Of a DNA stretch of 64,000 bases, positions 1 to 64,000 are shown piece after piece. A program made the position numbers and the translations under genes. The notes below the pieces were generated by a model. It saw only the letters and a list, made by a program, of their open reading frames with translations, was not told the origin of the DNA and did no database searches. Each line of letters starts with the position of its first letter. The stretch's first letter is position 1. This DNA comes from Aurantiochytrium sp. KH105 (taxonomy: Eukaryota > Sar > Bigyra > Thraustochytrida > Thraustochytriidae). The DNA is taken from positions 235,570 to 299,569 of the forward strand of contig BGKB01000082.1 in assembly GCA_003116975.1 (NCBI GenBank), given 5' to 3'.

Positions 1-692
1 CGCCCACGCCCACGCCCGCGCCATCATCGTCTCCGCTCGCGCCCAGTCCCAATCCCGTTTTGCCGCGTCCCACTGACCGCCGCTTCCTCCGCCCCTCTGC
101 AGCACTAGCATACTACTCGCCTGCCTGTCTTTCAGGTTGCGCTCCGGCCCGCCATACTAACGCTAGTGAGCGCCGCGGCGTGCACGCCCCGCCACGCTTC
201 CTCCTTTTGTCGCTCACCATTTCCGTGCCGAACAGAGCTTTCGCAGGCACTACCAAGAGAGAGCGCAGGGTCGGAGAAGTAGTCGGCCGCCAGGGCAGCC
301 AGCGAGGCCCGTGACCGCCTCGCGTCTTGCGACTGCGACGCGGCGCGCGGGAAGGGAGGGAGGGAGGGAGGGAGGGAGGGAAGGAGGGAAGGAGAGCGGG
401 AATGGTCGGCGCGTCTGTACTGAACGGCCCCAAGCGCACCTGTGGGACGAATGTTGATCGTCAGAATTGGGAGGATAAGGTATAGTATTATTCCGCACAG
501 CGAGGCGGCAACGACCGAGCATCAAAACTGCAACGCGAGGCAACGCAAAGACGCTCATCCTCGGGCAAGGCTGAAGGCGTCTGCGAGTACGAGAGCAAAC
601 GGTGTCTTGGCGGGACGGGGCTGGAAAGCTGTCTGTACGCGGGCGTGCTGGTATCAGGCCGCGCAAGAGAGCAAACTTGGAAAGAATCGCCA
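1..692. other. Intergenic, upstream of the sulfotransferase-like gene
   Basis: No gene is supported here. The stretch starts with C-rich pyrimidine repeats and carries a GGGA/GGAA purine microsatellite at about 353-394. It is probably the 5' flank and leader of the gene starting at 693. Open frames here begin at non-ATG codons and have low-complexity translations. Confidence 0.5.
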
Positions 693-1979
693 ATGGGGCT
701 AAAAAACAACATGCTTCTCTCGCAGAGCCCAGCTTCGTCACCGAGAAAGGCGCAGTACCTGACGACGAAGCAGTGCATCCTGGCGCTCGCAGTACTCTTC
801 TGCGCGATGTCATGCGTCCTTGTTGGGGCCATAGTCTTCTTTCTCGGACCACAAGAGATCAGCTCCCTGTCAATGAATTTGCCGCTGGGAAAGACCAATA
901 TTCTTGACGAGAGCACTTCCTCGACACAAGTCAATGATCCGGAGGACGTTGCTTTCCTGCAACGCACGTCTCAGATGATCCTGCAGCGTCGGTGTCCCGC
1001 AAATGCGCACCTTGAATTCGTCTTTCCTCACGTTCCCAAGGCTGGCGGCCGAAGTATCGAGACCACCTTCAACGCCGTCGACTTTTTGAGGACGGAAGCA
1101 CGACATCATCACGTTTCGCTCGAGCCCAGGTCCCGAACGCACAATTTCACACTTCAAAATGGTCATCGCGACTTTGCGCAGCTCGCTCGAGATCTACGGT
1201 GCAATTCCCTGACGTGCGAAGTCACTTCGGAAAACTTTTGCAGGCGCTGGATTTACGCCGTCCGGGAGCCCGTCGCCCGCTTTGTTTCGGCATTCTACAC
1301 ATCGACCGGGCGGAGCGACGGTGGGCACTTTTTGTGCGCGGTGAACTCAACCGCGAAACGCATCATCGCAGCAGACCCCGACTTATCAATTGAAGACTGG
1401 GCTCGTCTCCCACGCGAGGAACGCGATAAGTGCCGAGGAGTCTTCAACGTCCATGTCAATTTTCTTGCGCCTGAGCTGCGCAACGACCCCAAGAGGCAGC
1501 TCGAGCTTGCCAAGCAAAGACTTACCTCTGTTATGAGTTGGACACTCATTGTCGAGGAGCTCGCAGAATCTTTTGAGCTCTTCTCGTATATCTTTGGCTC
1601 AGACCTCGTTCATCATGTGCCCGCCTTTAACTACAACAAGTACGAGAAGAAACTGAGCGCGCACGCACAAAAGGTCATCGAAGAACACAACCTGTACGAC
1701 ATCGAGCTCTACAAACACGCTCTGGAACACCACCGCATCATGGTAGACCTGATGCGCACTGACAGCTCTGACCCATTCTACAACAAAACCCCATTCCGCT
1801 GCGACAAGGATGTCGTTTGCTGGGACAAGCTTGCCGGACGCGGTTCCACGTGGGATGTCGCGCGAGCACCAGCTTGGCAGAAGCACTTTCCCAGCAAAGG
1901 GCAGGCGAAGACGCGTCAGCTTTGCGCGCCAAGACGCGGGTGTTGGCGAGAGGATCTCGCGGACTCCAAATTTACATGA
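693..1979 (+). CDS. Golgi-type membrane sulfotransferase-like protein
   Basis: The 428-residue product looks like a type II membrane sulfotransferase that would move sulfate from PAPS to a glycan or protein in the Golgi lumen. A short cytosolic tail is followed by one hydrophobic segment (about 28-52) and a lumenal domain. The motif HVPKAGG (113-119), preceded by hydrophobic FVFP, fits the 5'-phosphosulfate-binding loop seen as HIPKTGG in 2-O-sulfotransferase-type enzymes. VREPVARFVSAFY (190-202) fits the 3'-phosphate-binding motif. ATG 693 is the first in-frame ATG and keeps a signal-anchor layout; ATG 711 is possible. The frame is open further upstream only from a GTG. The acceptor substrate cannot be read from the sequence. 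The gene converges with the mannosidase gene that follows. Confidence 0.8.
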   Translation: MGLKNNMLLSQSPASSPRKAQYLTTKQCILALAVLFCAMSCVLVGAIVFFLGPQEISSLSMNLPLGKTNILDESTSSTQVNDPEDVAFLQRTSQMILQRRCPANAHLEFVFPHVPKAGGRSIETTFNAVDFLRTEARHHHVSLEPRSRTHNFTLQNGHRDFAQLARDLRCNSLTCEVTSENFCRRWIYAVREPVARFVSAFYTSTGRSDGGHFLCAVNSTAKRIIAADPDLSIEDWARLPREERDKCRGVFNVHVNFLAPELRNDPKRQLELAKQRLTSVMSWTLIVEELAESFELFSYIFGSDLVHHVPAFNYNKYEKKLSAHAQKVIEEHNLYDIELYKHALEHHRIMVDLMRTDSSDPFYNKTPFRCDKDVVCWDKLAGRGSTWDVARAPAWQKHFPSKGQAKTRQLCAPRRGCWREDLADSKFT

Positions 1980-2433
1980 ATGAATGAACGAATGAAAGGT
2001 TAATTGATTGATAGCCGTGCAAGCATGCATGCATGTGTTGGGGGGGGGGGGGGGGGGGGGGGGGAGTTTCGGGGCCAGTACAATGCAGATTTGTTATTCA
2101 ACCATGTTATTGTGTATGTCATGAGAGGAGAGAGCCGAAAGTCAAAATGAAAGAAAAGTGATCTTGTGATCTCTCTTGCTCTTTACTCTTGGTCATGTTG
2201 AAGAGAGAGGAATAAACAACTTTTCTCTGTCCTTGTCCTCGTCCCTTTTTTTTTTGAAAAATATCCTTGTCCGTATGCGTGCGCAGTCCACAGCAGAAAA
2301 AAAAAAAAGATAGGAGGAAAGGAAAGAACTGGGAGAGCAAACTAACACGGAAGAAACGTTAAGATGACCGCACGAAACTCCGAGGACGAGCACACTGCAT
2401 CAGCAAAGAACCTTGCGCGCGACTTTTGCGATA
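1980..2433. repeat. Convergent intergenic region with poly-G run
   Basis: This spacer lies between two convergent genes. It holds an uninterrupted G run of about 25 bases (2040-2064), just after an alternating ATGC/GCAT stretch, and short T and A runs near 2247-2310. The G run could form a quadruplex or be an assembly-sensitive homopolymer. No gene is seen. Confidence 0.6.
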
Positions 2434-5400
2434 CTACAAGAGCGTTGAGTCTACCTGACCAGGATTCGGACTTGCCAAGGGTTGATGAATGAGTGAGATC
2501 GTCCAGGCATTCGGCGAACTCTTCGTGACTGAAAAGCCCCAAGAGTCGAGGACCATTCCGATGAGCTCCTGACCCGTCCACACTGCCCAGGGATAGCCCG
2601 ACGTCTCGAGACGCGTGCGCGACGTCTCAATACGCACGTGCACGACATCGTCTACATCTTTCGCTGCATCCGACTTACTCTCCGGCACGTCATTTTCGTC
2701 TACATCTACCTCCTCGTCATACTCTTCCAGGTCGCGATCCTGCTGCTTGGTGTTACGACGGCGCCCAGCCTGCTGACGAATGCGGTGATAAAGAATGTCC
2801 CCATCACGTTTTGACAACATGAACGTGGGCAATTTGGCCCGCGTCGAAGAGAAAAGCGCCGCCATGGCCTTGCCAAAAAGATGGTCCTGTGCCATGCCCA
2901 CCATGTAGAAAAGACCTTCCTCGTCTTTATTCTGTGCGATAAGGAGTGCGAGCGCCCCGGCCTTTTCGGCAAAGAGCGCCTTCTGCTCGAACATGCAGGT
3001 TCCACGCCGCACGAGGACGACACGATTTGCAACGAGTTCTGGGGGGTAGGCTGCTGCAGAACATCCTTCGGGTTCGACGGCGAGGACTACAGAGCCCTCG
3101 ACCACTTGTGGAACGGCTCCGGGGCCAAACTCGGAAAAGCTGCACGCCGTAGGGGCCTGCAGCCGCGACAATGGCGCGCGCGCGTGCTCCATCGTGGACC
3201 ATGGGCTCGGCCTTGGCGCGCACGTTGGCCCTGGCCCAGTCGAGATCTCGATGGAACATCGAAGAGCAAAGCCTGGTTTCTTCTGGTTCACATACAGAAA
3301 CGAAGAATGCATTGGCTCGCCCTCCATGACTTCTATGGCAGCCAAATCCGTCTCCAGACTTGAGATGGTCACTGCCGAGTTACTAAATTCGTGGTAAAGG
3401 TGAAAGCCTGCTTGGAGCGGTTGGACTTCGTACACTGCGTCTTCCCCCGGACCAAGACGCACTGTTTGCACATTGGCAAAATCCTCAGCGTCCGCATCTT
3501 CTTCCTCCCCCGCAAAACCGAGATCTTTCCGACCATAGTCGGTGTCGTCATTGTCATCTTCAGCAGCGTCAATGTATACATCGACACCGTCTCTTTGTTC
3601 CAGGCTGCTACTGCGTGCGCTGCCGCCGGCGTCCTCCCCCGAGGCGAGCCTGCTCGCGCGCTTGGCGGCCTTAGAAAGGTAGCCGAATCGCCTGGGTTTG
3701 CGAAGGGCCGGGTTTGCGCCATAGTACGAGGAGACCTGGGAGATGTCCTGGTCATTGCGATCGATTGCGGGGCACATCCATTCCGAGCTCATCGCCTCGT
3801 CAGTAAGAGAAGGGACGCCCCACAGACCTTTGACCTGTTCGCGCAGCGCTGCACGCGCGGAGTTGCTGCGCGGTTTGCGAGAAAATGCAAAACCCATCTC
3901 CCGGGCCTTGCGCTGAAAGTCGGCACGCACAGGGATGAGATGCGCTTCGGTAGAAAACACATAGTTTGCGCCATTGTCCTCACGAAATGGACTTTCCTCG
4001 TCAAAAAGCAAATAGAGGTACTTGAGCAGCTCCGAAAGGAAAAACGAGGGCATGGTGTCGTGTAGTCGCTCCGTTTTAATGTCCTTTATACTCGCGTAGC
4101 CGCACTCGACGAAGCAGGCCTGCTCGAGTCCGCGTACCATGTCCCGGCCGGCAACAAGCCAGGCTGGATCTTGCGTCGTAGTGCTCATGTAAAAAACACT
4201 CTCTGCCAGCTCGGGTCGCAAGGGGTAGCCGCGACGAGTGCCTCCGACGAGAGGCTCCCAGCGATCAATGCCAAAGTCCTCTGGAGTGAAGCCAAACTCA
4301 TTCCAGACGCGCAAGAAGGCATTGATGGTTCTGCTTGCAGCTTCGGCATCGCCGACAAGAGTCTGCATGCCCGGCCAAAAGGCTTGCAGATTGTTGAACT
4401 GGCGTCGCAGGGTGCTGCCGCGGTGCATGTTGACCTCAATATACCACGTGTCCCCAACACGCAGTCGCCGCACGGCCGCTGCGTAGAGCTTTTGGAACAT
4501 GACAAAGGCCTCCTCGTCGCCAAAGGCAATGTAGTGCTTGATGTAATATTCGTAGAGCGAATCAATGTTGGACCCGATCCCGGCTGTCGGTTCGGTCCAC
4601 CTGCCAGTCTGCACGTCGATGTGGCGCCCCACCAGATCGAGCTTGGACCGGTGGTCAAAGATGGCTTTGAGTGCATCTCGCGCGGCAATGCCGTAGCGCG
4701 CGTCGTCCGTGAGCACGGAAAGCAAGCCAAACTCGAGCGAGAGCGAGCCGGCCGCTGCTGTGCACGCTTCCGTGGTTTCGCCGCGTGGCACACCGTGGCG
4801 CAGGTTCACAGTTCCGAACGGGATCGAGGTTGTGGTTTCAAAGGCAGGAAGGAGTCTGTCGCCGAGGTCACGGGCGAGACGCAAGAGATCGCCATCGTAG
4901 TCAGGCATGATGGCCAGATCCGGGTCGCTGGCCAACAAGTGAGCGGAAAGCAAGCCTCCAAGAATACGAATCGTGGTCTCAAAGACAGAGACAGTCTGAT
5001 CGAGGTCAAAGTCGGCATGGCTCGAGACAACGCGCACGGCACGCGCAAATTCCGTGTAGTTGCCCACAATGGCAAGCATGTCAAGGGAGTCGATCAAAGT
5101 GAGCATGTTGCCAGCAGTGAGACCGAAGCGCTCGCCGCGGCACGAGAGCGGTTTGAGCTCGTCGAGAGGAAAGGCGTTCTCCATGTAGGCATTGTAACCA
5201 TGGTAGAACATGCCGCGGACCTGCTCGCGGAGATTGATGCGCTCAGTTTCGGAGATGTGCATACGCTTATTTCCAGCGTTGCGTTTCTGGTGGCCAGGAG
5301 GCGCCCCCTGTGTTGCTTGCTTTTTCTGAAGGCCGCCAATTCCACCGGCCTCTGAGCGCGACTTTGTCGTCGATTGGTCAGTCCCAAGATTGTCGATGTC

Positions 5401-6177
5401 GACGCCATAATCATCATCGCTGATTTCCTTTTCTTCGTCATTGTCATTGGACTCGCGTCGAATAGTCCATCGATCTTTCCGTTTGGCGCCCACTGCAGTA
5501 CCCTCATTCTCGCGATCCTCGAGCACGCTACACTCTTGGCTTTCTTCTTCCCAGAGCCGTGGCAACATGCATCCTATGGGGGAGCAGACGGACATAGCGT
5601 AGGCGCAAGTAGATACCTCGGAAACCGTGAGAATGTGCGCAAGCTCGGAAGTTGGGATGGAAGGCGCGGCAGCCAGATCTTCGTCCATATGCTTGGCTTG
5701 GGCAGCGTGTCTGCCGCAGCAGCGGATCCTGACAATAGTAGACCGCTTCGTCCCAGCTTGCTCGCAGGGCTGGCCGCCTTCGAATTTGTAGGCAATGTAG
5801 GTCGGCCGATTATTCTTCCAGCCGCCCAAGGTGGGCTCGCCGCCGTTGGCCGCGAGCGTGCCTGCCGACCAGTCGACGGATCGAGGGCCCGTTCTGGACT
5901 CCATGTGGAACTGGCGCACCTCTTTGCCATGGCACCATGCGTACTGCCACCATCCGCTACCGCTGGACTCCACGCAGACGCCCTCGAGCGGGCGCAGGAG
6001 GTCCTCGACCCGGGCGGCGACAACCTGGCCCACGGCGGCTCGCGGGTCTCCCGCATCCTCGGTCTCTGCGCGAGCTGCCGTCGTCGCCGCCAGCTGCAGC
6101 AGGACGGCCGCCGCCAGGACCGCCGCCGCCAGCCGCGCCAGGACCGCCGGTCCTGGCAGCCGCGCGGGCCCCGCCAT
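2434..6177 (-). CDS. ER quality-control fusion: MRH lectin + GH47 (EDEM-type) mannosidase + PA domain
   Basis: This 1,247-residue protein should act in the ER lumen, trimming or reading mannose on misfolded glycoproteins before degradation. Residues 1-37 form an Ala/Leu-rich signal peptide. Residues about 66-205 match an OS-9/PRKCSH-type MRH domain: WW at 76-77, WC at 81-82, QFH at 89-91, paired cysteines, and all four expected mannose contacts (Q89, R145, E187, Y193). A charged linker leads to a GH47 catalytic domain (about 310-750) with LIDSLDML (361-368), DSLYEYY (539-545), RPELAES (654-660) and the terminal FSTEAH (741-746). An acidic low-complexity stretch follows (about 870-900). A PA domain (about 1010-1130) has the RRGTCMFEQKA core. 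EDEM3 of animals combines GH47 and PA; an N-terminal MRH domain is not part of its usual layout. There is no KDEL-type C-terminus. ATG 6177 directly precedes the signal peptide. Confidence 0.93.
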   Translation of the reverse strand: MAGPARLPGPAVLARLAAAVLAAAVLLQLAATTAARAETEDAGDPRAAVGQVVAARVEDLLRPLEGVCVESSGSGWWQYAWCHGKEVRQFHMESRTGPRSVDWSAGTLAANGGEPTLGGWKNNRPTYIAYKFEGGQPCEQAGTKRSTIVRIRCCGRHAAQAKHMDEDLAAAPSIPTSELAHILTVSEVSTCAYAMSVCSPIGCMLPRLWEEESQECSVLEDRENEGTAVGAKRKDRWTIRRESNDNDEEKEISDDDYGVDIDNLGTDQSTTKSRSEAGGIGGLQKKQATQGAPPGHQKRNAGNKRMHISETERINLREQVRGMFYHGYNAYMENAFPLDELKPLSCRGERFGLTAGNMLTLIDSLDMLAIVGNYTEFARAVRVVSSHADFDLDQTVSVFETTIRILGGLLSAHLLASDPDLAIMPDYDGDLLRLARDLGDRLLPAFETTTSIPFGTVNLRHGVPRGETTEACTAAAGSLSLEFGLLSVLTDDARYGIAARDALKAIFDHRSKLDLVGRHIDVQTGRWTEPTAGIGSNIDSLYEYYIKHYIAFGDEEAFVMFQKLYAAAVRRLRVGDTWYIEVNMHRGSTLRRQFNNLQAFWPGMQTLVGDAEAASRTINAFLRVWNEFGFTPEDFGIDRWEPLVGGTRRGYPLRPELAESVFYMSTTTQDPAWLVAGRDMVRGLEQACFVECGYASIKDIKTERLHDTMPSFFLSELLKYLYLLFDEESPFREDNGANYVFSTEAHLIPVRADFQRKAREMGFAFSRKPRSNSARAALREQVKGLWGVPSLTDEAMSSEWMCPAIDRNDQDISQVSSYYGANPALRKPRRFGYLSKAAKRASRLASGEDAGGSARSSSLEQRDGVDVYIDAAEDDNDDTDYGRKDLGFAGEEEDADAEDFANVQTVRLGPGEDAVYEVQPLQAGFHLYHEFSNSAVTISSLETDLAAIEVMEGEPMHSSFLYVNQKKPGFALRCSIEISTGPGPTCAPRPSPWSTMEHARAPLSRLQAPTACSFSEFGPGAVPQVVEGSVVLAVEPEGCSAAAYPPELVANRVVLVRRGTCMFEQKALFAEKAGALALLIAQNKDEEGLFYMVGMAQDHLFGKAMAALFSSTRAKLPTFMLSKRDGDILYHRIRQQAGRRRNTKQQDRDLEEYDEEVDVDENDVPESKSDAAKDVDDVVHVRIETSRTRLETSGYPWAVWTGQELIGMVLDSWGFSVTKSSPNAWTISLIHQPLASPNPGQVDSTLL

Positions 6178-6474
6178 CGCGCACCGCGTTTTGAATTTGC
6201 GCTGCTCTGCTCTGCTCTGCTTTGCGTTGCGTTGCTTTGTTGTGCTCCCTCCTCTTAGTTACTGAAGGCGACTGAAGGCGTCTCGGTCTTCAGGGCTTGG
6301 CGCGCTCGCATTCCCGCAACTCTTATCGTGCGTGCGTCGCGAGCGGCGGCGGCGCGCAGGGAAAGAGCGAGGCAAAGCGAGGCGAGGCAAAGCGAGGCAA
6401 AGCGAGGCAAAGCGAGGCGGGACGCTCGAGAACGAGCGCGACGTGGAGGACTCGGACCTCGTGTGAAAAGACGA

Positions 6475-6505
<31 letters not shown>

Positions 6506-6678
6506 AACGAAGACGACGACGACGACGAAGAAGAAGATCTCGGCAACGACCTTGACGTCGACGACGACCTTGACATCGAAAGCAAGCGCAGAGATTGGGT
6601 AGAACAAACAGGAGCTGTAGGAGAAGGCGCGACATCGAGCGCAGAGATAAAGTTGAAGGTGGAACGAGGGCGAGCGGG
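6178..6678. promoter_or_regulatory. Divergent promoter region with GCGAGGCAAA repeats
   Basis: About 500 bp separate the divergent mannosidase and PRKRIP1 genes, so it should hold both promoters and leaders. It contains TCTGC/TTGCG pentamer-like repeats (about 6205-6240), a block of GCGAGGCAAA repeats (6366-6420), and GAC/GCC triplet repeats (about 6471-6540). No clear TATA box is visible. Confidence 0.5.
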
Positions 6679-7347
6679 ATGAACGGCGGTGGCGGCGCTC
6701 GATCGGCCGAAGCCTCGCGGGCAATCCAACAGGCCGTGGCGCAGGGAGACAAGGCGGCTGTCGCTGACGACGCCAAATTCCAGCTGAAAAAAGTTGACAA
6801 CTACTATGGCAGCACCGCAGGCGCAGGGAGCGGCGAGTTTCACGCATACAGACACCTTCGGCGCAAAGAGCAAGAGCGCATGGCAGCGCTCGAGAAAAGC
6901 GATGAGGATGCCAGGGCCCGTAACGAATTCGATGCGCGTCGCAAACGTGATCAAGAGGCTATCGATGCAAAGTCGCGAAAACGCGCAGAAAAGCGAAAAC
7001 GTCAAAAGGAACGAAAACGTCTTCACGCTTCTTCTCATTCTGCTGCTGGTGCTGTTGCTACTCCTTCTTCATCTTTACCTGCAACATCTTCACAAGGGCC
7101 AGCCACTAAAACGGACAATCTCGATCATGCTCATGAACCATCACCAACTCTCGAAAATGTTGGAAAGATAGAAGCACCGCCACCAGAACCCAAGACAAAT
7201 GCCGAGGAGAAGAAGGGCGGGGATGAGGACGAGGACGCCGAGGAAGCGATACGAGCGCGCAAATTGAACAAGTTTTCTAACGACGGTAGTTTCCTCGACG
7301 CTGTCAACGCGCTAAAGGAGTACGCGGCTGCACCCGCGACCAAATGA
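6679..7347 (+). CDS. PRKRIP1: PRKRIP1-like spliceosome-associated protein (DUF1168)
   Basis: The 222-residue protein matches the PRKRIP1 family, a small helical nuclear protein found in the spliceosome in other eukaryotes. The signature is the segment [21 protein letters not shown], which leads into a long charged helix rich in Arg, Lys and Glu and a basic stretch ([14 protein letters not shown]) that could serve as a nuclear localisation signal. A Ser/Ala/Thr-rich linker and an acidic segment follow. The C-terminus, with [12 protein letters not shown], looks conserved. ATG 6679 is used because the frame upstream opens only into arginine-rich low-complexity sequence. The gene is divergent from the mannosidase gene. 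Confidence 0.88.
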
Positions 7348-7399
7348 GTCCACTTCATTAGGAAGAGAAGATACAGATGCATCACAAGAGCGAGAAAAT

Positions 7400-7435
<36 letters not shown>

Positions 7436-7537
7436 GATGTGAAAAAGGAACAGTTGTAACGATTTTTTTTTGGATAAAAGAGGGAAATGCGTGATGGGTA
7501 TTTGCAGTCGCAGGAGTGGAGATGAGGGCGAGCGAGC
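7348..7537. repeat. Short convergent spacer with CAG microsatellite
   Basis: A pure CAG run (about 7401-7434) lies between the 3' ends of PRKRIP1 and ARPC3, followed by a T run (about 7464-7471). Confidence 0.7.
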
Positions 7538-8065
7538 CTAGCGGACGAGAATGTTCATGAACTTGCGCTTGGAGAAACCCATCCAGAACTTGTCCGGTGC
7601 GGCCTCCGAATGCGCGTAGAGCCTGTCGAGCATACGGTTGCAGCACTCTTCACGGAGCTGCTTCATGTAGTTGCGGCACTTGTCCTCCTCATCGCGGCCC
7701 TTGGGAGCAGGAATGTGGCCTCCAAGAGGCCAGCCGGACTCGCCGGGCAGAGGGAATTTCTCCTTGGAAAGATCAAACATGATCTTGGCGCCAGACTGCT
7801 TGTTACCAGCCTTTTCCATGCGCTTGAGGATCTGCGAGATGAAAAGCGTGAGGAAGATGATGACGCGGTCTGCAGGGCCTTCGATCACATAGCTTGCAAA
7901 GAGGACATTGGCGCGAAAGAACTTGATCGCCTCGTCAATGATGTCCTCGTCACTGCCGCTGGCTCGCGGGGCTGGCCCCTTGACGCTGGTCTTGAGAGGC
8001 AGCACAGACATGCCGCACACTACATTGCCGCCGTCATCGTTGAGCGCCGAGTGATACGCCGGCAT
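7538..8065 (-). CDS. ARPC3: Actin-related protein 2/3 complex subunit 3 (ARPC3, p21)
   Basis: This is a 175-residue subunit of the Arp2/3 complex, which nucleates branched actin filaments. It aligns end to end with the family, which is usually near 178 residues. It starts MPAYHSALND, has the KGPAPR segment, then DIIDEAIKFFRANVLFASY, the helix ITLYISE-equivalent (FLTLFISQILKRM), FPLPGESGWPLGG, and a C-terminal WMGFSKRKFMN. ATG 8065 begins the conserved N-terminus. It is an intact single exon, so the organism should build branched actin networks. Confidence 0.96.
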   Translation of the reverse strand: MPAYHSALNDDGGNVVCGMSVLPLKTSVKGPAPRASGSDEDIIDEAIKFFRANVLFASYVIEGPADRVIIFLTLFISQILKRMEKAGNKQSGAKIMFDLSKEKFPLPGESGWPLGGHIPAPKGRDEEDKCRNYMKQLREECCNRMLDRLYAHSEAAPDKFWMGFSKRKFMNILVR

Positions 8066-8702
8066 GCTTGCGCGCTGCGCTTCTGCCCGCTGGGCGTGGG
8101 TTTATTTTCGATCCCTCGTTCGCCTTGGCGGCGTGCGCGCGGCGCTCGAGCGAGCAAGTCGGCGCGCGGCGGTACTTCGAGGCGGGCCGAGGGGTGGATG
8201 CAGGCGATAGCGGGGCGGGGCGCTGCTCGCGAGGGCAAGGCTAGCACGCGAGGCACGCGGACGCGGGTTGTGAAGGTTCTGTTGAGCGCTAATGCCGGAG
8301 GCGGCCAAATGAAAGTAAAAAGTAAAAACAAAAAAACACAAGGGGGAAAAGGCAAGAGGAAAGAAAAAAACAACTTGAAAGAAGATCTTTGATCATCGTG
8401 ACGAGAGAGAGATGACGAGAAGAAAAAAAAAAAAAAAAGGCTATCACAGTGTCAATGCGAAAGAGGTCTATCTATACTAGAATAAACACCACGAAAAGCC
8501 GAGCCGGAGGCGGCCTTGACACAGCCCGAGCGAGCATGATGATTATCCTCCTCGCTCGCTTGGACTTGAACTTGAAGAAAGTAGAAAAGCAAGATCGGGA
8601 AGGAGAATCAGAGGGGTGCGAAGAGCAGCGAGCGCTTTGCGTTTTGATAGTGAGCAGCCAAGTCCAGTATCACGTTCAACGAGGGAGACTCACACGAGTT
8701 GT
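8066..8702. other. Intergenic, 5' flank of ARPC3
   Basis: No gene is supported here. The stretch includes an A run at about 8421-8438 and Lys-coding A-rich sequence near 8325-8375. It probably holds the ARPC3 promoter (minus strand) and the 3' flank of the possible small gene at 8703. Confidence 0.4.
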
Positions 8703-8927
8703 CTACTTGCGCAGCCTTTTGAGGAGAGACTGCAGCACAATGAGTAAGCAGCCAATGGGCCCACAACGACAGATGATTGAAAAAACATGCCATGTGATGT
8801 GAAGGCAGAATTGAGCCAATGCAATGCAAAAGAGCATTCTCAGAGGAACACCGACACGCACAAAAAAGACAAGAACCAGGAGAGTGAACGCAACAGCAAC
8901 AGCAATCGAGTAAAATAGGGCACTCAT
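8703..8927 (-). CDS. Possible small membrane protein, two hydrophobic segments
   Basis: An ATG-initiated 74-residue frame reads MSALFYSIAVAVAF followed by an almost continuous hydrophobic segment (about 5-27), a second one (about 29-68 with breaks), and a basic C-terminus KRLRK. The purine at -3 of the ATG is favourable. I do not recognise the family. The composition suits a short integral membrane protein of the ER or mitochondria, but a chance frame cannot be excluded. It lies between prohibitin and ARPC3 on the same strand. Confidence 0.35.
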   Translation of the reverse strand: MSALFYSIAVAVAFTLLVLVFFVRVGVPLRMLFCIALAQFCLHITWHVFSIICRCGPIGCLLIVLQSLLKRLRK

Positions 8928-9079
8928 TTCTCGAAGCGGGCAATTAAGGGGTTAATGAAAAGGCCATCATCGTCCGCCAAGGCTGATTGAACAGACGGCA
9001 GCGACAGCCGACAGGAACCTTGAAAGGATGATTCTTGAAGAGGAAGAAAGCCCCAAGCTCATCCACAAAGACTCGACCT

Positions 9080-10099
9080 CTACTGTCCGATGCTCATGAG
9101 CATGCTGACGTTGCTACCCTCACCCTTGCCACCTGACGGAAGGTAGACAACGTTGCGCGAGCGTGCGAGCGTGGCGGCAATGTCCTTGGCGGCGTCGATG
9201 CGACGGACCTCAATGAGACCACGGCCGTTCTTCTTGAGGGCATCGGAAATGAGCTCGGCAGCCTGGGCCTCACCCTCGGCCTCGATAACGCGGACCTTCT
9301 TCTCCTGCTCGGCCTTGGCGACGAGGAACTTGGAGCGCTCAGCCTCCTGGTGGGCGACCTGCTTGGCCTCGACGGCAGTGGAGAAATCCTGCGAGAAGAG
9401 AACTGTGGACGGTAAACAAAGCAGACAAGAAAAGAAGCGACCGAGAGAGTTAGCGCTGCGTGCATCGAGAAAAACATGGGAATTCGGGGCACCACCCGAA
9501 AATGCGAAATACAAGCTCTGTGAAGCAAAGTGTCATCACAAAGCGACGCGAGGGCGGAAAAACTTACCAGTGACAAGGGAGACATCGTCAAGAGTGATGT
9601 GAAAGTTGCGGGCACGGGCCTGGAGCGTCTCGATGATCTGCTGGGAGACCTTCTCACGCATGGTGATGAGCTGATCGGCGTTGTACTGAGCGACGACGGA
9701 CTTGAGGACCTCGTTGACAATGGAGGGGAGGACGCGGTCGTCGTAGTTCTGACCGAGCTCACGGTGAATCTTGGGGAGCTGGTCGACCTCGGGCCTCGAG
9801 AGGACACGCAGGCCGATGTTGACGGTCTGGAGATCCTTGGTCGGGGTGGTGCTGTTGACCACACGAGGCTTGGAGCGGATGGAGTAGATGTAGGGCGTCT
9901 GCACGAAGGGAAGCTTCAGGTGCGTGCCCTCGGTGCGGGCGACGGGCTGGACACCATCGCGGAGCATATCGTAGAGCACGGCGGCCTCGCCGGCGTCCAC
10001 ATTGTACAGCGCGTTCTGGCCGGCCCAGCCGACGATGCCGGCCGTGGCGGCCAGCTGCGCCACGCGCGTGAGGCCAACGGCAACCTGTCGTGCGGCCAT
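9080..10099 (-). CDS. PHB1: Prohibitin-1, two exons
   Basis: This encodes a 284-residue prohibitin-1, a ring-forming scaffold of the mitochondrial inner membrane. Exon 1 is 10099-9568 and exon 2 is 9402-9080. The intron (9567-9403, 165 bp) has GTAAGT and CCACAG ends. The join gives [11 protein letters not shown], which fits the family's SLTHLTFGKEF without a gap and decides the acceptor over a nearby CGCAG. Visible features are the N-terminal hydrophobic anchor (about 8-27), [12 protein letters not shown], the SPFH/band-7 core with [19 protein letters not shown], and the C-terminal coiled coil starting [15 protein letters not shown]. The start ATG 10099 gives the expected N-terminus. Confidence 0.96.
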
Positions 10100-10121
10100 C
10101 CTTGCTCGCTACGGTCTGTAG

Positions 10122-10152
<31 letters not shown>

Positions 10153-10665
10153 CGAGCTCGCCGCGGAACTTCTCGCGCTCCGCCTCGTCGGGGATCCGCG
10201 CTCCTTGTGCGCCGCCGCTCCGGGAGAAGGGGAGAGCGAGAGCCGCGAGGGGCGTGCGAGTGCCGGCGTGCTGCCTGTCGCCTGCGTCCGCGCTTCGGGC
10301 GTCGGGGCGTGCGTCCCTTGCGTCGCGTGAGCTCGCTCGCGAGTGGCGCGGATGGGTGATTGGATTCCAGACGCCGCGCGGCGCCCCTAGCGTTTCCCCT
10401 GGCCGCCGCCTAGGATCCCCGCGCCGCAGCGCCTGGCTGCCTGCCGCCGGCATTCGCGAAGCCACAGATCGCGGCGCCGATAGCCCACTTGCAGCGCGCC
10501 GCCGCAAGTCGGGAATGGCGCCGCGCAAAGGGCCCGCCCGGCCGCGCCACTGGGGGCGGCAGGTTGATTTCACTCGAAGTGAACTTTCCAGTCCTCGCGA
10601 CTGCGATGGCGAGTGTGATACACGGGAATGAAAGAAAGAAAGAAAGCAGGGAAGAAAGAACGCAG

Positions 10666-10710
<45 letters not shown>

Positions 10711-11955
10711 CTGCGCGACTTCGCCTGGATGGGCGAAGAACTTGAACTTGAAGGACGGAGAGGCGTGCTTGGAGAAAGGCGCGGGAGGAGATGGGGACGA
10801 AAAGTGAAGAGTTGATGGGATGAGGAGAGGAGGGATTAATTTTCTAAAAATTGCGGATGATGCGGAGTGGGGAGCTTGGGAAGAGCAAGAAATAGCAAAG
10901 GGATTAAAATTAGACTAGGCCGTCAAGGAGAAAAGGACGCGCGTCGCCAGCGCGAACAAACAAGAGTACGAGGAGGATCGTCCTAGGAATGTATTCTTGC
11001 CTGCAGGTGTGGAGTCTGCAAGCAAGCAAGCAAGCAAGCATGCATGGGAGGGAGGGAGGGACCAAGGGACTTGGGAAGAGAGCGCTACAGCTATCTACTA
11101 CAAATTGATAAATTTGTAGTAGTACATCTAAAGTGCATTTCTAGTAAAAGCCGCGCGTATCTGCAAATGCGCACGGAAGCAAACAAAACAGAGCGCTTTT
11201 CCTATTTTGCCTGACTCGCTCTTCGACAGATCATCCTGCGCACGCCGATCGCCACCCACGTCGACCATCATCATCGGACACTCGTAATTCGTCGACCAAT
11301 TCGAGTTCGCCTGGGTCTTGTTTTCTCTTCTCTAAACTTTCACAAGTGACTCTATTCACTTCCTCACGCATCGTTAAAACCGGACTCGGATCCCAACCGA
11401 TGTCTCTGCCTGCTCTCTCGCTTTCTTTCCGCAGTTCACAGGCAATCAACGATCCCAGTCCTTCGCGGGTCGCATCGCGAGGCGCCGGACGCGCGCAGGA
11501 GCACGACGGGACCGCGCCACGCGTCGCGTGCATCGCGAGGGCGGAGAGCGCGCGCCACGCCAGGCAGGCAGCCAGGCAGCCAGGCAGCCAGGCCGTCCTT
11601 CCGAGGCGCCCAGGTCTTCGGTTCAAGGCGGGCCCTCGCGGCAACGGCGGGTGGTGACATTCCGGGCTCCCAAACCGCTACCGAGCACGGGCAGACACGA
11701 GCGACGAGGAGGGCGCAGAGGCCTGGCCAAGGCGAGGTTCGAGAGGACCGGGGCGAGGTGGCGACCCAGAGCAGGACTGGGCGCCGACGCGAGAGGAGAA
11801 CGACCCGAACGCCTCGAGGTCCGGAAATCGCGCGCCTTGTTGAACGTGCGTGCGATCGAGGAGTCAGTCAGTCAGCCTGACAGCCCGAGAGGCAACGTTT
11901 GTCTGTCTGTCTGTCTGTCTGTCTGCTTGCGCGCTTGCTCTTTAGTTTGCTCGCG
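10100..11955. repeat. Long divergent intergenic region with microsatellites and a perfect hairpin
   Basis: No gene is supported in these 1.85 kb. There is a CTG run just upstream of prohibitin (about 10123-10150), GAAA repeats (10629-10710), AAGC repeats (about 11019-11040), a perfect inverted repeat at 11095-11122, GGCAGCCA-type repeats (about 11562-11592) and CTGT repeats (11900-11924) ending just before the next gene. Frames here translate to low-complexity Arg/Ala/Ser sequence. Confidence 0.5.
11095..11122. other. Perfect 12-bp inverted repeat with GATA loop
   Basis: The arm CTACTACAAATT (11095-11106) pairs with AATTTGTAGTAG (11111-11122) around a 4-base loop GATA. The surrounding region is GC-rich and carries no gene, so this AT-rich hairpin stands out. 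It could be a regulatory hairpin, a protein-binding palindrome or a relic of a small inverted-repeat element. Confidence 0.7.
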
Positions 11956-13734
11956 ATGTGGCACTCTGCAAAGAACGCGGGCACCAAGCTGCGCAACAAG
12001 TCGGGTGACGCGTTTCTTCGAAGCAAACGAATCTTAAAGAACGCGCATGGGGCCTTGCACTCGTCCGTGCCAGCCCCAGTCTCGCGCCTCGTGTCCGCTG
12101 CTCTTCGAGGCATCGATTCGTGCTTGTGGAGTGTCATCAGAGCAACGTACAATGCGGCCAGAAAGATCAATGTGCGGCTGCTTTTGGCTCTCATTATGTA
12201 CGCAGCCATCTTGAGCACTATCATCGCCAAGATGCGCTACAGCGCGCACTTTCAACCGTCCGTACGCATCGTTGAGGACATTGAAGAGCAGCGCACGCAA
12301 TGGGCAAAGGACTTTATCGTTCCATACGGCAACGAGCTCCTTGCCACAGACAGTGTGGCAACCTCGGCAGACCACCATATCGAGCTCTGCATCGCTGTGC
12401 CCACGGCAGAACGCCGGCACTCCTTTTTACTTCAGACTGTTGCCACCGTGGTCCGCAGCATCGTGCGCGCTGACAATAGTGACGTGGTGCTCATCGTCAA
12501 CGATGTCAACAAGCGCAGAATGGGCCACACAGATCCGTACGTGGCTTACTTGGAGCAGCATGGAGTCAACGTGATTCGGAGCTCTCTCTGTCTGAAAAAG
12601 GGCGTCACCTGCAGGTCCAAGGAGAAAGCGGTGCTTGACATGGCCACCAGCGTCGACGCCTGCTTGACCATGACGTCGGCACCCTACATTGTTCTTCTCG
12701 AAGACGACATGGTCGTCTCTGCCCACTTTATTGACCGCGTGCTTCAGGCCGCGAAAAAGCTGTCTGCGGGCGAGGAACCGTGGGCTTTTCTCAGCCTCTT
12801 CCGCACCGGGCACTACGACGGTTTCTCGCGATCATGGGCGTCCATCTCTGAGCTCCTGAGCGTCAGCGTGGCCATCACAGCCATTCTCACAGCCCTGGTC
12901 TACGCCATTGCGGGACTGCAGCGAGTCACCTCCTCTGCGTCTCCCTCGACGACCAGCACCGCCACGGTCGCTGTCGCCGCCGCCGCCGCCACCACCACGA
13001 GCACCGCCACCGCTACGGGGCCTCGGCGTGGGGAGCGTGTTTTGCGGTTTTTGATGCGTTTCGTGGGCTTCACCATGGCAATTGCCGCCAGCATCTACGT
13101 ACTCGGGCGCCAGAACACGTTGCTCCCGCTCTACCTGAACGAGGGCCTTTACGAGGACATTTCGAGCGCCAGCACTGCTGGTCTCGTTTTCCCACGGAGG
13201 TCCGCGGAAAAGTTCACTGCTTGGCTGCAAAACCCAATTCTCGATGTCGACAAGTCGCAGGCTGCCGTGGAATTCGCTGCGGCCCACGGCCTCAAGTCGT
13301 ACTTGATGCGGCCCAATCCCGTGGAGCACGTGGGTCGCTTTACGTCAATTGCCGCAAAACGCATGAAACGGGAGATTGCTGATCCCCGTCTTCATTTCGC
13401 AAATTTCATGAAGGTCTCGGAATGGTTTGAGGAAGATGACTTCAAGGTCAGTTTGCGTTTTCCGCGTGACATTAATCCCGCGGAGAGACAATCTTCGAAA
13501 GACGACGATCCGGGGCGGTTTATTCAGGCCAACGTTCGTGGCAGTGTGTCGGGCGATGTGCATTACGTCAAGACCACCAAGCTGGCTCGGGCAGTGGGGC
13601 TGTTGTTTGTCGCCAGTTCCATCTTCCTCATTATGCTCATTAGCCATTTCGATACGTCTCGTGTGGGGGTCATTGATACCTTGGTCCTCACTTGCGACGG
13701 GGATCGTCCTGTTCGCGGCGAAAAGAACAATTGA
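11956..13734 (+). CDS. PGAP4-like (TMEM246-type) membrane glycosyltransferase, first tandem copy
   Basis: This 592-residue protein resembles PGAP4, the Golgi enzyme that adds a GalNAc side branch to GPI-anchor glycans. It has an N-terminal hydrophobic segment (about 75-95) and a GT-A fold starting IELCIAVPTAERR. The acidic metal-binding motif is LLEDDMVV with E249-D250-D251. Two hydrophobic segments are inserted inside the GT-A domain (about 300-322 and 362-384), which is the hallmark PGAP4 topology. The catalytic fold then resumes with GRQNTLLPLYL and ends RPNPVEHVGRFTS. A further hydrophobic segment lies near the C-terminus (about 543-565), which animal PGAP4 does not usually have. ATG 11956 is the first in-frame ATG; the upstream frame is only CTGT-repeat translation. 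A related gene follows on the same strand. Confidence 0.8.
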   Translation: MWHSAKNAGTKLRNKSGDAFLRSKRILKNAHGALHSSVPAPVSRLVSAALRGIDSCLWSVIRATYNAARKINVRLLLALIMYAAILSTIIAKMRYSAHFQPSVRIVEDIEEQRTQWAKDFIVPYGNELLATDSVATSADHHIELCIAVPTAERRHSFLLQTVATVVRSIVRADNSDVVLIVNDVNKRRMGHTDPYVAYLEQHGVNVIRSSLCLKKGVTCRSKEKAVLDMATSVDACLTMTSAPYIVLLEDDMVVSAHFIDRVLQAAKKLSAGEEPWAFLSLFRTGHYDGFSRSWASISELLSVSVAITAILTALVYAIAGLQRVTSSASPSTTSTATVAVAAAAATTTSTATATGPRRGERVLRFLMRFVGFTMAIAASIYVLGRQNTLLPLYLNEGLYEDISSASTAGLVFPRRSAEKFTAWLQNPILDVDKSQAAVEFAAAHGLKSYLMRPNPVEHVGRFTSIAAKRMKREIADPRLHFANFMKVSEWFEEDDFKVSLRFPRDINPAERQSSKDDDPGRFIQANVRGSVSGDVHYVKTTKLARAVGLLFVASSIFLIMLISHFDTSRVGVIDTLVLTCDGDRPVRGEKNN

Positions 13735-14528
13735 CGCATTACCCTGCGTCGTGCATCTTGCCTGATATAGCTTCTGATCTTATAGTACCTGCTCTACGAA
13801 TGCAACACACATTGAAAGGATTCTCTCTTTTATACACCATTCACAGTTTTAAAAATCAATCTCGTGACTCGCCTCATAGGGCCTACCTTGACTCTGCGCA
13901 CAAAAAGCTCAATCTCGTGCTCTCAGAGTATTTCGATTGACTCGTGCTCTCAGAGTATTTCGATCGACTCGTGCTCTCAGAGTATTTCGATTGACTCGCA
14001 GATGAGGTCCCAAGTCGTCGGCTTCTCTCCCAACCAACCCACATCCGGCCTGACTGTGAGTATGTTTTCCTACTGTGCCGCGGCGTGCAGTGCGCGGCCC
14101 AGCCAGCGTAAATCAATGCACACACAGGCAGAGGGAGTGCAGGCTGGAACTTGAATACAGACAGCCTGGGTCAGACACTCAACGTCGGCTGCTGGCCGCC
14201 GTGGACGTGCCTTGGCGTGTGGCGGCCAGCACGGCACCAGCCAGGAGGCCGCGCAGACGCGGCCAGGGCTGTGCACGCGCGCGCGCGCGCGCGCGTGACC
14301 GCGAGGGCGAAGCCAAGCGAACGGGCCTCGCTCTCTGTTTTTCTCTCGGGCAGCGCATGCTGGGCGAGACCTCGCGCTGCGCCTGCTGGGACTGACGTGG
14401 GCGCGCGCCTTGTCTGCGCAGAGGAAGAGCAAGAGCAAAAGCAAGAGCAAGGGAAGGAGCAGCCGCTCGCGCGTTGAACGACGGGGCAAGGCCAGCAGGG
14501 AAGTCGAAGGTAACAAAGACGGGGGGCC
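13735..14528. repeat. Spacer between the PGAP4-like paralogues with a 3 x 27-bp repeat and a GC run
   Basis: Three direct copies of a 27-bp unit (13914-13994, core CTCGTGCTCTCAGAGTATTT) lie about 180 bp after the first PGAP4-like stop codon. An alternating CG/GC tract (about 14275-14296) could adopt Z-form DNA. GAGCAA-type repeats lie at about 14423-14455. No gene is supported. Confidence 0.6.
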
Positions 14529-16376
14529 ATGCGGTCTCGAAGCTCCTCCGATGCAACTTCAATTAGGTCTCTTGAGGCTGGCACGAAGCCAAAGTCTAAC
14601 ATGAGCGAGCACATGGCGTCTGCTTTAGACCAAGGATCGTCACCTACATCGGTGGCCTCGACACCAACATCGACCCGAAGAAGAGAGAAAACTCGCAGAA
14701 CGTCGCTGCCCTCGCGCTCGCTTAGCATGAACGTAGGAATGATGAGGGCCATGGTAGAGCATGATAGATATTTCAAGGACAATCGAGACCTGCACTCGAG
14801 CAGAACGCTTGGCATTCCGAGAGATAGACTCAGATTCTGGTGTACACCGGTGCACCGATTGTTTCTTCTCCTGGCATGGGCTCTTCGCTTAGCCGGCCGC
14901 TACAGTTCCTGGCGAAAGAAACCTCGAGTATTTGCGGGACTCATCGTCTATTTATTGCTGCTCATGGCGGTTGCCTCGAACTTGAGACATAGTCTCTTCT
15001 TCTCCCCAGATCTAAAGGAGGTCATTGCCAACGAAAATGCGCTCACGGCATGGTCCAAGCCCACACTCATGTCGCTCGGGTTCAACGTTGATTCGCTCGA
15101 CGAAACTGCCGACGAGCTCGCAGCGCCGCGCATTTGCATCGTGATGACCACCGCCGAACGAAAAATACCCTATTCGTACGCCGCTGCGGCTACTGTGCTG
15201 CGCAGTTTGATTGAGTCCAAGGAAGACGGCGCCTTTATCGTCAATGATGTTGGGTTCTACAAGGATCGAAAGAGACCAGGTGTTGACCTCCTCGAGCTGT
15301 CCGGGGTCCAGGTCGTGCGAAGACGTGGATGCGACTACTCCAAGCGCGGCGCGAGCAGGTGCTCGAGACACGTCAAGGCAAAACTTGACTACATACAGAG
15401 CCTAAAGGCCTGCCTAGACACCACGAGCGCGCGCTATGTGACCGTGATTGACGACGATGTCGTGGTATCCAAGCGCTTTGTCCAACGCCAGCTTCTCGCA
15501 GCAGATGCCTTGCAGGAGAATGCCTTGCCGTGGACCCTGCTGCGCCTTTTCCGGACCGACGCGTACGACAACTTTTCGCTGGCATCGCCCACTTCGCTGC
15601 TGGAACTTGTACTTTTCAGCGCGGCAAACTCCTTTCTCTGGATTTTCATTTTGGGAAAACCATTTTGGACCGTGCAGACGTGGAGTGCCGAGTTGCGCCA
15701 CCTCTTTATATCTCGGGCCTTTACCTTTTTTAGTCTCAGCGCACTGAGTCTTCTCGTCTTTGGCCGACAAAACACTTTTGCACCCTTTGGTATCCACAGC
15801 GGAGTCTTCAAGAGTCCCAGCGAGGCTGGAAGTGTCGGAATCATGTATCCGCGCCAGATCGCAGATGCGCTCGTTGACTTTCTTCAAAATGGCAATGGAC
15901 CATCTGCTGTGGACGAGGCCATCAACGACTTTTGCGGCCAGTATCATAAAAATGCACCTTGTTTGGTACTGCGCCCCAACCTCATGGAGCACGTCGGTCG
16001 ATTTTCGTCTCTGTCAAGTCGGAGGACGGTCCTGGAGAATACGAGGCTACAGTTGCACTTTGCGTCAGGCATGCGAACATCTGAGTGGTTCATTTCCGAT
16101 GACACTTCTCTGCAAGATAAATTCGAAGCCAAGCGGGCAAAGACAACGGAGAGTCTAGACTCTCCGCTCTTTGTGTCAGCCTTGGACAATGTCAATCAGA
16201 TTCTAGCGGACACGGGCGGCCTTACGCGACAGCCGCTGGTTTTCATTATTTCTTCCATCGCACTCATCAACATCGTCGGCTTTGGGGAGCACTTTTTCAT
16301 ACCTGTCTCGAGAAAGCACATGCGCAACATTTTGCGCGTCATGCGCCCTCCTCGCCCCCCCATGCGGTCTGTGTAA
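14529..16376 (+). CDS. PGAP4-like membrane glycosyltransferase, second tandem copy
   Basis: This 615-residue paralogue shares the whole architecture of the preceding gene. It has an N-terminal hydrophobic segment (about 137-155), GT-A start PRICIVMTTAERK, acidic motif VIDDDVVV (D308-D310), and two inserted hydrophobic segments (about 357-380 and 393-412). The fold resumes with FGRQNTFAPFG and RPNLMEHVGRFSS, and a C-terminal hydrophobic segment lies at about 570-590. The cytosolic N-terminus is longer and Ser/Thr-rich. ATG 14529 or ATG 14601 could be the start. Divergence between the copies is large outside motifs, so the duplication is old or the two act on different acceptors. It probably works on GPI or related glycans in the Golgi; the sugar transferred is not readable. 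Confidence 0.8.
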   Translation: MRSRSSSDATSIRSLEAGTKPKSNMSEHMASALDQGSSPTSVASTPTSTRRREKTRRTSLPSRSLSMNVGMMRAMVEHDRYFKDNRDLHSSRTLGIPRDRLRFWCTPVHRLFLLLAWALRLAGRYSSWRKKPRVFAGLIVYLLLLMAVASNLRHSLFFSPDLKEVIANENALTAWSKPTLMSLGFNVDSLDETADELAAPRICIVMTTAERKIPYSYAAAATVLRSLIESKEDGAFIVNDVGFYKDRKRPGVDLLELSGVQVVRRRGCDYSKRGASRCSRHVKAKLDYIQSLKACLDTTSARYVTVIDDDVVVSKRFVQRQLLAADALQENALPWTLLRLFRTDAYDNFSLASPTSLLELVLFSAANSFLWIFILGKPFWTVQTWSAELRHLFISRAFTFFSLSALSLLVFGRQNTFAPFGIHSGVFKSPSEAGSVGIMYPRQIADALVDFLQNGNGPSAVDEAINDFCGQYHKNAPCLVLRPNLMEHVGRFSSLSSRRTVLENTRLQLHFASGMRTSEWFISDDTSLQDKFEAKRAKTTESLDSPLFVSALDNVNQILADTGGLTRQPLVFIISSIALINIVGFGEHFFIPVSRKHMRNILRVMRPPRPPMRSV

Positions 16377-16846
16377 CGCGCGTCTGAAAAATAATTGGAC
16401 ATGTAATTTTTTTATTTCGTGCGACGGTGTCGTGGGGAAGAACACCTCACGTTCACAGCCAATCTGTCATCGATTGTTGAGCACTAGGGGAACTCCGTCA
16501 TCTCGCTGCCGTTCGGGAAGCCTATGCATGGCTCGACCAAGTTTGACTTGCCCCGTGTCTTGAAAGGTCGAGGCCAAATGTCTTGTCATCTCCTCCAGCG
16601 GTCTTGAAAGGAATGCTTGTTTTTCAGAACCTGCGCCCAAATCGGCCCAAACGTTATTTCTCTCGCATGGGGGAAAGGGCCAAGCCCAGGCCCTGCCTGC
16701 AGCGAGCGAGCAAGCAAGAGGAACAAAAAGCCTAAGCTACGGCTCTCGCGCGCGCTACGGTGGGCGGTGCGACGGTGCGAGCTGCTCTGGGACCGGTCTG
16801 CCTCGTGTGCTTTCTTTGCAAGAGGCCAAAAAAGGCGCAGCACGCC
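16377..16846. other. Intergenic, 5' flank of the trifunctional glycan enzyme
   Basis: No gene is seen. A short T-rich stretch and the GAGCAAGCAAG motif (about 16706-16720) lie here. The next gene's frame extends upstream only from a non-ATG codon. Confidence 0.4.
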
Positions 16847-19800
16847 ATGAGCCATGGCGAACTGATTGTAGCGCTCGTCTCAACCGTCTTGCTTTCGATA
16901 CTCTTGGCTCCTCCCTGCGTAGGAAGCCCCGGCCCAGAATCCGAATGCCGCGAGCATAATGGCAGCGATGGCTCCGTCATCGCCACGGCTGCAGTCCTCG
17001 AGATACCTTGTCTTGAAGATGATCGCGCCGACTTTGAGGACAACTTGCTGTCTCTTTGTCATCTCGACGCGGTCCTTGTGCAGCACAAGCTCCAGCTAGC
17101 AGAGCAGCCACGCACCGATGGCTTGCATCAGCGAAATGGAAAGATCATGGCAAAGGCAATCCTTTCCGATGACCTTGGAGTATTTTTGGGCGTTTGGTTT
17201 GACGTTGCCCAACCGGAAATTGCCCTTCCTGTTGCCGCGCTTCCCAAGGACCAAGGATGCCTGAATATTTGCATCGCGAACGCAACTGATAAATGCGAGA
17301 GCTTTTGTTCTTTTCAAGATTTCGACTATGCAAATGCTCCTCGTGTGAAAATGGTTGCTCCCGCGGTCGTCGACCCCGTGGCTCCAATACGCCACGTTCG
17401 AGAACGCGCCTGGCGCGGCGATCCAATCCGCATTGTGCTTGGCGCTGGCCCCGCTCCTGTGCAGGTGGGATGGATCCCAACGCAGCGTCCCGAGCTCGAC
17501 ATTTCGTCAGATACCGCTTGGAAGGCGGCCCTAGGACTTGTGCGACCCGATGCGCTCCTCGCAGAACACGTGTGGGAGCATCTCGACCTTGTTAATGGTC
17601 TGCGTGCTGCAATGCTAGCCGCGCGCCATCTCGAGACCACACACGGCTATTTACGTCTCGCCGTGCCCAATGCGCTCTTTGACCAAAATGACGCCAAGGA
17701 CCTCGCCGACGGACACTGGGTTCAGTACTCTGCGCGCGGCCTCGCTACAATGCTCCAAGCCGCTGGATTTTCGCGAATTGACACGCTCGAGGCGCACAAC
17801 ATGCAGCTCGAGCCTTGGGCGGCATTTCCCCACGAGAACACCCGTCGCTGGGGGCGCATCATGCGGTCATCGCGCTTTGACCGTCGCGGTCCTGTGAGTA
17901 TCATTCTCGATGCGTCCAAACCTCTCACGCAACGACGGCCTGAAGCCATGCGAAAAGAGGCATTGCGCGTCCTCGCGCATAGTCCTGGCGATCCTGACGC
18001 TCTGACGGTACTTGCCTCCCACGAACGGGATGCTCGCCGGCTCGTTCGTGCCATTGCAAGCGCAAGCGACGTTCGCATTAAGACCAAGCTGCTCACCGAA
18101 GCCCTGCGTATTGATCCTTTATGTTGCGATGAAGCGCTCGCTTCATTGAGCACTGCGACAGCAGAGAACCAGTCGCTTGCTGCCGAAGAGTTTCGGGCTC
18201 AAGTACAATACGCTGTCCACGCGAACAACACTCACGCAGAGCAAATGGTTACAGCTATGCTTCGCGCGCAGGCTGCACGTGTGAGTGCAATCAAGCGTCA
18301 GGACGATTCGTCGCCCCGGCTGCTTTGCGCATTCACACTGGTGCTCAATGGAATGCCGTTTCTTCGGCATCATGTCGGAGCTTTGCAAATTGCCGCACTC
18401 GAGCATGGTCTACGCTGGGAGTGGCACCTCGTGGAAGGCGTTGCGCACGGACGCGCCCATCGAAGTCGGCCTTATGCGAGAGCTCCGCTCCCTCGAGCAT
18501 CCTACGACCCAGAACGCGGGACCAGTATTGACGGGACGAGCGAGTACTTGGACTGGCTTCAGCAAGCGTATCCTGACCAAATCTTTGTTCACAGACCCTC
18601 GGCGGAGCAGCCATTTTGGCGGGACAAGCTGGAGATGGCCAATCGCGCGCTCTCTGGAATGCGCGAACCCTGCGTCCTTCTCGAACTCGATGCGGATGAA
18701 CTTTGGCTTCCCGATGCGCTGTCTCGCGCGTTGCGCATGATGAGTACGCCGAGGTCGCCATCGTGTGCCTATGTCGACTGTCATTTTTTCATTGCGCCAA
18801 ATCTCGTAACGCAATCGCGAGGGCCGCATGTGTATTCTCACGATGACGAGCGCGAGTGGCTTCGTCTTTGGCGATTGCAAGCAGCGCCAAACTCGGGTCG
18901 ATATGTTTGGCTTTCGCACGCGCCACCCCGCCTCGCAGTGCTGGAAGACTTGCGCCTGGGCACTCGAGAAGGCGTAAAGTGGCACGTTCTCGAAGGGCAT
19001 CGGATTTGCGCTTCGCAGTCAGCAACTGCATCGGCAGGAATCGGTTTCTCACATTATGCCTATGTGATGGAGCACCAAGTCGCGTTTAAAGAAGAGTTTT
19101 ATGGCTACGAGGGGGGTATGGCGGCGTGGCGGCGCTTGCAAACGCTGGATCCACCGATCGACATTGCTCGTGAACTGCCGTGGGTAGCGCGAGACAAGGG
19201 CCGCGTTGCGGGTTCGCATCCAGTGTGGGCCGACCGACCCGAGCGGCGCACGATTCTCTCCAATCTTGCCATTGCCCCCGTTCCTTTGCAAGGGGGATTT
19301 GTACAGACGCAAGCAGGCAGCAAGCGACGGCCGACAGTCGTGTTAGATGGCGTCATTTTTCAATTGCACATGTTTGGCGGCATTCTGCGACTCTGGGCCG
19401 ACTTGCTGCCGTCGCTGGCGCGAGAGCTTGCTGGAAAGGGTCTGGTGTTGCATCTCGTTTTGCGGGGCGAAGCAAACGCGCAGCGGTCTGTAGCCCTGAC
19501 TCGCCAAGTGCCGAGATTGATCCAGGAAGGGGTCCTCGAACTCAGCTTTGCGCCACTGTGGGACGAAAATCGTCTCGATGAGGGTGAGGCCACCTTGCAA
19601 GCCTTGTGCACTCGTCTCGGCGCGAGCGCCATGGTGAGCACGCTGTACACGCGATGTCCAGCTACTTCCTCTATGCTCCTTGTCCACGACATGATTCCAG
19701 AAGCTATGGGATGGGACTTACGACTGCCCGAGTGGGCAGCCAAGCATCGTGCGCTCGCGTCTGCATCTGCGATTGTGGCCGTTTCTGAATCGAGTGCATC

Positions 19801-20473
19801 GGCGCTGCAGGATTTCGCGCAGAGACGCGCGTTGCGTGTTCCTCAACCATCGGTCATTCCGCTTGCCGTTGGCGCCGCGTTTCAGCGCACCTTCACCGAG
19901 TCTTCGCGCAGAGACTCGTTTTGGCTCGTTGTAGGGCAGCGGCATGGTTACAAGGGCAGTGGCATTCTTTTTGGTTCGCTCGAGATGTTGCGAAGCCTCG
20001 GTGCCGAGACAATGGCGGTGCGTATCATAGGTGGACCACCTCTGACGCACGAAGAAGCAACGGTCGCGGCGCGTGCCGGAGCGGACGTCGTGCACCTCGC
20101 CAACGTCGACTCGGATGAGGCCCTTGCGAATTTGTATGCAGAGGCACGTGGGCTGTTGTATCTTTCGTTGCAGGAAGGCTTTGGATTTCCTGTTGCCGAG
20201 GCCATGGCTGTTGGATGCCCAGTGGTGCTCCTCCGTTCCAATCGTGCGAGCCTGGAGGTAGCGACGGAGGAGGTTGCCTTTGTGATTGAAAACCCGACGG
20301 ATCCGCACGATGTGGCTGAGACGCTCTTGCGCGTGGAGCGCGCGTCTAGATCTGAGATGACTGCAAGGATGTTGCGTGGGCAACGTCGCGTGAGCGCGTT
20401 GTATTCCTCGTGGCAACCTGCGGCGGCTCATCTCGCGCGCACATTGATGAGTCTGTCGAACCATGTGTTGTAA
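16847..20473 (+). CDS. Three-part glycan enzyme: SAM methyltransferase-like + GT2-like + GT4
   Basis: This 1,208-residue single-exon protein joins three modules. A hydrophobic N-terminus (about 6-25) looks like a signal peptide or anchor. Residues about 190-350 resemble type-11 methyltransferases of sugar clusters (ALLAEHVWEHL around 239, then YLRLAVPNALF). Residues about 492-720 look like a GT-A transferase: LLCAFTLVLNGMPFLRHH and ELDADELW with D615/D617. Residues about 832-1190 are a GT-B group-1 (GT4) transferase: VHDMIPEAM, AIVAVSESSA, and EGFGFPVAEAMAVG with the E-x7-E pair E1110/E1118. Such chains of methyltransferase and transferases are familiar in bacterial surface-polysaccharide clusters, so transfer from bacteria is possible. 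Its codons look less C-ending than those of ketol-acid reductoisomerase. The start ATG 16847 precedes the hydrophobic segment. The product could assemble a methylated surface glycan in the secretory pathway. Confidence 0.8.
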   Translation: MSHGELIVALVSTVLLSILLAPPCVGSPGPESECREHNGSDGSVIATAAVLEIPCLEDDRADFEDNLLSLCHLDAVLVQHKLQLAEQPRTDGLHQRNGKIMAKAILSDDLGVFLGVWFDVAQPEIALPVAALPKDQGCLNICIANATDKCESFCSFQDFDYANAPRVKMVAPAVVDPVAPIRHVRERAWRGDPIRIVLGAGPAPVQVGWIPTQRPELDISSDTAWKAALGLVRPDALLAEHVWEHLDLVNGLRAAMLAARHLETTHGYLRLAVPNALFDQNDAKDLADGHWVQYSARGLATMLQAAGFSRIDTLEAHNMQLEPWAAFPHENTRRWGRIMRSSRFDRRGPVSIILDASKPLTQRRPEAMRKEALRVLAHSPGDPDALTVLASHERDARRLVRAIASASDVRIKTKLLTEALRIDPLCCDEALASLSTATAENQSLAAEEFRAQVQYAVHANNTHAEQMVTAMLRAQAARVSAIKRQDDSSPRLLCAFTLVLNGMPFLRHHVGALQIAALEHGLRWEWHLVEGVAHGRAHRSRPYARAPLPRASYDPERGTSIDGTSEYLDWLQQAYPDQIFVHRPSAEQPFWRDKLEMANRALSGMREPCVLLELDADELWLPDALSRALRMMSTPRSPSCAYVDCHFFIAPNLVTQSRGPHVYSHDDEREWLRLWRLQAAPNSGRYVWLSHAPPRLAVLEDLRLGTREGVKWHVLEGHRICASQSATASAGIGFSHYAYVMEHQVAFKEEFYGYEGGMAAWRRLQTLDPPIDIARELPWVARDKGRVAGSHPVWADRPERRTILSNLAIAPVPLQGGFVQTQAGSKRRPTVVLDGVIFQLHMFGGILRLWADLLPSLARELAGKGLVLHLVLRGEANAQRSVALTRQVPRLIQEGVLELSFAPLWDENRLDEGEATLQALCTRLGASAMVSTLYTRCPATSSMLLVHDMIPEAMGWDLRLPEWAAKHRALASASAIVAVSESSASALQDFAQRRALRVPQPSVIPLAVGAAFQRTFTESSRRDSFWLVVGQRHGYKGSGILFGSLEMLRSLGAETMAVRIIGGPPLTHEEATVAARAGADVVHLANVDSDEALANLYAEARGLLYLSLQEGFGFPVAEAMAVGCPVVLLRSNRASLEVATEEVAFVIENPTDPHDVAETLLRVERASRSEMTARMLRGQRRVSALYSSWQPAAAHLARTLMSLSNHVL

Positions 20474-20694
20474 TGGATTTCTTGTTTGTGTATTGTTATC
20501 ACCCACGGTGAGACGTTATGTTAGTGTGCATGACACAATGCTCGCTTCGAGCTCGTTGATTCATTTCTCGATCATGGAGAGACGACTGCCAGCTTTCTCT
20601 TGCAAGCTCGTCATTTCTTGGAAAGCTAAAGGTTGAATAAGGGTAAGTCAAAGAGAACCGGGCGACATTCTAACCTTGTATTCAATGATAATGA
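20474..20694. other. Short convergent spacer
   Basis: About 220 bp lie between two convergent stop codons. No signal is recognised. Confidence 0.4.
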
Positions 20695-21306
20695 TCAAAC
20701 GACTGCCATGGTCTGCAGGGCAATGCCCCCTGCGGGCTCGTCGCTTCTTGAACTATTCGAGGTGGTCGTCCGCATGTCGCGAGGCGACTCCGTGATCGTC
20801 GGCACAATAACGTGTTTGTCTGCTGACGCAAGCGTGTCCCTCGAGGGCCATTCTCCGGTGCAAATTCTCACCGCGCACGCCAAGCACGCCAGCGCTGCGA
20901 CGATCAAGATGACGATTGCGTACGCGACGGCGCTGTAGATGATCAAAATTTTCGCCCAAGTGCCGCCAGTTTCACGCGCGCTGTTCACCTCCGTCACGAC
21001 CGTGGCCACGATGCCGAGAACGACGCAGGCTACCGCGACAGCGAGCCCGCATTTGGGGCGTCGGCACCGCCGCGCCGTGGCCCAGGTTAGGAGCGCTGCC
21101 ACACCCCACGCAATGGTGCCCGAGGCCACGAGGATTTGCTCGCCGCCCGAGACGCGCACCCCTTGCGAAGGCGCGAAGTCCCTCTGCGGCGACGCCGCGA
21201 CGGCCCTGGCCAGGCCCAGCACGGGGAGCACCGCGACGAAGAAGCCCACGTAGACGAGGAGTCGCGGGGCCGCGACGACGAGCATCGCGGCGGCCGCCTC
21301 GTCCAT
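20695..21306 (-). CDS. Four-helix membrane protein, unknown family
   Basis: From ATG 21306 the product is 203 residues with four clear hydrophobic segments (about 5-35, 53-76, 84-106 and 115-146) and a hydrophilic Ser/Thr-rich C-terminal tail of about 55 residues. A small loop between segments 1 and 2 carries the only sizeable extramembrane region before the tail. It is tetraspan-like in layout but lacks the CCG motif of tetraspanins. The frame is open 43 codons further upstream but only from a TTG. No function can be assigned. It is divergent from the Lon gene. Confidence 0.6.
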   Translation of the reverse strand: MDEAAAAMLVVAAPRLLVYVGFFVAVLPVLGLARAVAASPQRDFAPSQGVRVSGGEQILVASGTIAWGVAALLTWATARRCRRPKCGLAVAVACVVLGIVATVVTEVNSARETGGTWAKILIIYSAVAYAIVILIVAALACLACAVRICTGEWPSRDTLASADKHVIVPTITESPRDMRTTTSNSSRSDEPAGGIALQTMAVV

Positions 21307-22043
21307 CGTGACCCCTTCAAGGACTTCAACTTGTTCCGAGGATAACACCTTGTCTCCACTGCCGTCGGCGTGGCGTCGCCCACGGGTGCAAAGCTTCGCG
21401 AAAGTCCGCCGCCATCGCGACGTGGCGGGCGACAATTTGCGCTTATTAGCTAGGTTTAAGAGCCCGCCTCAGGAGCCCCGGAGTGCCGGTGCGACGGTTT
21501 GCACCGCATACTACTCTCTCGCTGTTGATCGTCTGCAGCTGCAGCTGCAGCTGGCTGTGCGCGTGAGCGACAGCGACAGACAACTTGGAGCTCAATGCAT
21601 CCGCCGCAAGTGGCTGTGCTGGCCATGGTGGCTGCAGCCGCCACCGGCGTCGCGTCGCATTGCGTTGAAGCCCATGCGGATCCCTTGACTTAGCTAGGCC
21701 TGATTCCCTGACCTCCTGCTAGGAAAAGAGGGTGAGCTACACGCAGCACTGCGGCTTGGCGCACTGCGTTTTCGAGAATACATTTCTTGGCACCGAGCAC
21801 CAGCAGCAGCCACCATGGCCAGCTGGCCGCTCGCGTCTGCAGCTGCCAGCTTGCCGCTCGCCATCGACCATGCGGCCGCCCGCGTCGCGGTGCAGGGGCG
21901 GGGCGCCGCCCGCCCCAGGCTGGAGCAGCGGAGACTGCCCGCGGCGCGGCGTCCGTCTCCCGCGTCGTCATCGTCCGCACTCTCCTCGCTGTTCGTGCAC
22001 CAAAGCCCAAGCTTGCCTTACTGTTATTTCCCTCCCTCTCTCC

Positions 22044-22077
<34 letters not shown>

Positions 22078-22710
22078 GCGGCTCTGCCTCTGCGTCGTCG
22101 GGAAACGTCGAATTCAAATCAGACAGAGAATCGACGATTCAAATGCAATTCAAATTCAAATTCAAATTCAAATTCGAATTCAAATTCGAATTCAAGTTCG
22201 AATTCAAATTCGATCAGTTCGACCTTGGCTTGATCAGATATCGGCCACGCGAAGAAAGCAAATCCCGTTCTAGCGCCAGCGCCAGCCCGCTAGCGCGCGC
22301 TGCGTCGCCTCGCCTCGCCTCGCCTCGCCTTGGCTTGCCTTGGCTTGCCTTGCCTTGCCTCGCGCCGCGATTGCCTCGGAGACAAACAGACCCGGCCGGC
22401 CTTGACTCTGCCGAGGCGGGCAAAGCGAGAAAGGCGCGGGGTCGCAGCGACGATCGCGAAGCGGCGCGGCGGGCGGACTGCGCGCGAGGCAGCGCGGCGC
22501 GGCGGCGGCGGCAGAGCCGAAAGGAGCGGGCGGCGCGAGGAAGCGAGGAAGCGAGGGGCGCAGGCCCGTGCCGCGCCGAGGCCGCGTCGGGAGCAGACGG
22601 CGGCGGGCAGTACTCCAGGCAGGCGGAGGGAGGAAGCCCAGGGAAGGAAGGCCGGAACCAGGATCTAGGCTCGGCTGATTTGGAGACCGCGTGAAGCGCG
22701 AGCAGACGCG
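21307..22710. repeat. Divergent promoter region rich in simple repeats
   Basis: These 1.4 kb separate the four-helix protein and Lon genes. They contain CT repeats (about 22030-22077), an AATTCA/AATTCG hexamer array (about 22137-22215) and GCCTC/GCCTTG pentamer repeats (about 22305-22368). A frame through the hexamer array reads as alternating Phe-Lys/Phe-Glu and is a repeat artefact. GCAGCTGCAGCTGCAGCTG near 21534-21553 is a near-palindromic repeat. No gene is supported. Confidence 0.6.
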
Positions 22711-24081
22711 ATGAAGGCCAACACGACGTCGATGCCGGCGCACAAGCCGACGCAGCTGCCGCTGCTGACGATCAGGAGGCGCGTGCTCGTGCCGGGCGTC
22801 CTGCTGCGGCTGCAGATCGGGAGGCCCAACAGCGTGCGGCTCGTAGAGTCCATCTGGGATAGCTCCACGCGGTCCTTCAAGAAGGGCGCCCTTCTGGCGG
22901 TGTCCACCGTCAAGACCGAGAGCGACGCCGCCTCTTCTTCGTCCGGCGCGAGCGCGAAAAAGGCAATCGGCGACAAGAATAACAACAACAACAACACCAA
23001 CACCACCAGCAAGGATGCCGGCGCCGAGACGCTCGAGGTCGTTGACATGCCGGGCGCCAGCGAGGATGGCCCCACCTCGTGCTACAAGGCTGGCACGGTG
23101 GCGCGTGTCCTGCAGCTTTCCAAGATCAATGGCAAGGACTCGTCGAACTTCCAGTTTACTCTCCTGGTCGAGGGTCTCTCGCGCATGAGCGTCGAGGAAA
23201 TTGTCCGTACGGAACCATACACGGTGGCCAAGATCGCCTGGAAGGCTGACATTGGGTCCGTCAACGACACCGAGGTCCGAGCGCTGGCCATCAACGTGCG
23301 AGAGATCGCCCAAGACCTGCTTGAGCTGCAGCGCAAGCGCAACTCGCCGCTGGGCAAAAAGACCAAGGAGGTGATTGATAATCTCGACCGCGCATCGCCC
23401 GGACGGCTGGCCGATCTTCTCGCCGCCAATCTCGACGCCTCCGTTGAGGAGAAGCAGCACGTGCTTGCAGAGCAAGAGCTCGCACCGCGTCTGCGACGCA
23501 CGCTCGAGCTGCTGAACCGCCAAGTTGAGGTCTTTCGCATGAGTGACAAGATCCAAAACGAGGTCGAGGGCAAGCTCAAGAACACTCAGCGCGAATATTA
23601 CCTTCGCCAGCAACTGCGGGCCATAAATGAGGAGCTCGGCCAGATGAATGGCAAGGGCGGCGCTGGCAGCGAACAGGACGAGATCGAAGCCCTCGAGGAG
23701 AACCTTGCCGGCATCAAGCTGCCGGAAGAACCGCGCCAGGTCGCGGACCGTGAGCTGCAGCGCCTCAAGCAGATGCAGCCCTCGCAGCCCGAGTACGCCG
23801 TGATTCGCTCGTACCTCGAGCTCATGGCCGAGCTTCCATGGGGCAAGGTCTCCAAGGACAATCTGGACATTGGCCACGCCCGCGCGCAGCTCGACGCGGA
23901 CCACCACGCTCTCGAGCGCGTCAAGAACCGCATCATCGAATTTCTCGCCGTACGCTCACTGAAGAATGACATGAAGGGTCCGATCCTTTGCCTCGCCGGC
24001 CCGCCTGGCGTGGGCAAGACCTCGCTGGGCAAGAGTGTCGCCGAGTCGCTTGGACGACAGTTCCGCCGTCTCGCGCTCGGT

Positions 24082-24116
<35 letters not shown>

Positions 24117-25722
24117 TCGCACTTATATTGGCGCTTTGCCGGGCAACATTATCACGACCTTGAAAAAGGCAGGCACGGAGAACCCTGTCATCTTGTTGGA
24201 CGAAATCGACAAGCTCGGTCGTGACGTGCGTGGCGATCCTGCCTCTGCGCTGCTCGAGGTCCTCGACCCGGAACAGAATGACAAATTTGTCGATCACTAC
24301 TTGAACGTGCCGTACGACCTGAGCAAGGTCCTCTTTATCGCCACGGCCAATCGTCTCGACACGATCCCGGGACCTCTGCTCGACCGCATGGAGGTGATCG
24401 AGCTGCCGGGCTATACGCAGGCGGAGAAGCACGAGATTGCCATACAACACCTCATTCCGAAGCAAATGGAGCGTCATGGCATCGCCAAGGACCACATCGA
24501 GTTCACCCCGTCGGCCGTTGACAAGGTCATTGACTCGTACACTCGCGAGGCGGGCGTGCGCAGCTTGGACCGCGAGATTGCCGCCCTTTGCCGACATGCT
24601 GCCGTCAAGGTGGCGCAATCGCGCGATCGTCGCCGTTCGCACTCGCTTTCCTTTGACGAGGAGGAAGGCGCTGCCACTGCCGCTGCCGAGACGACTGCGG
24701 CGGCGACAAAGAGCGCCAATCCTCAAGACGAGGATGCCGACGGCACGAGCACAACCGCGAATGCCGGCGCCGACGACGAGGAAGAGCAGCTGCTGCCCCT
24801 TTTGCTGGAGTCGGATTTTAAGATGATTCTCATCACCCCCGCAGTAGTGGAGGAAGTCCTCGGCCCGGCAAAGTACGAGTCGGAGATTGCGCAGCGCATG
24901 GCCATCCCAGGTGTGTCGACGGGTCTCGCCTGGACTCAGGTCGGCGGCGAAATTCTCTTTATCGAATCCTGGCTGCACCGCGGCTCGGGGCGCGTGCAGC
25001 TCACGGGCAGGCTCGGCGAGACCATGTCCGAAAGTGTCCGTGCGGCGCTCAGCTTTGTTCGCGGCAATCTGCACGAGCTCGGCCTTGACCATCTCAAGGA
25101 CTGCGACGTGGACCTGCAGACGGCCATCTCCAAGGCTGATTTGCACGTTCATTTCCCCGCTGGAGGTGTCCCCAAGGACGGTCCCTCTGCGGGCGTGGCC
25201 GTGACTGCATCGATCCTCAGCGCTCTTTCGGGCCGCTGCGTGCGCGCAGACACAGCCTGCACAGGCGAGATCACGCTGCGTGGTCTGGTTCTCCCCGTGG
25301 GTGGAATCAAAGAGAAGGTGATCGCCGCGCACCGCGCTGGTCTCAAGCGCGTCGTCCTGCCCAAACGCAACGAAAAGGACGTGGTGGAGATTCCCGACGA
25401 AGTGCGCAAGGGTCTCGAGATTGTCTTTGTGGACAACATTGTCAGCGCCATGGCCCAACTCTTTGAGCCGTCCGGCAAGCTTCCCGTTCCGCGTTGGCTT
25501 TTGGAGATCGCCGAGGAAACTGCTCGCGTTGAGCGCGTCAAGAACGCGCGCGAGGACTCCTCGGGCGGTAATGGCGGTGGCAGCGGTGGCGCTGGCGGCC
25601 ACAAGGACACGCGCATTCCGCCTTCGGCCCATAATTCGGGCGATAAACCCGGCCAACCGACGTCGCAGTGGTCGCAGGTCCGCCGCGACCTCTGTGGCCC
25701 GGTTCTTGAGTCGAACTTGTAA
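22711..25722 (+). CDS. LONP2: Lon protease, peroxisomal (LonP2) type
   Basis: This 1,003-residue ATP-dependent serine protease has the full Lon order: N-terminal substrate domain (about 14-300), AAA+ module with GPPGVGKT (430-437) and the LLDEIDKLG Walker B region, and a C-terminal protease domain with catalytic Ser826 (PKDGPSAG) and Lys869 in GGIKEK (864-869). The start [14 protein letters not shown] and the absence of a mitochondrial targeting sequence fit the peroxisomal branch rather than mitochondrial Lon. The C-terminus ends Ser-Asn-Leu, which resembles a weak peroxisomal PTS1 tripeptide; animal LonP2 ends SKL. An acidic Ala/Thr-rich insertion (about 640-700) separates the AAA lid from the protease domain, and a Gly-rich linker lies near 950-965. 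Peroxisomal Lon clears damaged matrix proteins. Confidence 0.93.
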
Positions 25723-26022
25723 GCAAAAGAAAAACCTAAAACGTTGTGCGTCTCGCTTTCGAGCCGACGCACAAGCGCCACTGCGGCCCTCTTTATTTCC
25801 TTATGCAGCACATAACCCCCACATGAAACGAACACACGAAAAAGTGGGGCGGCGGGGGAAGTGCAGGAAGATGGTGTTCTCTGCCAGCCAGCGACCGCTG
25901 CCGCCTCCGCCGCCATGTTGTGGCGTTGATTATTTCATTAGAGCGCCACTAACTTATACATGATGGAGTTGCTGCCTTTTTACACTGTGCGTGTATGCTC
26001 AATGGAGAGGAAGAGCGTCATT
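25723..26022. other. Convergent intergenic region before the duplicated gene end
   Basis: This is the 3' flank of Lon. No gene or clear signal is seen. It borders the 187-bp tandem duplication. Confidence 0.4.
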
Positions 26023-26395
26023 GTCAAATGCCAATCATCAAGATATTGGTCTCGTTGGGGTGGAGGGCCTTGGTGCGGGCGTTGTGTATCACGTGTCGTC
26101 CGTCACGAAGGAAATAGAATGAAAAAGGAGACACGGGCTACACAACGATGCAGTGTCGTTATATTTATCTTCCAAGAAGTTCATGCAAATCCGAAAGAAT
26201 GCCTTCATTGGCAAATGCCAATCATCAAGATATTGGTCTCGTTGGGGTGGAGGGCCTTGGTGCGGGCGTTGTGTATCACGTGTCGTGTCGTCACGAAGGA
26301 AATAGAATGAAAAAGGAGACACGGGCTACACAACGATGCAATGTCATTAAATTTATTTTCCAAGAAGTTCATGCAAATCTGAAAGAATGCCTTCA
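26023..26395. repeat. Tandem duplication (about 187 bp) containing the 3' end of the coiled-coil gene
   Basis: Two near-identical copies lie head to tail, offset by 187-188 bp (shared core CCAATCATCAAGATATTGG at 26031 and 26218). They differ by a few substitutions and one 1-bp indel. The copy at 26210-26395 includes the last codons and stop of the minus-strand coiled-coil gene plus its 3' flank. The copy at 26023-26207 is an orphan duplicate of that gene end. Confidence 0.9.
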
Positions 26396-28314
26396 ATGTC
26401 CTCCATCATGGCGGCATGCGCGCGATCTACAAGATGCAAAAGATCTGGATCACTCGCATGCGTTGCGTGAAGACTTGCCACACGCTTCATGCAATCACGC
26501 ATGCGCGAATCCATTTTATAGAGCAGGCCCTCGAACTCGTCCCGGATCTCGGGCTGAAGCACGAGCACACCCGTACTGCCTCGACGAGGGGATGCCGCTT
26601 TGCGCGCGAGCGCAAGTTGTTGCTCCAGTTCATCGTTCTCCTGACGGAGTTGATCGAGCTGATTCGTGAGCTGAGCGATTTCACGAAGGCAGGCGGCAAG
26701 AGAGGAGCCGGACGCGACGCTCGGAGCCTCGCGCTTAGTATTGAAAAGACCACCTCCATTGTGCGAGGCGTCGCGACGACCCACGCGATTACGGTTCATT
26801 ACCTCTTCATAGGATGTTTGATGCTGCACGCGTCGTTTTACATCCTGCAGGTGACGTTGGTGACGATCCTTTTGTCGCTTGAGTAACTTGGCATGGTGCG
26901 CGTGCCAGACTTTGCCCAGGTCGCGAAGCAGATGATCGACGAGGTCGATCGCGACATGTGGAAGGTAGCGGTTACGAAAGGCAATCATAATGCGAACAGC
27001 TTCGGCAGGGACCCAGTGTTCGAGCTCTGCGGCGGCGTCGCTCGAGGGAATACGATCGCCGGCTAGGAGAGAGGCGTATGACTTGTCAAGTTGGCGAAGC
27101 TCGCGGCGTTGCTCAGGTCCCCATGCAATCGTTGCTGACCCTCGGGCATCGACTGCTGCAGGGGATTTGGCGTGACTCGAGGGATGCAACGCGTGGTGGT
27201 CGGGAAGATCTCGCACGGACTCAGAAGGCAAATAGGAGAGGTTGGCATCGTCTGTGACCTCGCACAGAGACATGAACTGCTTGAAGGCTGGAGTGTTCCG
27301 CAGGAGCGCCAAGAGACGCGCATTGTCGACGCGAAGGTGATCGATTCGCGCCTGTGCGTCGCGTTGCTGGTCAAGTGCTGCCTTGTGTGCGCCGCCCTTG
27401 AGCTCTTGGGTCTGCACCTCAATCTTGCGGTGGAGACGGGCGATTTCGACGTCCCGTTCCTGGACGAGAAGCGTTTGGTTCTCGAGGGCCGCCTGCGCGG
27501 CCTGTCGCGCATCCTCTGCGCGCTGCAGATCAAGAGCAAGAGCTTGCGCTTTGGTCTCGAGCGCGGCAAGACGATCTTGCGAGGCGGCACTGAGCTTCCC
27601 GCGAGCGCTTGAATTCTCGTCCACTCGTCTCTGCAGCTCCTCGTTGTGGCACTCGAGTTCCCTGTTCTCACGCTCGAGTTCTGTGGCATGTGCCTCGAGC
27701 GTGCTGGCACGGTGTCGCGCATCATCTTGGGCGCCGCGAATAGCGCGTAGCTCGCTGCTCAATTTTTCGTAATTTGCAGCCCAGCGCTCGTTCTCCGCGC
27801 GTGCAGCTTGAAGTTCTTGTGTGTTGGTCCGTAGACGCTCGCGCAGTACGCTTACGTCTCGAAGAAGCTCTTCATTTTCTGCCATGCTCAACCTAGAAAG
27901 TCGTGCTTCGACTTCGTTGCGTCCGAAGGATGCGCGTAAGGATGCGATTTCCTCTGTTCGTTCACGTAGTTCGCGCTTGGCATGCTGCCAAAGTTCATAG
28001 ATGCGGGCGAGTTCCGCCTTGGTGGCCGCAGTTTGGCAAGCGCTCAGCGTCGCATGTGCGTCAGCAATCTGCCTTGCATCCCGAGTCTCCTTTTCCTCTT
28101 CGTCTTGGATGTCGTCATCCAGGTCGGCGGCGCCTCGGGAAGAGCTATGCTTCCCTGCGACTTGTTGCGATTTACGAAGAGGCGTGTTCTTCCCGGTCGC
28201 GTAGTCGGCGAAGATTTCCCCGACGGCCTCGATAACGCTGACGCTGCCGCTGCGTGCTCTTACGCGTCGCGGCGATGCCGGTGGTGAGATACTCGCCATC
28301 GCTACGGCTGCCTT

Positions 28315-28361
<47 letters not shown>

Positions 28362-28434
28362 GCGGCGGGGGGCCTCTTCCCAGTCCAGCCCACGGTCGCG
28401 GCTGCAGCTTGACCGAGAATATCTTGTCCGCCAT
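26353..28434 (-). CDS. Coiled-coil protein, unknown family
   Basis: The 693-residue product begins with a basic MADKIFSVKLQPRPW segment, a Pro run (about 22-29) and a Ser run (30-40) encoded by triplet repeats. A long region rich in Glu, Arg, Leu and Ala (about 125-400) has clear heptad character. A globular-looking middle (about 410-560) with WVPAEAVRIMIAFRNRYLPHVAIDL is hydrophobic and could be a folded domain. A second coiled coil (about 600-640) and an acidic helical C-terminus follow. I do not recognise the family; the layout resembles basal-body or centrosomal proteins, but this is only a resemblance. The 3' end is duplicated just downstream. Start ATG 28434 is the only reasonable one. 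Confidence 0.75.
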
Positions 28435-30283
28435 GCCTTGCTTCGTGGACTGCCTGCGCTGCCGCGCGCAGAACGCCTTGAGGATCAGCGCATGCTCGGC
28501 GAAGAGGTCGACGAAGAGGCCGCAGGGATAGAAAGCGAGCGGGGTGGAGAGGGTCCCACCCGCCCGCCCCCCGGAGCCCTGCGAAACGCCAGCGCAACCC
28601 CAAATACCGTAACGGACACGTTCAATGACCTCTCTATCTCATCGGAATCTGCGTTTCACATTTGTTGAAACATAAGTTAATCTGCTAAGTCTGGTATTTT
28701 TTGTCATTTTGGTCAAACAAGACAGAGGCGAAATTTATAATTGCATTATGTTCACTTTAGCGCGGAGTCTGGTGCGAGCGCGCCACGTGTCTCTTGAGCT
28801 CCACCAATTTGCAGTAGTACGTGCCCAGCCCATGCAGCCCGCTGCCTTTTCTGAGCTCGGCCATAGTCGGCGGCCTCGCCTCTTTTCGTCTCGCCACAAC
28901 ACGCCAGCGTCGGTGCGTCCTCGGTGCGGCCTGCGCGGCTGCAGCGGCCTTCGCGGAAGCGTCTTGGAGCTCGTCAGCGCAGGCGCTCGCGCGGAGGCCG
29001 CTCTCAGCGCCGGCTGGCTAGCCGCCAGCTACCGCCGCCACTAGCAGTCGCAAGGCCAGCATTGCCCGGCGCATTGCATTGCCGCCCAGAAAAAGAGCAA
29101 AGCACACCGCGCCCCATCAGCGTATACTATAGTAGTATAATGATGTGGAGGAAGGTCGCGAGCTGGAATGGAATGCAGTGCCAAGCTGCCCTGCGCAACA
29201 CAGGCAACGCAATGGCGAGCAGCTGCACCACTTTGCCTTGCCAAACGTCACCTCCCCGCCCGCTGTCTGTAGTGCAGCTGCTGCAGGGGCGAGAGCCAGG
29301 TGGAAGAATCCGTGCGTGCACAGGAATGAATGAATGCGCGATTCGACGTGAATGGAGGAGGGCACGGGTGAGCGCGCATGGCGACGCGCGCAAGCCCACG
29401 TGGCCAGAGGCGAGAGGGGATGCACGGGTGGCTGGATGTAATCTCCGGTGTGGTGTCGATGACGGAGCAGCTGGCAAAGATGGACTCGAGCGCAGCAAGA
29501 AAAGGGGCCTCGTGTGAACAACCAACGTGGTTGAGGGAAGAAATGAGCAGCCAAAAAAAGAAAAGAAGAAAAGAAAAGAAAAGAAAAGAAAAGAAAGAAT
29601 CGGAAAGAAAGTGCTGCCGCTGCTTGAAGATCAAGGCGCGCGCGGCACATGGACGCGGCGCGGGGGGGACGAGGCGGCGGGGCGGGCGAGGCGAGGCGCG
29701 GGAACGGCGCAGGGGCGCGTGGGCGCGCGCCGCGGGTCTGTGGCGCGTGCGTCCCGGCGCGGGAAGGAGCGGCGCTCCGCGCTGCCTTCGCTGCAAGGCT
29801 GTGCCTGGTGGAGCAGGAAGAAGGAAACCTGAAAAACCTAGTTTCAACGGGGTTTTTCCGAGTCGGGCGAGACAGTGCGAGCGCGGGAGATACCGCACTT
29901 GTGCGCGGAGAATCTTGACTTGCGGAAAGGGATACGCCACTTGCGCTGCGTGCACTTGGGCGCGTCTGCTTGTGCATGGATGATACGCCGTGAATCCTGC
30001 AGGGCCCCCCTTCAACATCCACGATATGTGCGCATGGATATATAAACAAAGGGGGGGTGCGAAAGGAGTTGCGGCGGCAAAGCGGAGAGGCGGAAAGGCC
30101 GGTCGTCTGGACCTCTAATTTCCTCCTGTCGTGGGCGCCAGACTCGGATTGACTGATCTCCGCGCAGCCGCCGCCCCGCTCGAGCCCGGCCCGCCGCAAC
30201 AGCCTCGCAGCCTCGCAGCAGCAGCGCGACCCCGTTCCGCCGCCCTCCCCCTCCCCTCTCCCCCGCAAGACTCTTTGAGCAAG
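28435..30283. promoter_or_regulatory. Long divergent region upstream of ketol-acid reductoisomerase
   Basis: No gene is supported in these 1.85 kb. They should contain the promoters of the coiled-coil gene and of ketol-acid reductoisomerase. AAAAG repeats lie at about 29552-29598, and a short G run at about 30051-30057 follows a TATA-like element. Long frames on the minus strand here continue antisense through the reductoisomerase gene and are explained by its strong codon bias. Confidence 0.5.
30039..30046 (+). promoter_or_regulatory. TATA-box-like element of the ketol-acid reductoisomerase gene
   Basis: TATATAAA lies about 238 bp before the start codon in otherwise GC-rich sequence. Its position suits a core promoter with a leader of about 200 bases, and the gene's strong codon bias suggests high expression. 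The start site itself is not visible. Confidence 0.5.
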
Positions 30284-31471
30284 ATGGCCTCCCGCCTTGG
30301 CATGAGGGCCGTGCGCCTTGCCACCGTCGCGCAGCGCAGCGGTGCGCTCCGCACGGCCACCCGCACCGCGGCGCCCCGCGCCGCCGCTGCCGTCGCCGCG
30401 CCGATGATGCAGCAGGCCCGCGGCCTCAAGACCCTGAACTTTGGCGGCTCGCAGGAGGACGTCATCGAGCGCTCGGACTACCCCCAGTCCCGCTACGGCA
30501 ACATCTTCAAGGATGACACCCTCTGCATGCTCGGCTACGGCACCCAGGGCCGCGGCCAGGCCCTCAACCTTCGCGACAACGGCATGCCCGTCATCGTCGG
30601 TGTCCGCAAGGATGGTGGCTCGTGGCAGAAGGCCATCGATGATGGCTGGGTCCCGGGCACCAACCTCTTCGACATTGACGAGGCCCTCAGCAAGGGTACC
30701 GTCATCATGTACCTGCTGTCCGATGCCGGCCAGATGATGGCCTGGGACCAGGTCAAGCCCCACCTCACCCCGGGCAAGACCCTCTACGTCTCGCACGGCT
30801 TCTCGGTCGTCTTCAAGGAGGACACCAAGGTCATCCCGCCCACGGACATTGACGTCATTCTCTGCGCCCCCAAGGGCTCCGGCACCACCGTCCGCAACCT
30901 CTTCCTCGAGGGCCGCGGCATCAACGGCTCCGTCGCCGTCTACCAGGACGTCAGCGGCAAGGCCCAGGAGCGCGTTGAGGCCCTCGGTATTGCCGTCGGC
31001 TGCGGCTACCTCTACAACACCACCTTCCAGAAGGAGACCTACTCCGATCTCGTCGGTGAGCGTGGTGTCCTCATGGGCATGATCGCTGGTGCCTTCCACG
31101 CCCAGTACGACGTGCTCCGCGCCAAGGGCCACTCCCCGTCTGAGGCCTTCAACGAGACCGTCGAGGAGGCCACCCAGAGCCTGTACCCGCTCATCGGCGC
31201 CAACGGCGCTGACTGGATGTTCGCCCAGTGCTCCACCACCGCCCAGCGCGGCGCCCTCGACTGGGCTCCCCGCTTCGAGGAGGCCCTCAAGCCTGTCTTT
31301 GAGAAGCTCTACGCCGAGGTCGAGAACGGCAACGAGGCCCGCCGCTCGCTCGATGTCAACAGCCGCCCCGACTACAAGGAGTCCCTCGAGAAGGAGCTCG
31401 CCGCCATCGACCAGTCCGAGATCTGGCAGGCCGGCAAGACCGTGCGCCAGCTCCGCCCGGAGAACCAGTAA
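30284..31471 (+). CDS. ILV5: Ketol-acid reductoisomerase, mitochondrial
   Basis: This 395-residue enzyme converts acetolactate or acetohydroxybutyrate to the dihydroxy acids of valine, leucine and isoleucine synthesis, using Mg and NADPH. Residues about 1-40 are rich in Arg, Ala and Ser without acids, as in a mitochondrial transit peptide. The Rossmann motif GYGTQGRG starts at 84, followed by LNLRDNGMPVIVGVRK, APKGSGTTVR, and the C-terminal knotted domain with GERGVLMGMIAGAF and ETVEEATQSLYPLIG. It follows the fungal-type short class. ATG 30284 (context AAGATGG) starts the transit peptide; the longer frame upstream starts at a non-ATG codon. Third codon positions are almost all C or G, far more than in neighbours. 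Confidence 0.97.
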   Translation: MASRLGMRAVRLATVAQRSGALRTATRTAAPRAAAAVAAPMMQQARGLKTLNFGGSQEDVIERSDYPQSRYGNIFKDDTLCMLGYGTQGRGQALNLRDNGMPVIVGVRKDGGSWQKAIDDGWVPGTNLFDIDEALSKGTVIMYLLSDAGQMMAWDQVKPHLTPGKTLYVSHGFSVVFKEDTKVIPPTDIDVILCAPKGSGTTVRNLFLEGRGINGSVAVYQDVSGKAQERVEALGIAVGCGYLYNTTFQKETYSDLVGERGVLMGMIAGAFHAQYDVLRAKGHSPSEAFNETVEEATQSLYPLIGANGADWMFAQCSTTAQRGALDWAPRFEEALKPVFEKLYAEVENGNEARRSLDVNSRPDYKESLEKELAAIDQSEIWQAGKTVRQLRPENQ

Positions 31472-32015
31472 GCACTGCCCACAAACAGCTAGCTATGCTT
31501 GCTATACTATTTTTTCCCTGTGCCGCTGCTTTTTCCTTTTTTTTTCTTTGTTGAGAATCACCCGCCGAGTTCTTGTCGTCGTTGTTTGCTTGCTTGCTTG
31601 TTTGTGTTCATCATCCTCATCAAAGCGCAGCAGCGCGCCTGTTCTTGCTTGTTGTTGGCCTCGATCCATCCATTGGTGAAATGCTGGCAGTGGCCTCCCT
31701 CCCTCCCCCTTCTTTTCAAGCTTTTTTTTATTTTATTTTTTTCGGACGAAAGTTTTGTAAGACTCTGAGAAGAATGCACGATTGGCCACAAAGTGGGAAT
31801 GCGCCGTGAACGAATGAATGGATGAATGATCTTAGAAGAAGGCTTACGTGACCACAAAGAAGAGGGAGGACAAAGACAAGTGGAGAGAATCGAGTGGCTG
31901 CTCGCAAAATTCGCTTTCGTTGGAGGAGGCGGACGCGAAAGGTGATGGGGAGAGGATGAAAAGTGAAATTTCTTTGCAAGAGATTATTGCGAGTTGGCTA
32001 CAGACAATCTCTCCA
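31472..32015. other. Convergent intergenic region, reductoisomerase 3' flank
   Basis: The region is T-rich on the plus strand just after the stop (31506-31550), with GCTTGCTTGCTTG (about 31587-31600) and T runs near 31720-31742. No gene is seen. Confidence 0.5.
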
Positions 32016-33032
32016 TTAGGCCGCGCAAGCGAATCCGTAGTCGTGGTCGATCTCGACGCTGTCGGGGCGTGAAATCTGCGACGCAATGCCCGAATCACGA
32101 CGCGTGCGGCCCGCCACCTTTTGAAAGATGGGTCCACTGCGGCATTCGTCGCACTGAAGACACGAGTTCAAGCGGTACTCTCCGTTCTCGTACTGAAAGT
32201 CCTTGCAGGCATTGTCCGGCAAGGCATCCGGCGCGCGCTGGATCTTGTTCTTGCACCCCAAAGGATTCCAGAAGGCGCGATAGGGCGCGCAGTAATTGAC
32301 TTCGTAAAAGTTCTTGACGGGATCATTGTTGGGTGCAGACGAGTACGCCAGACACACACCAGCACACTCGTTCAGCGTCGAGCGCGTATTGTAGTACCAA
32401 ATGTACCGGCACGAGGGTTGCGTGAAACCAACATTCTCGAGGCAGTTCAGAACCATTGTCTTGGCCCGTTCCGGACTGATGATCCCCAAGACATTGAGCG
32501 TCGCGCACTGCCTGACGGGAGACGTAAGGTCCGTCACATTCAGGTACAGCGCAAGATCCTCGAGTGTAGAGCAGGCGCCACACGGAGTCACGTGCGTCAA
32601 GTACACGGTTCCGCTCGTGTTTTGCGAGGTCGCCTCGCTCGGTGAGAGTGTCAGTAGATTGTAGCGAATCGTCTCCGTATCCGACTCGCGCGCCTCCGGA
32701 TTGACAAACTCCACGTAGCAGTTCTGCGTCTCGTCAATCTCCGTTACGTAGCCCTGCTCCTCCGGGTACGGATCGACGGTCTCGTACGAGGTAAAATCTA
32801 CGGCGCTGAGGACCTCGTCCAAGTTTTCGCAGCTCGTTCGCGTTTTGAGCGTCTCATAGCACGCTTCGTCCCAAGAGAGCATCCTGCCGTCTCGCGTCTG
32901 GGTCGTCTCGGCCACCACATTCATCGCGCGAAGGTTCGCCCTCTCCTCTGCGAGTGTCGCCTCGGCCTGCGCAGCCTCCACGCACGCCGCCGCCGCGAGC
33001 ACAAGCACGACGACCCCGCGAAGAGTCGTCAT
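32016..33032 (-). CDS. Secreted Cys-rich protein, unknown function
   Basis: From ATG 33032 the product has 338 residues. A signal peptide (about 1-22, ending EAAQA) precedes a soluble domain with many cysteines, including THVTPCGACSTLEDL, CRYIWYYNTR, NECAGVCLAY and the terminal NSCLQCDECRSGPIFQKVAGRTRR. The C-terminal CxxC..C pattern followed by SGPIF..AGRTRR looks like a conserved signature; I recall similar secreted proteins in algae and stramenopiles without known function, which is memory rather than a search. It is probably disulfide-bonded and extracellular or lumenal. Potential N-glycosylation sites are present (NTSG, NVTD). The upstream in-frame ATG 33071 would bury the signal peptide. 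Confidence 0.75.
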   Translation of the reverse strand: MTTLRGVVVLVLAAAACVEAAQAEATLAEERANLRAMNVVAETTQTRDGRMLSWDEACYETLKTRTSCENLDEVLSAVDFTSYETVDPYPEEQGYVTEIDETQNCYVEFVNPEARESDTETIRYNLLTLSPSEATSQNTSGTVYLTHVTPCGACSTLEDLALYLNVTDLTSPVRQCATLNVLGIISPERAKTMVLNCLENVGFTQPSCRYIWYYNTRSTLNECAGVCLAYSSAPNNDPVKNFYEVNYCAPYRAFWNPLGCKNKIQRAPDALPDNACKDFQYENGEYRLNSCLQCDECRSGPIFQKVAGRTRRDSGIASQISRPDSVEIDHDYGFACAA

Positions 33033-33534
33033 CTTTGACGAGTCCGCCGGCCAGCTCCGACTTGGCTGCACGTGCGTTCACGCGTCCCGACGCGAGGGTG
33101 GAGCGGGCGCACGTCGGGAGGAGAACGGGGGGAAAGGGGGAGGGGGGGGGGGGGAGAGGAGGCGAGGGGGCGTGGCGGCTCGCACAACGACGGATGCTTT
33201 GCTATTTGAGGGACTGCCCGCTTCCCGCTTCCGCGCCGTGTGAAAAACCTAATAAGCTGAAGAGAGTCATTTATTGCGTATGCGTGTGCACACCCTCATT
33301 GACGACAACACCTGACTGTGAGTCGCCAGCGTGACGGACGGAAGGACACTCACGAGCGACGCGTGAGAATGGCAGGATGACGTACATACTGGTGAAGGTG
33401 TTTAAGCTGTCTGTCTATCTATCTGTCTGTCTATCTGTGGTCTTGATCGTCCTCCTCCTCCTCGTTATCATCCTTATTCTCATCGACATCTGTGATTGCC
33501 TTTCAAAAAAACTACGTATACTATCTATATATAC
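33033..33534. repeat. Intergenic region with G run and CTGT/CTAT repeats
   Basis: A G-rich tract (about 33127-33157) lies just upstream of the Cys-rich gene. CTGT/CTAT tetramer repeats (about 33406-33437) and TCCTCC repeats follow. It holds the promoter of the Cys-rich gene and the 3' flank of the Rad5-like gene. Confidence 0.5.
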
Positions 33535-34508
33535 CTAGGCGCTGCGAAAAAGGTCGAAAAGATCCTCCATGGACAATTTTTGGCTCTTTTGCGCGGCCGG
33601 GTCGAGCGAAAGACCGTCAGCCTGGAGAGCGTCGTTGGCCATACTAGCCTTGCGTGCCTGGAGAGCCAAAATCTTTTGCTCCACAGTTGCCGTTGCGATG
33701 AGCCGATAGACGTGCACGGGCCGCGTCTGGCCAATTCGATGCACGCGGTCAATGGCCTGCTCCTCAATCTGAGGATTCCACCAGGCGTCCACGAGAAAGA
33801 CGACCGAGGCGCGGACGAGATTGAGTCCCACGCCGCCAGCCTTGAGGCTGACGAGGAAAATGTTGCACTTGGGGTCAGTATTGAATTGGTCAATGGCGGC
33901 CTGACGACGCTTCTGCGTCAACGAGCCGTCGAGACGCGCGCTCGTCATGTCAAGCTCACGCAAACCGCGCTCCACCATATCGAGCATCTTTGTCCATTGT
34001 GAAAAGATGAGAACCTTGATTGGGGCCTGGTTTGCGGGCTTTTGGCCAGCGCCAAGAAACTTTTCACCCTGCTCACGGAGCGCTTCGCTGCCCCACGCGG
34101 TCCCTCCAAGGGACTTGTTGACAGCCTCAATGCGCTGCAAGTGCTGCAGCACAAGGTCGAGTTTCGACGAGGACCGCCAACGCGTCGAAAGCGCCTTATC
34201 TGCTGCTAGACGTCGGCCCTGCTCTTCGGCCTTCTTCTTCTTTACCTCGGACGGAAGTCGCAGCGGATTGATGTCAAGGCGACTTAGCTTGCGCCGACAT
34301 ACAGGACAAGCCATCTCCGCTCCCTTGTACGTGAGCACGCTTTCAAGACAAGGCTTGCACATGACATGGCCACACGTTGTGATGACAGCATCTTTGGGGG
34401 CGTCGAGGCAAATGGGGCAGTCTCCACCCTTTGATTGCTCGAGGTCGGCCAAGGCAGACTCCAAATAGGCGGCCGAGCACTCCGCGCTCGACGCCGTTCC
34501 CGCACCAC

Positions 34509-34539
<31 letters not shown>

Positions 34540-36906
34540 TGTCGAAACCGTCGCAGCTGCAAAGAGGCGATCTCGCAACTGCGCAATGTATTCACGATCC
34601 GAGACAGCCTTTGGCGTGAGCGTGTCTGTTTGAGTGCCGCTCGCGCGATCTTCTTCGGCGTGACTGGAGAGCACGAGAAAGGGATGGTCACAGGCCTGAC
34701 GCATACGCAAAAGGAGCGTAAAGATGGCCGCATACTTTGTGTTGGCGGACCCCGACGATACGAAGCCGTCAAACTCGGCCTTGGAACGCGAGTAGATGGC
34801 ATTGTAAAATGCGCGCTCCGCCTCGGAAAGTGTCACGTAGAGCACCTCGAGATGCTTTTCGGGTAGTTTATGCTGGGTGCTTGCCTCGGCACTCGCTTCA
34901 ACGTCACGCTTGGTTCGCCGCAGCATGACGGGGCCGTCACTGAGCACCGCGCGAAGACGTTGCATTGCAGCAGCACTCTTTTCCTTGTCAACTTGCTGCT
35001 CGAAGGGCATGCGAATGATCTTGGACCACCATCCATACGAGTTCCACGGTTCGTAGCGCAAAAAGAGAAAAAGCGAATAAATGTCATCGACGCTGTTTTG
35101 CAGGGGCGTTCCCGTGAGACACCAGCGGTATTGCGCCTCGAGGGCCGCCGATGCGCGCGCTGCGTCGGTCGTGCGGTTCTTTACATTGTGCGCCTCGTCG
35201 AGCACAACGCGCTCCCACGCCGTGGAAAAGAGGTCCGAGCCAGAATTTTGGAACTCGGACGCCACCGTTCCGTAGGTGGTGAGCACGCAGTCGTAGTTTC
35301 CCAAAACGTTGACTCCACGGTTCCGGTCACTGCCGTGAAAGCGCAAGACGCTTAGACGCGCCTCCTCACGGACTTTGTCTGACAGTTCGGCCTCCCACTG
35401 ACCAATGAGGGAGGTGGGACATACGATCAAGGTTCCGGGTCTCGCGCGCCGTCGACGCTTGCGCGCAGCCTTGCCGCACGATGTCGAGGACTGCGACGTT
35501 CCAAGAGTTATCTCCTCGCTTTGGGTCGACGTCGTCGCCACCAAGTCTACCTCGGCCCTGTTGCGACTACCTTTGTCCAGGTCGACACACTCCATGCCTT
35601 CGTCAGCCTCGTCTGCCGCTGCCTGGCGCTGCGCCAGCTTATCATTCGAAGCGAGAATGAGCGCAATCACCGAAACAGTTTTGCCAAGACCCATTTCATC
35701 TGCAAGGATGCCGCCGCGCAAAGGATCGACGGTGGGCGGCTCTTGAAACTGCACTTGACGCGTGTACACATTGACGTAATACTTGGAGGCCTTGCGGTCG
35801 CGAAACGTGCGTTCTTGCCACAAACTTTCATCTTTGGCAATCTGGGGAAGGTCCTCACGATCAAGCATCCAACGAAGTGCTACTCGCTGATGCGGGCGCA
35901 ATGAAACGCTGAGGCCCGGGGGGTCCTCGGCGGTGCCCTCGAGGTTCTTGACGCCCAAAGTCTCTTCGATGCCTCGAGCGTCCTTTTCTGTGAGCGTGAG
36001 GACTGATCCAGCATCGCCTTGGTCGAGCGCTCCGCAGCCAGCGAACTCGAGGTTGCCTGAAGCTCCGATTGCGACGGACCCATATTTGAGTGGGTTATTG
36101 ATCACCTCGCATAGCTCGAAAAAGGCAACCGCCAAAGGCTCCGTGTTGTCCACGGAACGCTTGGGGTCCGGAAAAAAAGAGAAAATCTCGGGTCCTAGCA
36201 GGTCGAGATGAAGCACGATGGGGATCTGCGAAAAGGGTCGGAGTTCTTCGGGTAAAAACGCTTGAAATGAGGCCGTCGCTCGGACGACGCCGTGGACCAG
36301 GAGCGGGTGAAGGCGACTCGAGATCCACTTGGGCAGGCGACCGAGGAAGACCTCTTTGCAGCCTTGGCCTACGCCGATACGTACCATTGTGGAACGTCCC
36401 TTTTTCCATGTGCGTCCACGCCCTTTGCCCTTGCCCGATGCCTCTGCGGTGCTTCCCAAGGTTCTTTTGGTCTTCGGTTGTCCGAGAGGTTTGCTTTCCT
36501 CCACGGAGACGTTGAGTTCGAAATTTCCTACAAAGGTCTCGGTCGTCTCTTGCACGCTCATGCTCGTAGTTGACTCGGCGTCGACTGCTAGAGAGCACAG
36601 TCGTTTCGGCCATTCGCGGCGTTTGCTCGTGGCGGCTCGTTTCGCGCTGGGATCTTGAATTGTGAGGCGGCCGCTTCCCGTGTTACTCGGTGCGCGTCGC
36701 TTTTTGGTCAAAAGCTGGCTGCTATCCGCTTTTGCCTTTTTCATGGCTTCGTGCACGGCCTCCATGCCTCGATCAAAGTACTTGTTGAGTGCGTTTTCGA
36801 CATTGCCCTCGCAGGCGTCTACAAGCGCCTTGATCTCGCGGTCACCCAGCGTCGTGCCCAGCACGCCTCGGAGCTGCGCTGCGGCGTCAGCGTTGGCTGG
36901 CGCCAT
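33535..36906 (-). CDS. RAD5: Rad5/HLTF-like SNF2 ATPase with RING finger
   Basis: This 1,123-residue nuclear protein should act in post-replication repair, extending K63-linked ubiquitin on PCNA and remodelling stalled forks. An N-terminal UBA-like helix set (about 5-50, GDREIKALVDACEGNVENAL) resembles plant RAD5A. A region at about 175-280 resembles a HIRAN-type module. The SNF2 ATPase has LADEMGLGKT (K409) and DEAH (570-573). A C3HC4 RING (about 830-876, CPICLDAPKDAVITTCGH) sits between the two helicase lobes, the defining Rad5/HLTF feature. The C-terminal lobe has DAWWNPQIEEQAIDRVHRIGQ. An Ala run before the RING is encoded by GCA-type repeats. ATG 36906 begins the UBA-like part; the frame upstream runs into a CCA repeat giving a Trp run and is unlikely to be coding. 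Confidence 0.92.
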
Positions 36907-37553
36907 TGATGGCTCTCTCCGGGCCTCTTTGCTCCCACTGCTCGCGTGACGGCGACGGAGACCGCGTACAAGGTCGGTCTGCAGTTGTTTTCTTGTCAAG
37001 GTGGTCGTTAACCACCACCACCACCACCACCACCTGCCGAGGTCCGGCTCGACCTCGATCAGCGCCCCAGTAGAGAGAGCAAGGGCGCAAGGCAAACGAG
37101 ACGGCGAGAAGCGACTTTGGCTGGCACGCGCGCCGTCGAGAACGGCGTCGCGAGAAGAGGTTGGTGTTTGTTCTGCGACAGGGATTTCTTGCTTGTGCCC
37201 GGTAGCCCGCCCGCGACCTTTGTTTGCGTCGCGACGATCAAAACAAGAGGCCCCTATGCGGCCTGCGGCAAGTCCGCGGAACAGAGCCCTTTCTCCTTGA
37301 GCGCACACGCGCGCGTTCCCCCCACCACGAAGCCCGGAGGTCAAGACAGCGACCCGGTTTGTCTCGCGCGCGCTGCGCTCTCTCGGAGTCCGCTGCGTAA
37401 AAATGGGTTGCGCAAGATGTTGCATCGCACAGACACCCGAGAGTATACGTTGGTGTCTACAATGGCCGGGGCAGCGCGAGACAGGCGGCTCGTAGTAAAG
37501 CGGGAATCGCGATCGTCGTTGCGCGGCGGCGCGGCGCGGCGCGACGCGACGCG
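36907..37553. promoter_or_regulatory. Divergent promoter region with CCA repeat
   Basis: This stretch separates the Rad5-like gene from the three-exon small gene. A CCA repeat lies at about 37012-37035 and a GGCGC repeat block lies just before the next start (about 37523-37550). No TATA box is evident. Confidence 0.45.
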
Positions 37554-38031
37554 ATGGATGAGGATCAGGTGGAGCTGCTGGCGGAACTGCGCGCGCTGCA
37601 GTTCACTGTAGACAAGATGTACGTGGCGGGGGGGGGGGGGTTAACCTCACGATACACCTGGCAGGCGATGAGATGAGAAAACCCGGCGGGCGACGTGGTG
37701 GGTGACGAAGCTGACTTGACTAACCGTGGCGACGAATAAAATGATCGAACGAATAATCAAACGAATGATGGAACAAACACAGCGTGGTGGCGCTTCGCAA
37801 GCTGCGCGAAATGACAGAGCCCGGGGGCGGGTTCTATGAAGCGCAAAAGCGAGCAGCTGAGGTACGTGCAATGTGGACCTGATGATCCGCAATTTGGATC
37901 CATTCATGGCTGACGGCGTAAACATCTTGGCACAGTCGATGCGAATATGGGACACGCTTTTTCAGGCTGCGCGCGATGCTGAGGAGAACAAGGAGACAGG
38001 AGCTACAGACATGAACGACCAGGATGAATGA
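37554..38031 (+). CDS. Small three-exon gene, 79-residue helical protein
   Basis: Joining 37554-37618, 37783-37861 and 37936-38031 gives an uninterrupted 79-residue protein. Intron 1 (164 bp) and intron 2 (74 bp) both start GTACGT and end CACAG, matching the CACAG acceptor of the prohibitin intron. Exon 1 encodes MDEDQVELLAELRALQFTVDK; exon 2 encodes VVALRKLREMTEPGGGFYEAQ; exon 3 encodes MRIWDTLFQAARDAEENKE and an acidic tail. The stop codon overlaps the start of an AATAAA (38030-38035) that could serve as poly(A) signal. The protein looks all-helical with a Gly-rich break and acidic C-terminus. I do not recognise a family; a small subunit of a larger complex is plausible. Its exons are too short to be noticed as open frames. 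Confidence 0.65.
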
Positions 38032-38487
38032 ATAAAAGATGAGCTCAGTGGCCAAAGCACCAGTAGCAGGACAGGGCAGGGCAGGACAGGACAGGACAGG
38101 TCAGGACAAAGCTTCTGCAGCAATGACGCTCAGCGTTGGTTGCCATGGCGGAATTTCTAAGCTTGTCCGGGGCTGCTACTGCAAGCTGGGCCAAGCCGGA
38201 AACAAATTGTTCTGTGGATGGACACAACGAAAGCGCATGAGAACTAGTACTACTTTTACGAAAAAGTTGTGTCCATTTTGTTATCTCATTGTGGGGGTAC
38301 ACTTGTTTGTTTTTTCGAGCTCGCCCATGTCCTTTCTTTAACGGCACGCACAGAGGTCGTTCTTGACGAGACGTGACATTTCACTTCTTATCTCCTCCTT
38401 TTCTTTTATTTATAAGCGGGTTCCAGAGCATAAGCTACGTGGAACGCATTGCACTAGAGGGCATGATCCTTGCCGCTACGTGCTCTA
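38032..38487. repeat. Convergent region with AGGAC/GGGCA repeats
   Basis: Pentamer repeats of the AGGAC type (about 38066-38107) follow the small gene. The rest contains T-rich sequence near 38330-38410. No gene is supported. Confidence 0.5.
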
Positions 38488-38859
38488 TCAGTTGTTGGGC
38501 GAAGAAGACGAAGATGAAGACGACGACGACGACGACGATGAATCAGTAGAAGCAGAAGCAGAAGCAGAAGCAGAGGACGCCGATGGTGGGCTTGCCTGTT
38601 TACCCTGCGCCTCGGCGGCTCGTCTTCGCGCGAGAATCTCTTCGACTTTGGCGTCAACTGCGCGCTGAGCGTCCATGATGGTGTTTGCGTGCTGCTTGAC
38701 GGCGCTGCGAAGGCGCTGCTCGTTAAGCTGCTCCGTCTGCCGCATCTTTTTCTCCATTCTCGCCACCACTTGTTCGGCCTCGCGCACCTCTCTGCGCAGT
38801 GTCTCGAGCTCTGATCTGCGCATGGGCAGGGATGCCAGCGAGCGCATGGCGTTACCCAT
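38488..38859 (-). CDS. Small coiled-coil protein with poly-Ser tail
   Basis: From ATG 38859 the frame encodes 123 residues. Residues about 14-80 form a strong coiled coil (SELETLRREVREAEQVVARMEKKM). A Ser/Ala-rich tail ends in a run of about 14 Ser and PNN, encoded by a GAC/GTC triplet repeat at about 38517-38540. The family is not recognised. The regular heptads and charge pattern argue for a real protein, while the short length and repeat tail leave doubt. Confidence 0.5.
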   Translation of the reverse strand: MGNAMRSLASLPMRRSELETLRREVREAEQVVARMEKKMRQTEQLNEQRLRSAVKQHANTIMDAQRAVDAKVEEILARRRAAEAQGKQASPPSASSASASASASTDSSSSSSSSSSSSSSPNN

Positions 38860-39762
38860 CCTTTCTCGCCCGCCAGCCCGTCCGCCGCGCTGGCCCTCTT
38901 TGGCAAGCCCCGGTCGCGCCGCTGCCGCCAATCACAATTTGGTTATCCCTTTCGATCCCATTCGATCCCATTCCAAAATTTCTTTTGCCAAAGTTCGTAG
39001 TAGCACCTGGCCGCGATGCTCGTATGAATCGCGTTGATGCTATCGTAGGAATCGCATTAATTGTGCTCTTCGCAAACATGGCAGGAAATCCGGACCTTCG
39101 TGAGCATCCGAATTTTATCTATTGACCACGATGGACGAAGTGAGGGAAAAGAGAAAAAATGAGAATCATCGGCGTCATCATTTGCGCCGGCCAAAAAAGG
39201 AAAGAATGAAAGACGACTGACCTCTGCGAAACTGGTTCTCACACGAGTTCATTTTCGGATTCTTCTCTGTGCAGGTCCGCCCACGAGCGCCTGTGATCTT
39301 TAGATTTCACAAATGCGTTCTTCCCCACCGAGGCCGAGCAAGACACACCTTTACACGAGCAAGGAAGACCTCCTGAATGCAAAGGCACGAAGACAATGAC
39401 GTGGTGTCTGCCTTGCCTTGCCTTGCCTTGCCTTGCGAGTCCCATGTCTGCGACGATGTTGCGGTCGCACATGAAACGAAGGCCACTTCTTCAAATGCGG
39501 CTCAAGAAAATCGACTCTTCCCCCCTGTCAGACAAGATCGCTCGCTTGCGCACAAACTCGCAACGCAACAGCAACAACAACAACAACGACGACGACGACG
39601 GCTCTCGTCTTGCTCTGACTCGACGCCGCGCGGCTCGGTCGCTCCGTCGCGCAGCGCGCGCAAGCACGCGGGCAACGCTCGCGCGGGGCAGCGCAAGCAG
39701 CAGTTGCGCGGGAAGCAGAGTGCCGAGGAGCGCGAGAACGAAAAGCGCCAACGTGGACAACG
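38860..39762. repeat. Divergent region upstream of Sly1 with GCCTT repeats and a possible microprotein
   Basis: GCCTT pentamers lie at about 39407-39437 and CAA/GAC triplet repeats at about 39560-39600. A 33-codon frame at 39024-39125 (MNRVDAIVGIALIVLFANMAG..., ending PNFIY) looks like a one-helix peptide but has no supporting context. No other gene is seen. Confidence 0.4.
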
Positions 39763-41781
39763 ATGAACGTGCGCGCCAAGCAGCTGAGCGCCGTGGAGCG
39801 AATGCTCCGGCTGGAGTCGCCGATGGGGGGCGGGGCAGCGAACGGCAGCGCAACCAGTGGCGGCACCGGCGCAGGCCCGAATCTGAGTCAGCAGTGGAAG
39901 GTGCTCATTTACGATGCTGCCTGCAGGGATATCATCTCGCCGCTCATGACGGTGGGCAAGCTCCGCGAGAATGGCGTGACATTGCACATGCTTTTGGAGA
40001 GTCCGCGAGAAAGCATTCCCGAGGTCCCGGCCGTGTACTTTTTCGAGCCCACAGAGGCCAACATCCAGCGCTTTGTCCAAGATTGCGAGAAGCAGCTCTA
40101 CGATGCTGCATACCTGAACTTTAGCTCGCCCATTTCAAAGTCGCTCATGGACTTGCTAGCACGGCGACTTGTAGAGATCAACGCCGTCGGGCGTGTCGCT
40201 AAAGTGTACGACCAGTACCTGGGCTTTGTCTCGCTGGAGCCGCATCTCTTTTCGCTGAACCTGCGCGATTCCTTTGTCAAATACAACAGCCCAGCGCTGC
40301 CGGACACGGCAATTGAAGAAAGCATGCGGTCAATGGCGACGGGTGCTCTTTCGCTCGTGGCTACCCTGGGTGCCGTGCCGATTGTTCGGTGTCCGCCTGG
40401 GGGCCCAGCCGAAATGGTTGCGCGACAGGTGAACGAGATGTTACAGAACCTTTTACAAAACCAGGCTGGTTTCTTGTCACAAAATGCGGGGCGCGGAATA
40501 CTCGAGCAGCGACCCATGCTTCTCATTGTGGACCGTAGCGTCGACCTGGGCGGCCCGCTCCTGCACACTGCAGGATACCAGAACCTCGTTGATGATGTCT
40601 TGGACTTTGGGCTCAACCGCGTGCGCATCCCCGAGGCCTCCGGGGCCGAGGGCGGCAACAACGCTGGTGCCAGCGGCGCCGGGGCTAATAAGAGCAACGG
40701 TAAGGTGGTGACGCTTGACAAGGACACGGACAGCTTTTGGGCCGAGTATGCAGGGTCGATGATCTCTACGGCCGTAGAAACGCACAAGCAGGAGCTGGCG
40801 AGCGCCAAACAGCAGGAGGAGCGCATCAAGCAGCAGACGGGACGCGACCTGTCCTCGTTCAAGGACGCAGAGGACAGCGGCACTTCGTCGCTGCTCGGCA
40901 TTGTGCAGTCGCTTCCTGAGCTCAATAAGAAAAAGGAAACCCAGCTCAAGCATGGCGAAGTCTTGGTTGCAACCATGGGTGTAGTCTCGCGGCGCAAGCT
41001 GCACATGTTTGTGGAGCCGGAGGAGCAAATGGTATTCTCTCAGTACGCAGACAAGAAGGCCGTCCTGCAGCTGGCCTCGGACGCGCAGTTGTCATTGGAA
41101 GACAAGGTTCGCTTCCTTGCGGTTTATATTCTTTACACTTCGCCCTCTCAGCAGGACGTTGACGAGGTGAAGCAGGCCATGGTCGCTGCTGCTGAAGCAG
41201 AGTCGCTCGACCAGACCAAGCGCGACGAGCTTTTGCACGCCCTCGAGTACGTTCGCAAGATTCTCTCCTTGACGCGCTTTGGTGCCGGCGGTGGCGACGC
41301 GAGCGCGTCCACGTCGGCCCAGACTGGCGGTGGTGGGCTCTGGGACATTGCTAGCCTCACAAAGACGGCCCTGCACAACGCCAGCCGGCAGGTCAAGAGC
41401 ATGGTGGCCGACAACAAAGTCATGGCGGCCGTCCGCCTAATGGACCTTGCCTGCCGTGAAGCGACGTCAGAGGCGCAGATTGCCGAACAAGATGCCCAGC
41501 TCTTGTACCTTGACCCGAAGGTCAAGGGCGAGGTTGCTTCGCATGCCAGGATACGCGCAGGCTTCAACCGAGGTGTACTCTTTGTTGTGGGGGGAGGCTG
41601 TTTTGCCGAGTACAACAATCTCCAAGACTACGCCACGGGCAAGCTCTCTGTCAAGTCTACCCTGCCTCTTGGCGTCTCGAGTTCTTCGAGCAATCGCACG
41701 CAGAAAACTTACATTTATGGCTGCTCTGAGCTCGTCAATGCTTCTCGCTTTATGCAGCAGCTGGCCAAATGCATTAGCTAG
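39763..41781 (+). CDS. SLY1: Sly1/SCFD1-like Sec1/Munc18 protein
   Basis: This 672-residue SM-family protein should bind the ER-Golgi syntaxin (Sed5/syntaxin-5 type) and promote SNARE assembly. It starts VRAKQLSAVERML, then WKVLIYDAACRDIISPLMTVGKLRENGVTLHML, the classical Sly1 N-terminus. It continues with YLNFSSPISKSLMDLLA, RPMLLIVDRSVDLGGPLLHTAGYQ and DSFWAEYAGS. The C-terminal VVGGGCFAEYNNLQDYA and YGCSELVNASRFMQQL close the Sec1 domain. A Gly/Ala/Asn-rich insertion precedes the KVVTLDKDTDSFW segment. Start ATG 39763 gives the expected N-terminus, and the gene is intact in one exon. Confidence 0.94.
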   Translation: MNVRAKQLSAVERMLRLESPMGGGAANGSATSGGTGAGPNLSQQWKVLIYDAACRDIISPLMTVGKLRENGVTLHMLLESPRESIPEVPAVYFFEPTEANIQRFVQDCEKQLYDAAYLNFSSPISKSLMDLLARRLVEINAVGRVAKVYDQYLGFVSLEPHLFSLNLRDSFVKYNSPALPDTAIEESMRSMATGALSLVATLGAVPIVRCPPGGPAEMVARQVNEMLQNLLQNQAGFLSQNAGRGILEQRPMLLIVDRSVDLGGPLLHTAGYQNLVDDVLDFGLNRVRIPEASGAEGGNNAGASGAGANKSNGKVVTLDKDTDSFWAEYAGSMISTAVETHKQELASAKQQEERIKQQTGRDLSSFKDAEDSGTSSLLGIVQSLPELNKKKETQLKHGEVLVATMGVVSRRKLHMFVEPEEQMVFSQYADKKAVLQLASDAQLSLEDKVRFLAVYILYTSPSQQDVDEVKQAMVAAAEAESLDQTKRDELLHALEYVRKILSLTRFGAGGGDASASTSAQTGGGGLWDIASLTKTALHNASRQVKSMVADNKVMAAVRLMDLACREATSEAQIAEQDAQLLYLDPKVKGEVASHARIRAGFNRGVLFVVGGGCFAEYNNLQDYATGKLSVKSTLPLGVSSSSSNRTQKTYIYGCSELVNASRFMQQLAKCIS

Positions 41782-42243
41782 AAGAACATTTCAGTTAGAC
41801 CTTGTTGACATTTACGGATGATGCGGCGATCAATTTTTGCAGTACATGAGTATCTGGGTAGTACTGCTGTCTGGGGTTGGCAAAAGAGACGACTGATCAT
41901 CAGTCTTCCATCCAAGGAAGTAGATGAGGCGAGCTCGTGTGTGACGGACGATCAATCACTCAGTTCGTCGATTCATTCACGTTTGTCGATCGAGGGACAA
42001 GCATTTCTTGACAACAAAACAAAACAAAACAAAACAAAACCAAACATAACCAAACAAAACCTTGACGCGGAACTTGAACAAGACTGTCTCAAGGAAGTTA
42101 TCTCTGCACTGCAAGTGGTCAAAAACTTTTGGTGCGCGCTACTTTGCACAGCTGTGCCAGTGCCACAGTGAAGAGCATCATGTAGTAAAGTAAAAGCTCA
42201 AAATTTACCTCTTTTCTTTTTTCCATTTTCAGTGATTACAAAG
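41782..42243. repeat. Convergent intergenic region with AAAAC repeats
   Basis: AAAAC pentamers and variants lie at about 42015-42060. No gene is supported. Confidence 0.55.
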
Positions 42244-43329
42244 TTAGCCAAGCTCTTCTCTTTCAGCCTCGGCGCGCTGCTCTTCGAGAGAAAGCTCGAT
42301 CGCACCTAAACCTTGGCCAACAAAGAGCTCGTCGAGAGCCCGATTGCCACCCCATCCGCCATAAAGAATGATTTGGTCCGCAGCAAGAGAGATGCTCTGT
42401 CCGTACGAATCATCCGGACAATTTCCAAAAAATTGAGGCGAAAACCACTCGAGCTTTTCTGTATCGAGCGCGATGATGCGATCGGCCCGAATTGGCTTTT
42501 TGATGCGCTGGCCAACGCCATCAGAAGCTTCTGCTTCGAGGCGCTTCTGCTTGTCCTTGCGCAAAATAAAGCCCCCAATGCAAATGAAGTACTTGCCGAG
42601 CATACAGGAGGCCGCATACATGCGTGGCTCCACAACGTCCCCAGCGATGCCAGGACGCGTCCATACCATCGTCTCGATATCAAGCGACCAGACGTCGTTC
42701 AAATATCCGGGATAGCCTTCCTCATTCATTGTAGATCCAGCAAAGACGATGATGCGGCCATCAAAGGTGAGCTCCATGTTGTGGCCTTGTCGCGCGCTTG
42801 GGGGCTTTCCGGAAACCTGAGGCTCGATCCAAGTACTTGTGGCAGTATCAAAAATCCACATGTCATCGAAACACTCGGTTCCGTTCCATCCACCGTGAAT
42901 TACAATTTTGTCGCCAACGAGCGTCTGCGCATGGTTAAAGCGCGGTCGGGGACCAGCATTTGTTGCCGTGACTTCAACCCAGCACCATGATGTGGTGTCG
43001 AGGAAGAAGACTTCGTTGTGTAGCTTGCCGTTTGGTCCGCTTCCGCCAAAAATATACATGCGCTCTCCCACGACAGAAGCCCGGTGGCCATACCTTGCTG
43101 TTGGCGCACGTCCGCCCGTGCGAACTTTGTGCCACGTGTTGGTCTCCAGGTCGAGCGCCATGGTGTCACTGTAGTAGTCGAACTTGCCCTTGCCGCCATA
43201 GCAATGACCGCCAAAGAACAAGAGGTCACTGCCTACCACGGCAGTGGCATGGCCACCTCGCGCGCTCACGCGGCGCCCTTCGGTTTGCGGCTTGCGCCAT
43301 TTCAGCATGGCCTCCCCGGCGTCCTGCAT
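42244..43329 (-). CDS. Kelch-repeat protein
   Basis: The 361-residue protein is almost entirely a six-bladed kelch propeller. Six repeats with the paired-Gly signature are visible: DLLFFGGHCYGG, RMYIFGGSGPNG, KIVIHGGWNG, RIIVFAGS, YFICIGGF and QIILYGGWGG, each with the spaced Tyr/Trp (for example TNTWHKV). There is no BTB, F-box or other partner domain, so it probably acts as a protein-binding scaffold whose partner is unknown. Blade three resembles those of Rab9-effector-type kelch proteins, which is only a general similarity. ATG 43329 is the first ATG and no signal peptide is present. Confidence 0.9.
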   Translation of the reverse strand: MQDAGEAMLKWRKPQTEGRRVSARGGHATAVVGSDLLFFGGHCYGGKGKFDYYSDTMALDLETNTWHKVRTGGRAPTARYGHRASVVGERMYIFGGSGPNGKLHNEVFFLDTTSWCWVEVTATNAGPRPRFNHAQTLVGDKIVIHGGWNGTECFDDMWIFDTATSTWIEPQVSGKPPSARQGHNMELTFDGRIIVFAGSTMNEEGYPGYLNDVWSLDIETMVWTRPGIAGDVVEPRMYAASCMLGKYFICIGGFILRKDKQKRLEAEASDGVGQRIKKPIRADRIIALDTEKLEWFSPQFFGNCPDDSYGQSISLAADQIILYGGWGGNRALDELFVGQGLGAIELSLEEQRAEAEREELG

Positions 43330-43616
43330 TTCGACGAGCGCCTGCCTCGCTGGGCTGGGAGCTATGCAACTCGGTTTGCTCCTCCGAGGTCAAGAGCCTA
43401 GCCTCTTGACGACTATCGCGCACTTTCTTTTGTATGTTTGCGTGTGTGTATCCAAGGAAGGCAGACGCCTACGCCAACTGCAGCTCAGTCACTCTGAAAA
43501 AAGGTCTAACGGATCGATTCCAGACTTTGCGCCACTTTCCAAGGATCAAGTCTCGAAAAAAATGCATTTGGAAAAAGGAGCGCGCTCTACAAACGATCTT
43601 TACGCGTGCGCACGCC
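43330..43616. other. Divergent spacer between kelch and methyltransferase-Nudix genes
   Basis: About 290 bp that must hold both promoters. No specific element is recognised. Confidence 0.4.
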
Positions 43617-44975
43617 ATGGTCAACGACGCAGCAGCGACGGGCGTGGCCATCCTTGGGGCCGCGCTCGTTCTCGCGGCGGTGCGTATTCGACAACAAAGG
43701 GACAATGAAGACTTGTAAGAAAAGGAACGGAGGGGAAGGAAAAGGAATGGAATGGAGAAAAAGAAAAAGGGAAAGGCGTGAAGCCCCCAAAACCTGCGCA
43801 GCTGACACGCGGTCGTGATCGAGCGAAGGTTTGACGCGTGGTTCTCCGCACGTGATCTCTTGGATGCAACGACAAGCTTGTCGTCACCTCCTGCTGCGTC
43901 GCCGTACTCCACGGCGTCTCTTCGTGCGGCTGCGTGGAACTTGTGTCTCGTGGGTGCCGACGGCACAATCTCACCCCGCTTTGTGGACGTCGGGCCTGGA
44001 TGTGGCGCGCGACTCCAGTGGCTACGTCAATACAATCCTCAACTTGAAGCAAAGGGCATCTCCGTGGCAGGACTATGCGCAATGGAAAAGAAGGGAAACG
44101 CGATGCAATCCTGGGATGCAGTGGCAACATGGTACGGCGTGGGCCTCGCAGCCGCTGAGGATGAGCGCGCAGCTCGACTCGTGGCGATCCATGGTCTTCT
44201 CAAACCCGGAGGGCGATTCTTTGGTGAATTTCTCGTCTGCAAGGGACAGACGCGTTGGCAAGACGTCTACGAAAGTCGAGACGCGCTAAAAGCAGCCATG
44301 ATGAAGGCCGGCTTTGTTGACCTGGTTTTGCTGCAATTACCGGAAAGCTGGAGCAATGCCGTGCGCCAGGCTTCTCCGCAAGCCATGGGCCCTCGCGCAG
44401 CGTGGATCCGAACGCTCGTGGTCCAGGATAAGGTGAGCGGCGTGCGCGTCTTTGGTCGGCGAAGGGGGGGCGAGGCTTCATACAAGGCGCCACAAACACG
44501 GTTGTTTGACAAAGATGGGGCTTATTTACGCGCAGGGTGTCTGTGCGTCCGCAAAGAATCAGCCAGCAACGGACTTCAGGTGCTGCTTGTACGACGGAGA
44601 AGCAAAGAAAATGGCAAGTGGTCGTTGCCGGGTGGCGGCCAGGAGCATGGCGAAGCCCCCGGAGACACGGCGAAACGCGAGGCATTTGAGGAAGCAGGCG
44701 TGGAAGGGACCCTTGGTCCGTGCCTGGGAAGCTTTGCGAACACGAGCAAAAAGTCGAGCAGCAAGAAGACGCTAACGACGGCATTTGTGATCTTTGAGTC
44801 GAGGTTTGTTGACGACGGCCTGTGGCCAGAATCACTTTTGCGTGAGCGAAAATGGGTTTCTTTCGACCCTGATGCAGTGACCACCTTGCTGGACAAGGCG
44901 CACGACATGGAGATTGTTCGCGAAGGCGCGCGTCAGCTCGGGGCAGGTGCTGTTGTCTCTGCGTCATCCGATTGA
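43617..44975 (+). CDS. SAM methyltransferase-like + Nudix hydrolase fusion, probably two exons
   Basis: The main exon has no suitable ATG of its own. Joining an upstream ATG exon (43617-43714) to 43829-44975 across a GTAAGA-AAG intron gives 414 residues starting MVNDAAATGVAILGAALVLAA, a hydrophobic anchor. A donor at 43680 joined to 43824 is an alternative, so the junction is not certain. Residues about 34-230 look like a methyltransferase: FVDVGPGCG motif I and HGLLKPGGRFFGEFL. The C-terminal part is a Nudix hydrolase with a perfect Nudix box G-x5-E-x7-REAFEEAGV (about 302-324), preceded by NGKWSLPGG as in diphosphoinositol-polyphosphate or nucleotide hydrolases. Substrates are unknown. The last 43 bp overlap the end of the opposite acetyltransferase gene. 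Confidence 0.75.
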
Positions 44976-46357
44976 GTAGGGGTCGATGATGAGGGCGGGG
45001 CTGCTGTAGTTTGAGAGAAATCCTTGAGGTGCAAGAGCTCGGGCTTGCAAAACGAGCTCGCGAACTTGCGTTTCTTGTACGGGGCCAAAAGGTCCTGGAT
45101 CTGTGCGCGCTCAATTCGGATCACATACTGTCCTTTGAGATGATAAATGAGAGAGAGTGACTGCATTGTGCTGAGAATGTCCTCAGGTTTGATGCCAGTG
45201 GCCAGCGAGAGCGCTTCGAGAGTGAGCTGGTTGAGGTCTTGGTCCGAGAGCGCCACAAGGTGCTCTAAGAGAACGTAGGTCCAGTACGTCCTGTAGCTGA
45301 GCTTGCCGAGGTCGGAGAGCGGTTTTTCGGGGCTTCCCACTTCTTTTCGGCGCTTTGTGACCTCGTAGGAGAGCGAAATGATGAATTTTCCATAGCCTTT
45401 GCGCTGAAAGGGGGGCAACGTGACGATGCAAGCGAGATTGTAGTTTTCCTTGGAGTCCTTTTCTTTGCTAAAATAGCCAACTGGGTGTAAACCCTCGTCG
45501 TCTTCCTCGTAGAGCACGTAAAAGAAGAACGGCGTGGGGTCAAAGGACAAGGTCTTGTGCTCGATGAAGAGCTTGCCAAAGAGACAGAGGTTCTCGCCAA
45601 AGAGCTCTTCCCTCGAGCCTTCGATCTCGTACACGCAAATGCTTCGAGACGGGTCGCGGTAGATCATTTCGCCAGGGGGGCGTTGCTGTTCGCCCGCTCG
45701 GGAGGCCTGATAGGCTTCGAAACTAGCGCGCGTAGCAAAGTATTTAAAGGTGGTCTCGCAAATGTAGAGTTTGTCGCATTTTCCAAAATCTTCCGGGTAT
45801 GGACTGTAGTACCAGCAGTCAATTTCGTGCTTGCCAAGCTGGACGCGATTGATATTGCGGACCTTGGTGACTTCGTGCAGCTGATCCGAGCGCGTACGTT
45901 TTCGGTGCGAGGCATCGTCGGCTTCAACGTGTGCGCCAACGCCCAAGTTGCTGGAGCTGTCTCGATCGCGTCGCTTTCGATCAGAGCGAGGAGCAGGAAG
46001 AATAACCCGTTCCCCGAGACGATCGCGGGCGACCCAGGTGTCGAGACGGCGATCGAGTTCGGCAAAGTGAACATAGTATTCGTCTTCGCCTGCGAGCGAG
46101 GTTCGCGCTTGAATGACTGTCGCGGGGTGCACGACGGAATCTTCGCCGCTGAACCTCGTGCACAGGTACGTGCTCCCAACCTGGGCCTTCACGGCACCGA
46201 CGGTATCCGTGGCGGTGGCAGCCCCAGCACCAGCCCCAGCACCAGCACTTTCCTCATTCTTCGTACCATCCTGTTCTCGATCCTGCTGATCCGCGATCGA
46301 CGTCGGTGCGTCGGCAGACGACGCGGCGGCCTCCGACGGCATCTCGGCGGCGGGCAT
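44933..46357 (-). CDS. ESA1: MYST histone acetyltransferase, Esa1/Tip60-like
   Basis: This 474-residue nuclear enzyme should acetylate histone H4/H2A in a NuA4-type complex. A chromo/tudor-knot domain (about 62-115, with DEYYVHFAELDRRLDTWV) precedes the MYST domain (about 165-440). The catalytic Cys310 lies in ACIVTLP, the acetyl-CoA loop is QRKGYGK (318-324), and Glu344 sits in GSPEKPLSDLG. The segment where most MYST proteins have a C2HC zinc finger reads LYICETTFKYF and lacks the ligand set; yeast Esa1 also lacks it. The N-terminus is acidic and low in complexity. ATG 46357 is the first ATG. The C-terminal Ser/Thr/Pro tail overlaps the preceding gene on the other strand. Confidence 0.94.
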   Translation of the reverse strand: MPAAEMPSEAAASSADAPTSIADQQDREQDGTKNEESAGAGAGAGAATATDTVGAVKAQVGSTYLCTRFSGEDSVVHPATVIQARTSLAGEDEYYVHFAELDRRLDTWVARDRLGERVILPAPRSDRKRRDRDSSSNLGVGAHVEADDASHRKRTRSDQLHEVTKVRNINRVQLGKHEIDCWYYSPYPEDFGKCDKLYICETTFKYFATRASFEAYQASRAGEQQRPPGEMIYRDPSRSICVYEIEGSREELFGENLCLFGKLFIEHKTLSFDPTPFFFYVLYEEDDEGLHPVGYFSKEKDSKENYNLACIVTLPPFQRKGYGKFIISLSYEVTKRRKEVGSPEKPLSDLGKLSYRTYWTYVLLEHLVALSDQDLNQLTLEALSLATGIKPEDILSTMQSLSLIYHLKGQYVIRIERAQIQDLLAPYKKRKFASSFCKPELLHLKDFSQTTAAPPSSSTPTQSDDAETTAPAPS

Positions 46358-46645
46358 GGCGCCGGCGCGCGCGTCTGACGCTTTCGATGGTTTGTTTGTC
46401 TGTTTGATTCGTTTGATTTGTTTGCTTGCTTCTCTGGGCTCGTGGCTGGGTTCCCATTGTTCCCTCGAGCTATCCGTTTGCGTCTTCGTGTTTTTCTTCT
46501 TTTTGACGAAGGCAAGAGCAAGCTAAACTGCACGCACTATTCATCTGGCAGGGCGTAGGCAAGGCGGATCGATGTGAAGACATTGCATTGGACGTCTGTG
46601 GCCCGAGAGCACGATGCCACTGCAGCGAGAGGGGCGCAAAGAAGA

Positions 46646-49600
46646 ATGGCCCAGGCGCCGGCGTGCAGCGGCAGGGGCGATGACTGGGTCGCGGCCGCGG
46701 CGCTGGGGAGCGCGTGCGCCGGCCCAAGGCTAGCAGTGTCCGGAAAAGAAGAAGAAGGAGGAGAAGAAGAACTGGAGCACACGTGGCCAGCATGGGCGGA
46801 AGCGCCTTCATCGCCGCACTTTGAAGCGGCCAAGGACGCTCTCGTTTCGCTGATCCCCGCGCGAGAATGCGCGCTGGCTTCAGGGCAAATGCTCGTGGCG
46901 CGCATACTTGGCAAGGAAGGTATCGAGGCGAGCGTGGAGCTTGTCGAGGCTATTTTAGCGGCAAAACGACACATGACCGCGCGCGAGGCTCGAGATTTCC
47001 CGCACAAGTTTTCGTGCGTTCGTGTGGCAGACTTGGCGCACGGAAATCTTCAGGACGAAGACCTGCTCGAGGTTTGCTGTGGCGTGTTTCCTCGGCTCGA
47101 GATCCTCAAACTGCATGGAAATTGCCTGCGCAGTCTGCCGAATCTGTACACGCTTGGATCGCACCTTCGCATGCTCGATCTTTCGGCCAATGGACTTGAA
47201 AGATTGCCGCACAACGAGTCTGTGTGGGCGCACTTTCGGTGTCTTGGCGTCCTTTTTCTGCACGACAATCAGATTACCGCGCCGCAGTCATTGCTGGCGC
47301 TCGTTTCGTGCCATGCACTGCGGCATCTCACCCTCCGAGGGAATCCTTTGGCGCAGCGCGAGCGATATCGTGGGCTTGTACTCGAGCGCGTGCCGCAACT
47401 CTCTGCGATTGATGCCTTTGTTGTCGCCGACATGGAGCAGCACGTGTGCGAAACGTGCTCGCCTGGACTTTTGCGGGCAAAGGATTCGCCCTTTGCAAGC
47501 CACGCATGCGGCGACCAGCTCAGTTTTACCTTTGCCCTGCCACGCACCTTTGCAGGCGGGCTTTCGTATGCAGGCGCATATGCGATGAGCCAGGCGATCA
47601 CAAGTCGCTCGACGAGCACCTTAGAGAGCGCCAAAGATCGTCTCCTCTGGGAGCTAGACACCCATTTATACGCGTTGGCGCGAGTGCGACGAAAGTCATC
47701 TCCGGCAACGAGCATCCAATGCGTGCTGCGGGGCTGGCTGTGTCGATGTGCGGAGCGACGACGACGTGACCGCGAGAGCGGGGCAGCGCGGCGTATTCAA
47801 GCACTCTGGCGTGGCTGGGAGCTGCGTGACAGGCTGGAGCGTGATGCGGAGAGCTTGCTGTTGGATCTTGCTCCAGACCTGCTTATTCGTCATGATGGTA
47901 CGCGTGTGGAGCGCCATGGGGTCGCGGCTCGGCGGCGGCGCAAAGGTGGGTCGGAGATCGAGGACGAAGAAGCACGGGCCGAGGCGGCCCGGCGTCGGCG
48001 ACTTTTCAAAGGCGTGGGATCTGTAGAGCAGCAAGCCGCTGTGGCCATTCAGCGTGTGTGGATGAAACGGGACGTGTGCGCACACCGCGCGGCAAGTGCG
48101 ACAGTACTTGCCTCCTTTTTCTCCTCGGTGCAGACGTATACGCGAGGCGCCACAGAGACGCTTCGACGGCGTGGGTTTTCCGGGCAAGACGTCGCTTTCG
48201 TTGCGTGCCACCGCGACATTGACCCCGAGGCATTTGAAGCCGTCTTGAAGTTTTCTTGCGCTTATGCTTTGCGAGTCGCTGATGCGAATATTGACACGGG
48301 GGCCTCGGACACGACATTGGCCGAGTGTTTTCTTGGCAAGAGCGCGCTGGAGGTGCAGCGGGGCGACTCGAAGGAGAGCTTTTCCTATCTTTCGGGCAAA
48401 AGGCGACTCGAGACATCATTGCAGTCGATGCACGCACGATGCGCCTCTATGCAAGCCATGTGCGCGCGCTGGGGCGATACCGAGGCATGGAATGCCAAGC
48501 GAAACAGGTTTTGGCGCGACATTCGCAGACTCGAGGCCTCGATGGCGGTCATGCAAGACAGATTGACTGCCTTGCATTCGAATCCTCGATCTCTTGCTCA
48601 CACGTGCTGGTCTCGAGACGCTCGTTTTGCCAAAGTTTCGCGGCGTGTTGCGGGAATTCGCCGGCCGCCTCGATTGGATGCGATGCTGGCATCGATGCAA
48701 GCGCAACGTCTTGAGGACGCCAGAGCCGATACGATTGAGGCGCAACTTTCGCGAAGCCCGCTCTATGTGCTATATGGCCCGCTTGCTCAGCCGAGCGTCC
48801 TGGCATGGGCCATGCACGCGTTACGTGCGCTCCTGCGGCGCGAAAAGGTCGCGCGTCGCTTGAAGATTATCAGTGGTCCTCTTCTCGCTGCGAAAAAGTC
48901 AAGGACGCAGGGGGCTCTCGTGGAGGTTTACCCTGGCGAGAAGGTTATGCGGGAAGCGGGCGTCCGTCTTGCGCAGAGTGTATGGCGCGCGTATGCAGCA
49001 CGCAAGGCGCATAATGTCCAAGCACGAGCCCTTTTGCAGCGCGGGGCAATATGCATTCAGCGTGCGTGGAGAAGTGCCCCGTTTCGAGCACGAATGGCAT
49101 TTGTGGAGAGCTTGGCGCAATACTTGCAGAGACTTGACGTGATGACGTACCGTAAGGCGTATTATTTGCTCCCGGGCGATGCCACAAATGGAAGCCTGGA
49201 CTGGGCCAAGAACGGTGCAGACAGTGACGATGTGGACAATGAAGATGCTGACAAAGGCTCTTCGTTTCGCATAGGGCAGGCCCAAGAGGTCCCAACGGAG
49301 GAAGCGAACCAGTCGCCGTGCTTGTTCATCGAGGAATCTGTGCTGCGCGTAATTCGCCGACTCAAGGGACGCAAACTTTTGCGAAATCCATCAACGTTGA
49401 TGGCGGCACAGGAATCGAGTCTCGGGAGTGAGTGCACCTTTAGTTATGCCAACCACCTGCGTTTACTGTCGGCACGTAGTAGTCCAACGACGCTTGGACG
49501 TGAGGTTCGGGACTCGGCACCAGAGTCTATCGCTTCATCGGATGGCGAAGCTGCCGACTTTTGGATTCGTCCCCCGCCTTGGCACCGCACGTTTTTAAGG

Positions 49601-51583
49601 CATGGGGCTGCACACGTCAGGGAAGGTTTTGTGGAGGATACTTTATTGGAGCAGTGCGAAGGAAATCGTCCAGGCTTGCTTCGCGTTGGCATTCCAGACT
49701 GGATGCACGTAAGTCCAGGACTTCTCGAAGCCACGCAGCGCAATGCGCAAACGTCGAATGCAGACCTGTGCCGGATCATTACGCGGGGGGCGATCCTCAC
49801 GTCTGGCGAGCTCGTTGTGCCCCGTGACGGCGCGGCAGGAACAGGAAAATACTTTGAGAAGATCTCCATGGCACAACGTCTCGCGGATTCGACCTCCACT
49901 GAGGAATCAGCGCCCGAGTCAGTGGAAGACTCGCAGACATTGACATCCGTTGTAAAGACGGGAATTGTCCTTGTTCGTCTTAAGTTTCAATCGCATGCTG
50001 AGGCACGTGCTCGGGCAGCCATGTGCTTTGCCCGCACATGGCAAGCCCGCACACGAGAGTCACTCTTTGTCGTCGCCGAACACATGCTCGGCGACGCGTA
50101 TGGCAAGACTCGGCAGAACCAAATGAGGGTTGCATGGGGCGGTATCCCATCGACTTATACAAGCATTATCAAGCGTGTGATTTCCCAGCACGATAGAATT
50201 GAGGAAAACGCACGTCGAGCCCGTGCCGTCCAAACATCATCCGAGTACGCACACCGTGCAAGCACCCTACAGGGTCGCCGCAAACGTCGATTTGGGCGCC
50301 AGACGGGAAATGACGATGGCGACGAGCAGGAAGAGGACGCAGTGGAAGCATGGAAGGAGGATGATGACGCCAACGACGACCCCGTTTCGAATGGCGAAGG
50401 CGAAGACGAGGTCGCTGCGCAGTTGGCGGAGCAGCTTGCAGCCTTGGACGCCTTTAATTCCACCTTTTCCGTTCGCAAAGGATCGGTAAGAAAGCCGCAA
50501 AGTGTTTTGAAAGCCCGGAAGCGTCACCCACGGCGCACCAAACCAGCTCAACTTGCTGAACATGGTCAATTCCTTGCCAGCCTTGATACGTTGCCTCTTC
50601 TCGCGCCAACAGGAGAGCGTGTAGGCGTGGTGGCGAGTGCGAAGGGCACTGGGCGCGCACTCATCGATGATGCAGGTCAGGATGTGGATGGACTCTGGCC
50701 AAAAAGCAGTCCCACCTCGCAGTCGCAATCAGCAGAAGACCACCACCACCACCACCACCACCACCTCGAAGACATTTCTCGAGCTGCCGAGATGGTCCGC
50801 ATTGAAGGACTTTGGCTCGACTCGCACCTTCGCGCTGCGGATGAGGCGAAGCACAAAAGATTGGTGCGTCACGTCAAGCAGCTGCGTGAGAAAGAAAGGG
50901 CGCGGCAAGGTGTCAAACAGGCACGTATCTCACAGCACGCAGTTCACCTCGATCGAAATCATCTCGGCGAACCGTCCCGTCCTCGGTGCACAGAAGCGCC
51001 AGTACGGATACAATCACGCAACGAAGACAATGAGCTTGGGCAAAAGGTACGCCGAGGACGTTTTCTTGTCGATCGTGTCCCGCACGTGGTTACCGAGACT
51101 TCTGACCGGGCGTTCAGGGCGAAGGAACGGATGATGTACGATGAAGAGCTGGCTCGCATGACGGAAAGACGCGAACAAGTGCAACGAGAGCGCGCGCGGC
51201 GCAACGCTCATCGTGAAGAGCGCGAGGAGAGTCTTTTCCAGTCACAAGCTACACTTTCTGTCACCAAGCAGGAAAGTCGTCGCAAAGCACGCGCGGTCAT
51301 TTGCGCGCGATCGGAAAAGATGCAAAAGCGCGTAGCTCAGGTGCGGGAGGAGGACGAACGTCGGCGTGAACGCATTTTGCACGCGCGCCAGACGAGTGTC
51401 CAAATGCGTCAAGAGGATTCCAAGATGGGTCGTCTGTTTCTGCGGATGCGTCAAACTCGTGCGAATGCAGTTCGGCAGGCCGAGGAGCGCAAGCTGCGAA
51501 TGCGTGTGCAACATGAAGAGGGACTTCGATCCATCGTGCGTGCTCTGCAAGGTCAAAGCAGGCCGCGACCTCCAGTGTGCTAA
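46646..51583 (+). CDS. Large LRR and IQ-motif protein
   Basis: The 1,645-residue protein starts with an Ala-rich and acidic segment. It has leucine-rich repeats (about 111-258; LEILKLHGNCLRSLPNL, LRMLDLSANGLERLP, LRHLTLRGNPL) capped like the LRRs of axonemal and basal-body proteins. At least five IQ-like calmodulin-binding helices follow (near 351, 380, 463, 774 and 801; for example AVAIQRVWMKR and CIQRAWRSAPFRAR). Long Arg/Glu-rich helical regions, acidic linkers, a run of eight His (about 1366) and a C-terminal coiled coil (about 1380-1640) complete it. The combination resembles LRRIQ-type ciliary proteins; a flagellar or centrosomal role is inferred. ATG 46646 is the first in-frame ATG, with the frame open upstream only from a GTG. 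The next gene is on the same strand. Confidence 0.82.
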   Translation: MAQAPACSGRGDDWVAAAALGSACAGPRLAVSGKEEEGGEEELEHTWPAWAEAPSSPHFEAAKDALVSLIPARECALASGQMLVARILGKEGIEASVELVEAILAAKRHMTAREARDFPHKFSCVRVADLAHGNLQDEDLLEVCCGVFPRLEILKLHGNCLRSLPNLYTLGSHLRMLDLSANGLERLPHNESVWAHFRCLGVLFLHDNQITAPQSLLALVSCHALRHLTLRGNPLAQRERYRGLVLERVPQLSAIDAFVVADMEQHVCETCSPGLLRAKDSPFASHACGDQLSFTFALPRTFAGGLSYAGAYAMSQAITSRSTSTLESAKDRLLWELDTHLYALARVRRKSSPATSIQCVLRGWLCRCAERRRRDRESGAARRIQALWRGWELRDRLERDAESLLLDLAPDLLIRHDGTRVERHGVAARRRRKGGSEIEDEEARAEAARRRRLFKGVGSVEQQAAVAIQRVWMKRDVCAHRAASATVLASFFSSVQTYTRGATETLRRRGFSGQDVAFVACHRDIDPEAFEAVLKFSCAYALRVADANIDTGASDTTLAECFLGKSALEVQRGDSKESFSYLSGKRRLETSLQSMHARCASMQAMCARWGDTEAWNAKRNRFWRDIRRLEASMAVMQDRLTALHSNPRSLAHTCWSRDARFAKVSRRVAGIRRPPRLDAMLASMQAQRLEDARADTIEAQLSRSPLYVLYGPLAQPSVLAWAMHALRALLRREKVARRLKIISGPLLAAKKSRTQGALVEVYPGEKVMREAGVRLAQSVWRAYAARKAHNVQARALLQRGAICIQRAWRSAPFRARMAFVESLAQYLQRLDVMTYRKAYYLLPGDATNGSLDWAKNGADSDDVDNEDADKGSSFRIGQAQEVPTEEANQSPCLFIEESVLRVIRRLKGRKLLRNPSTLMAAQESSLGSECTFSYANHLRLLSARSSPTTLGREVRDSAPESIASSDGEAADFWIRPPPWHRTFLRHGAAHVREGFVEDTLLEQCEGNRPGLLRVGIPDWMHVSPGLLEATQRNAQTSNADLCRIITRGAILTSGELVVPRDGAAGTGKYFEKISMAQRLADSTSTEESAPESVEDSQTLTSVVKTGIVLVRLKFQSHAEARARAAMCFARTWQARTRESLFVVAEHMLGDAYGKTRQNQMRVAWGGIPSTYTSIIKRVISQHDRIEENARRARAVQTSSEYAHRASTLQGRRKRRFGRQTGNDDGDEQEEDAVEAWKEDDDANDDPVSNGEGEDEVAAQLAEQLAALDAFNSTFSVRKGSVRKPQSVLKARKRHPRRTKPAQLAEHGQFLASLDTLPLLAPTGERVGVVASAKGTGRALIDDAGQDVDGLWPKSSPTSQSQSAEDHHHHHHHHLEDISRAAEMVRIEGLWLDSHLRAADEAKHKRLVRHVKQLREKERARQGVKQARISQHAVHLDRNHLGEPSRPRCTEAPVRIQSRNEDNELGQKVRRGRFLVDRVPHVVTETSDRAFRAKERMMYDEELARMTERREQVQRERARRNAHREEREESLFQSQATLSVTKQESRRKARAVICARSEKMQKRVAQVREEDERRRERILHARQTSVQMRQEDSKMGRLFLRMRQTRANAVRQAEERKLRMRVQHEEGLRSIVRALQGQSRPRPPVC

Positions 51584-51889
51584 GCGAAACGAAGCAACGC
51601 TCATCATGTTATTTGTAAAGTGAGATGATAAAATTTCAATGGGGCGTTCATGAGTGTCGAAAAGCAAGGGCAAAGGAGATCTAGAGCGGATCATTTCAAA
51701 TCGCTCGTGCTTTTTATCGGCACGGGTCGTAGTCCCGGAAATAGAAGCGAGATTGTGGTCCACGAATAACCTCTTCGGGCTGCTGCAACCTTTATTTTCA
51801 TGGGTGAATTCGGAAGCGTCTGGCTCACTGTCAGACCCCTCCATTTATAGTCCTTTTATAGCAAATACTCTAGGCATAAAACGAAAAGA
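51584..51889. other. Spacer between the LRR-IQ and PP2A B'' genes
   Basis: No gene is supported. The sequence is AT-richer than its neighbours. TTTTATAG near 51853-51860 could be a weak TATA-like element for the next gene. Confidence 0.4.
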
Positions 51890-53545
51890 ATGAAGCATGG
51901 AAAAAAGAGAGAAACGAGAAAAAAGAAAGAAGCAGGCCGGATAACGGCCAGCTCAACTTTTCGTGAGCTGGTGAGCAAGCAGAACAAGAACGCCATCGCG
52001 CGCGCAGGAGCAGCAATGAAAGAGACGGAAAGCGAGCGCGAGCGCGAGAGCGAGCGCCAAAAGGCGTGGCCTGTGCTGCTGCAGGAGTATGAGTCGGCGC
52101 ACGCGATCCGAGGGGAGATTGATGCAGACCACGAGGTGCTGAGGAGGCTGGAGGAGATCTTTGCGGAGCGGCGCGCACGCGCGAGCAAGAGGGACGCGAG
52201 TCTGCAGCGGATCCCCAGGTTCCATTGGAGGCGCAAAGCCTTGGAGCAGAGCGACAATCAGGTTCCGGAAACGGCGCAGAGACTCGTGCGACGACTTGCT
52301 CGGAGCCAGAGCGCCCAACGCACGAGCGCGGCCAATCTTGCAGACGAGGACGTGCATCGAATGTACGAGCTGCTCGCCACACACAATAGCGGGCCCTTTG
52401 TATCCATGTCACGCGGAAAGGCAGCACGCAGCGATTCCAAAGAGGAGCAGGATAAAAGTCCGAGAGACGGGCTGGAAATGAGCGGGCGCATCAACTATGA
52501 CGATTTTTGCACGGTCCGTTCCCTGCTTCCAGCGGGACTTGCGCAGTTTTTCCAAGCAGACACCTTTTGCAAGTTCCGGCGTGATGACTGGGGCCGAATC
52601 AGCACACAACTCTTTTTCCAATATGTGTGCCGTCACATTACGCTTCAGCAAACACGAGCTCATCTTGCCCTTTACGACTCACACGGGGACGGCTGTCTAC
52701 GCGAACAGGACCTGGAAAACTATATATACGAACTCATTCCCTCGCTGGAGGCACTCGAGGATCTTCAGGAAAACTTTTATCCCTTTTACGTGTTCACTGC
52801 TGTGCGCAAGTTCTTTTTCTTTCTAGACCCGAGAAAAATGGGCCGTATTCCGCTCCGCGAGCTCATCACCTCGCCAATTTTGCATGAACTCCTCCACCTG
52901 CAGAATGCCCCCAACGATGAGGACATCGAATTCAACTGGTTTTCCGCACACAACACGCTCCGGGTGTACAGCCAGTACCTGGAACTGGACATTGATCACA
53001 ATGGCATGCTCAGTCGAGCCGAAATTCAAGGCTACGGGACGGGTTCGCTGACTTCTGCCTTTATAGGACGCGTATTCGAGGAGTGCCTTACTTACGATGG
53101 CGAGATCGATTACAAGACGTTTCTCGATTTTGTGCTTGCCATGGAGACGAAGAAATCCGCACAGTCCCTGGCGTACTTTTTCCGTCTTCTCGATGTGCGC
53201 AAGCAAAGCTATCTGGACCGATTCTGCATTCGCTATTTCTTTTCGGAAATTGTACAAAAATTACGTGAGCTCGACGGAGGCGGCGCCGATGCCGACGTTG
53301 TGCGCGTTGACGACGTTTGCGACGAAATTTTTGATATGTGCAATCCGCGCGACCCGTGCCGTATCACGCTTGCCGACCTCGTGCGTTCGGGTATCGGCGA
53401 TACAATTGTCACCATGCTCACGGATCTTTCTGGATTTTGGGCCTATGACAATCGCGAGCACCTTATTGCTGAAGAGGCTCGGGAAGAAGCCGAGCAGCGA
53501 GCTCTCAACAATCATCATTACCAGCAGGAACAAGATCAGTCATGA
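51890..53545 (+). CDS. PPP2R3C: PP2A regulatory subunit B'' (PPP2R3C/G5PR, TON2/FASS-like)
   Basis: This 551-residue protein is a PP2A targeting subunit. In plants the orthologue TON2/FASS organises cortical microtubules, and in animals it is centrosomal. Matches run through the whole C-terminal two thirds: HGDGCLREQDLENYIYELIP, FYPFYVFTAVRKFFFFLDP, NWFSAHNTLRVYSQYLELD, FEECLTYDGEIDYKTFLDFVLA, and GFWAYDNREHLIAEE near the end. Two EF-hand loops are visible (263-274 and 367-378). The N-terminus is basic and helical with a Glu/Arg repeat (about 43-56). ATG 51890 is used; ATG 52016 is possible. An AATAAA at 53575-53580 is a likely poly(A) signal. Confidence 0.95.
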   Translation: MKHGKKRETRKKKEAGRITASSTFRELVSKQNKNAIARAGAAMKETESERERESERQKAWPVLLQEYESAHAIRGEIDADHEVLRRLEEIFAERRARASKRDASLQRIPRFHWRRKALEQSDNQVPETAQRLVRRLARSQSAQRTSAANLADEDVHRMYELLATHNSGPFVSMSRGKAARSDSKEEQDKSPRDGLEMSGRINYDDFCTVRSLLPAGLAQFFQADTFCKFRRDDWGRISTQLFFQYVCRHITLQQTRAHLALYDSHGDGCLREQDLENYIYELIPSLEALEDLQENFYPFYVFTAVRKFFFFLDPRKMGRIPLRELITSPILHELLHLQNAPNDEDIEFNWFSAHNTLRVYSQYLELDIDHNGMLSRAEIQGYGTGSLTSAFIGRVFEECLTYDGEIDYKTFLDFVLAMETKKSAQSLAYFFRLLDVRKQSYLDRFCIRYFFSEIVQKLRELDGGGADADVVRVDDVCDEIFDMCNPRDPCRITLADLVRSGIGDTIVTMLTDLSGFWAYDNREHLIAEEAREEAEQRALNNHHYQQEQDQS

Positions 53546-53627
53546 CACTTTTTCTTCGTATCGGCGAAAATAAGAATAAATGAGTCAGACCATTCTTGCC
53601 TCTCAACGCCCAAAAAAAGGCGGCATC

Positions 53628-53697
53628 TCCGTGTTGGTGTAATGGTAACATCTGACGCTCTCACCGTCAACCCCCGGGTTCGATTCCCGGACATGGA
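53628..53697 (+). tRNA. trnE(CUC): tRNA-Glu (anticodon CUC)
   Basis: A 70-base cloverleaf folds without gaps. The acceptor stem TCCGTGT pairs with ACATGGA (one G-U pair) and the D arm is GTGT/ACAT with an AATGGTA loop. The anticodon stem TGACG/CGTCA encloses the loop CTCTCAC, so the anticodon is CUC, reading GAG. The variable loop has four bases and the T arm is CCGGG-TTCGATT-CCCGG. No intron and no encoded CCA are present. A run of 16 T (53704-53719) six bases downstream is a strong RNA polymerase III terminator. Confidence 0.97.
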
Positions 53698-53703
53698 ATT
53701 TAC

Positions 53704-53719
53704 TTTTTTTTTTTTTTTT
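53704..53719 (+). terminator. RNA polymerase III terminator of tRNA-Glu
   Basis: Sixteen consecutive T follow the tRNA 3' end by six bases. This is far longer than the four or five T needed for Pol III termination. Confidence 0.85.
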
Positions 53720-53720
53720 A

Positions 53721-56700
53721 GATGAGATTTCTCTTTTTTGTTTTGCCAAACGATCTGTAGTACGATAGTGGTCGCAAAAATGCTCAGGAGGACCCAAGAG
53801 TTAGGTGGGTGCGAGTACCGAGGCTTGACAACGTCGTCAAGCTCTTGGACGGAAGAAAAGAGATGCCATGGATGATCGAATTCGGCCGCTACAAAAAAAA
53901 ACAATGAATCATCGGAAAATACGAATGTGAAAAGTGGTCACGAAGTCCGGTAAACCAACCAAAAAAAAAACATTCAACACCGGGACTTCGCGTGCAGTCC
54001 CCTATCACACTACTAACCCGGCCCTACGTGACTTTTCTGCTCAGNGAGACGTGATGGAAGATACACATTAATAAATGCATTTCTCGCGAGAAGAGTGACG
54101 CAGAGAAGACAGGGGTTTTTGTTGGCATGGCACTGAGGAAAGCGTCGTATTGAGAAATGCGCGAGGTATTGCATTCTTTTGAACGTCGCTTGTCGATGGA
54201 CTTGCGTTTCTGCCGACCGTTGCCGCTACCCTGGCCATGCCGCCTTGCGTGCACGGCCCCAACGCTGAGGGCTGACGTCTGTCCCGCGGCGGCTCTCCAG
54301 CTCTGTCGCTTGCGTGCGGGCGCCTGTGCGTCGCAAGACAGCCACGGGTGCTGCTGGCGGATGCGTTTGGCTCAAGGCCACGGGTTCGGTGGCGCCATTC
54401 GTGCGCTGGCGCCCATACTGGGCCATTCGCAGCTCGCTGGCCGGCGCCCGAAGATCCTGTGCGCGTAGCGAAGATGATGATGCTTGAGAAATGAAGAGAG
54501 CGAGTATACGGAAAATAAAAAGAAAAGTGGTCGTCCGTGGGAACCAACTTGGGGATGGACAGAGCGAACACGGCGAGATAGTGTCATCATCTCCTTTTTT
54601 TCTTTCGATCGGCGAAGTGTCGCAGTGGGCGGCTGCCTTTGAGGTGACTGCGACGGCGGCAACGGAGTGCTTTTGGTGATAGCATTGGATGAGACTGGGA
54701 CGAGATCAGAGGTGGGTTGTTGTTGAGCGCACGCACTTTGTTTTTTCCTCGCAAAGAATCAACATGGTGACGGCTGCGGCGATGATGAGCGCGTCTCTTC
54801 GAGCACTGGCAAGCATTCAGCCTTTTATTTTTTATCTTTGGCCAAGCAGGCCAGGCGAGGCTGCCTCGTGAGCGACGCGTCTGACTTGGGCATCGGTGGC
54901 TAGCTTGCCGTGCAGCGAGCTCGTTGATGGTGCCCAGGTCCACATCAGGTCCACATCAGCCAAGTGTTTTATCCGCGCAATGCAAAGTGGATCATTGATC
55001 CTTGCAAATGAACAAACAGCCAGGCACAATCGGCGAAAACGAAGACGCGGCCAGTCTCGACCTCTCTCTCTCATCGTTGCCGCCGAAGACAAAACGACGA
55101 AGCCGGGCGCCGCGGAGAGGCGAGGGGTGCGCCCAGGCAGCGCGCGGGCCCGCCAGGTGGTGTTGAGAGCCCGATGTGCTCAGGCGGGCGCGCGCCCGTG
55201 GCAGACCTCGCCGCAGCGCTTTGGCGCACGGAGCGGCTCGGAGTTGGATTGATCCAATAATGATGATGCAAACGACCAGCGAAGGCGCGAAGGCGACGTC
55301 TCCAGGCGCGGGTGCCGGCGGCACAAGCGGGCCAGGAGACCAGCGGGGAGGCTGAGTATGGTGAGCTGCAGTGGAGACGTGCGAGCCAGAAAGACCGTCT
55401 TGCGCTGTCCGGCGTCTCGGCCTCTTGCGCAGCAACGAGGAAGGCGAAGAAAAGGCTGCCGCAGCGTTCAGGTGCCCTCGCGAGCGCTTGCGATCAAAGA
55501 AAACTCGAACGACGCAGCGTGTGCATGTAATTTGCAATGGCTTACTCGTGCGCGTGGTGGTCTTGCATCGAACTCGCGTTCAAGTTGGCTACAGCAAAGT
55601 CGATCGCTGCTTGCGCCAATCGCGGGGCATCGATCCCCAAGTTCATGCGGCCACGATCGCTGGCACCAGAGGCTCAACTGTAGGCGCCATGTCGTCAAAG
55701 TCGTCGCTTGCCTCTGTGCCTCGTGCACGCGAAAGGATCTCGACCAGTGGAAATGACATCGTTCGGCGAAACGGGCTGTGCTGTGGCTGTGTCAGGTGAC
55801 GAGCAAGAGGCCGACGAGCATTGAAGTCTTGCGAGGAGACTTGGCTGGGGTGTGTGCTTGGACAATGTGTCGTTGCCAATGGCTCACTGGCTCACGAACG
55901 TGGACACCGAGCGCTCCACGCGTGCTGCGGCCGACGTTGCGAGAGCTACTTGGTCGCCTGTAATCTTGATCGTTTCATCCTGGCGTTCTTCAGCTGAGCA
56001 GGCCAGAGGCATCTTTTGAAAGTCTCTCTGTGGGTCTGCCAGATGATCGCGCGTGTAGAGCGGACATGATCGTCGATTCGAGACACGGTCGCCACCAGCC
56101 TTGCCAAAAACTTGAATTTTCTTGACCTGAATATGTATGTGCGTACGCATGCTCGAGTTTGGGTCTTACCGGCCGGCCGGCGTGCTGCGTTGAGGCGTGT
56201 AATATGCGAAAACTGATCCAAGAAGACGGCGCGACGAGCACGAGTGCTGCTTGCTAGACTTGAGCGAGATTGAAGATGCGCCGCCGCGTTTCCGAGTTGA
56301 AGCAGCATTGGCAAGCTTGTCGAAGAAGCTCTCAACGATGATCTCAGAGACAAAACGGTAGCAGAGAGGGTAGCTTGAGGCTGACTCGTGGTCATATGGC
56401 CAAGGTCTGATCGGAAATGAGAGATGGCCGGGACTTGCTGGTCTTGATTGCTGACTGACTGGTTCTTTTCCCATACTGATGATTGCCCCGACACTTTAGC
56501 TTGAAGAGGCGTTTCAGGCCCAGATTACGACACCTGTATGAGCTTGTCGTCACGCGATACGTGCTTACACATCACATGATCCTGTTCTCTCCTGGTGCTT
56601 GCTGTCATTCTTGCGATGCGCTGACAAAATGTCAGGCAAAAGAAGCCGGCACGAACTGGCGCGTTGGCCGCGGCGCCGACTTAGCTCTTGCCCTTTTCTA

Positions 56701-57189
56701 GAGCGTAAGCATTTGGTCTGAGGTATCACGGGACTTGGTGTTCAAGGCCAGGAGAGGCAACGTGAAGTAGGCTGGGACCTCACTTGGATCTTCGCAAGAG
56801 GACCGCCAAAAAAAAACTGCCATTTGCAGCAGCACTTTCAGCATTGTCTGCTTTCGACATCGCTCACGGCCACCTCAGTATACGCTTATTTTTGCCACGA
56901 TGGCGGAGTCCGCCTTGATGATCTTGTTTGTGCCAGCACCAGCTGGAGCAGGCTTGCGCCTTTCAAAGTCTAACTCCGAGCAGCCTCGATGAGTCGCGAT
57001 CATCAAGTATGCCAAGCATGCCAGGCCGGGCTAGCTCGCGGGCGAGGCTGTTTCGAGGCGCCTGGCGTGCCCATCCATCCTTGGCAAGCTCGAGCTTTTG
57101 CAAGCTTGCGCCAAGACTTGCGCTCGCCAAGTGACTTTTTTCGCGCTGCAAAGTGGACTAGGAAGTTGCACCGCGGCGCTCGGTCGTTG
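53721..57189. other. Gene-poor region between tRNA-Glu and the tandem array
   Basis: I cannot support a gene in these 3.5 kb. A minus-strand stretch at about 53720-53893 reads protein-like (ELDDVVKPRYSHPPNSWVLL, one hydrophobic helix) behind a T-rich TTGTAG acceptor-like site, but no upstream exon was found. A stem-loop lies at 53941-53990. One undetermined base is at 54045. Other frames start at non-ATG codons or are low in complexity. Confidence 0.5.
53941..53990. other. Stem-loop with A-rich loop
   Basis: CGAAGTCCGGT (53941-53951) can pair with ACCGGGACTTCG (53979-53990) with a single bulged base, around a 27-base A/C-rich loop. It lies about 240 bp after the tRNA. Its function is unknown. 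Confidence 0.6.
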
Positions 57190-60100
57190 GAGGCGAGCTA
57201 ATAAGGAGGGAATAGGGGCCAAGTTTTGGCAACGCCACGGCCACGAAAAAGTACGCGCGTGGCAGGACGAGGCGGCGCACGGCAGGAGCTAGTGCTGAGG
57301 CGAGCGCTGACCTTGTCGGCACAGTCGTTGTCTCTGTAGTGGATGCGAAAAGCGGCTACTCGTTGAGAGCCCAAAAAGGAGGCAAGCTGGCTGGGCTTGT
57401 TCGCCGCAGATCTCGCTGAAAAGGCTGCAGATCGTCCGCGCACGCTGTGTGCATGCTCTAGCAAGATTTGGTGGCGTCATGTAAGCATTTTTGCATGGAT
57501 CAAGGGCCTTGGCGTTCGTTCATGAGGCGTTTGTTTCATAGAAGAGGACATGGACGCGGGCTCGCGACGTCGCCACGCAAGCTGCAGACCCGGCGAGATG
57601 AGCTCGCTGAGCTGACTGGCATGTATGGGCGCTAGCCACTGTATGCGGTCGCTTGGAAGATGGTGGACGCATGTTGCAGTCGTGATTGTCAAGCAAGAGA
57701 GCCCAACGTGTATTGTACTTGCAAAGTATTGGCTTGCAGACTGACTGCACGGATAGGAAAAGGTGCCGCATCGTCAGCGAGTGGTCAAGTGTGCGTGAGC
57801 AAGCTTGTTTGAGAGCTAGGCTGCAAATCAGAGAAATATCAGCCGCGTTCGAGGTGCAAGTAGGCGATGAAGGTAAAAGTGAACAATATGGGACATCGTT
57901 GGCAACGCACGCGAGAGCACGCAAATGCAGTGCGATCATTGTCGCAGAGCTTGAGAAAGCCTGGTAGGCATAAGAAAGCGTAGCGAGTGCAGTATTGGCA
58001 GCGTGCTGCTTGTGTAAGTCAAGGCTAGCGTTGCAAACGAGGTGTTGCTTGGCAAAGTTAATGTGCTTTGGCCCGGCCTCAGCCTGCCAACAGTGACGGA
58101 TGATATGCAAATGAGCTTACAAAGATTGGCCCGGGTGTATAGCTTGGCGCCACGATTTTTCTTTGGATCGAGCGAGTATTGCTGAAGAGAAAAGCATGCT
58201 CGTGCGTTTGACCCTTTCTTTTTCGTTCTTGAGCCGAGCTCTTTGTTGGTTTCGTTGCTTGCAGAAGAGATGAGCAGCGTCGTACGACAGGGCAAGACGC
58301 GCGATGCGTAGGTCTTGCGCAAAGAGGTGGCGTGGCTAGATTTGGTCAAAGAGCTCGTGCAGGCAGCGCTGTTGTAAAAAAGAAAAGGTCAAGAAAGAAG
58401 AAAATGAGGGGTGGCTTTGTGGTACCAGACCGAGCGAGCGAGTGATGGCAGAGACAACACAAAGGCAGGAATGGCCAGCGCAATACTGAGGCAACAGCTG
58501 AGCGCAGTTGCTTTTGCTGTCGGCGACTATGTGCAGTAGTGAAGGTTGGCTAATCTTGACCAAAAAAGGACGAGCTAAAAAAAGAGAGAGAAAATGTGAG
58601 CGAGTATATGGCAAGCTTTGGCTGCGGCGCGTGTGAGCAAAAGGTACACGCGTGGCAGAGCGAGACGGTGCAAGGTAGGCGCTAGGGCTGAGGCAAGTGC
58701 TGAGCTCGTTGGCACAGTCGTTGTCTCTGCAGTGGATGCGAAAAGCGGCTCGTTTTCTAGAGCTAAAAAAAAGAAGGCAAGCTGGCTGGGCTTGATGTCA
58801 CAGATGTCGATGAATAGGCTGCAGATCGTCCGCGCAGGCTGCGTGCAGGCTCTAGCAAGATGTTGTGGCGTCATGCCATCGTTCTTGTATGGATCAAAGG
58901 CCTTGGCGGTGGTCCATGAGGCGTTTGTTTCACAGGAGAGGAGATGGACGCGGGTTCGCGACGCCGCCACGCAAGCTGCAGACCCGGCAAGACGAGCTCG
59001 CCAAGCTGACTGGCACGTATGGGCGCTGGTGATCATATTTGTTTGTTTGCAAGATTATTGACCCATGTTGCAGGTGTGTTTGTTGGGCAAGAGAGCCCAA
59101 CGTGCATTGTACGTGCAAAGAATTGGCTTGTAGACTGCCTGCACGGATAGAAAAAGGTGCCGCATCGCCAGCGAATGTTCGAACTTGCGTGGACAGGCTT
59201 GTGTGAGAGCTGCGCTACGAATCAGAGAGATACCTGAAGGTGCAAGAAAGAGAGCAAGGTGAAAGTGAATAATATAAGGCAGCGTTGGCAACTCACGCCA
59301 GAGCAAGCAAATGCAGTGCAATCCTTGTCGCAGAGCTTGGGGAAGACTGTCAAGCATATGACAGAAGCGCGAGAGCAGTTTTGGCAGCGTGCGGCTCGTG
59401 TAAGTCAAGACAGCGTTGCAAACGAGGTGTTGCTTGGCTAATTGATGTGCTTTGGCCCAGCCTCAGCCTGCCAACAATGATGCATGATCTACAAATGGGC
59501 TTGCAAAGGCTGGTCTAGGTCTGTGGCTTGACGCCAGGGCTTTCGATTGGATCGAACGATTGTTTTCGGAGAGAAAAGCACGCAAGTGCGTCGCTTCCTA
59601 TCTTTTCTGTTATTTGAACCGAGCTCTTTGTTGGTTTCGTTGCCTGCAGAAGAGGTGGGCAGCAGCGTCGTTGGTCAGTGCGACACACGCAATGCGTAGA
59701 TCTTGCACAGGAATACGACGTGGCGCGATTTCGTCGGCGTGGGCGGAGATCTCGTTCAGGCAGCGCTGTTGTGAAAAAAAAAGACACAAAAATTAGAAGA
59801 AAATGAGGTGTGGCTTTGTGGCACGAGATCGAGCAAGCGAGAGATGGCAGGGGCAAAACAAAGACAGCAGTAGACAGCGCAGGTCTGGTGCAAGGGCTGA
59901 GCGTGGTTGCTTTTGTTGTCGGCGACCACGTGCAGCAGTGAAGGGTGGCTAAACTTGACCAAAAAAGGACTAGCTCATAAAGAGAGCGTGGGCCAGCGAG
60001 TGTATATAGCAAGCTTTGGCTGCGGCGCGAGTGAACAAAAGGTATACGCGTGGCAGAGCGAGACGGTGCAAGGTAGGCGCTAGGGCTGGAGCAAGTGCTG

Positions 60101-63100
60101 AGCTCGTCGGCAGAGTCACTGTCTCTGCGGTGGATGCAAAAAGCTGCCTTGATGAGTGCCAAAAAAGAAGGCAAGCTGGCTGGGCTTGTTCGCCGCAGAT
60201 CTCGCTGGGGAGGCTGTAGATCGTCCGCGCACGCTACGGGAGGCTTTGGCAAGATATTGTGGCGTCGTGCAAGCATTTTCGCATTGATCAAGGGCCTTGA
60301 CGGTGGTTTTTATGGCGTTTGTTCACGAGAAGATGATGTGCGTACGAGTGAGCGAAGCAGCTACGCAAGCTGCAGACCCGGCGAGACGAGCTCGCTGAGC
60401 TGACTGGCACGTTTGCACGCTGGCCAATATATCTGTTCGCTTGCAAGATGGTGGACGCATGTTGCAGGTATCGTTGGCGAGGCAGAGAGCCTAAAGTGCG
60501 TGGTATGTGCAAGGTATTGGCTTGCAGACTGACTGCACGGATAGAAAATGGCGTCGCAGGCCAGCGAAGGGTTTGGTTTGCGCGAGGCAAGCCTATTCAA
60601 GAGCTGGGCTGGGGATCAGCGGAATTGCAGCTGCGCTCGAGGTGCAAGAAAGAGAGCAAGGTGAAAGTGAACAATATGAGGCAGCGCTGGCAACGCGTGC
60701 GAGAGCAAGCAAAAGTTGCGCGATCCTGGTTGCAGAGCTCTTGAAGGACTGGCAGGGATGTGGTAGATCAGCGAGAGCAGTTTTGGCAGCGTGCTGCTTG
60801 TGTAAGTCAAGGCTAGCGTTGTGAGTGAGGTGTTGCTTGGCTAGCTCGGTGCGCTTTGGTCCGCTTGGGGCTTGAGAGGGATGGCGGATGGACTGCAAAT
60901 GAGCTTGCAAAGGCTGATCCAAGTGTATAGCTTGGCTCTATGGTTTTTGTTTGAATCGAGCGAGTGTTGTTGGAGAGAAAAGCATGGTAGTGCGGCTGTC
61001 TCTTGCTTTTCTTGTTATTTGAGCTGAGCTGTTTGTTGGCTTCGCTGCCTGCAGAAGAGATGAGCAGCGTCATAAGACAGAGCGACGCGCGCGATGCATA
61101 GGTCTTGCGCAGAGAAGTAGTGTGGCTCGATTTTGTTGGTGTGGGCGGAGAGCTCGTGCAGGCAGCGCTGTTGTGAAAGAAAGATCGACACACAAAAAGA
61201 AGAAAATGATGCTGGTTTTGTGGTAGGAGATCAAGCAAGCGAGAGATGGCAGAGGCGAAAAAAAGGCAGGGGTAGGCAGCGCAGGTCTAGTGCAAGAGCT
61301 GAGTGCGGTTTCTTTTGCTGTTGGCAACCACGTGCGGCAGTGAAGGATGGTTAAAGTCAATAAAAAAGAGGCGAACAAATAAGGAGAATAGGGAGCGAGT
61401 GTAGGTGGCAAGCTTTGACTGCTGCACGAGTGAGCAAAAGGTACGCGCATGGCAGAGCGAGAGGGTGCAAGGTAGTAGCTGAGGCTAAGGGAAGTGCTGA
61501 GCTCGTCGTCACAGTCACTGTCTCTGCAGTGGATGCGAAAAGCTGCCTTGTCGAGGGCCAACTGCTGAGGACATGGACTGTAAGATGGATTCTGTTCAAC
61601 GCTGATTGACTACGGATGTTTCGGGTCTGCTCGTGACGGGACCGCTTTACCTCGGCACCAGGTCCGAGACTTGGATAGGTGATGCGCAGAGGAGCTGGTG
61701 AGGAGCACGGGACTTTGTCACACTTTTCGGCAAGGAAATGTTCAATGCCGTGACTTTGTAGTTTGCCCTCACCTAGTACACTGACCGCTGCAAGGGGTTT
61801 AGATGAGGCTTTTTTTATTGGCGAAAGGTTGACGTCAGCTTGTCCATGCCGTCCCAGCCGTGGTGGCGTCATTGCCTATCCTCGATAGCCAACAAAGAAG
61901 GCAAGCTGGCTGGGCTTGCTCGTCGCAGAACTCGATGCAAAGGCTGCAAATCGTCCGCGTACGCTGTGAGTAGGCTCGCGTAAGATGTTGTGGCGTCATG
62001 CGTGCGATTTTGCATGAATCAAGGGCTCAGCGGTGGTCTGTGAGGCGTTTGTGCGCGAGAAGATAAGATATGTATGGGTTGTTGACGATGATACGCAAGC
62101 TGCAGACATGACGAGACAAGCTCGCTGAGCTGATTAGCATGAATGGGTGTTGGTGAATATATTTGTTCGTTTGCAAGATGATTGACGCATGTTGCAGGTG
62201 TCGTTGGCGAGGAAGAGGGCATAGAGTGCGTGCTATATGCAAAGTGTTGGCTTGAAGACTGGTCTCACGGATAGAAAAAGGTGCCGCATCGTCAGCGAAT
62301 GGTCATATCTGCGTGCGCAAGCTTGCTTGAGAGATAGGCTTCAAGCCATCAGGAATTGTGCTGCGTTCGAGGTGCAAGGAGGCGAGCAAGGTAAAAGTGA
62401 ACAATATGGGGGTAGCGTTGGCAACGCACGCGAGAGCAGACAAATGCAGCGCGATCATGGTCGCAGAGCTTTGGCAAGGCTGGCAGGCATGTGGCAGATC
62501 CGCGAGAGTAGTTTTATCAGCGTGCTGCTTGTGTAAGTCAAGGCTAGCATTGCGAACGAGGTGTTGCTTGGCTAGCTTGGTGTGCTTTGGCCTGCTCGGG
62601 GCTTGAGAGGGATGGCGGATGATCTGCAAATGAGCTTGTAAAGGTTGATCCAAGTGTATAGGCTGGCTCTATGGTTTTTGTTCGAATCGAGCGATCGTTG
62701 TCGTAGAGAAAAGCATGGTAGTGCGTTTGTCTCCTGCTTTTTTGTTTTATTAGAGCTGAGCTCTTTGTTGGTTTCGCTGCCTGCAGAAGAAGCGAGCAGC
62801 GTCGTGAGACAGAGCAAGGCGTGCGGTGCGTAGGTCTTGCGCAGAGAGGTGGCGTGGCAAGATTTTGTCGGCGTGGGCGGCGAGCTCGTGCAGGCAGCGC
62901 TGTTGTGAAAGAAAGATCGACACATAAAAAGAAGAAAATGAGGTTGGCTTTGTGGCAGGAGATCGAGCAAGCGAGAGATGGCAGAGGCGAAACAAAGGAA
63001 GCCAGAGGCAGCGTAGGTCAAATGCAAGAGCTGAGCGTGGTTGCTTTCGCTGTCGACGACCACTTGCGGCAGTGAAGGATGGCTAGAGTTGATCGAAATG

Positions 63101-63318
63101 ACGCGAGCTAAAAAGAGAGAAAATATAGATGGCAAGCTTTTGGCTGCGGCGCGAGTGAGCAAAAGGTACGCGCATGGCAGAGCGAGATGGTGCCAAGGTA
63201 GGAGCTGGGTGTGAGGGAAGTGCTGAGGTCGTCGGCAGAGTCACGGTCTCTGCAGTGGATGCGAAAAGCTGCCTTGATGAGAGCCAAAAAAGAAGGCAAG
63301 CTGGCTGGGCTTGCGAAC
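57190..63318. repeat. Tandem array of about 1.4-kb units
   Basis: A long unit recurs head to tail. The anchor GGATGCGAAA (or GGATGCAAA) following GTCTCTGTAGT/GCAGT occurs at 57341, 58734, 60132, 61531 and 63257, giving spacings of 1393, 1398, 1399 and 1726 bp. The last spacing becomes 1395 once a 331-bp insertion is removed. Other shared blocks include AAGGCAAGCTGGCTGGGCTTG, CACGGATAGAAAAAGGTGCC-like, and the GCAGCGCTGTTGTGAAA block followed by an A-rich stretch. The left edge is near 57190 and the right edge near 63318, so the array holds about four full units plus a fifth partial one. Units differ by many substitutions and small indels. No conserved open frame survives in all units, so it is probably non-coding satellite-like DNA. 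Confidence 0.9.
61562..61892. mobile_element. 326-bp insertion in the fourth array unit with 5-bp direct repeats
   Basis: Compared with the other units, the fourth unit is interrupted by 326 bp (61562-61887) that are absent elsewhere. GCCAA occurs at 61557-61561 and again at 61888-61892, as expected for a 5-bp target-site duplication; other units have a single GCCAA there. The ends are only weakly inverted (TGAGGACATGG against CGAGGATAGGC in reverse complement). There is no coding capacity. It may be a small non-autonomous DNA element, but only one copy is visible in this window. Confidence 0.6.
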
Positions 63319-64000
63319 GGCAAACAAGATGGTGACGAGATCTTTCGCGAGCGAGCAGCCGGCTGCGCAAGAGCTTTTCATGTGCGATGACCAGCAAGAC
63401 ATGGCGGTCTGTGCGTGTGGCGCGTCGTGTGTCGGCTTGGTACAGATCGACGTGGTTCTTGTACTGCAACAAGGGCAACAAGAAGCTTGACTTGTGAAAG
63501 CCTCACACGGCTCTATGGTGTTGGTTGCGGTGCAGCAGAAAATGTCAGACGGTGGTGTCATGCTTGCTGCAGCCGCGTGAGGGTGCGCTGATGGTGTCGC
63601 GTCGCTCGCTGAGCCTGCAGTCTGGGCGATAGATGAGCAGAAAATGAACAAAATGGGCTGTGTCAGATGCACTTCTTGCTGCACAGTGACGAGAGGAGCG
63701 AAGCTTGGGCACTCAAAAATTCCAAAGTAGATCAACAGGACGGACTTGACGTTTGGGTGCCCAATGAGGTCCCCGAAATCAAGTGCCAGGGCGGTGCAAG
63801 GGCGGTGAGCAAGGGGATGTACATGGTCAAATACATTGGAGCAAGTTGGGCCAAGTCGATTTTTGCGAAGAATTTTTTGACGATGAGAGCAAATTTAGGT
63901 GTTCATTGAGGGCACTGATTTGTGTACAGTGCGCCCCACAGTGCCGAATGCAAAGCTCTTCGCGCCGATCATTTGTTGCCTCGATTTGCCGTTGATCTGC
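63319..64000. other. Right flank of the tandem array
   Basis: The sequence leaves the repeat abruptly at about 63318. An 80-codon ATG frame at 63667-63909 (with DVWVPNEVPEIKCQGGARAV) is the most protein-like stretch but is unsupported by any family I know. Nothing else is recognised before the window ends. Confidence 0.4.

Follow-up and report, generated by a model that had tools for sequence, protein, structure and literature searches.

Gene and domain layout

A single uninterrupted reading frame was found on the minus strand of the window (the whole stretch of DNA analysed, 64,000 nucleotides). Its product is one polypeptide with MRH lectin, GH47 mannosidase and PA domains and the following features:

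2434..6177, minus strand: whole CDS of the MRH-GH47-PA fusion, 1,247 aa, stop included, one uninterrupted frame
6070..6177, minus strand: likely signal peptide, predicted at about residues 1–36 (hydropathy peak 2.43 at residues 16–30)
5551..5997, minus strand: MRH lectin domain, residues 61–209 (Pfam PRKCSH, own MRH profile and OS-9 alignment; W76/W77, Q89, R145, E187, Y193)
5242..5550, minus strand: charged linker, residues 210–312, without a hydrophobic stretch (0 indels and dN/dS 0.26 between copies)
3928..5211, minus strand: GH47 alpha-mannosidase domain of EDEM/Htm1 type, residues 323–750 (Pfam 9e-108; E400, D539, E656, T743, C346, C692)
3478..3660, minus strand: acidic, fast-changing linker, residues 840–900 (dN/dS 0.37, computed for residues 851–900 only)
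2791..3102, minus strand: PA (protease-associated) domain, residues 1026–1129 (Pfam 1.2e-14, full model)
2434..2448, minus strand: C-terminus without a KDEL-type retrieval signal (the window copy ends STLL, the copy on contig C94 ends SKLL)

Reading the frame and searching Pfam gave the same coordinates, length and domain order as the original prediction, with PRKCSH, Glyco_hydro_47 and PA all above their Pfam cut-offs. One signal peptide ahead of all domains, also claimed there, is likely: the hydropathy of the N-terminus is consistent with it, and no second signal sequence was seen by hydropathy in the linker before GH47 (residues 205–320, 15-residue maximum of −0.48). The PA domain follows GH47 as in EDEM3 and scored 54.6 bits (cut-off 23.9). 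A KDEL-type signal, likewise an EDEM3 feature, was absent from the C-terminus of both copies. Residues 761–1247 gave weak matches only to solved structures, the best being a keratinase at the PA position (E 0.0071).

Two copies of one gene

The second copy of the gene, on C94, is colinear, encodes 1,252 aa, keeps the whole domain order and has 94–97% DNA identity. There were zero amino-acid differences in residues 1–219. The MRH core showed 0 nonsynonymous and 3 synonymous changes, and the dN/dS of GH47 was 0.03. Because dS was so low (0.06 overall and 0.03 in the MRH), the case for selection on the MRH by itself comes down to these three changes. A frame change at residues 973–1012, suspected from a protein-like alternative frame, was dropped because both copies hold the same frame; the 0 nonsynonymous changes and 1 synonymous change found there are little evidence, the stretch being short.

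No indels were found in the 309 bases of the linker at residues 210–312, with 3.4 expected from a reference of 37 indels in 3,379 bases (five stretches taken as non-coding). As only 3.4 were expected, this is weak evidence alone. In the whole CDS, 0 frame-shifting indels were found vs about 29 expected at the non-coding rate. An artefact, be it two neighbouring genes mistaken for one or a false join in the assembly, is very improbable. The linker is charged and faster-changing, and the gene is known here from DNA alone, but the identical open frame is present on two colinear contigs, the CDS is free of frame-shifting indels and GH47 lacks a separate signal sequence. A split into two genes within residues 205–310, which the original prediction had considered, is disfavoured by the open frame in both copies together with the indel-free linker and the lack of a second signal sequence. 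MRH, GH47 and PA are very probably parts of one gene.

GH47 domain

Glyco_hydro_47 matched residues 323–750 over model positions 1–455 of 455 (E 9e-108, 361.6 bits). The domain is complete, as had been claimed, with the acidic motifs in place: VFE400TTIR, GIGSNID539, LRPE656 and FST743EAH match up with 8zpw, to which (and not to ERManI) the residues were aligned. We take E599 and the Ca-binding T688 of ERManI to be catalytic-site residues, further to E330 and D463. The latter two are described as important (PMC7835635).

The domain was placed by bit scores against solved structures. The best solved relative was 8zpw (270.8 bits), followed by 29te, a GFP-mannosidase construct whose source is not stated (220.6 bits), the Golgi IA mannosidase 1nxc (169.6 bits) and the ER mannosidase I chains 1x9d and 1fmi (157.4–157.7 bits). 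By these scores, the GH47 domain is nearer to EDEM/Htm1 than to ERManI or the Golgi enzymes. Counted by hand, C346 and C692 line up with 8zpw residues 65 and 445, the EDEM-type Cys pair described in Htm1 as Cys65-Cys445 (PMC7835635). An alpha-1,2-mannosidase activity on misfolded glycoproteins is predicted for the fusion.

MRH domain

Pfam PRKCSH/MRH matched residues 66–138 (E 1e-8, 36.3 bits, cut-off 27), and PRKCSH_1 reached 18.4 bits at residues 180–209, under its cut-off of 23. Against a profile made from ten other MRH domains, with the fusion's own left out, the fusion scored 74.8 bits over residues 61–205; the top score of 1,000 shuffles of residues 40–225 against the same profile was 6.6. 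The mannose contacts Q89, R145, E187 and Y193 align with OS-9 Q130, R188, E212 and Y218, and the Trp pair W76/W77 with OS-9 W117/W118, exactly at the residues predicted. The profile score, the four contacts and the conserved cysteines all identify the domain as an MRH. Q, R, E and Y are kept in all 11 aligned MRH rows (by eye), so that the domain would be expected to bind mannose in a general way. A structure model covering residues 40–225, from the single sequence without an alignment, had a mean pLDDT of 33.9, too low to bear on the fold either way.

The identity of the fusion MRH was 23.5% to OS-9 (32 of 136 aligned positions) and 31.8% to Erlectin M1 (41 of 129). In the tree of 11 MRH domains, only the glucosidase II beta pair was well supported (SH-aLRT 99.3, bootstrap 99), and the split that groups the fusion MRH and lectin 1 M1 (the first of the two lectin 1 domains) had an SH-aLRT of 14.1 and a bootstrap of 55. 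These two domains alone share an additional Cys pair (C154/C198 in the fusion); the motif in lectin 1 M1 is YW, not WW. The pair hints at descent of the fusion MRH from a domain of that kind. Low identity, the poorly supported tree and the C154/C198 pair are points against a lectin that reads the product of its own enzyme.

Related genes in the same genome

Two separate double-MRH lectin genes were found (C21/C68 and C259/C235), with OS-9 and Erlectin as best matches. The suggestion that a separate OS-9 gene is absent did not hold, and the fusion as a stand-in for a missing OS-9 is ruled out by these genes. Because separate OS-9/Erlectin-type lectins remain, the fusion would supplement the usual reader, not replace it. 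Free OS-9-type lectins could also render the reader of the fusion redundant.

A second EDEM gene has no MRH; its copy on C83 ends RDEL, and one of its two copies is without RDEL owing to a stop codon. PF12999, the PRKCSH-like N-terminal region of glucosidase II beta, was found in three other genes. It gave no match in the fusion up to E 10, and membership of the fusion in glucosidase II beta was rejected on this ground. The genome also carries families for the glycan donor and for ERAD: Glyco_transf_22 with 10 matches at 8 places (pooled over ALG9, ALG12 and further members), ALG3 in 2 places, ALG6/8 with 8 matches in 4 places and Derlin in 4 places.

Comparison with known systems

By sequence, the fusion has the MRH, the WW motif and the Q-R-E-Y contacts of OS-9, Yos9 and XTP3-B (Erlectin), but these are lectins without a known catalytic domain, whereas the fusion carries GH47. 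The polypeptide GalNAc-transferases with an R-type lectin domain have folds with no known relation to those of the fusion and are transferases, whereas the fusion is a putative mannosidase. They are a precedent for the way of working only, their lectin domain being described as steering the enzyme to GalNAc-bearing regions (PMC4444583). EDEM3 and Htm1 (Mnl1) share with the fusion a GH47 domain with the EDEM-type Cys pair and a C-terminal PA domain. Human EDEM3 is described with a signal peptide, a mannosidase domain and a protease-associated motif; in that description it has no MRH and ends KDEL, while the fusion carries an MRH at its N-terminus and lacks KDEL (PMC7835635). Glucosidase II, too, trims N-glycans with the help of an MRH domain (PMC4444583), but it is described as two subunits with a GH31 catalytic subunit (PMC6272264), whereas the fusion is one chain with GH47.

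Proposed role and alternatives

What the lectin part does in the fusion we infer from sequence. Our favoured reading, held with slightly better than even confidence, is an EDEM3-like ER alpha-1,2-mannosidase with its own OS-9-type lectin domain reading its product. Judging from the known families, the signal peptide would take the protein into the ER, GH47 would act on misfolded proteins, taking alpha-1,2-mannose off their N-glycans and so exposing alpha-1,6-mannose, and the MRH with the OS-9 Trp pair would bind it. Because GH47 would expose the very alpha-1,6-mannose that the MRH binds, the lectin would read the enzyme's own product. The MRH may retain the enzyme on an already marked client, so that the remaining glycans of this client are trimmed (feed-forward), and it may pass the client to the HRD1/SEL1L complex or dock the enzyme there.

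Several reports bear on these steps. The Trp pair of OS-9 is described as making the site selective for Man-alpha1,6-Man, an extension that the glucosidase II MRH is without (PMC4444583), and OS-9 Arg188, the counterpart of R145, as required for binding alpha-1,6-exposed glycans (PMC7835635). Purified EDEM3 is reported to turn M8B into alpha-1,6-exposing glycans (PMC8570694). Tagged EDEM1 and OS9 are reported to co-precipitate in human cells; in the same report EDEM1 turnover did not require OS9, which counts against the favoured reading (PMC11163939). Of the writer and reader on one chain that the original prediction proposed, the layout stood: an EDEM-type GH47 and an OS-9-type MRH behind one signal peptide. 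A compact quality-control machine sufficient in itself is a conjecture beyond this layout. The boldest reading is doubtful: here one chain would set the alpha-1,6-mannose mark and bind it through its own OS-9-type MRH, extend trimming to the other glycans of the client and bring the client to HRD1 with no separate lectin, parallel to the ordinary OS-9/EDEM route.

The MRH could instead serve for docking and retention, mainly by binding the glycans of a partner that resides in the ER, for example SEL1L, and so hold a KDEL-less EDEM at the HRD1 complex. This is unlikely and partly compatible with the product-reading enzyme. It would fit the STLL/SKLL ends of the fusion beside the RDEL of the MRH-free paralogue, the KDEL of human EDEM3 and its absence from XTP3-B as described (PMC7835635), and OS-9 tethering, which is presumed to occur via SEL1L glycans (PMC6272264). 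However, EDEM1 and EDEM2 are likewise described without KDEL, yet without an MRH (PMC7835635), and, as one of the two paralogue copies lost its RDEL, ER retrieval may not be strict.

That the MRH holds the substrate as in glucosidase II beta, the alternative raised originally, now appears improbable. The retained Q-R-E-Y contacts, with the general mannose binding expected from them, speak for it, as does the glucosidase II MRH, which is described as boosting trimming by binding another branch (PMC4444583). It is less favoured because the fusion has the OS-9 Trp pair, which both of the genome's aligned glucosidase II beta genes lack (a third gene was left out); moreover, the OS-9 pocket is reported to refuse a branch still bearing its outer alpha-1,2-mannose (PMC6272264). 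An MRH that is vestigial or binds no sugar, aiding only folding or protein contacts, is more improbable still: certain MRH domains are described as binding no sugar (PMC4444583) and separate lectins exist in the genome, but the WW motif and each of the four contacts are in place and residues 1–219 are identical between copies.

Novelty and meaning

MRH-GH47-PA combines known domains in a new way. No earlier report of an MRH-GH47 fusion was among the matches listed from the open-access literature (titles and abstract starts; InterPro-type domain databases were outside the search). Scans of viral and prokaryote contigs gave 0 relatives; because these collections hold viral and prokaryote DNA, they are silent on other eukaryotes.

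In the eukaryotes described in the cited papers, the marking mannosidase and the reading lectin are separate proteins, and how tightly they are coupled is unsettled. The fusion fits the reported EDEM1-OS9 association (PMC11163939). As a one-protein system, it makes the coupling testable by single mutations on either side. A natural fusion suggests that, in one lineage at least, marking and reading can work as a single unit.

Domain order and reading frame

The MRH-GH47-PA fusion is real and well formed. All three domains were found on one polypeptide in the predicted order, each with a Pfam match over its curated cut-off.

Domains of the fusion
Window 2434-6177, minus strand: single open frame, 1,247 codons
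Residues 66-138: PRKCSH/MRH, 36.3 bits
Residues 323-750: Glyco_hydro_47, 361.6 bits, whole model
Residues 1026-1129: PA, 54.6 bits, whole model

The PRKCSH model did not reach the C-terminal part of the MRH domain, and a PRKCSH_1 match at residues 180-209 was under its own curated Pfam cut-off. Our own MRH profile combined seven domains of this genome with three of OS-9 and Erlectin, ten in all. Residues 61-205 scored 74.8 bits against it, while none of 1,000 shuffled versions of residues 40-225 exceeded 6.6.

The genome (76 Mb, 367 contigs) carries a colinear second copy on contig C94, with 94-97% DNA identity across window 1-18187 and a fusion protein of 1,252 aa. Between the copies, residues 66-209 showed no nonsynonymous and three synonymous changes. 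The corresponding numbers were 2 and 19 for GH47 (dN/dS 0.03), 2 and 7 for PA (0.09) and 7 and 7 for the linker, residues 210-312 (0.26).

Five stretches taken as non-coding contained 37 indels in 3,379 bases when the copies were compared, 26 of them frame-shifting. The fusion coding sequence had two indels, each a multiple of three and close to the 3' end. The whole frame thus had no frame-shifting indel (about 29 expected), which strongly supports one kept coding frame. The linker alone had no indels (3.4 expected), which weakly favours a single coding frame. No hydrophobic stretch was seen in the linker (maximum hydropathy -0.48 vs 2.43 at the N-terminus), so GH47 would rely on the likely signal peptide ahead of the MRH.

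Neighbours of the fusion in the window
645-1979: sulfotransferase-like protein
7538-8065: ARPC3 subunit of Arp2/3
9536-10099: Band-7 protein
11899-13734: protein with an MGAT4-like match under cut-off

Towards the contig end, GC skew was strong (0.23-0.29 at 58001-64000). Only one closed frame of at least 250 aa overlapped 56000-64000, and the tandem repeats of 50000-64000 came to just two short ones, neither of them at the end.

MRH sugar site and GH47 enzyme

The MRH contacts named in the original prediction fell in the same alignment columns as their OS-9 counterparts: Q89, R145, E187 and Y193 opposite Q130, R188, E212 and Y218, and W76/W77 opposite W117/W118. By eye, Q, R, E and Y were kept in all 11 aligned MRH rows, which covered two of the three glucosidase II beta-like genes (all but C150/C80). 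The fusion shares WW with four other rows, namely OS-9, Erlectin M2 and the second MRH domain of each of the two genome lectins; YW was present in four rows, and Trp was absent at this position in the two glucosidase II beta rows. The Trp pair is described as the cause of OS-9 selectivity for Man-alpha1,6-Man, and glucosidase II as being without this extension (PMC4444583); in glucosidase II, a different Trp outside the pocket is reported to influence activity (PMC6272264).

The best solved relative of the fusion was 8zpw (270.8 bits); scores were lower for 29te, a GFP-mannosidase construct (220.6), Golgi mannosidase IA (169.6) and ER mannosidase I (157.4-157.7). E400, D539, E656 and T743 lie in conserved GH47 motifs, and C346 and C692 aligned with the Htm1 pair Cys65 and Cys445. 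Equivalents of this pair are reported for EDEM3, in which GH47 precedes PA as in the fusion (PMC7835635).

Other GH47 and MRH genes

GH47 was found in six places of the genome, which we read as two copies of each of three genes. PRKCSH/MRH gave 14 matches, 11 above cut-off.

GH47 genes and double-MRH lectin genes (contigs)
C82/C94: fusion
C84/C158: mannosidase with an N-terminal hydrophobic segment (seen for C84)
C83/C85: second EDEM, without MRH
C21/C68: lectin 1, best match OS-9 (8.4e-14), then Erlectin (5.8e-13)
C259/C235: lectin 2, best match Erlectin (3.8e-25)

Across the GH47 region, the second EDEM and the fusion share 44% identity. The PA trace of the second EDEM was below threshold (13.7 and 14.3 bits vs 23.9). 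On C83 (L037) it ends in RDEL. On C85 the frame is closed 47 residues earlier by a stop codon at L036 7184-7186, so this copy would be without the ER retrieval signal.

The expectation that a separate OS-9 gene is absent did not hold, given the two double-MRH lectins. Lectin 2 (L034 3504-4535, L033 3711-4742) has 343 aa from the first Met and, by eye, no hydrophobic signal sequence at its start; a 5' exon may be missing. A single-MRH protein on C26 (L035 2512-3642) best matched GlcNAc-1-phosphotransferase gamma (1.2e-8), then Erlectin, and is not clearly an ERAD lectin. No second copy of its gene was among the PRKCSH/MRH matches of the genome. The N-terminal region of glucosidase II beta was present in three other genes.

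There is a hint that the fused MRH derives from the first domain of a lectin-1-like protein, WW having been kept or regained. The MRH tree united the fusion with the first MRH of lectin 1 in a poorly supported split (SH-aLRT 14.1, bootstrap 55), and an extra Cys pair agrees with this: only that domain has Cys in the columns of C154 and C198 of the fusion (2 of 11 rows).

Sites of the extra Cys pair (11-row MRH alignment)
Window 5551-5997: fusion
L031 3387-4994: lectin 1

The genome contains the Glyco_transf_22 (ALG9, ALG12 and other members counted together), ALG3, ALG6/8 and Derlin families. Given these families, the glycan that would carry an EDEM/OS-9 code is probably made in this organism.

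Proposed mode of action

Most likely, the fusion works by product binding. Its EDEM-type GH47 would expose alpha-1,6-mannose, as reported for EDEM3 in vitro (PMC8570694), and its OS-9-type MRH would bind exactly this residue. With both on one chain, the enzyme would remain on, or come back to, marked clients. Polypeptide GalNAc-transferases offer a works-like precedent, described as having a lectin domain that steers the enzyme to regions already carrying GalNAc (PMC4444583). A compatible alternative is that the MRH docks the fusion on glycans of the HRD1 complex, which fits the absence of KDEL in the fusion. Tagged EDEM1 and OS9 are reported to co-precipitate from human cells (PMC11163939), so the fusion would link partners already able to meet.

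No account of an MRH-GH47 fusion was among the open-access literature matches listed. The proposal of a compact writer-reader stands in part; the fusion is less radical than first put forward because separate readers persist in the genome. It is a new combination of known domains and not a new kind of system. What lifts it above the ordinary is the covalent link between the putative writer and reader of one mark, both of them intact in each of the two copies.
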